Positions 1 to 34,568 of a stretch of DNA of 34,568 nucleotides are shown piece by piece (position 1 is the stretch's first letter; each line of letters begins with the position of its first letter). The stretch lies in IMG/VR virus record IMGVR_UViG_3300020456_000081, positions 1 through 34,568 of that record; one strand, 5' to 3'. A model generated the notes under the pieces. That model was not told where the DNA came from, did not search any database, and saw nothing but the letters and a program-made list of their open reading frames with translations. The position numbers were made by a program, and so were the translations under genes. Origin of the DNA: a virus.

Positions 1-198
1 TATGTTTACACAAAACCTAACTTTGATCCTGCACCTAGAATAATACAAGAATGTAAGTGGTTAGGAAAAGAAGTGATTTATTTAAGAGATAAATCTATTA
101 AAGATGGTGGACCTATATATTGGGAAAGACCTGCAAAATGTTTAACTGAACAAAAAGATAAGATAGAAAATTTATTAAGATGGATAGAGAAGTTATAA
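1..198 (+). CDS. C-terminal fragment of an unknown protein (possibly a glycosyltransferase), cut by window edge
   Basis: An open frame runs from base 1 with no stop until the TAA at 196-198, giving 65 residues of a C-terminus. It contains the segments PAPRIIQECKWLGKEV and GGPIYWERP. This alternation of a small-residue loop, a helix and a short strand resembles the C-terminal half of GT-B glycosyltransferases, but the fragment is too short to assign. It overlaps the next gene by 19 bases, as the following genes overlap each other, so it belongs to the same operon. The start lies outside the window. The reading frame is fairly sure; the function is a guess from context. Confidence 0.6.
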   Translation, partial: YVYTKPNFDPAPRIIQECKWLGKEVIYLRDKSIKDGGPIYWERPAKCLTEQKDKIENLLRWIEKL

Positions 199-854
199 GC
201 GATACAAGTCCTATTTCTTTTTTTAGGCGTCCTAGAAATGGTATTAACGTTGATATTAGTTTTAGATGTCCTTTAGAATGTATGAGATGTCAAAGACAAA
301 CTAACTTTACATTTCATGGTAGAAAAGTATATGGTAAAGACGCAACAATGGATGAAGTAAAAAAATTAGCAGCTCACTTTACACAATTAAATTTTTGTGG
401 TCAGTTATCTGATCCTGTTCACCATCCTAAATTCCCAGAGATATTAGAGTATTTGTATAAGAATGGTAATGAGGCTTCAATACATAATGCGTCATCAGCT
501 AAATCAGAAAAATTTTATATAAAATGTTTTGAGGCACATCCTGACGCAAAATGGATATTTGGTATAGATGGTATGCCAGAAGAAAGTAGTATGTATAGAG
601 TTAACCAAGATGGTGAAAAACTATTTAAAATAATGTTAAAGTCAAAAGAGTATCTAACAAAATCACCATCATGGCAATATATCGTGTTTAGTTATAATGA
701 ACACAATATACAAAAGGCAAAAGACCTTGCAAAAAAACATGGTCTTATGATGATTATGTTACACTCGTCAAGGTGGATGGCTGAAAGTGATCCATTAAGA
801 CCTAAATCAACAGAATACAATTTACAATTTCAAGGTTATACTAGAGATGAGTAA
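180..854 (+). CDS. Radical SAM core protein lacking its own C-terminal auxiliary cluster domain
   Basis: 224 residues. The radical SAM signature CX3CX2C is seen as Cys30, Cys34 and Cys37 (FRCPLECMRC), which should bind the [4Fe-4S] cluster that cleaves S-adenosylmethionine. The GGEP-like position is replaced by FCGQLSDP. The protein is short for the family and ends before any SPASM/twitch-type cysteines; these appear in the next gene, which starts 8 bases before this stop (ATGAGTAA overlap). It is clearly paralogous to the protein at 31461-32231, sharing FCGQ(L/I)SDP, WQY(I)(V/I)F.YNEH and the following helix. The substrate is unknown. The operon context of sugar and transferase enzymes suggests modification of a sugar or small metabolite. 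A sequencing frameshift splitting one gene is unlikely because the right-hand paralogue is also split, in a different gene order. Confidence 0.88.
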   Translation: MDREVISDTSPISFFRRPRNGINVDISFRCPLECMRCQRQTNFTFHGRKVYGKDATMDEVKKLAAHFTQLNFCGQLSDPVHHPKFPEILEYLYKNGNEASIHNASSAKSEKFYIKCFEAHPDAKWIFGIDGMPEESSMYRVNQDGEKLFKIMLKSKEYLTKSPSWQYIVFSYNEHNIQKAKDLAKKHGLMMIMLHSSRWMAESDPLRPKSTEYNLQFQGYTRDE

Positions 855-1215
855 GTATAAAGGCAAATTTGTTGCTCAATGTATGAATGGTAAAATGCAA
901 TTGGCTATGAACAATAGAGGTGTTTTAATGCCTTGTTGTTGGTGTGACCATGAGCATACGTTAAGTACGCCTTTGTTTAAGAAGATGGAAAAAGTTAGTA
1001 AAGTAGCAGAAGCAGATAGTATTGAAGATATATTATTTTCAGATGAATGGCTAGAGTTTGAAAAGATAATGAGAGAAGGTGAGGCAGGCGATACAAGTAG
1101 AGTACCTGAAAATTGCATGTATCATTGTAGTGGTAGAGGTGAAGATGAAGAAAAAGTTAAAATAGAACATCACATAGACGAAATAGGAGAGTCGATAAAC
1201 AAACATAAAGCATGA
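847..1215 (+). CDS. Stand-alone cysteine-rich SPASM-like partner of the radical SAM protein
   Basis: 122 residues with cysteines at 12, 30, 31, 33, 90 and 94, arranged C-x17-CCWC-...-CX3C. The order and spacing resemble the auxiliary Fe-S cluster (SPASM-like) domain that normally follows the barrel in one polypeptide. Here it is a separate gene, translated from an ATG inside the end of the radical SAM gene, so the two are probably made together and may form a complex. Two related proteins (CCW and CX3C motifs) occur at 30711-31028 and 31010-31333. The Asp/Glu-rich middle and charged, cysteine-free C-terminal tail carry no further motif. An Fe-S or zinc-binding role is inferred from the cysteines. 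The antisense reading frame over this gene is a shadow. Confidence 0.85.
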   Translation: MSKYKGKFVAQCMNGKMQLAMNNRGVLMPCCWCDHEHTLSTPLFKKMEKVSKVAEADSIEDILFSDEWLEFEKIMREGEAGDTSRVPENCMYHCSGRGEDEEKVKIEHHIDEIGESINKHKA

Positions 1216-1958
1216 AAAAATATTTAATAGTAAGTGGTTGTAGTTGGGGTGATCCTAACTTTATTTCAGCAGAACATCCTGATATGGATACGTCTTGGAA
1301 AATGTGGCCTGAAATATTAGCAGAGAAGTTAGATATGCAACTTATAAATCTTTGTAAATCAGGACAAGGACAAGAATATATCTATAGCTCATTGATTGAT
1401 AGATTACAAACTATACCTACTAATCAAATAGGATTAATGATAGCTGCATGGTCAACAGCACCTAGACGTGATTATCAAATGTCAGGATTTCAAACAAGAA
1501 AACAATTATGGACTGCCGATCAATTTGATTGGCGTGGTTGTATTGAATATTGGATAGATAGAAGTATGAGATATTATTACTCGTTTCAATCTGTTATGGA
1601 ATTACACCGAATACCTTACAGACAAATACAAATGGTTCACTTGTACACAGGTTATATGTGGGAACAATTAAAAAAAAGATCAGGTCATCCTACACATAAA
1701 GATAATGAAGACCTTTTACAAGGTGATGACTATGTATTTAAACAAGAGTATAAAAAAATGTGCAAAGAACAAATATTAAGTAATCCTTATTATAATAAAA
1801 TAAATAAAAACTTTATTGATTGGGATAGAGTTAGCATACCAAGTGAAGTCAATAGATTAGGACCTAATTATATAGAAAGAATATCAGAAAGAGATAAACA
1901 TCCAAATGAAAACGGCCAAAAACAGATAGCGAGGTTAATATATGACAGGTTGGGATAG
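1212..1958 (+). CDS. SGNH/GDSL-like hydrolase or acyl-esterase
   Basis: 248 residues. The N-terminal strand and turn SGCSWGD (residues 8-14) matches the GCSxT/GDS block I of SGNH hydrolases, with Ser11 as the likely nucleophile. A glycine-containing block (KSGQGQEYIY) follows near residue 50, and the C-terminal DKHPNENGQ gives the Asp228-x-His230 pair of block V. Members of this superfamily add or remove acyl groups on sugars, lipids or peptides. No signal peptide is visible, so it should act in the cytoplasm. It starts in an ATGA overlap with the preceding gene and overlaps the aminotransferase by 17 bases. O-acetyl or acyl editing of an operon-made sugar is a plausible role, not shown. Confidence 0.78.
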   Translation: MKKYLIVSGCSWGDPNFISAEHPDMDTSWKMWPEILAEKLDMQLINLCKSGQGQEYIYSSLIDRLQTIPTNQIGLMIAAWSTAPRRDYQMSGFQTRKQLWTADQFDWRGCIEYWIDRSMRYYYSFQSVMELHRIPYRQIQMVHLYTGYMWEQLKKRSGHPTHKDNEDLLQGDDYVFKQEYKKMCKEQILSNPYYNKINKNFIDWDRVSIPSEVNRLGPNYIERISERDKHPNENGQKQIARLIYDRLG

Positions 1959-2997
1959 AGAATATCTAGCAAATAAAAATGAATATTTAAAACTTTTTGA
2001 TAATGTTATGCAAAAAGAAAACGAAAGAAACGTAGAGTTTTTAGAAAAACGTATTGCAAAAACTATTGGTAGAAAATTTGCAGTTGCAGTAAATAGTGGT
2101 ACAGACGCTTTACATTTTTCACTTATCGTAAACAATATAGGACCTGGTGATGAGGTATTAGTTACAAACTTTTCTTGGATATCTTCAGCGTCAGTTGTAT
2201 CAATGGTAGGTGCAACGCCTGTATTCTGTGACGTAGATTTAGAAACAAATCATATATCAGTTGATAGTATGAAACGTATGTATTCAGATAAAGTAAAAGC
2301 AATTATATATCCACACTTGTTTGGTAATATATCTGACATGCAATATATTCAAAAGTTTTGTGAAGAAAAAAATATAAAACTTATAGAGGATGCTTGTCAA
2401 TCGTTTGGTGCAAATAGAAATGGTCAATATGCAGGTACATATGGCGATGTTTCAACATTAAGTTTTAATGCAAACAAACCAGTTGCAGGATTGGCTGGGG
2501 GTGGTGCGTTTCTTACAGATAATAAAGAAGAAGCGAATTTAGTTAGAAAGTTAAGAAGACACGGCAACAATGAAGTACTAGGATATAACTCTAAAATGTT
2601 AGCAATCAATGCTGAGTTTATTAATTTTAGAATGGACAAAATGCACGAATGGCAAGATATGAGATTTAGAGTTGCAAAAAGATATACTAATAATCTAAAA
2701 GATTTACCTGTGACTATACCACATGTAGATGAAGTGGTAAATCATTGTTATCACAAATACGTAATTAGATTAGAAAACAAAGAAACTAGGGATAATTTAC
2801 AGAAAAGACTTAACGCTAATGTACATTATCCTAAACCTATATCAGAAAACCCTATGTATAAATCTATTCTAAATAGGAAAGATAACTGCTTGAATAGTCA
2901 ATTAATATGTGATACAATATTAACATTGCCTATTCATCCATATTTAACAGATGATGAGATTGATAAAACTTGTACAAGTATAATGATGACGGTATGA
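1942..2997 (+). CDS. DegT/DnrJ/EryC1/StrS family PLP-dependent sugar aminotransferase
   Basis: 351 residues, near the usual 360-400 of the family. It shows the cofactor and substrate motifs of fold-type I sugar aminotransferases: NSGTDAL (51-57), the EDACQSFGA block (149-157) and SFNANKPVAG with Lys179 as the expected PLP Schiff-base lysine, followed by GGGAF. The family transfers an amino group, usually from glutamate, to a keto-sugar nucleotide to make amino-deoxy sugars. The gene overlaps its neighbours by 17 and 4 bases. It is the strongest pointer to amino-sugar synthesis in this operon. No sugar dehydratase is visible next to it; the epimerase at 9154-9882 or host enzymes might supply the keto-sugar. 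Confidence 0.93.
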   Translation: MTGWDREYLANKNEYLKLFDNVMQKENERNVEFLEKRIAKTIGRKFAVAVNSGTDALHFSLIVNNIGPGDEVLVTNFSWISSASVVSMVGATPVFCDVDLETNHISVDSMKRMYSDKVKAIIYPHLFGNISDMQYIQKFCEEKNIKLIEDACQSFGANRNGQYAGTYGDVSTLSFNANKPVAGLAGGGAFLTDNKEEANLVRKLRRHGNNEVLGYNSKMLAINAEFINFRMDKMHEWQDMRFRVAKRYTNNLKDLPVTIPHVDEVVNHCYHKYVIRLENKETRDNLQKRLNANVHYPKPISENPMYKSILNRKDNCLNSQLICDTILTLPIHPYLTDDEIDKTCTSIMMTV

Positions 2998-3311
2998 AAA
3001 TAATAATTAGTCCTGACATAACCACATTTTGCTATATTGATGAACATGATAATATGGTTGATATAACAGATCAGATACCATACAGATTAAGAGAATTTGT
3101 AAAACGAATGAAGTTTATCTTTGACGATAAAATAATCATAGACAGGTCTTATACAGAAAAAGAAAATGAAGATGTTTACGAGTATCTTATAGAGAAAGCT
3201 TATGAAACAAAAGATTATTGTTTCAAAAAAACTAAATTTAAACCTAGACCTAAAGAAAAATTGTTAATTGCATTTAATAAATTATTCTTTAATAAATTTG
3301 ATAATAGATGA
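2994..3311 (+). CDS. Small protein of unknown function
   Basis: 105 residues starting MKIIISPDITTF. I chose the ATG at 2994 because it forms an ATGA overlap with the aminotransferase stop, the junction type used elsewhere in this operon; an in-frame TTG at 2970 would lengthen it by eight residues without better support. The protein is rich in Lys, Asp and Glu, has two isolated cysteines and no recognisable motif, and ends in a basic segment (KTKFKPRPKEK). It lies between the aminotransferase and a radical SAM gene, with a 4-base overlap at each end, so it is probably an accessory or small domain of this pathway. No function is assigned. Confidence 0.7.
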   Translation: MKIIISPDITTFCYIDEHDNMVDITDQIPYRLREFVKRMKFIFDDKIIIDRSYTEKENEDVYEYLIEKAYETKDYCFKKTKFKPRPKEKLLIAFNKLFFNKFDNR

Positions 3312-4162
3312 TTAATTTAAAAGAAATACAACAGAATTATTTGGCGATAGATTTTTTTATGTCTATGTCTTGTAATAAAGATTGTCATTATTGTACATCA
3401 TACACTTTAGAGATGAGAAATTTGACGGTTGACCTTGACTTTTTAAAACGAGTATTACATTATTTAAGAAATTATAAAATACGTGTTTGTTTACTAGGTG
3501 GTGAACCTGGTCTAATAAAAAATTTAGATGATGTTATTGCTGAAGTAAAAAAGAATCCTAATCACGTGCCTTCAGTACTTTCAAACTCTTTTGTACGTAA
3601 AAGATATCCACATATACTAAAAGATCCTGATATACTTTATGTTGAACATAACATATTAGATTTTTACGAAGACGGAATTAAAAAACTAGGTAATTTAGAT
3701 AAGTTAGCACCTTATGGTTTTATACAACCAAATGAATATAACAATTACAATCTATGTGTAAAAACACCTAATTACTTTAAATACAAAGATAAGTTTCCTG
3801 AAGAAATGAAAATGTTAAATCATAAAAACACAATGTGGAAATCATTTAATGGTAGAACACCTAATAAAGATGATGTATTAGCAGTACACACTCAAGCTGC
3901 AGAAATAGATCGTAAGATGTGTGCTGCTTTTCCTATGGTGCCTGTTATTGATTTTGAGAAAAGACATATAGTACATTGTAGTAAAAAGTTTGCTAACAAT
4001 CCTATTGTTTCAAGGAACTTTGAGATCACACAAGAAAACATAGACAAGATGATGAATTTTAGATTATTTAAATATGAGAACTATTGTAAAACATGTATGG
4101 AATGGGTAGAACCTAAAGGTCACTTTCCATTATCAAAATATGAGGCTATACTAAATGAATAA
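3308..4162 (+). CDS. Radical SAM protein with its own C-terminal SPASM-like cysteines
   Basis: 284 residues. Cys22, Cys26 and Cys29 (SCNKDCHYC) form the CX3CX2C cluster motif, and GGEP at 64-67 is the canonical SAM-binding motif. The C-terminal third has cysteines in KMCAAFPM, IVHCSKK and YCKTCMEW, an arrangement that recalls the separate small proteins at 847-1215 and 30711-31333, here fused to the core. It has a 4-base overlap upstream and an 8-base overlap with the carbamoyltransferase downstream. The substrate is unknown; a sugar or carbamoylated intermediate would fit the neighbours. It differs in sequence from the other two radical SAM proteins in the window, so it is a separate subfamily. 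Confidence 0.88.
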   Translation: MINLKEIQQNYLAIDFFMSMSCNKDCHYCTSYTLEMRNLTVDLDFLKRVLHYLRNYKIRVCLLGGEPGLIKNLDDVIAEVKKNPNHVPSVLSNSFVRKRYPHILKDPDILYVEHNILDFYEDGIKKLGNLDKLAPYGFIQPNEYNNYNLCVKTPNYFKYKDKFPEEMKMLNHKNTMWKSFNGRTPNKDDVLAVHTQAAEIDRKMCAAFPMVPVIDFEKRHIVHCSKKFANNPIVSRNFEITQENIDKMMNFRLFKYENYCKTCMEWVEPKGHFPLSKYEAILNE

Positions 4163-5669
4163 AATATATGCAGTTGCTTTAAATTTACACGATCACAATA
4201 CCTATGATGGTGTACATCATAATCAAAGAGAAAGACACACACGATTTAAACATAACTTACCATACAAGGCAGAGGCATATGCTCATCAATCAGATATACT
4301 TAACGTAAGTGATTATACCTTGAATGATGAGTTTACTGAAGATTATTTTAAAAAACCAGATGACGCTATACTAGCATTTACATATACGTTTGGTGGCATT
4401 AGAAAATCAAAACAAGAATTATTAGATACAGTACTTAAAGGCCATGATAAAATATTTGAATACGATCCTAAAAAATTATGGGATCACTATTACAAAGATG
4501 ATATTTACTTCATAGATCATCATCAATCACACGCCGCTTATGCACTTATCAATTCAGGTTATGAAGAGTCTGATATACTTGCGATAGATGGTATAGGTTC
4601 TAAATTTAGATGTGTATTCTTTGACAAAGAGCAAAACTTAATTGATCTATCAGATAAGTTACCTATTGGTTGGTTATGGAATCACATGTCAGGCCTTACA
4701 GGTTTTGGTACACTTGGTGCAAGTAAACTTATGGGTAAAGTAGGATATGGTAAGTTTAGTAGATATTACTATAATATGTTTGAAATAATACTAGATGGTC
4801 CTATTACTGAAAAAAAACAAGAACATTTTAAAATGATTGATATACAAACGCATGGTGTAGATGACTTGGCATATACATTACAAAAATTTACTTTAGATAG
4901 AATAAAAGAACATGTATATCCATTAAAGACTTGTGATAACTTATGTATTGCAGGTGGCGTTGCTTACAATGGTTACATGAATGAAGAATTTACTAAACAT
5001 TATAAAAATGTATTTGTACCACCTGCTGTTGGTGATGAAGGACAGGCTATTGGTGCATATCAACACGCTGATTTTGTCTTAAATGAAAATATACATAAAT
5101 CAGAATTGTATGCTGGTAAAAAGTATGAGTATGTAGGAGTAGAAAAAGTAAATTACAAAGAAGTGGCACAAGCAATTGCTGATGGTAAAATAGTAGGTTG
5201 GTTTCAAGGTAAATCAGAAAGTGGTAATCGTGCATTAGGTAACAGGTCAATACTTGCAGACCCACGTAATCCTGATATAAAAGAAATTATTAATAACACA
5301 ATAAAATTAAGAGAAGACTTTAGACCTTTTGCACCTGTAGTATTAGAAGAACACTACAAAGAATATTTTGATACAAGAGGTGGTCCTAGTCCTTATATGT
5401 CTAGGATATGTAAAGTAAAAACTAAACTAGTGCCTGGTGTTACACACGTTGATAATACGGCTAGAATACAAACTATAAATAGGAATGATAATGAAAAGTT
5501 TTATGATATAGTGAACGAGTTTTATAAGATAACAGGCATACCTATGTTACTCAATACGAGTTTCAATTGCCAAGAGCCAATCGTAGAAGCACCTCATCAC
5601 GCATTAAGAACTTTTAGAAGAACTGCTTTAGATTTGCTCGTTATAAATGAATGGATTATAAGAAAATGA
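4155..5669 (+). CDS. NodU/CmcH/TobZ-type O-carbamoyltransferase
   Basis: 504 residues. The N-terminal Kae1/ASKHA-like domain is marked by DHHQSHAAYA (121-130, metal-binding His122/123/126 region), DGIGSK (145-150), and later AGGVAYNG and PAVGDEGQAIGA. The C-terminal carbamoyltransferase domain has GNRALGNRSILADPR, DFRPFAPVVL and the NTSFN motif. Family members transfer carbamoyl from carbamoyl phosphate, with ATP, to a hydroxyl group of a sugar or antibiotic (NodU on Nod factors, TobZ on tobramycin). Some are slightly longer, but all key blocks are present and the gene looks intact. The acceptor is presumably made by neighbouring genes. It overlaps both neighbours (8 and 19 bases). Confidence 0.95.
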   Translation: MNKIYAVALNLHDHNTYDGVHHNQRERHTRFKHNLPYKAEAYAHQSDILNVSDYTLNDEFTEDYFKKPDDAILAFTYTFGGIRKSKQELLDTVLKGHDKIFEYDPKKLWDHYYKDDIYFIDHHQSHAAYALINSGYEESDILAIDGIGSKFRCVFFDKEQNLIDLSDKLPIGWLWNHMSGLTGFGTLGASKLMGKVGYGKFSRYYYNMFEIILDGPITEKKQEHFKMIDIQTHGVDDLAYTLQKFTLDRIKEHVYPLKTCDNLCIAGGVAYNGYMNEEFTKHYKNVFVPPAVGDEGQAIGAYQHADFVLNENIHKSELYAGKKYEYVGVEKVNYKEVAQAIADGKIVGWFQGKSESGNRALGNRSILADPRNPDIKEIINNTIKLREDFRPFAPVVLEEHYKEYFDTRGGPSPYMSRICKVKTKLVPGVTHVDNTARIQTINRNDNEKFYDIVNEFYKITGIPMLLNTSFNCQEPIVEAPHHALRTFRRTALDLLVINEWIIRK

Positions 5670-6499
5670 TAGAAAGAGAAAATTTAAAATATCTAAAAAA
5701 TATTGTTGACTTACAAAATAAAAATGTAAACTATAGAACACTTGACGATATTGTTTATTGTATAAAAGAGGACGATCAGTTTGGTTTTATGCACAATATT
5801 TTAAGTGCTACAAATGATAAACTAGATTATAGATTACTTGATAATGTATTGACTACAATTAAAAAAGAGTCAGATGTTGAGAATATTCTCATGGATTCAT
5901 TTAGTACACCACAAGTAAATGCTAAAATGAATATTATAAATCACGTAGATAAACTAGGTTTAATAAATGAACAATCTGAAATAGTTATATTTGCAGGTTG
6001 GTTTGGTAGTATTTTTGTACCAGCGCTAGCGCCAAGAGTTAAAAAGATAACTTTGATTGATATGGACGAAAGGGTTATTAATGTTGCAAAAAATAGATTA
6101 TTTATGGACTATGAAAACGTAGAGTTTATAGTAGGTGATATATTTGAAACATTTAAAAAAGAATACGAAACTACTGATCTATTCATTAATACTTCTTGTG
6201 AACATATGAGACCTATGTCTGAATGGGGGCCTAAAGGACCTAGATCATTATACAAAGACTCGCCATTTGGCGAACCAGTTACACGTAAAGTACCATGGTG
6301 GACTAGAATGAAAAAAGGCGCTCATTTTGCTTTTCAATCAAACGATATGTTTAATATTGATACACATATAAATTGTGTAAATGATATAAATGAGTTTGAA
6401 AGACAGTTACCTGAAAATGCAAAAGTTAAAGTTAAAGATGAAATTAATGATGAAAGAGGAACAAGATTTACGTTAATAGGTGAAATATGCAAAGAGTAG
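5651..6499 (+). CDS. Class I SAM-dependent methyltransferase-like protein
   Basis: 282 residues. A Rossmann-type nucleotide-binding stretch runs from about residue 110: IVIFAGWFGS (motif I, glycine-poor variant), ITLIDMDE at about 133-140 (the acidic residue that would hold the SAM ribose), then FIVGDIFE and LFINTSCEHM. The first 100 residues have no known motif, are helical in character and rich in Asn and Asp. The protein probably methylates a product of the operon; N- or O-methyl transfer cannot be told apart. It starts 19 bases inside the carbamoyltransferase and overlaps the next gene by 13. The fold call is reasonably firm; catalytic activity is inferred because motif I is divergent. 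Confidence 0.72.
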   Translation: MDYKKMIERENLKYLKNIVDLQNKNVNYRTLDDIVYCIKEDDQFGFMHNILSATNDKLDYRLLDNVLTTIKKESDVENILMDSFSTPQVNAKMNIINHVDKLGLINEQSEIVIFAGWFGSIFVPALAPRVKKITLIDMDERVINVAKNRLFMDYENVEFIVGDIFETFKKEYETTDLFINTSCEHMRPMSEWGPKGPRSLYKDSPFGEPVTRKVPWWTRMKKGAHFAFQSNDMFNIDTHINCVNDINEFERQLPENAKVKVKDEINDERGTRFTLIGEICKE

Positions 6500-7425
6500 T
6501 TTACAGTTTATACATTGATATACCAAAAGAAGAAATAGATATATTTGATAAAAATTTACTTAAAGAAGGTGATACACCTATTAATATTAATACGAAAAAT
6601 AAATTTAAAATACATTATGGTCAACTTTGTGCTTGTAAAGAATATTATGCTAAAGAAATAGGTGCCGACTTTAAAATGTTTGAGTACGGTCCTGATTATA
6701 TTGTATATTCAAATCAACTAAAAGAAAAGTATCCTTATCTTACAACTTACAATATAATAAACTTTTACAAAATACATTTAATGTATCAACTAGGTAAAAC
6801 CTATGATGAAATTTTATATTTAGATTTTGATGTAGTGCCTCTAAAAAATGATAACTTCTTTGAACATTGGGATCTCACAAAAGGTATTGCAGTTTTAAAT
6901 AATAACGATAGAACGATACCGATTGAAAGGGTAACTGATACATCACAAACAATAAGAAGTCCATCATCAAAATATTTCAATGCTCAGGCAATGTTATTTG
7001 AAAAAGGTTTAAGTACAAAAAATGATGTTATCAATACAGGTATAGTAGGTATCAATAAAGAACATTTAGATAAATTAGATTATTTTAATCACTTTGAAGA
7101 TAATCTTACAATGATGAAACATTTAAAAATACAAACAAGAGAAGAAGTAATATTTCCAGATGATGAAACTGGAGAAGTTAAAATAAGAAAACATAACGAC
7201 AAGTATGTTACCAATATATTTCCTGATAAGGTAAGACAATACTTTGGTTGGGATAATGAAACATTATTTTCAGTTAAATTAAAAGAAAACAAAGTGCCTG
7301 TACAATGGTTAGACGATAAGTGGCATTACTTTCTATCTAGTCAAGGTTTTATACCTAAAGAAACTATATTAGTCCACGCTATCAATAAAGATTTTGACTT
7401 GTGTTGGAGAAGGTATAATGCTTAA
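6487..7425 (+). CDS. DxD glycosyltransferase-like protein
   Basis: 312 residues. YLDFDVVPL carries Asp113-x-Asp115, preceded by a helix (NFYKIHLMYQLGKTYDEI). This is the GT-A arrangement in which the DxD motif holds the metal and nucleotide sugar. NTGIVGINKEHL and a late HAINKDFDLCW segment (the C-terminal His is also common in these enzymes) fit the same fold. No membrane segment or signal peptide is seen. It starts with a 13-base overlap. It is the longest of three consecutive DxD proteins, which could act in series on one glycan. The donor sugar and acceptor are unknown. Confidence 0.72.
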   Translation: MQRVVYSLYIDIPKEEIDIFDKNLLKEGDTPININTKNKFKIHYGQLCACKEYYAKEIGADFKMFEYGPDYIVYSNQLKEKYPYLTTYNIINFYKIHLMYQLGKTYDEILYLDFDVVPLKNDNFFEHWDLTKGIAVLNNNDRTIPIERVTDTSQTIRSPSSKYFNAQAMLFEKGLSTKNDVINTGIVGINKEHLDKLDYFNHFEDNLTMMKHLKIQTREEVIFPDDETGEVKIRKHNDKYVTNIFPDKVRQYFGWDNETLFSVKLKENKVPVQWLDDKWHYFLSSQGFIPKETILVHAINKDFDLCWRRYNA

Positions 7426-8137
7426 GATATGTACGGTATACTTTGATGGTTTTTACACACCTGATTACGTTGAAAGACTACACGATAGTTTACGTAAACA
7501 CTCATCAATAGACTTTGAGTTTGTATGTTTAAGTGATACAGATGTCAAAGCAGATGTAGTCCTACCTTATAATCACAATAGTAATATAGTAAAACATTGG
7601 CACAAACTAAAATTTTTTAGTCCTCAATTTGCATATCAGAATCCAGGTGATGATATAATCATTATGGATATAGATCAACTTATAGTAAACAATGTAGATG
7701 AATTACTAGGTCGTCCTGTATCAGATAATGAACTATTAACATATGGTCAATGGTGGGAAAACAAACTAGGTATTAATGGTGGTTTCTATAAGTTTAAATC
7801 AGGCAGTTTAAAATATGTATGGGATGACTTTGCACTCAATCCTGAATATTGGCAATTACATTTCTATAACGAAGGCACCGTACATAAGAAATATTATGGC
7901 GAACAAAATTATGTTAAATGGAAAATATTAGAACATAAAGCAAAATTATCTAAAACACCTAGTCAATGGATAGCAAAATATACAGATGACTTTGCAGAAA
8001 ACTTAAAACTAAATCAAATGTACATGCAAAAATTCAATACTGATTTTATGATATTAGATAAAGAAGTCAACGAGAAACTAAAAGTTATACATTTTACAGG
8101 AGTAGGAAGAAAAATAAATGCGGATTATTTGTTGTAG
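7418..8137 (+). CDS. DxD glycosyltransferase-like protein, paralogue of the next gene
   Basis: 239 residues from the ATG at 7418, which has a GGAGAAGG ribosome binding site at 7406-7413 and an 8-base overlap with the previous stop. An upstream in-frame TTG (7394) is not needed. IIIMDIDQL holds Asp84-x-Asp86. A WW pair, an N-G motif, a Gly, and Y-V-W-D-D-F follow at about residues 112-138 and are also found in the 188-aa protein downstream. The early HKLKFFSP helix and the late VIHFTGVGR (His near the C-terminus) fit GT-A enzymes. Cytoplasmic, with no membrane segment. It overlaps the next gene by 20 bases. Confidence 0.7.
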   Translation: MLKICTVYFDGFYTPDYVERLHDSLRKHSSIDFEFVCLSDTDVKADVVLPYNHNSNIVKHWHKLKFFSPQFAYQNPGDDIIIMDIDQLIVNNVDELLGRPVSDNELLTYGQWWENKLGINGGFYKFKSGSLKYVWDDFALNPEYWQLHFYNEGTVHKKYYGEQNYVKWKILEHKAKLSKTPSQWIAKYTDDFAENLKLNQMYMQKFNTDFMILDKEVNEKLKVIHFTGVGRKINADYLL

Positions 8138-8684
8138 ATTTGGCGATAAGTTTAATCAATGGCACGTTGATAACTTAAAACATATGATAGATGAATACTC
8201 TGGTCTAAAGTATGATAGTTTTGAAGTTATAGAAGACGACCTATATGGCAATTGGTTTAACAAATTTCAGATGTACGATAAGTTCCGAGATGGTGAGAAC
8301 CTGTATTTTGATTTAGATGTGGTAATATATGATAAGTTACCTAATCTTGTAAGAAAAGATTTTACGTTATTAGATGATACGTGGTGGAGAGAACCTGCTC
8401 ATACACCTTTAAACTCATCTATAGTATCATGGACTGGTGATGTATCTTATATATGGGATAAGTTTAAAGAACAAGACTCTTTCTACGTGGATACCTACAC
8501 TAGAGGTAGTGATGAATGGTACTATAAATTCATTGACTATAAAACGTATGAAAGAGTTTGTCCTTCAATTAAAGACTATATGTACAACAAACCTCCACAA
8601 TTTAGTATATGTACATTAGGTCAAATGCAACATATTATGGAAGAAGGTTGGACTGGTTGGTATTCAGACTATTTTTTAAGATAG
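8118..8684 (+). CDS. Short DxD glycosyltransferase-like protein
   Basis: 188 residues, the smallest of the three tandem DxD proteins. LYFDLDVVIYDKL gives Asp65-x-Asp67. The WW, N-S, G and YIWDKF positions match those of the preceding protein, so the two arose by duplication. It lacks a C-terminal His/Gly segment like the one its neighbour has, so it may be a reduced or specialised transferase. It is the last plus-strand gene of the operon. Its stop lies 9 bases inside the end of the oppositely oriented 8676-9164 gene, leaving no room for a terminator between them. Confidence 0.68.
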   Translation: MRIICCRFGDKFNQWHVDNLKHMIDEYSGLKYDSFEVIEDDLYGNWFNKFQMYDKFRDGENLYFDLDVVIYDKLPNLVRKDFTLLDDTWWREPAHTPLNSSIVSWTGDVSYIWDKFKEQDSFYVDTYTRGSDEWYYKFIDYKTYERVCPSIKDYMYNKPPQFSICTLGQMQHIMEEGWTGWYSDYFLR

Positions 8685-9164
8685 TATTTCACAAACAGCA
8701 GACAATACATCTATTTTATTTTTAGATTGTCTTAACTTTTTCTTTAAGTCTTCTTTATCTGAATCTTTAACTTTGTCTAATTCAAATACTGCTAATTTTA
8801 AAGCAAACAAGTGATCTGCGTTTTCTTCATCATTGAATAATGCGTCAACAACTTTTGGATAAAACTTCGTATCAATCTTGGCAGAATCCATGATGATACC
8901 ATCTTTTTTAGCAATTCTTAAAACTGATTCTTCAAATAGTTTTCTTTCTCTCTTAACTTTTTGATATGTGTACTCATGTAATTGATCCAAAGTAATCATT
9001 GTCATAAGAGCTTTAAACGAAGGATGTTCTTCGTTGTATTCTATTATAGTTGGAATAGTTTGTGTCTTTTCTTCGTTAGTACTTAATATCTCAATGTTTT
9101 TTCTTTCATTGTCAATAAAATATGCTGTTATAAAGTTTTCTTTTAAATATTCTTCAGTTATCAT
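8676..9164 (-). CDS. Conserved-looking cytoplasmic protein of unknown function
   Basis: 162 residues, starting MITEEYLKENF. I place the start at 9164 because an AAGGAGA ribosome binding site (plus-strand 9171-9177, read on minus) stands six bases before it; the longer in-frame ATG at 9188 would put that site inside the gene. The protein is acidic and helical with a Lys/Asp-rich C-terminal segment (VKDSDKEDLKKKL), and has one cysteine near the end. No motif is recognised. It follows the epimerase with an 11-base overlap and meets the plus-strand glycosyltransferase gene tail to tail. Its function is unknown. Confidence 0.72.
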   Translation of the reverse strand: MITEEYLKENFITAYFIDNERKNIEILSTNEEKTQTIPTIIEYNEEHPSFKALMTMITLDQLHEYTYQKVKRERKLFEESVLRIAKKDGIIMDSAKIDTKFYPKVVDALFNDEENADHLFALKLAVFELDKVKDSDKEDLKKKLRQSKNKIDVLSAVCEILS

Positions 9165-9882
9165 TTCTGTTCTCCTTAATATAGTCATACAAATTAATTT
9201 TAGGTGACCAACCTATTTTATTTAGTAGTGTATTATCAGCAAGGTTATCTAATCTCTCGGATTGTTCTCCCACAACACGTTCACAATCAATACCAAAGTA
9301 TTCAATTATTTCTACGAGATTGTTTGTAGTACCAGAACCTATATCTGTTACACCTCTTAAATTTGATTTCATCAAAGTATCTATCGCTCTCACTAAATCG
9401 TCAACGTGTATAAAATCTCTACTATGATTTGTGTTGATATAAGGAACATCATTTCTTAATATTCTTGGTATCAACATACTTTCTCTAGCATTAGGACCAT
9501 ACACGGTTGTAAATCTCATACCCATACTATTAGCAGGAGCAATACGTTCTAAACCATATTTACTCATTGCATATGGATTTTTCCATGGCTCGTGTGCTGT
9601 TGATGAACTTGCGTATAAGATTCTTGTGTCTTTGAAAAAATCAAAAAGTCTTTGACCTGCGATTACATTTTGTATCCAATATTCTTCAGGCCTACCTAGA
9701 CTATCTCTAACGCCAGATAAACCAGCGAGATGTATAACTAAATCTACAGAATATTTGAGGTCGCAGGATAATAAATCATTACCTGTTTCTTTGTCTATGC
9801 AAATTACTTTATGATTTGTTTTTAAAAAGTTATGTAAGTGTCTGCCTATAAAGCCATCACTACCTGTTAATAATATATTCAT
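9154..9882 (-). CDS. NAD-dependent epimerase/dehydratase (extended SDR), nucleotide-sugar type
   Basis: 242 residues. The Rossmann motif GSDGFIG (Gly7, Gly10, Gly13) binds NAD(P). SSST at 92-95 and Tyr104-x3-Lys108 give the catalytic triad of the UDP-glucose 4-epimerase/dehydratase family. RFTTVYGP and RDFIHVDDLV are further family signatures. It is somewhat shorter than the usual 300-340 residues, mostly in the C-terminal substrate domain. It probably makes or converts a nucleotide sugar used by the plus-strand operon it faces, though it is transcribed from the other strand. Its start lies behind the structural module, 36 bases from the fibre gene stop, after a hairpin. Confidence 0.9.
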   Translation of the reverse strand: MNILLTGSDGFIGRHLHNFLKTNHKVICIDKETGNDLLSCDLKYSVDLVIHLAGLSGVRDSLGRPEEYWIQNVIAGQRLFDFFKDTRILYASSSTAHEPWKNPYAMSKYGLERIAPANSMGMRFTTVYGPNARESMLIPRILRNDVPYINTNHSRDFIHVDDLVRAIDTLMKSNLRGVTDIGSGTTNNLVEIIEYFGIDCERVVGEQSERLDNLADNTLLNKIGWSPKINLYDYIKENRNDN

Positions 9883-9895
9883 AATCCATAATATA

Positions 9896-9921
9896 GTAAC
9901 TTCGGGAGGAAACGAAATTAC
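9896..9921 (-). terminator. Stem-loop overlapping the fibre gene stop codon; possible terminator or processing site
   Basis: On the minus strand GTAATTTCG, an 8-base loop TTTCCTCC, and CGAAGTTAC can form a 9-bp stem with one G-U pair. It begins at the stop codon of the 9918-10853 gene and ends 14 bases before the epimerase start. No T-run follows, so it is not a textbook intrinsic terminator. It could instead protect the 3' end of the late transcript or damp read-through into the epimerase. Confidence 0.45.
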
Positions 9922-10853
9922 GACTTAATAATTCTTAAATAATATGTGCTTGCTGTTGTAGCAGATCCATTAGGAAACTCTTGCGCCCTATAATCATCAT
10001 TGTTTACTTGTCTTGTTTGATAATTACCAGAACCATTTAAAATTGTATCTGCCATACCAGAACCTCTTGTGTTACCAGTAGCAGTTGTTCCTAGTGTATA
10101 ACTTAAAGCGTATCCGTCAGATGAATCAGCAGCAGTCTTTTTAATCCAACCTAACATCAAAGAATTCCAGTTGGCAGTTGTAAATTCTTGTATGTTGTTT
10201 GATCCATCCAAATAATAAGGTTCAGTAAATGAAGCAGAAGCACCGTTTACACTATGTAAATAATAGTTTGTAATAGTAGTAGGTTGGTCTTGTGTTTCAG
10301 GAATTGAACCTGCTGAATAAGCAGATGTATCTGCTCTTGTATCTGTGAATATTGCTGTTGTACTTACGTTTGTAAAACCAGAAGCAGCAGTTGATGAAGT
10401 TGTTACCGTATATGTTCCACCTTGTTGCGTTCCTGTTGATCCAGATGTAAGTAAATCAATTGCTGGGTGTAAAAAAGTATCTTTTACGTCTGTTAAATTC
10501 ATCGCCTGTATTTGTCCTGATGAATTGTAATAAACTGGGAATGTTTTTCCTGTGTCAGCAGTTGGCGTTCCGCCTGTTGCTGTAGAAGTTACTTTGTTAT
10601 ATGAAACTGTTACCGTTTGTGGTTCTTGTGTAGTTCCTTCTCCTGGGAATGAACTTGCACTAGTAGATTGAGCACCAGCTGATTTTCTTGTATCGTTTAT
10701 AGTACCGATATTACCAGATGATCCAACCGTTAAGACCACAGATGGGTCTTGTGAATATTGATAGATTATACCATCAACTATCTCGTCTACCATAGCCGTA
10801 GTCATCTCTTGTAGATTTCCACTGCTGACGAATAAAGGTTTTCTTACTGCCAT
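9918..10853 (-). CDS. Fibre-like virion structural protein
   Basis: 311 residues, starting MAVRKPLFVSSGNLQEMTTAMVDEI. After this short helical head the sequence is almost wholly Ser/Thr/Gly/Ala/Asn-rich beta-type low complexity (for example TSSTAASGFTN and TLGTTATGNTRGSG), with no cysteine, as in phage fibres and tail-associated adhesins. It is last in the leftward structural block, next to another fibre-like gene. A perfect late-promoter motif lies 58 bases upstream (10912-10919), so it can be expressed on its own. The exact role is unknown; receptor binding or virion decoration is an inference from composition and position. Confidence 0.72.
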   Translation of the reverse strand: MAVRKPLFVSSGNLQEMTTAMVDEIVDGIIYQYSQDPSVVLTVGSSGNIGTINDTRKSAGAQSTSASSFPGEGTTQEPQTVTVSYNKVTSTATGGTPTADTGKTFPVYYNSSGQIQAMNLTDVKDTFLHPAIDLLTSGSTGTQQGGTYTVTTSSTAASGFTNVSTTAIFTDTRADTSAYSAGSIPETQDQPTTITNYYLHSVNGASASFTEPYYLDGSNNIQEFTTANWNSLMLGWIKKTAADSSDGYALSYTLGTTATGNTRGSGMADTILNGSGNYQTRQVNNDDYRAQEFPNGSATTASTYYLRIIKS

Positions 10854-10911
10854 AATTTCCTCATTTTTCTTTATCTGGTACCACTCTTTTCAGTAAGTAC
10901 CTCTCTTTACT

Positions 10912-10919
10912 TATTTATA
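10912..10919 (-). promoter_or_regulatory. T4-type late promoter -10 motif TATAAATA
   Basis: The plus strand reads TATTTATA, that is TATAAATA on minus, identical to the T4 late promoter consensus. It lies in the 76-base gap upstream of the 9918-10853 gene, leaving a leader of about 50 bases. This is the best-placed of the set. Confidence 0.6.
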
Positions 10920-10929
10920 TTTATACTAA

Positions 10930-11760
10930 TTAGGCACCTGCCGCAAACATTGTTTTTACAACAGTCCCATTAGAGTCTAAAATTCTTAATTCTACTACAC
11001 TTTTCAGTTGATCCTGACCTATAGCGTCATTAGCCATATTTGCCTCAGCGATAGTATCAGCGGCAATCATAGTACCTGTAATAGTTCCTGTATCACCTGT
11101 AGTTATTACTGTACCTGAAACGTTAGGAAAATTGATTGTTCTATCTGCTGTAGGATCTACAACATTTATAGTAGTTTCGTGTGCGTCCGCTGTTGATCCT
11201 TCAAATATGATACCACCAGTAGCACGTGACGTATAATAGTATCCGTCAGTTGATACGTTTTTACCTGCAAAGTCAACAAATGATTGATTACTTGAAATCT
11301 TATCAACAGTTAGCGTTTTAGTTGCAGGCATTGTTACATCATCACTCATTGTGATAGTAGAGCCTGAACTTGCAATTGTACTGCCTGTAAATGATAACTC
11401 ACCTAATGTGTGAGCACCAGTACCTGAAGCAGTAAACTCACCAGCAATTGTTACATCTTCAGTTAATGCTAAAGTTACTTTATCTGTAGCTGCTACTGTT
11501 GCTGTAACTTGATTTGCTGTACCTTGAAATAATATTGTATTACCATTTACAAGTGTTTGAGTATTTGATCCATCAGAAATCGTAAAAGATAATGCACCTG
11601 CAATAGCAGCATATAACTCATTTACAGCACCTATTACAGATGTTGCAGTAAGGTTAGAGTCAAGCGTTGCAATATCACCAAAATCAGTAGCCGATAGAGC
11701 ATTAAACTGTACTCTAAAGTCTTCTAGTGTTTGTGTAGCAGATATTTGTCTTGCAGCCAT
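10930..11760 (-). CDS. Fibre-like virion structural protein sharing its C-terminus with the 19594-20676 protein
   Basis: 276 residues. The N-terminus (MAARQISATQTLEDFRVQFNA) is helical and may attach to the tail. The rest is Thr/Ser/Ala/Gly-rich beta repeat of phage-fibre type (TVAATDKVTLALTEDVTIAG, TSGATIASSG-like strings). The last residues, LRILDSNGTVVKTMFAAGA, match the end of the 360-aa fibre protein (LLIKDSGGTTVKTIIGAGS), implying a shared end-piece. It starts one base from the stop of the 72-aa gene, consistent with coupled translation. Probable tail or baseplate fibre; partner unknown. Confidence 0.75.
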   Translation of the reverse strand: MAARQISATQTLEDFRVQFNALSATDFGDIATLDSNLTATSVIGAVNELYAAIAGALSFTISDGSNTQTLVNGNTILFQGTANQVTATVAATDKVTLALTEDVTIAGEFTASGTGAHTLGELSFTGSTIASSGSTITMSDDVTMPATKTLTVDKISSNQSFVDFAGKNVSTDGYYYTSRATGGIIFEGSTADAHETTINVVDPTADRTINFPNVSGTVITTGDTGTITGTMIAADTIAEANMANDAIGQDQLKSVVELRILDSNGTVVKTMFAAGA

Positions 11761-11978
11761 TAGTTTTTAATTTCCTTTATTAGTCTTTTTATTTCAAATA
11801 ATTCTTGTTTTAAAGTATTTATCTCTTTTACTGTATCTCTTAAAACGTCACTTTGTTTTTCTCTTGCCGTATACCTAGACATGTAAAGTTGATAATCACT
11901 CTTACTTACGTTAACGATAGCATTTGAGTTGGTATCTCTTACTAAACCTGTATGACCCTCAACTCTAACTTTTGCCAT
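11760..11978 (-). CDS. Small coiled-coil protein of the structural module
   Basis: 72 residues. The first half (MAKVRVEGHTGLVRDTNSNAI) looks beta-structured. The second half is a charged helix with heptad-like hydrophobic spacing (VLRDTVKEINTLKQELFEIKRLIKEI), so a coiled coil is likely. It is packed between the 2022-aa protein and a fibre-like protein with one-base spacing, suggesting a small virion or assembly protein linking tail-associated parts. There is no enzymatic motif. Confidence 0.72.
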   Translation of the reverse strand: MAKVRVEGHTGLVRDTNSNAIVNVSKSDYQLYMSRYTAREKQSDVLRDTVKEINTLKQELFEIKRLIKEIKN

Positions 11979-11979
11979 C

Positions 11980-14900
11980 TTATACCGCCAATGCTATTCC
12001 TCTCATATCTCTTAACACAGGTGGATAAGAGGAGTTACTTCCTTTCATAACAATTTTTAATTGGAATGAAGTAAAGTCATTAATATCAGTTGCCGTATAT
12101 TTGTATTCTTTAAATGTTGTATCATCTTCAGCAGGCACAATAGATGAGTCAGGACTACCATCTGTATTGAAAGGTGTCCAACTTAAATCATCTAATTTGT
12201 CGCCATCTGTTGCAACTCTATAATACATTTCTACTTCAGATGTTGCTCTTATGTTTGCAGTTAATCTAATGTCTAATGCTTTTGAGTTGTTTTCTAGTAA
12301 TACTGGTTTAGTACAGTAAACAGCAGCTGATGATGTTCCTGTATTTGCAGTATCAGTAACAAAATCAGGTGTGTTACTTGAACTAGGATTATTTAATCTG
12401 TTTTGAATTGTAAAGGCACTTATTCTTTGTGTGTCTAATACAGGAGAAAGTTTAGTATTTGATGTTGTCAATTCTAATATTGTATAGAATGATTTACCAC
12501 CAGATATACTTTCGTTTGTTTCATTTATTTCACTTGCAACCATTTGAGGTGCTGTGAAAGCAATATTGTCGTTATTAATAACAGCAAGTTTATTTGCAGC
12601 TGTTGTTAATGTAAATTCTGTTTCTGATCCATGTACTGATCTACCAGTTGTTGTTCTTACATAGTAATCTATGTTTGTGTCTGGTAAAGTTACTGTTTGA
12701 ATACCACCTAGGTTTAATACATCAAACACTCTATTTTGAGTTGCTGTTACAGCAGCGCCACCGATGTCACCTGTTGAAGTAGCATTTGATGAACTTGTAG
12801 ATGTTATATCGTAACTGTCTAATGTTACGTTTGAGATTGCAGTATATGTACCATTAATTTTATCGTGTGCAAGACCATTGTGTGTACCACTAGGCACACC
12901 AGCAATTGTTACGTTATTACTTGTACCGTGCATACCATGGTTAGGATGGAATACTCTAATTACTTTAGAACCATTTGTTGTTCTTAAAGCATTATTTTTA
13001 AGTGTTCTTGTTCCTAATGTATCGTTAGTCAATGTTACTTCACCTGTAACATTACTAAATTCTGCTCTTCTTAATTTAAATTTCATATCTTCATTTTGTT
13101 CAGCAGACCATGTCATACCATTTTGTGATTTAAATAATACACCAGCATATGGTTGAGCAGATATTGTTCTATTTGTATCTAAAGATACTTCACCTATTCT
13201 TGCCACATAAGCATTGTAGTCTTGTGAGTTTGCCATTACAACAAAACAATACTCTACGTTTGATTGTATGTAAACAGGACTTGCAAATGTAAATTTAGTT
13301 GCACTTGTACCGTCTGTACTTGTAGTTACATCACCAGGATTCTTTGTAACTTCCGAGAATGGTAATATTTTCTGACCTGGATAACCATTTACAACATCTC
13401 TTATTTGAACTGTTACTGGTATAGCAGCGTCTTTTGTACTAAAGAATATATCAATAGATGTTAAGAATACACCACCTTCATCATCAATTAAGAAAGTTTG
13501 AGCAAGTGGGTCATGGTAACCAACTTGTCTTTCTTCCGTTCTTGTAGATGTTCTTGTAATAGTTTGATTTTCTGTTACACTTCTCATCTCTACACGAGCT
13601 TCTCTACTTGAAATAATAGTTTCTCTTACTGTTTCTAATAGACCTCTTGCAACATATTCAACGTTTGCAGCCGTTTCTACGTTTGCGTTAGTTAAACTGT
13701 TTGTAGATGAACTTGTTAATCTGAATAATCTTTGACCTGTTCTCCATCTAGGATTTGAACTAGTTTTAGGATCAGGTATTGCGAATGTACCTTGAACTTT
13801 ACCATTAGCGTCTGAAACTAGATTACCACCCAATGCACCACCGTTTGGTGTTACATATGAAGTTATGTCTATATTGTCAAAGAAAGGATAAACTCTTGTA
13901 TTAGGTTTTAATCTTGTTGCAACAAATGTCAATGTTCTACTTCTAATAAAAGGAACAAATGCAACTGAAACAACTCTATCTCCGATAGATGTTCTTACTG
14001 TTTCAGGTACAGCAACTGCTCTAATTCCTGTTCTTGTTTGTGATACTTGTTGAGCAGTAGTGACTTCTTGTTTTGCCATTACTCTCCAACCATGACCACC
14101 TCTTTTCTTATATGTACCTACATTTTTCCTTTCTGTTTCAACAGGTCTTCCTGTCCATGTATCTTGCCATGAGTTCCAAACTGTTGACATAGGAAATTCT
14201 GATAGTGTACTAGAGTTACCAGTATTTTTTGTTAAGTTATCCCAACTACCGTTAGGGTTATTGATAACTAATTCTGGTGCTCTTTCTGTTTCTTTCCATT
14301 CATCACCTGGAGGTGTTAATTCTATTGAACCTATCCATGTAAATACACCAAATGGGTTTACGTTGATAGCCTTACTTGCATATGGTTGATCTATTAATGT
14401 TTCTTCAGTATATGGTAACGTAATTAGGTCACCAGTCTTTTGATAGTTATGTGCTGTTCTATCATCAGCTGCAATTGCAGTACCGTCATCATCTCTTTCA
14501 ATAAGTTGTATAGCGTCTTCGTGGAATGTAGGTCTTAACTCACCGTTTGCATAATCTATAGAAACTTTGTAATCATTATTTCCTACATCACCTATATTAT
14601 GACCTGTAAAGTTATCTACTACGAAACCATTTTTAAATCTATCAAAACCATTTGCGTCTTGTATTTGTAAATTCTGTGCAGCTGTTTCTAATAGAGATAA
14701 TTGAGTATAGTATTCTGTTGTTTCTATTCTTTTTTCTATTCTACCAATATCTCTCATTGTATATCGTTTGTTGTCAACGTGTTCTATACCAACTTCAGAT
14801 GTATCTAATGTGTATGCAGGTAAAAATAATGTGTATAGGTGCATTGCGTTATCTAATGTACCAGGTACTCTTGGTTCTAATGAACTAGCACCTTTTAATA

Positions 14901-17900
14901 CTTTAAAGTTACCATCTTTATCTAAAAATATTTTATCTACTCTTCCTAAATAGTATTCAAAGTCTGATCTAATATCTGAATTAAATTTAATAGGTTGTAC
15001 AACTGAAGCACCAGTACCATCAAATGATCTATCTTGGTTACCTGAATTGATTGTACTTGCGTCATCAACTCTTGGTCTAAAGTCTAAACTATCTCTTAAT
15101 TCATATCTAGCACCTGTATTGTTTGAAGTGTAAGCAGGAATATCTGTATAACTTATTGCTGAATATGAATCAACATCAAAATAATCTCCTGCACTATGAG
15201 AGTAATAGTTAAAGTTTACAAGTAATCTACCTGTTGGTGTTAACGCACCAGTTTTTAATTTTATTCTACCAACATCATAGAAGTTATCTCTTTGACCTGT
15301 ATCTAAATCAAATCTATCTGTAATATCTGTATGTGATGTTGTTGCAGCCGTACTAAAGTCAGGCGCCATGTAAATTGAATTGATAGCAATTACGTCTGCT
15401 TTTGCTAAACTAATTACACCACTTTGTATTGTTGCCTGTGTAGATACAGCAAGTGTTTCATTACTGTTAAGTGTTTTTGTTTTAGATGTTCCTACAGTTT
15501 TGTTTAATGTAACTAATGCTTTAATATTGTGAGCAGCATAGTTTGCACCAAAGTCAATTGTTAAAGTAGTTTTAGCACCATTCAATGCAAATATAGCACC
15601 ACCTTCGTGGTTGTTACCTGTTAAACTTAATACATCTCCTACAGCACCTGTTCCACCAGAACCTGTACTTGTAATTGAGATAGTGTAATCACCCTCTGCT
15701 AAATCAGCAAATGTTTCATTTACACCAGCAGAGAATGTAGCGATACCATCACCAGTTAGTGTTTTGATTTCGTGTTTTCTAAATGTGTAAGTTGTATCTG
15801 AAGCATTACTATTTGCAGTTGTCTTTAATGTTTTAATATTTTCATATGGCAATTTAAATATAGAAACATTTTTTTCAGGTGATTGTAATTTTGCTCTTCT
15901 TCTTGTTGCAATTGTTTTTGTAGATACGTCTGATCCACCAACAGCAGCTGATAATGTAATTGAACTATTACTAATTATAGCTTCTACAATTCTAGTACGA
16001 GAAGTACCAGCGTTTGTAGTAAATGAAATTGAATCACCTACTCTTAATTCGTCTGTAAATCTTGTGTTGAAACCTGTAACAGCAGTACCACTATTTGCAA
16101 TTGATAATGTACCTGTTAATGTTGCATTGTCGCCACTTGTAGCGTCTAATGATGTGTCAGCAGTAAACGTAGGACTACCTGCCATTGCAAGTTGTTTAAC
16201 AGATGAAATATCGTGTGAAGTTACAGCTTTTAAACCTACAGCGTCTGCTTGAATAGCTGCTGTATTACTTGATGTACCACCTGTTATTGTTTCGCCAGCA
16301 GCAAAAGTACCTTGTACGTTTGATACTATAACAACACCATGTGCAGCTGCACCACCAGAAGTGTAAGTAGTAAATGATCCACTATTAATTGAAGTTGTAC
16401 CGTCTGTGTCGTATAATTCAAAATTTGATCCTGATGGATTTCTAACTGTATAAACGTTGCCATTTAATTCAGTCATTCCACCAACACCTGTAATAGTTAC
16501 TTGTTGACCTTCTTTAAATTTGTTTGTAGATGTAACAACACAAGGATTAGCTTTTGTTGCAGCTGTAATTGTAGCACTTTCTGTAGTAGATACAGCTTGA
16601 ACTGTTGCAGTAGCACCAGAAGTACCACCAGTTACAGTTTCACCTGTTGTAAATGCTTGTGCAGTTTTAATGTTTAAGTGTGTAAACATAACAATATCAA
16701 AAAGATAATGTTTGTAAACAGCGTCTGTTATACTTGCGTTTGAAAATATGTTTGCAGAAGCAGTACCAGAAGAATATTCAAAACCTCTACTTTTTGCTCT
16801 ACCAATTGTAGTAATACCTGAATTTGATCCTGTGTTTGCAGTACCACGTGAACTTGTTGCTGTATTGTGTAAAGTTAAAGCTTTAAATCCTTCTACACCT
16901 GAAGCAGTTGAGATGTCAGGAGAACCATAAACGTTTGTTACGTTTACAAAGTTACCTACATCAAATCTTGTATTGAAATTGTTTTGTGTATCAAAATCTC
17001 TTGCCTTGTCAACGTCTATAAACGTTGTAGCAATTGTATTGATTTCATAACCTTTAACGTATGCTTTACCAGGTGCAAATCCAACAGCAAGTTTAGTTGC
17101 GTCACCACCTTGAGAACTTGTATAAATTCCTCTATTAGTACCACTAATTAAATGTTCTCTAACATCTATATCAAAAGGTCTTACAACATAGTCACCACTT
17201 TCGTCAAATGTTCTACGAGCAAGTGTATCTTCTAATACAGCATATTCAGTTGTTCTAACTTGATTTTGTAATACACCATTTGATAATCTTAATAATTCAT
17301 AGAAGTTACTATCTTCAGTATTGTTTAATGCCTTTTTAGCTAATGTTAATTCTATTTTAAATCTGTGAGCACCTGGAGCGTTTGTGTTTGATACTGATTG
17401 TGCGTTATCGTTTAGTGATGTATCATCACCAGGAGTAACAAAAGATTCTGTTACTGTTAAACCAACTCTAACACTAGGAGTTGCTGAATACTTTTCTAAT
17501 ATTAATGTTTGTGCAGAAACTTGAACATGATAACCATTGATGTAATATACACCTTCTTTTATTTGTGCAGCTGCACCTGTATGACAAGAAGCAACAACTG
17601 CTGTTGAAGTATTAGATGATGTAATAGTTTCTCCATGTGTGAAAGGAATTTGTGCACCATCAGAAGCAGTTTTAAAATATTTTACGAATAGAGTATCTGG
17701 ATCAGTACCATCTGTTGCAACAGCATTTACAACTTTAGCAGTTACGCCTGAAGTACCACCTGTTAATGTAGTGTCAATGTATGTAGATATATCACTAACA
17801 GATTTAGATGTTAACTTGACGGCATAGTATTTTAAGTCGTACCCAATTTCACCTGGGATAATCATTGCACCTTTATCAAAGATGTGATCTGATAGTCTTT

Positions 17901-18048
17901 CTATTTGATTTTGTATTTGTGTTTGAGATTGAGTTAACTCTCTAGCCTGAACAGCAAATGCAGGTCTAAAAAGTATTCTATGAAACTTTTTTGACTCTGT
18001 AAAATCGTCATAGTAAGGACTGACATTAAAATCAGTTGGACTTGGCAT
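11980..18048 (-). CDS. Very large DUF4815-type tail/baseplate structural protein
   Basis: 2022 residues. The N-terminus (SPYYDDFTESKKFHRILFRP, then AVQARELTQSQTQIQNQIERL and GAMIIPGE) matches the DUF4815 type known from marine T4-like phages. The middle is Ser/Thr/Gly-rich and carries several copies of a FTTGETVTGGTSGATATV-like repeat (about residues 470 and 585, weaker copies near 90-140). Around residue 1500 the GYHDPLAQTFLIDDEGGVF segment and a following jelly-roll-like region are typical of these proteins. It stands directly after gp8, where T4 has gp9-gp12, so it probably forms or anchors peripheral baseplate or fibre structures. It is intact, with no break in the frame over 6 kb. Confidence 0.85.
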   Translation of the reverse strand: MPSPTDFNVSPYYDDFTESKKFHRILFRPAFAVQARELTQSQTQIQNQIERLSDHIFDKGAMIIPGEIGYDLKYYAVKLTSKSVSDISTYIDTTLTGGTSGVTAKVVNAVATDGTDPDTLFVKYFKTASDGAQIPFTHGETITSSNTSTAVVASCHTGAAAQIKEGVYYINGYHVQVSAQTLILEKYSATPSVRVGLTVTESFVTPGDDTSLNDNAQSVSNTNAPGAHRFKIELTLAKKALNNTEDSNFYELLRLSNGVLQNQVRTTEYAVLEDTLARRTFDESGDYVVRPFDIDVREHLISGTNRGIYTSSQGGDATKLAVGFAPGKAYVKGYEINTIATTFIDVDKARDFDTQNNFNTRFDVGNFVNVTNVYGSPDISTASGVEGFKALTLHNTATSSRGTANTGSNSGITTIGRAKSRGFEYSSGTASANIFSNASITDAVYKHYLFDIVMFTHLNIKTAQAFTTGETVTGGTSGATATVQAVSTTESATITAATKANPCVVTSTNKFKEGQQVTITGVGGMTELNGNVYTVRNPSGSNFELYDTDGTTSINSGSFTTYTSGGAAAHGVVIVSNVQGTFAAGETITGGTSSNTAAIQADAVGLKAVTSHDISSVKQLAMAGSPTFTADTSLDATSGDNATLTGTLSIANSGTAVTGFNTRFTDELRVGDSISFTTNAGTSRTRIVEAIISNSSITLSAAVGGSDVSTKTIATRRRAKLQSPEKNVSIFKLPYENIKTLKTTANSNASDTTYTFRKHEIKTLTGDGIATFSAGVNETFADLAEGDYTISITSTGSGGTGAVGDVLSLTGNNHEGGAIFALNGAKTTLTIDFGANYAAHNIKALVTLNKTVGTSKTKTLNSNETLAVSTQATIQSGVISLAKADVIAINSIYMAPDFSTAATTSHTDITDRFDLDTGQRDNFYDVGRIKLKTGALTPTGRLLVNFNYYSHSAGDYFDVDSYSAISYTDIPAYTSNNTGARYELRDSLDFRPRVDDASTINSGNQDRSFDGTGASVVQPIKFNSDIRSDFEYYLGRVDKIFLDKDGNFKVLKGASSLEPRVPGTLDNAMHLYTLFLPAYTLDTSEVGIEHVDNKRYTMRDIGRIEKRIETTEYYTQLSLLETAAQNLQIQDANGFDRFKNGFVVDNFTGHNIGDVGNNDYKVSIDYANGELRPTFHEDAIQLIERDDDGTAIAADDRTAHNYQKTGDLITLPYTEETLIDQPYASKAINVNPFGVFTWIGSIELTPPGDEWKETERAPELVINNPNGSWDNLTKNTGNSSTLSEFPMSTVWNSWQDTWTGRPVETERKNVGTYKKRGGHGWRVMAKQEVTTAQQVSQTRTGIRAVAVPETVRTSIGDRVVSVAFVPFIRSRTLTFVATRLKPNTRVYPFFDNIDITSYVTPNGGALGGNLVSDANGKVQGTFAIPDPKTSSNPRWRTGQRLFRLTSSSTNSLTNANVETAANVEYVARGLLETVRETIISSREARVEMRSVTENQTITRTSTRTEERQVGYHDPLAQTFLIDDEGGVFLTSIDIFFSTKDAAIPVTVQIRDVVNGYPGQKILPFSEVTKNPGDVTTSTDGTSATKFTFASPVYIQSNVEYCFVVMANSQDYNAYVARIGEVSLDTNRTISAQPYAGVLFKSQNGMTWSAEQNEDMKFKLRRAEFSNVTGEVTLTNDTLGTRTLKNNALRTTNGSKVIRVFHPNHGMHGTSNNVTIAGVPSGTHNGLAHDKINGTYTAISNVTLDSYDITSTSSSNATSTGDIGGAAVTATQNRVFDVLNLGGIQTVTLPDTNIDYYVRTTTGRSVHGSETEFTLTTAANKLAVINNDNIAFTAPQMVASEINETNESISGGKSFYTILELTTSNTKLSPVLDTQRISAFTIQNRLNNPSSSNTPDFVTDTANTGTSSAAVYCTKPVLLENNSKALDIRLTANIRATSEVEMYYRVATDGDKLDDLSWTPFNTDGSPDSSIVPAEDDTTFKEYKYTATDINDFTSFQLKIVMKGSNSSYPPVLRDMRGIALAV

Positions 18049-18062
18049 TATTTTCCTCTATA

Positions 18063-19559
18063 TTAAAACTCAATAATGAGTTTGATGTTTTCAGTTTGGT
18101 CAGTCGCTCTACCTATTTTTGTTCTATTTTCAACGTATAAGATTTCTCCTGAGTCGTGTTTTAATTCAGGAGCAGCATATCCTGAAGTGAACGAAACATT
18201 GTTTACAGTTGAAGTAGTATTTTGAGGAGTACCTGTAGCACTAGATGTTTGTCCAGTAATTACATTTACGCCTGAAAAAGCAGTAACGTTACCATTTGCG
18301 TCAGCACCAGCGTCATTGTGCCGTGTCTGAACATAATATAAAATTTTGTTAGTAGCATCCCACTCAACAACTTTTCCTACAGCACCCGTAGTTGCCTGAT
18401 TAATTTCTTCGTCAGCAACAAATGTTCCTGGTGTAGGTGAAGTATTAATTTTAACAGCGTAAGTACCTCTTAATGTTGTTGCAGTAGCAGCCGAACCAGC
18501 CGCAGTATTTGGATTTTTAATTAAAGTTATTTTTCTGAAATCGTTTGCAGCCGTAAAGTCGCCAGAGTTAGAAGATTCTGTTCCTTCTAATGTTGTATTT
18601 AACATCACAAAGAATCCACCTAATTCTTCTACAGCGTTTTTACCATGACCACCTTTTGGTGGAATGATAACATCTAATTCTGCACCTGACCCAGCACCAC
18701 CAGCACCTGTACCAGCAATGATGTCAGCGTTTCTTATATAACCAGAAGTATATCCTGTTCCTGCAGTTGTTACCGTAACAGCTGAAATAGCGCCTGATGA
18801 TAAAGTAACAGAACAAACACCACCACTACCATCTCCTCTAATTGGGACAGCAGTTATTGTTCCTGAAGCACCTCCGCCTGTAACTGTGTAACTTGATCCT
18901 GCAGTTTTAATTTTTACTATGTCTAATGCACCATCAACAGCAGCTGCAGCCACAGTTGAGTTTGTAGATACTGCCATAAAATCTGTTGATAAGAAATTTG
19001 ATTGTTCAGAAGCAGATAAAGTGTACATATATTTCCACTTGTATCCATCACCTGTTGTAATTACAGATGTTGATGTTCCTGTTGGTTCAACTGTTGAGTT
19101 TGCGTTACCAGCATTGTCTAAACACTTATAAACATTTCTATCTGAAGTAAGAACATAAAAAGTTGAATCAAATAAAGTTGTTGCAGTACTATTTGCTGTA
19201 ACCTTTGTTGATGAACTACCTGTTACATATTCCTCATAATCGTGTCTGTAAATATCGTATGCAGTACCTGTTGTCCAGTTTCTTCTAGGAATAACGTAAC
19301 TTATATCTGAACCTGTGATTTTTTTTGCAGCCAGCAAATCATCATAGTTTTTAAATTCGTTTAAGACACTATCGCCTGGTGTTGTAGGTGCTGTTTCTGT
19401 ACCTTCGTAGTCTGTTCTTCCATCTGGTCTTGTTAAAGTACCATAGGGTTGTGCTCTACCTATTCCTAAGTAGTAAACCGTAGCGGCTGTTTCAGAAAAT
19501 GATTCTGAAAATTGTTCCGCATTGTTCATTCTAAATTTGTTTGTTATTATTGCTGGCAT
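18063..19559 (-). CDS. 8: Baseplate wedge protein gp8
   Basis: 498 residues against 334 in T4. Both ends match T4 gp8: AIITNKFRMNNAEQF, a PYG..DSVL segment, VIPRRNW, VYKCLDN and GDGYKWKYMYTL near the N-terminal half, then FRKITLIKNP and, at the C-terminus, HDSGEILYVENR and DQTENIKLIIEF (T4 HSGEMIYMENR and DQTEEINILFTF). The extra length is a Gly/Ser/Thr-rich insert between about residues 200 and 430, which includes a degenerate GETITGGTSG-type repeat. In T4, gp8 dimers are part of each baseplate wedge. The start is supported by an AGAGGAAT ribosome binding site, with a late-promoter motif just upstream. Confidence 0.93.
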   Translation of the reverse strand: MPAIITNKFRMNNAEQFSESFSETAATVYYLGIGRAQPYGTLTRPDGRTDYEGTETAPTTPGDSVLNEFKNYDDLLAAKKITGSDISYVIPRRNWTTGTAYDIYRHDYEEYVTGSSSTKVTANSTATTLFDSTFYVLTSDRNVYKCLDNAGNANSTVEPTGTSTSVITTGDGYKWKYMYTLSASEQSNFLSTDFMAVSTNSTVAAAAVDGALDIVKIKTAGSSYTVTGGGASGTITAVPIRGDGSGGVCSVTLSSGAISAVTVTTAGTGYTSGYIRNADIIAGTGAGGAGSGAELDVIIPPKGGHGKNAVEELGGFFVMLNTTLEGTESSNSGDFTAANDFRKITLIKNPNTAAGSAATATTLRGTYAVKINTSPTPGTFVADEEINQATTGAVGKVVEWDATNKILYYVQTRHNDAGADANGNVTAFSGVNVITGQTSSATGTPQNTTSTVNNVSFTSGYAAPELKHDSGEILYVENRTKIGRATDQTENIKLIIEF

Positions 19560-19574
19560 TGTTATTCCTCTTTA

Positions 19575-19582
19575 TATTTATA
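19575..19582 (-). promoter_or_regulatory. T4-type late promoter motif TATAAATA before gp8
   Basis: TATAAATA on minus, 15 bases between the motif and the gp8 start. Transcription would begin about 9 bases before the ATG, an unusually short leader that would cut into the AGAGGAAT ribosome binding site. Confidence 0.45.
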
Positions 19583-19593
19583 ATCAAAATCTA

Positions 19594-20676
19594 TTATGAT
19601 CCTGCTCCTATTATTGTTTTAACTGTTGTTCCACCTGAGTCTTTAATCAATAAAGTGACGGCACTTGCTAATTCAGTAGATGAAACAACACCTGCTTGAA
19701 TAGTTGCAGTACCTGTTACGTTACCTGAACCATCAAAACTTGCAGATGTCCATACTACGTCACCTGTCATACCTATTGTACGACCTGTTGCTAATGCAGT
19801 TGCAGTAGCAGCGTTACCTGTTGTTGATCCTGAAGATCCTGAAACGTTACCTGTTACGTTACCTGTAACATTTCCTTCAATATTACCTACTAGTGTTCCA
19901 GTAGTTATTGATAAATCGCCTGTATCTGAAGCAGTTGCAGTTGTAGTACCTACAACGAACTTATCAGCAGACTCGTCCCATGCGATAATAGCGTTATCGC
20001 CAGTAGAACCTCTTTCCATGATGATACCTGTATCATTAGCATTTGAAGAAGCACCACTATTTAATTCTAGTAAGTTATCGTCTATTGTTGTATTTGTTGA
20101 GTTTACAGTAGTTGTAGAACCATTAACTGTTAAGGTACCTGTAACAGTAAGATTACCGTTAGCAGTTGTATTTGCACCTGAAAAGGACATTGCAGTTCCT
20201 AGTGAAGCGCCTGATCTTAATTGTAATTCACCACTATTATTAATTATGGCACCAAATAAAGTACCACCATCTTTAAATCCGATTGTACCACCATCACTAT
20301 CAAGGATTAAGTCACCTGATACGTCTAGTGTAAAATCACCTGTTCTAGTAATTGTGTTGATTTCAGGACTTGTTAAAGTCTTATTTGTTAATGTTTCTGA
20401 TCCTGTTAATGAAACAAAACTATCGCCTTGTAAGGCAGTATTAAACTCGGCCAATGAACCAGTAAGTGTATTACCAGTACCACCTAAATCATATGTTTTA
20501 TTTGTTAATGTTGCTGAACCAGCAGCAGTAATAAAACCAGAACTTAATGTAGATCCGTCACCAAATGCAGTATAGATTTCGTTAAAGTTATCGTTGATAA
20601 TATCACCACCGACACGTAACGTACTACCCGTTCCGTCGTTTGCAGTTGATCCGATGTTTATTGTTTGTTTTGCCAT
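19594..20676 (-). CDS. Tail-fibre-like protein located between the gp7 position and gp8
   Basis: 360 residues. The start MAKQTINIGSTANDGTGSTLR and NDNFNEIYTAFGDG are typical of marine T4-like phage fibre or baseplate-decoration proteins. It then shows repeats of the SETLTNKTLTSP type, a TVTGTLTVNGSTTTVNST stretch, a NVTGNVTGNVSG repeat and NAATATALATGRTI. There are no cysteines and no enzymatic motif. The C-terminal LLIKDSGGTTVKTIIGAGS is shared with the 276-aa fibre-like protein. T4 has no fibre gene at this position. A function in fibre formation or receptor contact is inferred from composition. Confidence 0.78.
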   Translation of the reverse strand: MAKQTINIGSTANDGTGSTLRVGGDIINDNFNEIYTAFGDGSTLSSGFITAAGSATLTNKTYDLGGTGNTLTGSLAEFNTALQGDSFVSLTGSETLTNKTLTSPEINTITRTGDFTLDVSGDLILDSDGGTIGFKDGGTLFGAIINNSGELQLRSGASLGTAMSFSGANTTANGNLTVTGTLTVNGSTTTVNSTNTTIDDNLLELNSGASSNANDTGIIMERGSTGDNAIIAWDESADKFVVGTTTATASDTGDLSITTGTLVGNIEGNVTGNVTGNVSGSSGSTTGNAATATALATGRTIGMTGDVVWTSASFDGSGNVTGTATIQAGVVSSTELASAVTLLIKDSGGTTVKTIIGAGS

Positions 20677-20689
20677 ATCTCTCTCTTAC

Positions 20690-20697
20690 TATTTATA
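20690..20697 (-). promoter_or_regulatory. T4-type late promoter motif TATAAATA before the fibre gene
   Basis: A perfect TATAAATA on minus in the 23-base gap between the gp7-position gene and the 360-aa fibre gene, 13 bases before the ATG. The implied leader is only about 7 bases. Confidence 0.45.
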
Positions 20698-20699
20698 TC

Positions 20700-23279
20700 T
20701 TAACCTACATCAAATTTAACATTACCACTATCAAATTTAGTATATGTTTCATCAAAGGTATCACCTTGTATCTCACCTATTTGTGCAGGGATTGTAAAGT
20801 TTGTTCTTATTTTTCTACCATTCACGTCTGAAGTCATTAAAAATATTGCGTTTGAACCATCTAGTGATGTTCTTGTACCTTGTACTTTAATACCACTTAA
20901 CATTGCAAAGGAAATATTACTACTACTAGGTGTTCCGTTTGCAGTAAGACCAAATGCAGTTTGTATCATTTTATTAATTGTACCAAATCTTGGTCCTGCA
21001 TATGCAAAACCTTGTCTTACATTGACATTGTTTATATCTCGTCTAACTCTACTTACATAATCTATTTCAAGTGGTTGTGTTTTTAAAGTTACATCTCTTG
21101 TTGTTTTAGAAAATTGAGTTATTGTATCTGTATCAAAGTCAGCAGATACTACCTCTTTTGCGTTTGCTCTTAAACTTGTGCCATCTGATTCTGTACCCAA
21201 TCTACGACCAACAAGTTTTGAGTAAATTCTTGTAAGCATAGTTTTTAAGATACCTTCTACACCAGAGTTTAGTCCAGTTATTCTCTTAATCTGTGCGTTC
21301 AATTTTGTTGCAATTGCAATCTCTCCTTGGAAGTAGAAACCAGATGAGTGTAAAGTTTTAACATAACTATCTCTCCATTCATTAATTGATCTACCAACTT
21401 TTATGATGTATGAATAATCTTGGTATAATAAACTGTCTTGTACTTTCATTGAGTTTTCAGATACCCAACCATCTTCGTTTATAAAAGTACCATCTGTAGT
21501 TACAACTGTACCTGTTGAGAGTGTACCAGTTCCTTGTTGTAATCTTAATGCAGTAAATGTGGCACCATTACCACCAGTCATTGTTTCTCCCTCTACAAAT
21601 GATCCACTATGATTTTTTGCTTTTACAATTTGTAAAGTGGTATCTATAGAAACTATTTCAGCTGTTTTATTACTAGTACCACCTGTAATTGTTTCTCCTT
21701 CAGTTAAACCACCTGAAAGACCATTGTATAAAATATAAGTTGGTAACTTTATTGTTGGGGCAGGACTTGCTTGATAGTTATATCCAGATTCAATTACTTT
21801 CATTGTTAATGCACGTCCTATTTCAGAACCATATGCTAATAGTTTTGCACCACTACCACCAGATGACGTAACCGTCACACTAGGTAAAGATGTATAACCA
21901 TTACCAAAGTCAATCATTCTTATATCTGTAATATCTTCGTTACCTGAACCAGCTTCTTGTACAACTTTGTTACCAAAGTATTGGTCATTCTTACCTGTTT
22001 CATCTTCTAATATTAATTGACCTGTACCTGTGCCAGACTCTAATGTAACACCACCATTTACAACTGAAACTTTTGCAGTTGCATTTCCTGAACCAAAGTT
22101 TACGGTGTCACCTACAGCGTAACCAGAACCACCTGTATCTACTAATACTTCTTGTATTGTACCAGGACCTATTGTACCTATTTTTACACTTGCACCTGAA
22201 CCACCCGCTGTTATCTCAACGGTATCATCTTCATTATATAATGCACCATCATTTGTAATTGTTTTCTGGTCTATGATACTTGAAACTGTTAATGAAACTA
22301 AAACGTCATCATCTGTATTATCTGGACCTGTTATTGTTTCACCAGCAACAAAAGTACCAGAAACAGAATTATCACCTACAACTATTTCAGTAACTTCTAC
22401 ACCACCTATTAGAAATTTAAATACATCTTCTACTATGGCAGTTGCTTCGTTTACGGTAGGGCTAGTAGGGTCATTTGCTTGTGTGATTGTTTGACCTATA
22501 AGATTTGTAGGTTCTGAAGTACCTACTGCTAAACAACGAATTATCTTTTTAGTATCCCATTTACCATCGGACACTCTTAACATTTCATCTTTAGGATATC
22601 TTATCTCAGCGTCTTCATTAAATAATAATTTAAAAAATATTTCACTTGCACGTCTTGTACCTTTTGCCTGATACAATGATTTAATATTTTTTATTAATTT
22701 TCTTTTATCAATATCGTTATGTAAACTTTCAGGTACTGAAGTTAAAAAAGAATTTCTAAATTTAGTTAAGAAACCTGATATTGATTTATCTACATCAGCA
22801 TAATTTAAAAGTTGTTGAATATTTTGAACTGGGTTTGCTCTGTACTTACCTATAGTTGCCTGAGCGCCTGAAGATGATCCTGTAATTAATTCACCTTCTA
22901 TAAATTTGTTTTGATGAGCAACAAACAAACGACCACCACCATCAACATCCTCTATTAATACTGTTGTTGTTGCACCAGATGTAGCACCTGTAATTGTTTC
23001 ACCATTTTGAAAATCACCATAACTTGTATCTTCTAAAAGAATGTTATCCTCACCATCATCTTTACTTACGTTTGTACCATTAAGTAAAATCTTTGCAGCT
23101 GTTGTGCCTTCTAATACTAGATGATCTGGATCGCCAATGTTTGTTAATGTGATTTCAGCTGATTCCATCAACTGATAATATGCTTTTACAAAGTCTAAAA
23201 ATAATGGGTGGTCTTCAAGTACAAAATCAGGTACTTGTGAGTTTATAATATTTGATATTTTATCTTTAAAGTCGGCCAT
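20700..23279 (-). CDS. Baseplate structural protein in the gp7 position
   Basis: 859 residues. The N-terminus (MADFKDKISNIINSQVPDF, DHPLFLDFVKAYYQLME) and the segment around residues 165-240 (LLNYADVDKSISGFLTKFRN, KNIKSLYQAKGTRRASEIFF) are typical of a conserved baseplate protein of marine T4-like phages. Between and after lie Gly/Thr-rich repeats of the GETITGATSGATTTV type, at least five copies. The C-terminal third is more globular (INEWRDSYVKTLHSSGFYFQGE). It lies between gp6 and gp8, where T4 has gp7 (1032 aa, the wedge initiator). I therefore call it gp7-like by position only; I do not see convincing residue-level identity to T4 gp7. Confidence 0.8.
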   Translation of the reverse strand: MADFKDKISNIINSQVPDFVLEDHPLFLDFVKAYYQLMESAEITLTNIGDPDHLVLEGTTAAKILLNGTNVSKDDGEDNILLEDTSYGDFQNGETITGATSGATTTVLIEDVDGGGRLFVAHQNKFIEGELITGSSSGAQATIGKYRANPVQNIQQLLNYADVDKSISGFLTKFRNSFLTSVPESLHNDIDKRKLIKNIKSLYQAKGTRRASEIFFKLLFNEDAEIRYPKDEMLRVSDGKWDTKKIIRCLAVGTSEPTNLIGQTITQANDPTSPTVNEATAIVEDVFKFLIGGVEVTEIVVGDNSVSGTFVAGETITGPDNTDDDVLVSLTVSSIIDQKTITNDGALYNEDDTVEITAGGSGASVKIGTIGPGTIQEVLVDTGGSGYAVGDTVNFGSGNATAKVSVVNGGVTLESGTGTGQLILEDETGKNDQYFGNKVVQEAGSGNEDITDIRMIDFGNGYTSLPSVTVTSSGGSGAKLLAYGSEIGRALTMKVIESGYNYQASPAPTIKLPTYILYNGLSGGLTEGETITGGTSNKTAEIVSIDTTLQIVKAKNHSGSFVEGETMTGGNGATFTALRLQQGTGTLSTGTVVTTDGTFINEDGWVSENSMKVQDSLLYQDYSYIIKVGRSINEWRDSYVKTLHSSGFYFQGEIAIATKLNAQIKRITGLNSGVEGILKTMLTRIYSKLVGRRLGTESDGTSLRANAKEVVSADFDTDTITQFSKTTRDVTLKTQPLEIDYVSRVRRDINNVNVRQGFAYAGPRFGTINKMIQTAFGLTANGTPSSSNISFAMLSGIKVQGTRTSLDGSNAIFLMTSDVNGRKIRTNFTIPAQIGEIQGDTFDETYTKFDSGNVKFDVG

Positions 23280-23284
23280 CTCAT

Positions 23285-25141
23285 TTAATAACTACTAGTC
23301 GTGGTATATCCAATACCAGCGTTTGCTGAGCCTCCTACTAATGTATCTTCCTCAACTGTAACTGAACTATTTGCAACATCAATATCTAATACTTGATTTC
23401 TTATAGGAACAATATCGTTTGAATTAGGTTTAACTGTAACCTCAATTACAGTTGAAGCTGCACCTCTTACGTTTTCTATATTAGAAACATTTAAAGAGTT
23501 TACTTCTACTAAACCTGATGAATAGTTAATTGTACCTTGTGTACTATTAGCATATGATCTAACAGAACCATCCATTTTATATCTTCTAACATTACCTTGT
23601 CCATCATCATCTAGGTAATAAACGTTTGTAGCGTCACCATCTATTTTAAATCCTGTTGATTCTAAAATACCACCTGAAGCAGAATTGTGACCTGAATGTG
23701 GATTGTATAATGCGTTTGCAAAGTTGATTGAATATTTTGTAGAACTACCTATTGTTGGTACAAAAGATTTTCTCATTTTGATTGTAGTTATGTTTGATAA
23801 AATACTTTCATCTGTTTCATCTATCAAACCAGTTAGTTTTGAATATCTAAAAATAGTATCAAAAGATTGTAAAGTATTTGCGTTGTAATCTGTTAAAGTT
23901 GTAATTACATTTGACTTAATTGTATCAGCAGTTTTTGGTGTACCAGTTGCATTAAACTTAACAGTAGATGTAATTATTAAATCTGTTGTTTCAGGATCAA
24001 TAATAACTGGTGTAACTGAAGCAACTGAATATTTTTTTAAATCTTTTACTATTCTATCTTTTGTAGCGTCTGTAAGATTTGAACCACTTGTTGGTAAAAT
24101 AGAAAGATAAACTCTACCATAGAATGGCGTTTCAGCGTCTTCACCACCCCAAGCACTAACTGATTGTGTGTTAGCATAAAGTTGTTTTACTTTTGATTTA
24201 TAATCTTCTACTGTAACTGCTCTGTCCTGTGAAGCATAAAAATTAGGTGTGTTAAATTTTATACTTTGTAAACTTTCAGGTTCAGCACCACCTTGTGCTG
24301 ATGAGTTAACTGTTGTAGTTACATCTGTAAATCCTGAAATGGAACCTGATAAACTAAAAGCTGTTGCACCGTTAGCTTCTGTTTTGTTTGTTACAACATA
24401 ACTGATATTAATTATATTACCATCTTCTAGTTTTTTACCTATTACGCCATCACCAAAGTATATTTCAAATTGACCATCTTCAGCTTCTTGTAAGAAATAA
24501 ACTTTTTGGTCTTTATCTAATTCTGTTATTGAAGTTGCTTTTTTATATGTGTTTTGTGTAACATCTGAAGCACTAGCTTGTACTACAACTTTTATTGTAG
24601 TTGTATCTGCTCTATCACTAGGTATTAAAAATCTTTGGTCAATATCTGTACTATCATTTGTGTAACTATAAGTTACATATGTACCTTCGTAAACATTTAA
24701 ACTTTGTGCTGTGTAAACACCATCAACTGGTTGTACAACTTTATCTGCTACAGAAACAAACGTATAAGTTAAACCATCTATTGAAGATGTAAATTTTGTA
24801 CCTGCAGGTATTGTAATTGAAGCGCCTGTACCATCATTGATTACTAACTTTAAATCAGCAACTGGTGCTCTAGCAGAGTTAGGTGTATAACCTACTAATT
24901 TAGCCAATGACGCAACACTTGATCTTAACTGTGCTGTGTCCATAAACATTTCGTTTGCTACGAAGTTTGCATTGTAAGCCAAGTAGTGTGTATTGTAAGC
25001 AAGTAGATCAAGCAATATTGCCATTGAACTACCTTCAAAGTCGTAATCTTTAAATTCGTTTTGATTTCCTAAAAATCTTTTAAGTGAACCTTTTATATTC
25101 TCAAAATCTAATTCTGAAATATCTAATTTGTGTTGTGCCAT
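23285..25141 (-). CDS. 6: Baseplate wedge protein gp6 (baseplate J family)
   Basis: 618 residues against 660 in T4. The N-terminal part (LDISELDFENIKGSLKRFL, FEGSSMAILLDLLAYNTHYL and ANEMFMDTAQLRSSVASLA) is the hallmark of T4-like gp6. The middle holds the baseplate_J-type region with YFGDGVIGKKLEDGNII and the TVEDYKSKVKQLYANTQSVSAWGGED segment. gp6 dimers form the ring that holds the wedges together. It starts one base after the gp25 stop, so the two are translated as a pair. Confidence 0.95.
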   Translation of the reverse strand: MAQHKLDISELDFENIKGSLKRFLGNQNEFKDYDFEGSSMAILLDLLAYNTHYLAYNANFVANEMFMDTAQLRSSVASLAKLVGYTPNSARAPVADLKLVINDGTGASITIPAGTKFTSSIDGLTYTFVSVADKVVQPVDGVYTAQSLNVYEGTYVTYSYTNDSTDIDQRFLIPSDRADTTTIKVVVQASASDVTQNTYKKATSITELDKDQKVYFLQEAEDGQFEIYFGDGVIGKKLEDGNIINISYVVTNKTEANGATAFSLSGSISGFTDVTTTVNSSAQGGAEPESLQSIKFNTPNFYASQDRAVTVEDYKSKVKQLYANTQSVSAWGGEDAETPFYGRVYLSILPTSGSNLTDATKDRIVKDLKKYSVASVTPVIIDPETTDLIITSTVKFNATGTPKTADTIKSNVITTLTDYNANTLQSFDTIFRYSKLTGLIDETDESILSNITTIKMRKSFVPTIGSSTKYSINFANALYNPHSGHNSASGGILESTGFKIDGDATNVYYLDDDGQGNVRRYKMDGSVRSYANSTQGTINYSSGLVEVNSLNVSNIENVRGAASTVIEVTVKPNSNDIVPIRNQVLDIDVANSSVTVEEDTLVGGSANAGIGYTTTSSY

Positions 25142-25142
25142 C

Positions 25143-25574
25143 TTATCTTACTCTTTGTAAAAATGTTGATACCGAAATAGGTGCTTCTACACCCTTAATT
25201 AAAAGTGAAACCATAATATCTATCCCATTATTTGTTTCATCTTCCCGAACAACTACATCTTCTACTGAAACTCTAGGTTCGTATTTCTCAATTGCCATTG
25301 CAACTCTATCCTTGATGAGTACCATCATAGGTTCGGTTAAATTCTCAAATAAGAAACCTCTTAAATTACAACCAAAATCTGAATTAAAAGGTTTTTCGTA
25401 TTTGTTAGTTAAGATTATATTCTTAACTGCTCTTTTAATGGCCTGAACATCAAATAATCTTGCGACATCTTTAGTTGCAGGATTTTTAGTAAAATTTAAA
25501 TTTAAATCTTTGTAAATACGATTTGATCGTTTACTTTGATTCGTTGTACTTGCGTCATAGTTTGAATAGGCCAT
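25143..25574 (-). CDS. 25: Baseplate wedge protein gp25
   Basis: 143 residues (T4: 132). The GPW_gp25 fold is recognised by DVQAIKRAVKNIILTNKYEKPF, then FGCNLRGFLFENL, and IEKYEPRVSVEDVVV with a beta C-terminus (IDIMVSLLIKG). In contractile tails this protein joins the wedge core with gp6 and gp53 and is needed for sheath attachment. It stands immediately upstream of gp6. No ribosome binding site is seen before the ATG; it may depend on coupling with the PAAR gene 18 bases upstream. Confidence 0.95.
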   Translation of the reverse strand: MAYSNYDASTTNQSKRSNRIYKDLNLNFTKNPATKDVARLFDVQAIKRAVKNIILTNKYEKPFNSDFGCNLRGFLFENLTEPMMVLIKDRVAMAIEKYEPRVSVEDVVVREDETNNGIDIMVSLLIKGVEAPISVSTFLQRVR

Positions 25575-25579
25575 AGCAA

Positions 25580-25587
25580 TATTTATA
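25580..25587 (-). promoter_or_regulatory. T4-type late promoter motif TATAAATA directly before gp25
   Basis: A perfect TATAAATA on minus only five bases before the gp25 ATG. A start site at the usual distance would fall on or inside the ATG, so it is either a chance match or makes a leaderless message. Confidence 0.35.
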
Positions 25588-25592
25588 TGACT

Positions 25593-25892
25593 TTACAGAC
25601 CATTTACTAATACATTTAAAGAACCTGAAATCATTGCACCTGCGTCAGCACTATCTCCTACACGTCCCCAAGGTATACCGCCTATCTTCACATTTGTTGA
25701 TCCTTTTTTCAATGTAGATACATGAGCAGGACACAAAGGAACTGGTGGAAAAGTGTGAGATACGGTAGGAGTGCCTAAAACAGCACCTGGTATCGCATTT
25801 GCTTTAACCGTTCTTACTAAAGAAATTGCTAAATTAGTAATTCCAGTACAAGCATGACCTGTAGTCAATGGATCTCCTTCTCTAACTGCCAT
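25593..25892 (-). CDS. 5.4: PAAR-type spike tip protein (gp5.4-like)
   Basis: 99 residues, the normal size of a PAAR tip (T4 gp5.4 is 97). It begins MAVREGDPLTTGHACTG and has the spaced Pro, His and Cys residues of the family: TGHAC, SHTFPPVPLCPAHV, VKIGGIPWGRVGDSAD, then a Gly-rich end. The His and Cys side chains would bind the metal at the apex of the cone. The protein caps the gp5 spike and pierces the host envelope. It overlaps the preceding gene by 11 bases and leads to gp25. Confidence 0.92.
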   Translation of the reverse strand: MAVREGDPLTTGHACTGITNLAISLVRTVKANAIPGAVLGTPTVSHTFPPVPLCPAHVSTLKKGSTNVKIGGIPWGRVGDSADAGAMISGSLNVLVNGL

Positions 25893-26166
25893 ATCTCTCT
25901 TTTGCCTCGGATTGTCTTCGTTCTCTTTCGGCTTTTAACCGTGCTCTTCTTTTTTCTATCTCAATTGATTGACGAATCTTTCTTCCCATTGGTATTTTTA
26001 TAGAATCTACGATTTTTTTACCTTTTTTACTCGTATATTCAACTCCAATGATTTTATCTTTGTAATCCCCTTGTACTGCCATGACAGCTTTTTTCAAACT
26101 CATGGCTTCCTTCTCTTTTTCGTCTCCAGATTCGTTCCAGAACTTAAAAATTCTCATTTTTTTCAT
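25882..26166 (-). CDS. Small basic protein of unknown function heading the structural operon
   Basis: 94 residues starting MKKMRIFKFWNESGDEKEKEAMS. The ATG at 26166 follows a GAGGAAAT ribosome binding site. A central beta-like part (KDKIIGVEYTSKKGKKIVDSI) is followed by a strongly basic, Arg/Glu/Lys-rich helix (KRRARLKAERERRQSEAKERY) to the C-terminus. No enzymatic motif or membrane segment is present. It is first in the leftward baseplate operon and overlaps the PAAR gene, so a virion or assembly role is likely but unproven. Confidence 0.7.
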   Translation of the reverse strand: MKKMRIFKFWNESGDEKEKEAMSLKKAVMAVQGDYKDKIIGVEYTSKKGKKIVDSIKIPMGRKIRQSIEIEKRRARLKAERERRQSEAKERYGS

Positions 26167-26195
26167 AATTTCCTCATTTTTTAGTGTTTTTCAAG

Positions 26196-26203
26196 TATTT
26201 ATG
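26196..26203 (-). promoter_or_regulatory. Late-promoter-like motif CATAAATA before the structural operon
   Basis: The minus strand reads CATAAATA (7 of 8 matches to the T4 late consensus), 29 bases before the start of the 94-aa gene, a normal late-promoter distance. It would serve the whole baseplate operon. Confidence 0.45.
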
Positions 26204-26288
26204 TTCTCTCTTTGTTCTCATATGCCCAAAAATCGCAGAAAACAAAGGGAAAAAACGGACTTTTTGACCATTTTTTTCCATTTTTTAC

Positions 26289-26317
26289 TTGATTTTTCAC
26301 TAAAAATACGGTATATT
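26289..26317 (+). promoter_or_regulatory. Sigma70-type promoter for the rightward genes
   Basis: TTGATT at 26289-26294 and TATATT at 26312-26317 are separated by exactly 17 bases, in the gap between the leftward structural block and rightward genes. Transcription would begin near 26324, so the ATG at 26326 would be almost leaderless while the ATG at 26353 would have a leader with a ribosome binding site. Confidence 0.5.
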
Positions 26318-26352
26318 AATAGTATATGAAAACAACAAAGGAAAAAAACACT

Positions 26353-26529
26353 ATGAATACACTATTTAGTATAATTACTATACTTTCGGCTATACTTGCC
26401 GTTGGTTTTATTGAAGATTGTGGAGGACATTGTATGGGAAATGAGAACTGGACAATGTTTGCTGTAATGTTCACTTCAACAATCGTATTTGCTGTATTAT
26501 CAGTAATGACTATGAAGGAGAATCAATAA
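26353..26529 (+). CDS. Small two-segment membrane protein
   Basis: 58 residues from the ATG at 26353, which follows an AAGG site (26338-26341). An in-frame ATG at 26326 would add nine polar residues but lies at the predicted transcription start. There are two hydrophobic stretches (about residues 3-18 and 32-52) joined by a loop with two cysteines (EDCGGHCMGNENW), giving a likely helical hairpin in the membrane. Size and topology would suit a holin-like or other small inner-membrane protein, but no lysis partner is seen next to it. Its stop overlaps the next start by one base (TAATG). Confidence 0.62.
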   Translation: MNTLFSIITILSAILAVGFIEDCGGHCMGNENWTMFAVMFTSTIVFAVLSVMTMKENQ

Positions 26530-26783
26530 TGTATTATATTTCAGAATTACATATGATGGATAACGAAGACGGTATACCTAAACTTGCTGATTATACTGAT
26601 ACTTTCGGTCCTTATAAGACTTTAAAATATGCTAGAAAAGACTTTATCAAAAAAGTTTGTAAAAGTAAATTCTTAAAACATTGGGATTATATGATTAGAG
26701 GACCTAGAAAGATGAATAGATTCGGTTATAAATCAGAATGGTACGTACCAATTGATAAACAATCAACAATAGGACATAACTAA
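26529..26783 (+). CDS. Small protein of unknown function
   Basis: 84 residues starting MYYISELHMMDNEDG. An AAGGAG ribosome binding site (26515-26520) stands 8 bases before the ATG, and the start overlaps the previous stop (TAATG). It is aromatic-rich (many Tyr, Phe and Trp) and basic (YARKDFIKKVCKSKFLKHWDY), with no membrane segment or known motif. It is followed after one base by the secreted hydrolase gene, so the three genes from 26353 form one operon. Confidence 0.68.
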   Translation: MYYISELHMMDNEDGIPKLADYTDTFGPYKTLKYARKDFIKKVCKSKFLKHWDYMIRGPRKMNRFGYKSEWYVPIDKQSTIGHN

Positions 26784-26784
26784 T

Positions 26785-28113
26785 ATGTTTAAACTTTGGA
26801 TAACAATCGTAATATTACATTTATTATTAACTGTCGGTGTTGTATTTGCCGATGATAAAAAGATTGACTTTTGTAAATCTCAACAAAAAGGTAGTCAGAT
26901 TTACTATTACAACAATTGTGATGAAATCACATATTTGTATAATGGTGATCCTTCAAATGATGACTACTGGAGACTAAACAATAAAAAAGGATACAAAAAC
27001 GGAACATGGTCTGAAATACCTGAAGACGCAAATCCTAATTTTGATATTATGAAACACTATGTAAGGAAGTATGCCTTACAAAATCCTTATAGACCTGATA
27101 ATTTCTATCAATTTAAAATTGAATCTACCGAAGTAAAAACTTTTGAATATGATGTTGTAGAAAATAAAAAGGTTACAAAGGCACTTAATAAAACTGGTCT
27201 ATTGAGTTATATCGTATATGACAATGGTACTATTGTAGGAGATCAGATAACACCTAAAGATAGATTTGGTAAATATTTTACAGATAAAACTAATTGGTCT
27301 TCACACTCAATGGGTAAATCAATTCAATCTTATATATTAGGCCATGCTGTATGTAAAGCTTACATTGGTTCTATACATGAACCTATTATGTGGTCTATAT
27401 TAGAAGGCACAGCATTTGAAGGACAACCTTTAGTAAACGTATTAAACATGTCAACTGGTATTAATAGATATATGAGAGATGATTGGTCATCTAAATTTAA
27501 AAAATCAAAAAGATGGGTTAACAGCACGTCTTTAGAGTCTATTATGAAAAATGAAATGAAAGACTCAAAGGCAGCAAAAAGTGCTGGTAGTAAGTATGCT
27601 TATAATAATTTAAATACTAATTTATTTTCAAGTTATGTTTTACACTCAATGGGTATTGAGGCATATGAAAATATGTTAAATGAAATATTTGCTGATAAAG
27701 TAGGTATTGAGAATGATGTTATATTTTACAAAACAAGAAATGCAGGTGATGAGGCTTCTGTCACTTACGGTATGTTTATAACAAGAATGGATTTTGTTAG
27801 AATTGCTGTTGCAATGTTAGATGATTGGAATAATAATACATGTGAAGGTCAATACTTGAAATCTTTATATGATAACAAGATTAAAAAGAAAAAAGAATAC
27901 AGACATAATAGATTTGGTTTCACAAACCCTAAAAACTATGGTGGTCAATTTCATTGGGGATTGTCTGGTGGTAAACAAGATAAACCTATTGCAATAATGC
28001 ACGGTTATGGTGGTCAAAATATAGTTATAGATTTTGAAAACAATAAGATTGTTTCAACTCTTTCAATCCACCAAAACTGGCCTTGGTTAAGTATAGTACA
28101 CTCTAACTTTTAA
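26785..28113 (+). CDS. Secreted serine hydrolase of the class C beta-lactamase fold
   Basis: 442 residues with an N-terminal signal peptide (hydrophobic to about residue 21, FADD end). Motifs of the class C beta-lactamase/DD-peptidase/esterase superfamily are visible: Ser175-x-x-Lys178 (SMGK), Tyr273-x-Asn275 (YNN, within YAYNN) and His405-Gly-Tyr-Gly (HGYGGQNIVID), standing in for the usual K/H-T-G. Such enzymes act on beta-lactams, peptide or ester substrates; 6-aminohexanoate dimer hydrolases belong here. A periplasmic enzyme acting on cell wall or on amide or ester nutrients is possible, but the substrate cannot be told. Its stop overlaps the end of the oppositely oriented pstS by four bases. 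Confidence 0.82.
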   Translation: MFKLWITIVILHLLLTVGVVFADDKKIDFCKSQQKGSQIYYYNNCDEITYLYNGDPSNDDYWRLNNKKGYKNGTWSEIPEDANPNFDIMKHYVRKYALQNPYRPDNFYQFKIESTEVKTFEYDVVENKKVTKALNKTGLLSYIVYDNGTIVGDQITPKDRFGKYFTDKTNWSSHSMGKSIQSYILGHAVCKAYIGSIHEPIMWSILEGTAFEGQPLVNVLNMSTGINRYMRDDWSSKFKKSKRWVNSTSLESIMKNEMKDSKAAKSAGSKYAYNNLNTNLFSSYVLHSMGIEAYENMLNEIFADKVGIENDVIFYKTRNAGDEASVTYGMFITRMDFVRIAVAMLDDWNNNTCEGQYLKSLYDNKIKKKKEYRHNRFGFTNPKNYGGQFHWGLSGGKQDKPIAIMHGYGGQNIVIDFENNKIVSTLSIHQNWPWLSIVHSNF

Positions 28114-29054
28114 TTTACTTTAGAAACAGATTCTTTCAAACTTTTCAAAGGTACTAATCCTAAATCTAAAAGATAACCTCTAGGACCTGCAGCCTTTTTA
28201 GATGTAAATTCTTTTACAAATTTATCTATGCCAGGTATAACACCTATATGTTGATCTTTAACATAAAAGTATAAAGGTCTGCTAATAGGGTAAGAACCAT
28301 CTTGTATAGATTTTAAACTAATCTTTACATCTTCTATTAAGTGTGCTTGAACTTTGTCTTTTGAATTATCATAGTAACTAAAACCAAATATACCAAAGTA
28401 TGATGGTTCACCTACAAGTTTATTAATAATCAAAGTATCATTTTCTCCTACTTCAATTACAGGACCATCTTCTCTTAATAGATAACAAGCTTTCTTTCCT
28501 TGTTCTTTTAATATTTCTTCAGGACATCCTTTTTTCATAACTAGACTATTCCAAGCATCCCTTGTACCACTTGTAGCAGGTGGCGTTAAGATTGCAATTT
28601 TATAGTCTGGTAAAGAAGGATCAATATCTGACCATTTAGTTGGTTTTGATCCTAATGAAGACATTGCCTCCCAAAGTTGTTTTTTTGTAAAGTTATATTG
28701 TTTGCCTTGTACTGAACTTGTAAAAGCAATACCATCAAGGCCTACAATAACTTGTGTAATTTCTGTTACACCATTATCTTTACAAAGTTTAATTTCTTTT
28801 GTTTTTATTTTACGACTTGCATTTGACATATCAGGTGTATTAACACCAATGCCTGCACAAAATAGTTTCATACCACCACCAGTACCAGTAGATTCAATTA
28901 CAGGTGTTTTAAACTTACCTGACTTACCAAATCTTTCTGCGACTACGGTTGAAAATGGATATACGGTAGAACTACCTACGATCTTTATTTGATCTCTTGC
29001 ATATGATATAGTTGTCATCAAAGACATAATAAAAACGATTAATAATAATCTCAT
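28110..29054 (-). CDS. pstS: Phosphate-binding protein PstS (periplasmic), phage auxiliary metabolic gene
   Basis: 314 residues. The signal peptide is MRLLLIVFIMSLMTTISYA followed by RDQIK. The phosphate-site signatures of PstS are clear: IVGSSTVYPFS, ESTGTGGGMKLFCAG, ASRKIKTKE, GLDGIAF and TPPATSGTRDAW. PstS captures phosphate for the PstCAB transporter. Many marine phages carry only this gene, to boost host uptake during infection. An AAAAAGGAG ribosome binding site precedes the start. A -10-like TATAGT occurs upstream on the minus strand, but I see no convincing -35 or Pho box. Confidence 0.95.
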   Translation of the reverse strand: MRLLLIVFIMSLMTTISYARDQIKIVGSSTVYPFSTVVAERFGKSGKFKTPVIESTGTGGGMKLFCAGIGVNTPDMSNASRKIKTKEIKLCKDNGVTEITQVIVGLDGIAFTSSVQGKQYNFTKKQLWEAMSSLGSKPTKWSDIDPSLPDYKIAILTPPATSGTRDAWNSLVMKKGCPEEILKEQGKKACYLLREDGPVIEVGENDTLIINKLVGEPSYFGIFGFSYYDNSKDKVQAHLIEDVKISLKSIQDGSYPISRPLYFYVKDQHIGVIPGIDKFVKEFTSKKAAGPRGYLLDLGLVPLKSLKESVSKVN

Positions 29055-29088
29055 CTTATACTCCTTTTTGTTTTAAGACTATAAGTAT

Positions 29089-29253
29089 TTAACGAGATTT
29101 TTTTGATCTTAACAAAACTTTAATATTTCTTTTTCTCTTAACAACTTTTGGTTGTTCTTTCTTTTCAGGCAATATAGCACCTGTTGTAATATAGTGTTGA
29201 GTTAAAGGATTGTTAGCTTGGTAATGTTCGTATTCGCTACGTTTTCTTTTCAC
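29089..29253 (-). CDS. Short basic protein, GTG start
   Basis: 54 residues in an open frame upstream of pstS, beginning at a GTG and ending 34 bases before the pstS start. It reads KRKRSEYEHYQANNPL, then a Thr/Gly stretch, then a strongly basic tail (KVVKRKRNIKVLLRSKKSR). Without it the 214-base gap would be empty. A TATAAATA motif lies 12 bases before the GTG, but no good ribosome binding site is seen. No function is assigned; the charge suggests nucleic acid or membrane contact. Moderate support only. Confidence 0.45.
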   Translation of the reverse strand: MKRKRSEYEHYQANNPLTQHYITTGAILPEKKEQPKVVKRKRNIKVLLRSKKSR

Positions 29254-29265
29254 GGAGTTTATTTT

Positions 29266-29273
29266 TATTTATA
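29266..29273 (-). promoter_or_regulatory. T4-type late promoter motif TATAAATA
   Basis: A perfect TATAAATA on minus, overlapping the stop codon of the 29269-29490 gene and 12 bases before the GTG of the 54-aa gene. It could serve that gene and pstS. Confidence 0.42.
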
Positions 29274-29490
29274 CTTTTAAAACTCTATGAGCGAACCATT
29301 TTAGAAATCTTTTTATATGACCGTTTACGTATTTGTTAAAAAAGTACCTGATAAATCTTACAAGTATTAATATCGGACTAGACAATACATCAAACGCAAT
29401 AAGCCCTACATCTACAAATAGATCAATCCAATGATCTACGGTAGACCACTTCTTAAATTGTTGCCATTTGTTTTTAGTCCATTTAATCAT
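29269..29490 (-). CDS. Small amphipathic membrane-associated protein
   Basis: 73 residues from the ATG at 29490, which shares one base with the stop of the 25-aa gene before it (TAATG). A GTG 39 bases upstream in frame has no ribosome binding site and is not preferred. The protein begins with a basic Trp-rich helix (MIKWTKNKWQQFKKW), has one hydrophobic stretch (about residues 22-44: LFVDVGLIAFDVLSSPILIL) and ends with a basic aromatic helix (RYFFNKY, HIKRFLKWFAHR). This suggests a protein inserted in or lying on the inner membrane. No homologue is recognised. Confidence 0.6.
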   Translation of the reverse strand: MIKWTKNKWQQFKKWSTVDHWIDLFVDVGLIAFDVLSSPILILVRFIRYFFNKYVNGHIKRFLKWFAHRVLKV

Positions 29491-29567
29491 TAATAAGTTA
29501 TCGGCCCTACACAAAATGCTAATAGACACATCATTATTATTAATACGCCTGTAAAGTAGTAATTCAT
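29490..29567 (-). CDS. Tiny 25-residue single-span membrane peptide
   Basis: It starts at 29567 with a GAGGTAGG ribosome binding site immediately upstream (plus-strand 29568-29576) and reads MNYYFTGVLIIMMCLLAFC then VGPITY. Almost the whole peptide is one transmembrane helix. Its stop overlaps the next ATG by one base (TAATG), so the two are translationally coupled. The ribosome binding site, composition and coupling make a real gene likely despite the size. Confidence 0.55.
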   Translation of the reverse strand: MNYYFTGVLIIMMCLLAFCVGPITY

Positions 29568-29569
29568 AC

Positions 29570-29827
29570 CTACCTCGTTTTTAATAAGTGTTTTAATTTT
29601 TCGTACCAATATATGCCACCATCTCGTAGTGACTCATTGGCCTCCCTTAATGTTTCAAGTTTCTTAACTAAATCTTTTAGTTGTTTTTTATCTAGTGTTT
29701 TTTTGCGTTCTACAATCTTCTCTAATTTACTTATAACATTGTCAATCTTTATACACGTCAAAGGAGGTACTTTAGGTGCCTTCTTCTTTAGAGAGGATAT
29801 AGTAATTTTTTTTGGCTTTTTTGCCAT
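29570..29827 (-). CDS. Small basic coiled-coil protein
   Basis: 85 residues. An AAAGGAG ribosome binding site precedes the ATG at 29827. The Lys/Pro-rich N-terminus (MAKKPKKITISSLKKKAPKVPP) is followed by a long charged helix with regular hydrophobic spacing (DNVISKLEKIVERKKTL, QLKDLVKKLETLREANESL), so a coiled coil is likely. It is first in a leftward string of small genes that ends with pstS. A late-promoter motif lies 50 bases upstream. No function is known. Confidence 0.7.
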   Translation of the reverse strand: MAKKPKKITISSLKKKAPKVPPLTCIKIDNVISKLEKIVERKKTLDKKQLKDLVKKLETLREANESLRDGGIYWYEKLKHLLKTR

Positions 29828-29877
29828 ACTATTCTCCTTTACAATGTTCGGAAATTAATATAAGATTATGTTAGATA

Positions 29878-29885
29878 TATTTATA
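29878..29885 (-). promoter_or_regulatory. T4-type late promoter motif TATAAATA in a divergent gap
   Basis: A perfect TATAAATA on minus, 50 bases upstream of the 29827 start. The same AT-rich stretch carries TATAAT on plus (29882-29887), 10 bases before the nitroreductase ATG, so the gap may be a divergent promoter region. Confidence 0.5.
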
Positions 29886-29897
29886 ATAAATACCTAA

Positions 29898-30701
29898 ATG
29901 AACTGGAAGAATGAATATCATGCGGAGATTAAAAGTGCTATAGATGTATGTAAAAAAGCACAACGTAATTATAATTTAAATAAAAGGTTGCCTCCTAAGG
30001 ATTTAGAGACCTTAATTTATGTAGCGACAAATAGTCCATCTAAACAAAATGAAACACATTTTAATTTACGAGTATATACCGATGTTGAAAAAATAACAGG
30101 CATATACAAAAGAACAAAAAACTTTACGTTTTCTACCAACACTAGGACTGAAGAAATATTTACAACAACAGGTGTACAAAAAGACCAAAAGTATTCTGTA
30201 ACTAATTCTCAAATAAAAGCAAACGCTGTATTTGTGTATTGTGATGATACACGAAACATACGTGGTGGAACACACTTAACAGCATTAAGAAAAGACGCAG
30301 GACCTATAGCCAAAGAAACATTATTTGAACAAAAGGCAATGTCAATAGGAATATCATCTGGTCAATTAGTTATGTCAGCAGCCTTACTAGGATACAAAAC
30401 AGGTTATTGTAGTGCCTTTGAAAAGACAGGTAAAGATTCAGTACAAAATTATCTACAAATAGAATCAGAGCCTAGACTAATTGTAGGTGTAGGATATCCA
30501 CACCCTAATTTAAAACGTAAACAACATCCAGATGTTTACAATAAAGATATAGGTATTGAAGAAGGCAAACATGGTAAAGATGATGAAAATTGGGTATACC
30601 CTAGTATGATAGAAGAAGATATGATAAAAGAAGCGTATTATAACTATCAAAAAATAGACGTATGGTTGAATGATACAAGGGTTGACATTAACAAGATTTA
30701 A
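29898..30701 (+). CDS. Nitroreductase-family flavoprotein
   Basis: 267 residues. The FMN-binding nitroreductase fold is indicated by ATNSPSKQNETHFNLRVYTD (about residues 37-56, the flavin-phosphate loop), SIGISSGQLVMSAALLGYKTG in the second half and PRLIVGVGYPHP near the end. The middle contains a long helix plus an insert typical of the family. These enzymes use NAD(P)H and FMN to reduce nitro groups, quinones or enamides; some act in small-molecule pathways. It is 9 bases upstream of the CCW protein genes, so it may supply electrons to the radical SAM system, but this is only context. No ribosome binding site is obvious. Confidence 0.82.
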   Translation: MNWKNEYHAEIKSAIDVCKKAQRNYNLNKRLPPKDLETLIYVATNSPSKQNETHFNLRVYTDVEKITGIYKRTKNFTFSTNTRTEEIFTTTGVQKDQKYSVTNSQIKANAVFVYCDDTRNIRGGTHLTALRKDAGPIAKETLFEQKAMSIGISSGQLVMSAALLGYKTGYCSAFEKTGKDSVQNYLQIESEPRLIVGVGYPHPNLKRKQHPDVYNKDIGIEEGKHGKDDENWVYPSMIEEDMIKEAYYNYQKIDVWLNDTRVDINKI

Positions 30702-30710
30702 TGATATAAT
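30682..30710 (+). promoter_or_regulatory. Perfect sigma70 consensus promoter abutting a start codon
   Basis: TTGACA at 30682-30687 and TATAAT at 30705-30710 are both perfect, with a 17-base spacer. The -10 box touches the ATG at 30711, so the expected start (about 30717) lies inside the first CCW gene. It would drive the second CCW gene and the radical SAM genes behind it. Confidence 0.6.
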
Positions 30711-31028
30711 ATGACTAAAGAGGTAAAAATAAAACCTAGATGTTTGACGTTTCCTATGACAGATCCTGAGCATATGCCAGCTGCATATACTTCAGATGGT
30801 TATATGTTACCTTGTTGTTGGTTAGATCAACCTGAACTAGATGATGATGTAAAAAAGATGGGATTAAAAGAAGAACACCTTGCTGTGAAAAACAATAGTA
30901 AATTGGAAGATATATATTCTTCTAAAGAATGGACTAATTTTTTTGATATAGTAGTTAATAAACCAGAAAAGGCGATGAATTATTGTCAATACAAATGTGG
31001 TAATGCAAAATGGATCCCAAAGACATAA
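30711..31028 (+). CDS. Stand-alone CCW/CX3C cysteine-rich protein, first of a tandem pair
   Basis: 105 residues with Cys11 (KPRCLTF), Cys35-Cys36-Trp (GYMLPCCWLD) and Cys92-x3-Cys96 (YCQYKCG). The set matches the next gene closely and the 847-1215 protein in pattern, and resembles an SPASM-like auxiliary cluster domain cut loose from its radical SAM core. The core is probably the protein at 31461-32231, with another CCW gene and a lipoprotein gene between. The start at 30711 is kept because the alignment with the paralogue begins only a few residues in; no ribosome binding site precedes it. Metal or cluster binding is inferred from cysteine placement. Confidence 0.8.
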   Translation: MTKEVKIKPRCLTFPMTDPEHMPAAYTSDGYMLPCCWLDQPELDDDVKKMGLKEEHLAVKNNSKLEDIYSSKEWTNFFDIVVNKPEKAMNYCQYKCGNAKWIPKT

Positions 31029-31333
31029 GAATTAAACCTAGGTGTTTAACCTTTCAACCTAAAAGTTATCATAAACCAGCTGCATATACAGCCGATGGAT
31101 TTATGTTACCTTGTTGTTGGTTAGATGATCCTAAAAACGACCACGCTTTAGAGAATGAGTTTCATATGAAAGATGAACACCTTGCTCTAAAAAATGTAGA
31201 GAAGATAGAAGACATATATGGTTCAAAGGAATGGGCACACTTCTTTGATACCCTAATAAATAACCCTAGTTGTGCTATGAAACAATGCCAATACAAATGT
31301 GGCAATAGAGAAAAAGACACATACAAAAGATGA
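31010..31333 (+). CDS. Stand-alone CCW/CX3C cysteine-rich protein, second of a tandem pair
   Basis: 107 residues with Cys12 (KPRCLTF), Cys36-Cys37-Trp (GFMLPCCWLD) and Cys93-x3-Cys97 (QCQYKCG). It is nearly collinear with the preceding gene (shared IKPRCLTF, KPAAYT/MPAAYT, DEHLALKN/EEHLAVKN, IEDIYGSKEW/LEDIYSSKEW), so the two arose by tandem duplication and then diverged. It starts 19 bases inside the previous gene and overlaps the lipoprotein gene by 4. Two copies could form a heterodimer or serve two substrates or cores. Confidence 0.82.
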   Translation: MDPKDIRIKPRCLTFQPKSYHKPAAYTADGFMLPCCWLDDPKNDHALENEFHMKDEHLALKNVEKIEDIYGSKEWAHFFDTLINNPSCAMKQCQYKCGNREKDTYKR

Positions 31334-31464
31334 GAATATTAATTATACTATCAATATTATTTTTAACTGCTTGTTCATCTACAGGTAAACCTATCAAAGA
31401 ACATAGACTAATTGTTAGTGCTGTAAAACAAGTTATATCACCAGGAATAGGATTCGGTAAATGA
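31330..31464 (+). CDS. Tiny lipoprotein
   Basis: 44 residues: MRILIILSILFLTAC followed by SSTGKPIKEHRLIVSAVKQ and ending SPGIGFGK. The signal peptide ends in the lipobox LTAC, so Cys15 would be lipidated, leaving a mature 30-residue peptide on the outside of the inner membrane or in the outer membrane. ATGA overlaps join it to the CCW gene before it and the radical SAM gene after it, which strongly supports a real gene. An outer-membrane spanin-like role is possible from size alone, but no inner-membrane partner gene is seen next to it. Confidence 0.72.
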   Translation: MRILIILSILFLTACSSTGKPIKEHRLIVSAVKQVISPGIGFGK

Positions 31465-32231
31465 ACGGACAAGAACTAGCAGAATTTTATATCAAAAATC
31501 AAAAGCTATCTTCACCTAATATGGATCTATCGCATAGATGTATATTACGTTGCCCACAATGTTTACGACAAAAGGTAGAAGGTCTTCCTAGAATAAAGAG
31601 ATCGTTTGATATAGGTAAACCAGAGTTTAGAAAAATATTAAATTACTATGATAATCAGATAACCTTTTGTGGTCAAATATCTGACCCAATCTATCATCCT
31701 GACTTTCTAGCATTTTTAGAAATGATGGACGGTTTAGGTAAAGGTTTAAGAATTGCAACTAATGGTACAAATGATAAGAGTGGTAATATGGATGATAAGT
31801 GGTGGGAAAAAGCATATAGTTATGGATTAGGAGAAAACTGTTGGTACTTTGGTGTTGATGGTTTAGATGAGAAATCAGAATTGTATCGTATAGGTTCCAA
31901 CTTTAAACAAGTATGGGAAACTATGAAAATGGGAGTACAATATGGTCACCCTATTGTATGGCAATATATTATCTTTGGTTATAATGAGCATGAAATAGAA
32001 CAAGCAAAAGAAATTGCTCATAAAGAAGGTATAACATTATTGTTAATAAAAACAAATAGAGGTTTTGATCCTAGAAGTAGAAATTTAAGAAAGAACGTAC
32101 AAAAGGCATATGAGAACTTTAATGTGCCTAGTGAAAAGAATAGAGTTAAAAAAATAAAAAGTGAAGAATACTTTAACGTTACACCAGAACTAGAACGTTG
32201 GAGAAAAGTAAGACAAGGAGCATTTAAATAA
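31461..32231 (+). CDS. Radical SAM core protein, paralogue of the 180-854 protein
   Basis: 256 residues. Cys27, Cys31 and Cys34 (RCILRCPQC) form the CX3CX2C motif. FCGQISDPIYHPDF, FGVDGLDEKSELYRIG and WQYIIFGYNEHEIEQAKEI align with the left-hand radical SAM protein, so they form one subfamily with SDP in place of GGEP. There are no auxiliary cysteines in the C-terminus, which ends in a Lys/Arg/Glu-rich tail; the stand-alone CCW proteins just upstream may complete it. It starts in an ATGA overlap and is followed after one base by the PP-loop gene. The substrate is unknown. Confidence 0.88.
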   Translation: MNGQELAEFYIKNQKLSSPNMDLSHRCILRCPQCLRQKVEGLPRIKRSFDIGKPEFRKILNYYDNQITFCGQISDPIYHPDFLAFLEMMDGLGKGLRIATNGTNDKSGNMDDKWWEKAYSYGLGENCWYFGVDGLDEKSELYRIGSNFKQVWETMKMGVQYGHPIVWQYIIFGYNEHEIEQAKEIAHKEGITLLLIKTNRGFDPRSRNLRKNVQKAYENFNVPSEKNRVKKIKSEEYFNVTPELERWRKVRQGAFK

Positions 32232-32232
32232 T

Positions 32233-33090
32233 ATGAAATTGACATACGGAAACCAGACAATAGATTTTTGGAATTTAAAAGAACAAATAGATAAATCACC
32301 ACATAAGGAACAAGCATTAAAAGATATTGTATTTGATGATGACTTTTTACCTAAACAAGTTGTAGTATCATTATCAGGTGGCGCTGACTCAGCGTCTGCT
32401 ACATATCTTACATTAAAACACTTTCCACAAATAGAGATATTTCCTTTTATGTGTAATGACGTAAACGCACCTAAAGACGCTGACGCAGCTAGAGAAATAA
32501 CTGAATACTTACAAAAGAAGTTTCCTAATGGTAAGTTAAATGATATTACTATAAAAGATTTTAACGATAGAGAAGTAGGTGGTTATTGGCCACAGGCAAA
32601 AGAATTAAAAGCTTCTGATCCTGAATTGTATGGTAATATGTCAATAGTAGCAATGGCAAAGATTATACAATTAGATGAATTAATACCTAACTTTATGAAA
32701 GAGTTTAAAGGACCTATAAGACTAGATGGTATGACAGCAAACCCACCTGTTAATATACGTATGGCATTTGGTGATTATGTAAAAGAAAGATTTCCAGAAT
32801 ATAACTTTAGTGCTAAAGATATTGAAAGAGTACAAGGTGAAACTAGACGTGATAATCCAAATAAAGCTAACATAACATATAACGTATATCAACCATACAT
32901 AAATGTAAATAAAAGATTTGTTGCTGGTGTATATAAAGAAGAAGGTTTAATGAAAGACTTATTTCCTATGACTAGAAGTTGTGTAGGTGGTAAAAATGAA
33001 ACTAGAGGCTTTAATGCTTGGTGTTGGAAGTGTTTCTGGTGTTATGAAAAAGCGTGGGCGTTTAATCTACCACGTACCCATAATGCTTAA
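32233..33090 (+). CDS. PP-loop ATP pyrophosphatase with a QueC-like C-terminal cysteine cluster
   Basis: 285 residues. VVSLSGGADSAS (SGG at 48-50, Asp52, Ser53) is the PP-loop of N-type ATP pyrophosphatases (QueC/ExsB, NAD synthase, PAPS-reductase relatives), which adenylate a substrate. The C-terminus has Cys250, then Cys264, Cys267 and Cys270 (AWCWKCFWCYE), spaced like the zinc-binding cysteines of QueC. A 7-deazaguanine or other base or thiol chemistry is thus possible, but no other deazaguanine gene is seen here, so I do not name it queC. It follows the radical SAM gene after one base, so the two are likely co-expressed. Its 3' end overlaps the sulfotransferase-like gene on the other strand by 29 bases. 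Confidence 0.82.
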   Translation: MKLTYGNQTIDFWNLKEQIDKSPHKEQALKDIVFDDDFLPKQVVVSLSGGADSASATYLTLKHFPQIEIFPFMCNDVNAPKDADAAREITEYLQKKFPNGKLNDITIKDFNDREVGGYWPQAKELKASDPELYGNMSIVAMAKIIQLDELIPNFMKEFKGPIRLDGMTANPPVNIRMAFGDYVKERFPEYNFSAKDIERVQGETRRDNPNKANITYNVYQPYINVNKRFVAGVYKEEGLMKDLFPMTRSCVGGKNETRGFNAWCWKCFWCYEKAWAFNLPRTHNA

Positions 33091-33910
33091 ATTCTTTTTC
33101 GTAGTATTCCATAAATCTACTTTTAGTTTTATCTAATTCTTCTTTCTTAAAATATACTTCTATTTTAAGATTTTTAAAAGGTGTTATTTTTTCTTGCATA
33201 ACAAAATTCTCTTGTCGTTCTAGTGGTACAAACCATTCTGTAAGTTTCTCATCATTTAAATCCTCTAACCATAGATCAAGTATATTACTATTTAAATAAG
33301 GACCTTTAATATAGAAGTTTCTTATTTCTTCTTCCATAAAACGTATATCAAATAAAAATTTTTGAAACAGATTTTCCCTATGTATAAATTTAGGATTAAG
33401 TGCTGCTATGGTTGACTTTAGCATACTTTCTCTACGTGTGCCTTCTAAATTATGCCAAGGGTGTACATCTTCAGGCATATTCAGTTTAAACGTAGCACCT
33501 GATTGTCTTTGAGCAAAATCTATAGATTTATGAAACAAATAACTTAACCATTGTTTATATAGTTTCTTACGTCTTAATAATACTATCTTATAACCATCAT
33601 AGAATTCCTTAAACCAATCAAACACATTTTCATATTGAGGCCTTGATAACATTCTTATTGGATCGCCTAAATGGGAAGCATGTGTAATAGTTAATATATC
33701 ATAACCAAAATTATCTCTAGCATATTCAAAAAAATGTATTACCTCATTTAAACGTATACCATCAGGTAATTCCTCTTCATTAAATAATTCAGATGAACGA
33801 GGAGTTAATATACCAAAATTTTTAAATGTTTCTCTAATATATTGACCTACGTAATGACTACCTGCTCTAGGTGTTGATATTAGTATAGGTGTCTTTGTTT
33901 TATCTATCAT
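33062..33910 (-). CDS. Sulfotransferase-like P-loop protein
   Basis: 282 residues. STPRAGSH (12-19) resembles the 5'-phosphosulfate loop of PAPS-dependent sulfotransferases, and KIVLLRRKKLYKQWLSYL (Arg113/114, Ser123) resembles the 3'-phosphate motif (R...S). Together they support a sulfotransferase-type fold, though the rest is divergent. It would move sulfate from PAPS to a hydroxyl, for example on a glycan. Its first ATG lies 11 bases inside the end of the 47-aa gene, and its 3' end overlaps the PP-loop gene. A different nucleotide-dependent function cannot be excluded. Confidence 0.74.
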   Translation of the reverse strand: MIDKTKTPILISTPRAGSHYVGQYIRETFKNFGILTPRSSELFNEEELPDGIRLNEVIHFFEYARDNFGYDILTITHASHLGDPIRMLSRPQYENVFDWFKEFYDGYKIVLLRRKKLYKQWLSYLFHKSIDFAQRQSGATFKLNMPEDVHPWHNLEGTRRESMLKSTIAALNPKFIHRENLFQKFLFDIRFMEEEIRNFYIKGPYLNSNILDLWLEDLNDEKLTEWFVPLERQENFVMQEKITPFKNLKIEVYFKKEELDKTKSRFMEYYEKEFKHYGYVVD

Positions 33911-34043
33911 AACGTATTAACATTATCTTTCTTAAGCGTTCCCAGGTTATTCTATCTTTTACTTGTCTTGCTGTTCTTGGTTCCCTTAATGCTATCTTAT
34001 CTATCTTTTCTTTACATTTTAACAATTTACGTAATAAACTCAT
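33900..34043 (-). CDS. Short basic protein of 47 residues
   Basis: Open frame MSLLRKLLKCKEKIDKIAL, then REPRTARQVKDRITWERLRK and IMLIRYDR, with the ATG at 34043. A GGGGCGG stretch just before the ATG may act as ribosome binding site. It fills the 180-base gap between the Fe-S carrier and the sulfotransferase-like gene and overlaps the latter by 11 bases, which supports it. The composition is basic and helical with one cysteine. No function is assigned. Confidence 0.58.
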   Translation of the reverse strand: MSLLRKLLKCKEKIDKIALREPRTARQVKDRITWERLRKIMLIRYDR

Positions 34044-34091
34044 GCCGCCCCAATTCACATCAAAGTATTCGCACAGATAAGCGAAAAATTT

Positions 34092-34400
34092 TTAGACGCT
34101 AAAACTCTCACCACAGCCACAACTGCTTTTACTATTAGGATTAGTTATTTTAAATTCAGACGAAAATGTGTCTTCTACCCAATCAAGCGTTGTACCTAAT
34201 AAGTAAACCTCTAATTCTAAAGACGCTATTAATATATCACCTAATAGACAATCAGTATCTTCCCTTGTATCAGTAGTTTCCCACTTGTATTCAAAGCCTG
34301 CACATCCACCACCCTTAATATCTAATCTCACATAACGAGTGCCTGCCTTATTTGCTATGTAAGATAATCGTTTGATTGCGTTTTCTGTTAGCTCTAGCAT
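34092..34400 (-). CDS. A-type Fe-S cluster carrier (IscA/ErpA/HesB family)
   Basis: 102 residues, the usual length. The three conserved cysteines are present: Cys33 in GGGCAGF, and Cys94 and Cys96 in the C-terminal CGCGESF. The N-terminus LTENAIKRLSYI and the GTTLDWVEDTFSSEFKI region are family-typical. A-type carriers accept [2Fe-2S] or [4Fe-4S] clusters from a scaffold and pass them to client enzymes. In this window the likely clients are the radical SAM and CCW proteins, though host enzymes are equally possible. The ribosome binding site is weak (AGAAAAGA). Confidence 0.95.
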   Translation of the reverse strand: MLELTENAIKRLSYIANKAGTRYVRLDIKGGGCAGFEYKWETTDTREDTDCLLGDILIASLELEVYLLGTTLDWVEDTFSSEFKITNPNSKSSCGCGESFSV

Positions 34401-34444
34401 TCTTTTCTGGGACTCAACATGACTATGTATAAGTTTATGAATCC

Positions 34445-34567
34445 CTAAAACTCCTTCTCTATACTTATTGTTGCTTTATCTACGTCTTCTATGTGTGCCG
34501 ACACTTTGACACAGCCACTTAATATCGTAAAAATTAGCACGCAAAAAATTCCTATATATAAAACCAT
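34445..34567 (-). CDS. Tiny lipoprotein, start possibly outside window
   Basis: 40 residues from an ATG at the very edge: MVLYIGIFCVLIFTILSGC followed by VKVSAHIEDVDKATISIEKEF. The hydrophobic stretch ends in the lipobox LSGC, so Cys19 would be lipidated, leaving a 22-residue mature peptide. It lies upstream of the Fe-S carrier on the same strand, 44 bases away. The true start may lie beyond the window. As with the other tiny lipoprotein, an outer-membrane lytic or envelope role is possible but unproven. Confidence 0.55.
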   Translation of the reverse strand: MVLYIGIFCVLIFTILSGCVKVSAHIEDVDKATISIEKEF

Positions 34568-34568
34568 G

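Follow-up and report, generated by a model that had tools for sequence, protein, structure and literature searches.

In known twitch and SPASM radical SAM enzymes, the auxiliary domain is a C-terminal extension of the radical SAM core and belongs to the same chain. Positions 30711-32231 of the virus record IMGVR_UViG_3300020456_000081 differ in this respect, since two short cysteine-rich proteins are encoded there separately and upstream of a radical SAM core. The locus raises the question of what these proteins are, whether they belong to the core beside them, and what the resulting enzymes would make. The record as a whole, which we call the window, is 34.6 kb long; it contains T4-like baseplate genes, and its left end is collinear with the Pelagibacter phage Mosig EXVC030M, an isolate of the Kyanoviridae. 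The genes of this locus (locus B) and its edges are as follows.

29898..30701, plus strand: nitroreductase-family flavoprotein (PF00881, E 6.6e-10)
30711..31028, plus strand: CCW1, putative free-standing twitch protein, 105 aa (PF13186 SPASM match, conserved residues)
31010..31333, plus strand: CCW2, putative free-standing twitch protein, 107 aa (PF13186 and TIGR04317 matches, cysteine pattern)
31330..31464, plus strand: lipoprotein, 44 aa, with signal peptide and lipobox LTAC
31461..32231, plus strand: coreB, radical SAM core, 256 aa, CX3CX2C at C27, C31 and C34 (PF04055)
32233..33090, plus strand: QueC-like or NAD-synthase-like PP-loop ATPase with a C-terminal four-Cys site (PF02540, 9e-6; PF06508, 2e-5)
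34092..34400, minus strand: A-type Fe-S carrier, IscA/ATC-like (by sequence and phrog_17776; the C-terminus, SSCGCGESF, is A-type-like by eye)

The four ORFs described in the initial annotation were all present between 30711 and 32231, and their ends overlap throughout, by 19 nt between CCW1 and CCW2 and by 4 nt both between CCW2 and the lipoprotein and between the lipoprotein and coreB. The QueC-like ORF starts 1 nt past the coreB stop. The order of coreB and the QueC-like gene is kept in nearly all loci of the window's group, and the QueC-like gene is the third conserved member of the B module. The nitroreductase gene, the usual upstream neighbour of the module, recurs in relatives, and its product is a candidate electron donor or pathway step. 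The A-type Fe-S carrier gene lies on the opposite strand; across the window's group of loci, 1-2 kb separate it from the B module. Also on the opposite strand, past the QueC-like ORF, is a conserved gene (33062-33910, minus strand) whose P-loop-like start, LISTPRAGSHYV, recalls sulfotransferases; a Pfam search with this gene gave no match. Arrangements of the locus B type recurred in about 30 viral contigs, and dN/dS was 0.03-0.30 for every ORF compared. On both counts the arrangement is not due to chance.

The CCW proteins and the radical SAM cores

The window carries a second radical SAM core with a CCW protein (locus A).

180..854, plus strand: coreA, radical SAM core of the A module, 224 aa, CX3CX2C (33% identity to coreB)
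847..1215, plus strand: CCW3, putative free-standing twitch protein of the A module, 122 aa (PF13186, E 0.02; C-x12-G-x4-CC...CX3C)

CCW3 sits downstream of coreA with an 8-nt overlap, and the coreA orthologues in G001 and G010 are 71-100% identical. The homology of the two cores, already proposed in the initial annotation, extends over about 208 aa (E 4e-32). Membership of coreB in the radical SAM superfamily follows from its match to PF04055 (E 2.8e-7; 31.3 bits, above the cut-off of 29.5), while coreA has the CX3CX2C motif but no Pfam match of its own. Among 22 relatives of coreB, the only invariant cysteines of the protein are C27, C31 and C34 together with C70, and the C27-x3-C31-x2-C34 motif is kept in 22/22. 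Because the cores share just the motif cysteines and C70, the CCW protein should be the source of any auxiliary cluster.

CCW1 and CCW2 are 59% identical (E 6e-41), and CCW3 is about 30% identical to each of them (E 3e-6 and 1e-8). The Pfam SPASM family PF13186 was the top match of CCW1 (20.4 bits, E 6e-4) and CCW2 (15.3 bits, E 0.025) and the second-best match of CCW3 (15.6 bits, E 0.02), with none of the three reaching the gathering cut-off of 21.5 bits. CCW2 also matched the SPASM region of TIGR04317 (E 0.011), and NCBIfam gave the CCW proteins weak matches to a tungsten-oxidoreductase maturase, in its SPASM part, and to a family of radical SAM proteins with an N-terminal twitch. The SPASM/twitch pattern consists of C-X(9-15)-G-X4-C followed by more paired cysteines. 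The layout of CCW2 is C12-x17-G30-x4-C35-C36...C93-x3-C97; residues invariant across 38 CCW relatives include C12, G30, P34, C35, C36, W75, F78 and C93, and C97 is nearly invariant. All 47 aligned twitch sequences showed the SPASM/twitch cysteine pattern, as C-x(11-18, once 23)-G-x4-C-C with a late C-x3-C, the spacing from the first cysteine to the glycine being 11-14 in A-type and fused sequences and 16-18, with one of 23, in the B-type. On sequence grounds, the CCW proteins are detached twitch/SPASM domains, of the sort expected to bind one auxiliary cluster, as a twitch domain does (PMC9012708). In the window, no twitch was found in the same chain as a core and C-terminal to it, the two being encoded by separate ORFs.

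The AF2 model of CCW2 (pLDDT 85) is compact, with a beta hairpin and helices. A Foldseek search of the PDB with this model alone gave no match, perhaps because the domain is too small, and profiles of the CCW proteins and of the cores found nothing meaningful in the PDB by sequence. The model of a fused relative, the L094 core plus twitch (pLDDT 74.5, with the twitch part at moderate confidence), matched MoaA, SuiB, anSME, EpeE, SkfB and BtrN over nearly its full length (E 6e-8 to 3e-4), and BlsE was also on its match list. The CX3CX2C core motif and the auxiliary-cluster cysteine pattern are shared with BtrN, MoaA, PqqE, SuiB and anSME.

Split, fused and paired forms

An IMG/VR profile scan returned 240 CCW relatives, from which we kept 80 loci with 100 CCW ORFs. 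In these loci, 95 of the 100 ORFs were either fused to a core or no more than 400 bp from it; the remaining five lay at contig ends or were CCW1 copies about 430 bp away from a core. This result upholds the view of the initial annotation that the CCW proteins belong with radical SAM cores; CCW ORFs lacking such a neighbour, which it had named as evidence against that view, were sought among the 100 and not found. In a reverse scan begun from independently sampled cores (n=97), 62 cores were split from their twitch, 27 were fused to it, and 8 had no detected twitch. Three of these 8 were at contig edges. L185, scored as twitch-less, has a diverged twitch ORF right behind the core, and L173 and L174 are its close relatives, leaving L192 and L194, related cores seemingly without a twitch. 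In L192, the core (2492-3082) is directly followed by a 540-aa ORF resembling a B12-binding radical SAM protein.

Fusions took both orders. Nine ORFs of L094-L112 (330-433 aa) contain an A-type core and a twitch in one chain, and L185 also encodes a fusion with the twitch before the core, as they are ordered in locus B; both domain orders thus occur, each of them fused and split. On a tree of 73 non-redundant cores, parsimony gave about 10 changes among the fused, split and absent states, against 23 with shuffled labels; the nodes of this tree differ in support, and some "absent" labels are mistaken, as with L185 and its diverged twitch. By this difference, the state is inherited yet switches repeatedly. 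The initial annotation took the split for an evolved state and not an error, and our comparison leads to the same conclusion: the split is kept across many contigs, fused counterparts hold the same cluster position in relatives, and a pair of coreA and CCW3 has been tandem-duplicated as a unit in G007 and G008. The fused twitches were aligned together with the cores, with the free twitches left out. In L113 (4152-5372), a CCW domain stands behind an N-terminal part of about 280 aa that resembles a separate cluster protein without a Pfam match.

The initial annotation had proposed alignment and trees of core and partner as a check on co-divergence. Distances between twitches correlated with those between cores (r = 0.92, 44 pairs, FastTree trees; 0.79 within the B-type and 0.84 within the A-type plus fused), and 0 of 2000 permutations gave a correlation as high. 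This fits A-type and B-type twitches that track their own cores as cognate sets, a co-divergence that is also expected from shared phage ancestry or whole-genome common descent. The interchangeable partners envisaged earlier found no support. The A-type twitches, fused and split, did not group as one clade in the twitch tree, where several nodes were weak.

Wherever a locus extends far enough, CCW2 is found next to coreB, of which it is the conserved cognate partner. CCW1 is a paralogue of CCW2. The tandem duplication reported in the initial annotation is therefore real for the window, but it is limited to the window's subclade (the window and 5 IMG/VR contigs), and most relatives have one CCW2 upstream of coreB and no tandem copy. 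CCW1 keeps all the invariant Cys, Gly and Trp residues and evolves faster than CCW2 (dN/dS of 0.22-0.30 versus 0.03-0.13), and its branch position has a weak support of 0.36. In L009 and L023 (the latter judged by similar sequence), the CCW1 slot upstream of CCW2 is taken by a single-chain radical SAM protein with an N-terminal twitch. It is conceivable, although we doubt it, that these phages have a class of radical SAM enzymes in which the auxiliary domain is a true subunit by itself, with CCW1 and CCW2 both serving a single core in the window's subclade, whether assembled into a heterotrimer or exchanged for one another to alter the reaction or the substrate.

The lipoprotein is joined to its neighbours by the 4-nt overlaps, as first described, but it is probably a mobile passenger gene in the operon. 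Its homologues lie upstream of CCW2 in L017-L020 and L032, L004 and L023-L031 lack it, and its position between twitch and core is taken by a MazG gene in L089-L092. On this patchy distribution, we rejected the lipoprotein as an obligate part or substrate.

One cluster in two places

Between locus A and the baseplate genes, the window contains the rest of the A half (1212..8684), with the following genes.

Start 1212, plus strand: SGNH-like protein (by eye only)
Start 1942, plus strand: DegT aminotransferase (Pfam/PHROG)
Start 2970, plus strand: small ORF
Start 3308, plus strand: third radical SAM protein (Pfam/PHROG)
Start 4155, plus strand: carbamoyltransferase (Pfam/PHROG)
Start 5651, plus strand: methyltransferase (Pfam/PHROG)
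Start 6487, plus strand: GT8 (Pfam/PHROG)
Start 7394, plus strand: glycosyltransferase-like protein (Pfam/PHROG)
Start 8118, plus strand: unassigned ORF

The two loci had been described as a pair about 30 kb apart, and the distance in the window is 31.3 kb. In the nine records long enough for both loci, the window included, A and B are 30.0-34.6 kb apart, and the four records in which this search showed only a B core are short enough for the A locus to fall beyond their end. In more distant relatives (L089-L092, L140 and L141), the B and A modules are contiguous. The cluster shared among relatives comprises CCW2, coreB and the QueC-like gene together with coreA, CCW3 and genes for the SGNH-like protein, DegT, radical SAM protein, carbamoyltransferase, methyltransferase and GT8. 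The order in L140 is two radical SAM proteins with N-terminal twitches, CCW2, MazG, coreB, the QueC-like gene, nitroreductase, coreA, CCW3, two SGNH-like genes, DegT, a small ORF, the third radical SAM gene, carbamoyltransferase, methyltransferase, another core with a twitch, GT8, further cluster genes and tail genes. Since A and B are contiguous in relatives, the loci of the window are best read as halves of one cluster, which in this lineage flank the baseplate genes; the same contiguity contradicts two independent, parallel systems. In L124 (5267-7639), a B-type core is fused to a carbamoyltransferase in a 790-aa protein.

The N-terminal-twitch radical SAM proteins (L140:284-3399, L009:4214-5635 and L141:13328-14734) are encoded just upstream of CCW2 or nitroreductase. 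Three of them, from L140 and L009, scored 269-300 bits against NF033640, and the L141 protein was judged by its similar start. Members of NF033640 have the twitch before the core, as in locus B, but they are single chains of about 400-540 aa, and coreB (21.1 bits) and CCW3 (17.3 bits) fall far short of the cut-off of 170.

On the minus strand of the window, positions 11980-18048 encode a 2022-aa protein (phrog_358) in the same position as the gene annotated VrlC in phage Mosig. In pelagimyophages, glycosyltransferases, with GT8 foremost, and radical SAM cassettes abound in the host-recognition region, which adjoins VrlC and the tail fibres (PMC7029224). Up to 12 radical SAM enzymes can be encoded by T4-like marine viruses that have an A-type Fe-S carrier (PMC5332604).

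Proposed enzymes, pathway and product

The most probable reading, which we hold with good confidence, is that CCW2 (or CCW1) and coreB constitute one two-polypeptide enzyme of the twitch type, that CCW3 and coreA constitute a second, and that both act in one pathway. The core would be a partial TIM barrel that binds SAM on the [4Fe-4S] cluster ligated by CX3CX2C and generates a 5'-deoxyadenosyl radical. We infer that the twitch protein forms a complex with the core, supplying in trans one auxiliary [4Fe-4S] cluster through Cys12, Cys35 or Cys36, Cys93 and Cys97, and that it caps the barrel at its open end; from there it would either accept an electron from the substrate radical or keep the substrate in place. 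The nearby A-type Fe-S carrier may help to load the clusters. Both enzymes would be steps of a phage-encoded pathway in the host-recognition region beside the baseplate genes, together with the nitroreductase, several radical SAM proteins, the QueC-like ATPase, SGNH, DegT, the carbamoyltransferase, the methyltransferase and the glycosyltransferases; in the window's lineage, this putative pathway would have been divided in two by the structural block.

The product is judged from the neighbouring genes. Because a DegT aminotransferase, a carbamoyltransferase, a methyltransferase, an epimerase and glycosyltransferases are encoded nearby, our best guess is an amino-sugar or surface-glycan pathway. 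The likeliest product would be an unusual amino-sugar or a decorated glycan, for the host surface or for the virion, and we put the chance of a sugar or glycan product at about even. PADLOC defence models gave no convincing match.

In another reading, which we regard as unlikely, the pairs would carry out RiPP-type or protein maturation on a ribosomal product, for instance the small lipoprotein or a structural protein of the phage. Many SPASM enzymes act on peptides (PMC9012708), the fold of the fused relative matches SuiB, SkfB, EpeE and anSME, and a small secreted ORF lies within the operon. However, that ORF, the lipoprotein, is absent or elsewhere in most relatives, no small ORF of the precursor type was seen conserved beside the twitch-core pair across loci, and the small-molecule enzymes MoaA and BtrN are matched as well. 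BtrN is a twitch enzyme that oxidises an aminocyclitol (PMC9012708). The "modification system" first proposed found no support if it is taken to mean protein modification, the neighbours being sugar and small-molecule enzymes.

A modified nucleoside or nucleotide, for instance a deazaguanine-like base or an antibiotic-like nucleoside, appears quite unlikely as the product. The QueC-like ATPase that adjoins coreB would in that case use a carboxylate from the radical SAM enzymes, and the version of the cluster's third radical SAM protein found in a relative matches QueE and viperin weakly, with BlsE in the fold list pointing the same way. Against this, the QueC-like ORF scored only 20.5 bits with the QueC equivalog TIGR00364, far below the cut-off of 150.3, and its NAD-synthase match is equally good; as it passed the cut-off of Pfam QueC (24.7 bits against 22) and missed that of TIGR00364, the ORF at 32233-33090 can be called a QueC-like ATPase only. 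Neither QueD nor QueF was noticed among the genes, and the glycosyltransferases and DegT fit a sugar better. In L113, L118, L121 and L130, the QueC-like ATPase is found within longer ORFs of 417-699 aa.

A role of the CCW proteins outside the enzyme, as zinc fingers or redox carriers that are only co-transcribed with the cores, is very improbable. They are short and cysteine-rich, their SPASM scores are under the Pfam cut-off and the isolated domain has no Foldseek match, but zinc fingers are disfavoured by the SPASM match itself and the fold search, and neither role fits the fusions to cores in both orders, the co-duplication of twitch and core, the lack of any core-less CCW among the 100 ORFs or the CX(11-18)GX4C pattern. 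We give practically no credence to the idea that an ordinary fused enzyme looks split through misassembly or a frameshift error, despite the existence of fused relatives and the metagenomic origin of many contigs, as dozens of contigs show identical junctions between the ORFs, the twitch/core order is reversed in locus B, a MazG or lipoprotein gene lies between twitch and core, and the isolate Mosig EXVC030M carries the A pair split.

Both twitch radical SAM enzymes and phage regions rich in radical SAM genes are already known. For a twitch domain encoded apart from its core, we found no description in the open-access literature. The bacterial GeoRSP-type systems, in which a SPASM-like protein is encoded beside a radical SAM gene, are a lead only, and a literature search on them found nothing. 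In Mosig EXVC030M, genes Mosig_00082-00092 include coreA, CCW3, SGNH-like, DegT, radical SAM and carbamoyltransferase genes in the order of the window, under labels such as "molybdenum cofactor biosynthesis enzyme" and "hypothetical protein". Mosig_00084 is the counterpart of coreA and Mosig_00085 that of CCW3, in the only cultured relative of the A pair that we found; the B module was not found in the complete Mosig genome. Campylobacter phages CP220, CPt10 and F379 have many radical SAM genes in an exchangeable region (PMC2853527). Their cores are weakly similar to those of the window (about 25%), and the F379 radical SAM genes that we read encode single-chain enzymes whose ORF also includes the second Cys site.

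Most relatives in this enzyme class have core and partner in one chain, and direct evidence for a catalytic role of the auxiliary clusters had long been elusive according to a 2021 review of SPASM/twitch enzymes (PMC9012708). A two-piece form could be separated and mixed to probe the role of the partner. With a natural two-piece enzyme, fused relatives in both orders and a tandem second partner, the auxiliary domain could be omitted, re-added, mutated or swapped without artificial cutting. The comparison also shows that many radical SAM genes of marine T4-like phages are members of a single biosynthetic cluster that recurs in the host-recognition region.

A scan of genome contigs with one strict peptide pattern gave no bacterial source, and its sole relative was a phage contig binned into a MAG. 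This contig, L139 (CAJWSQ010000087.1), is filed under an uncultured Flavobacteriales MAG; it looks like a T4-like phage contig and carries a coreA-twitch pair.
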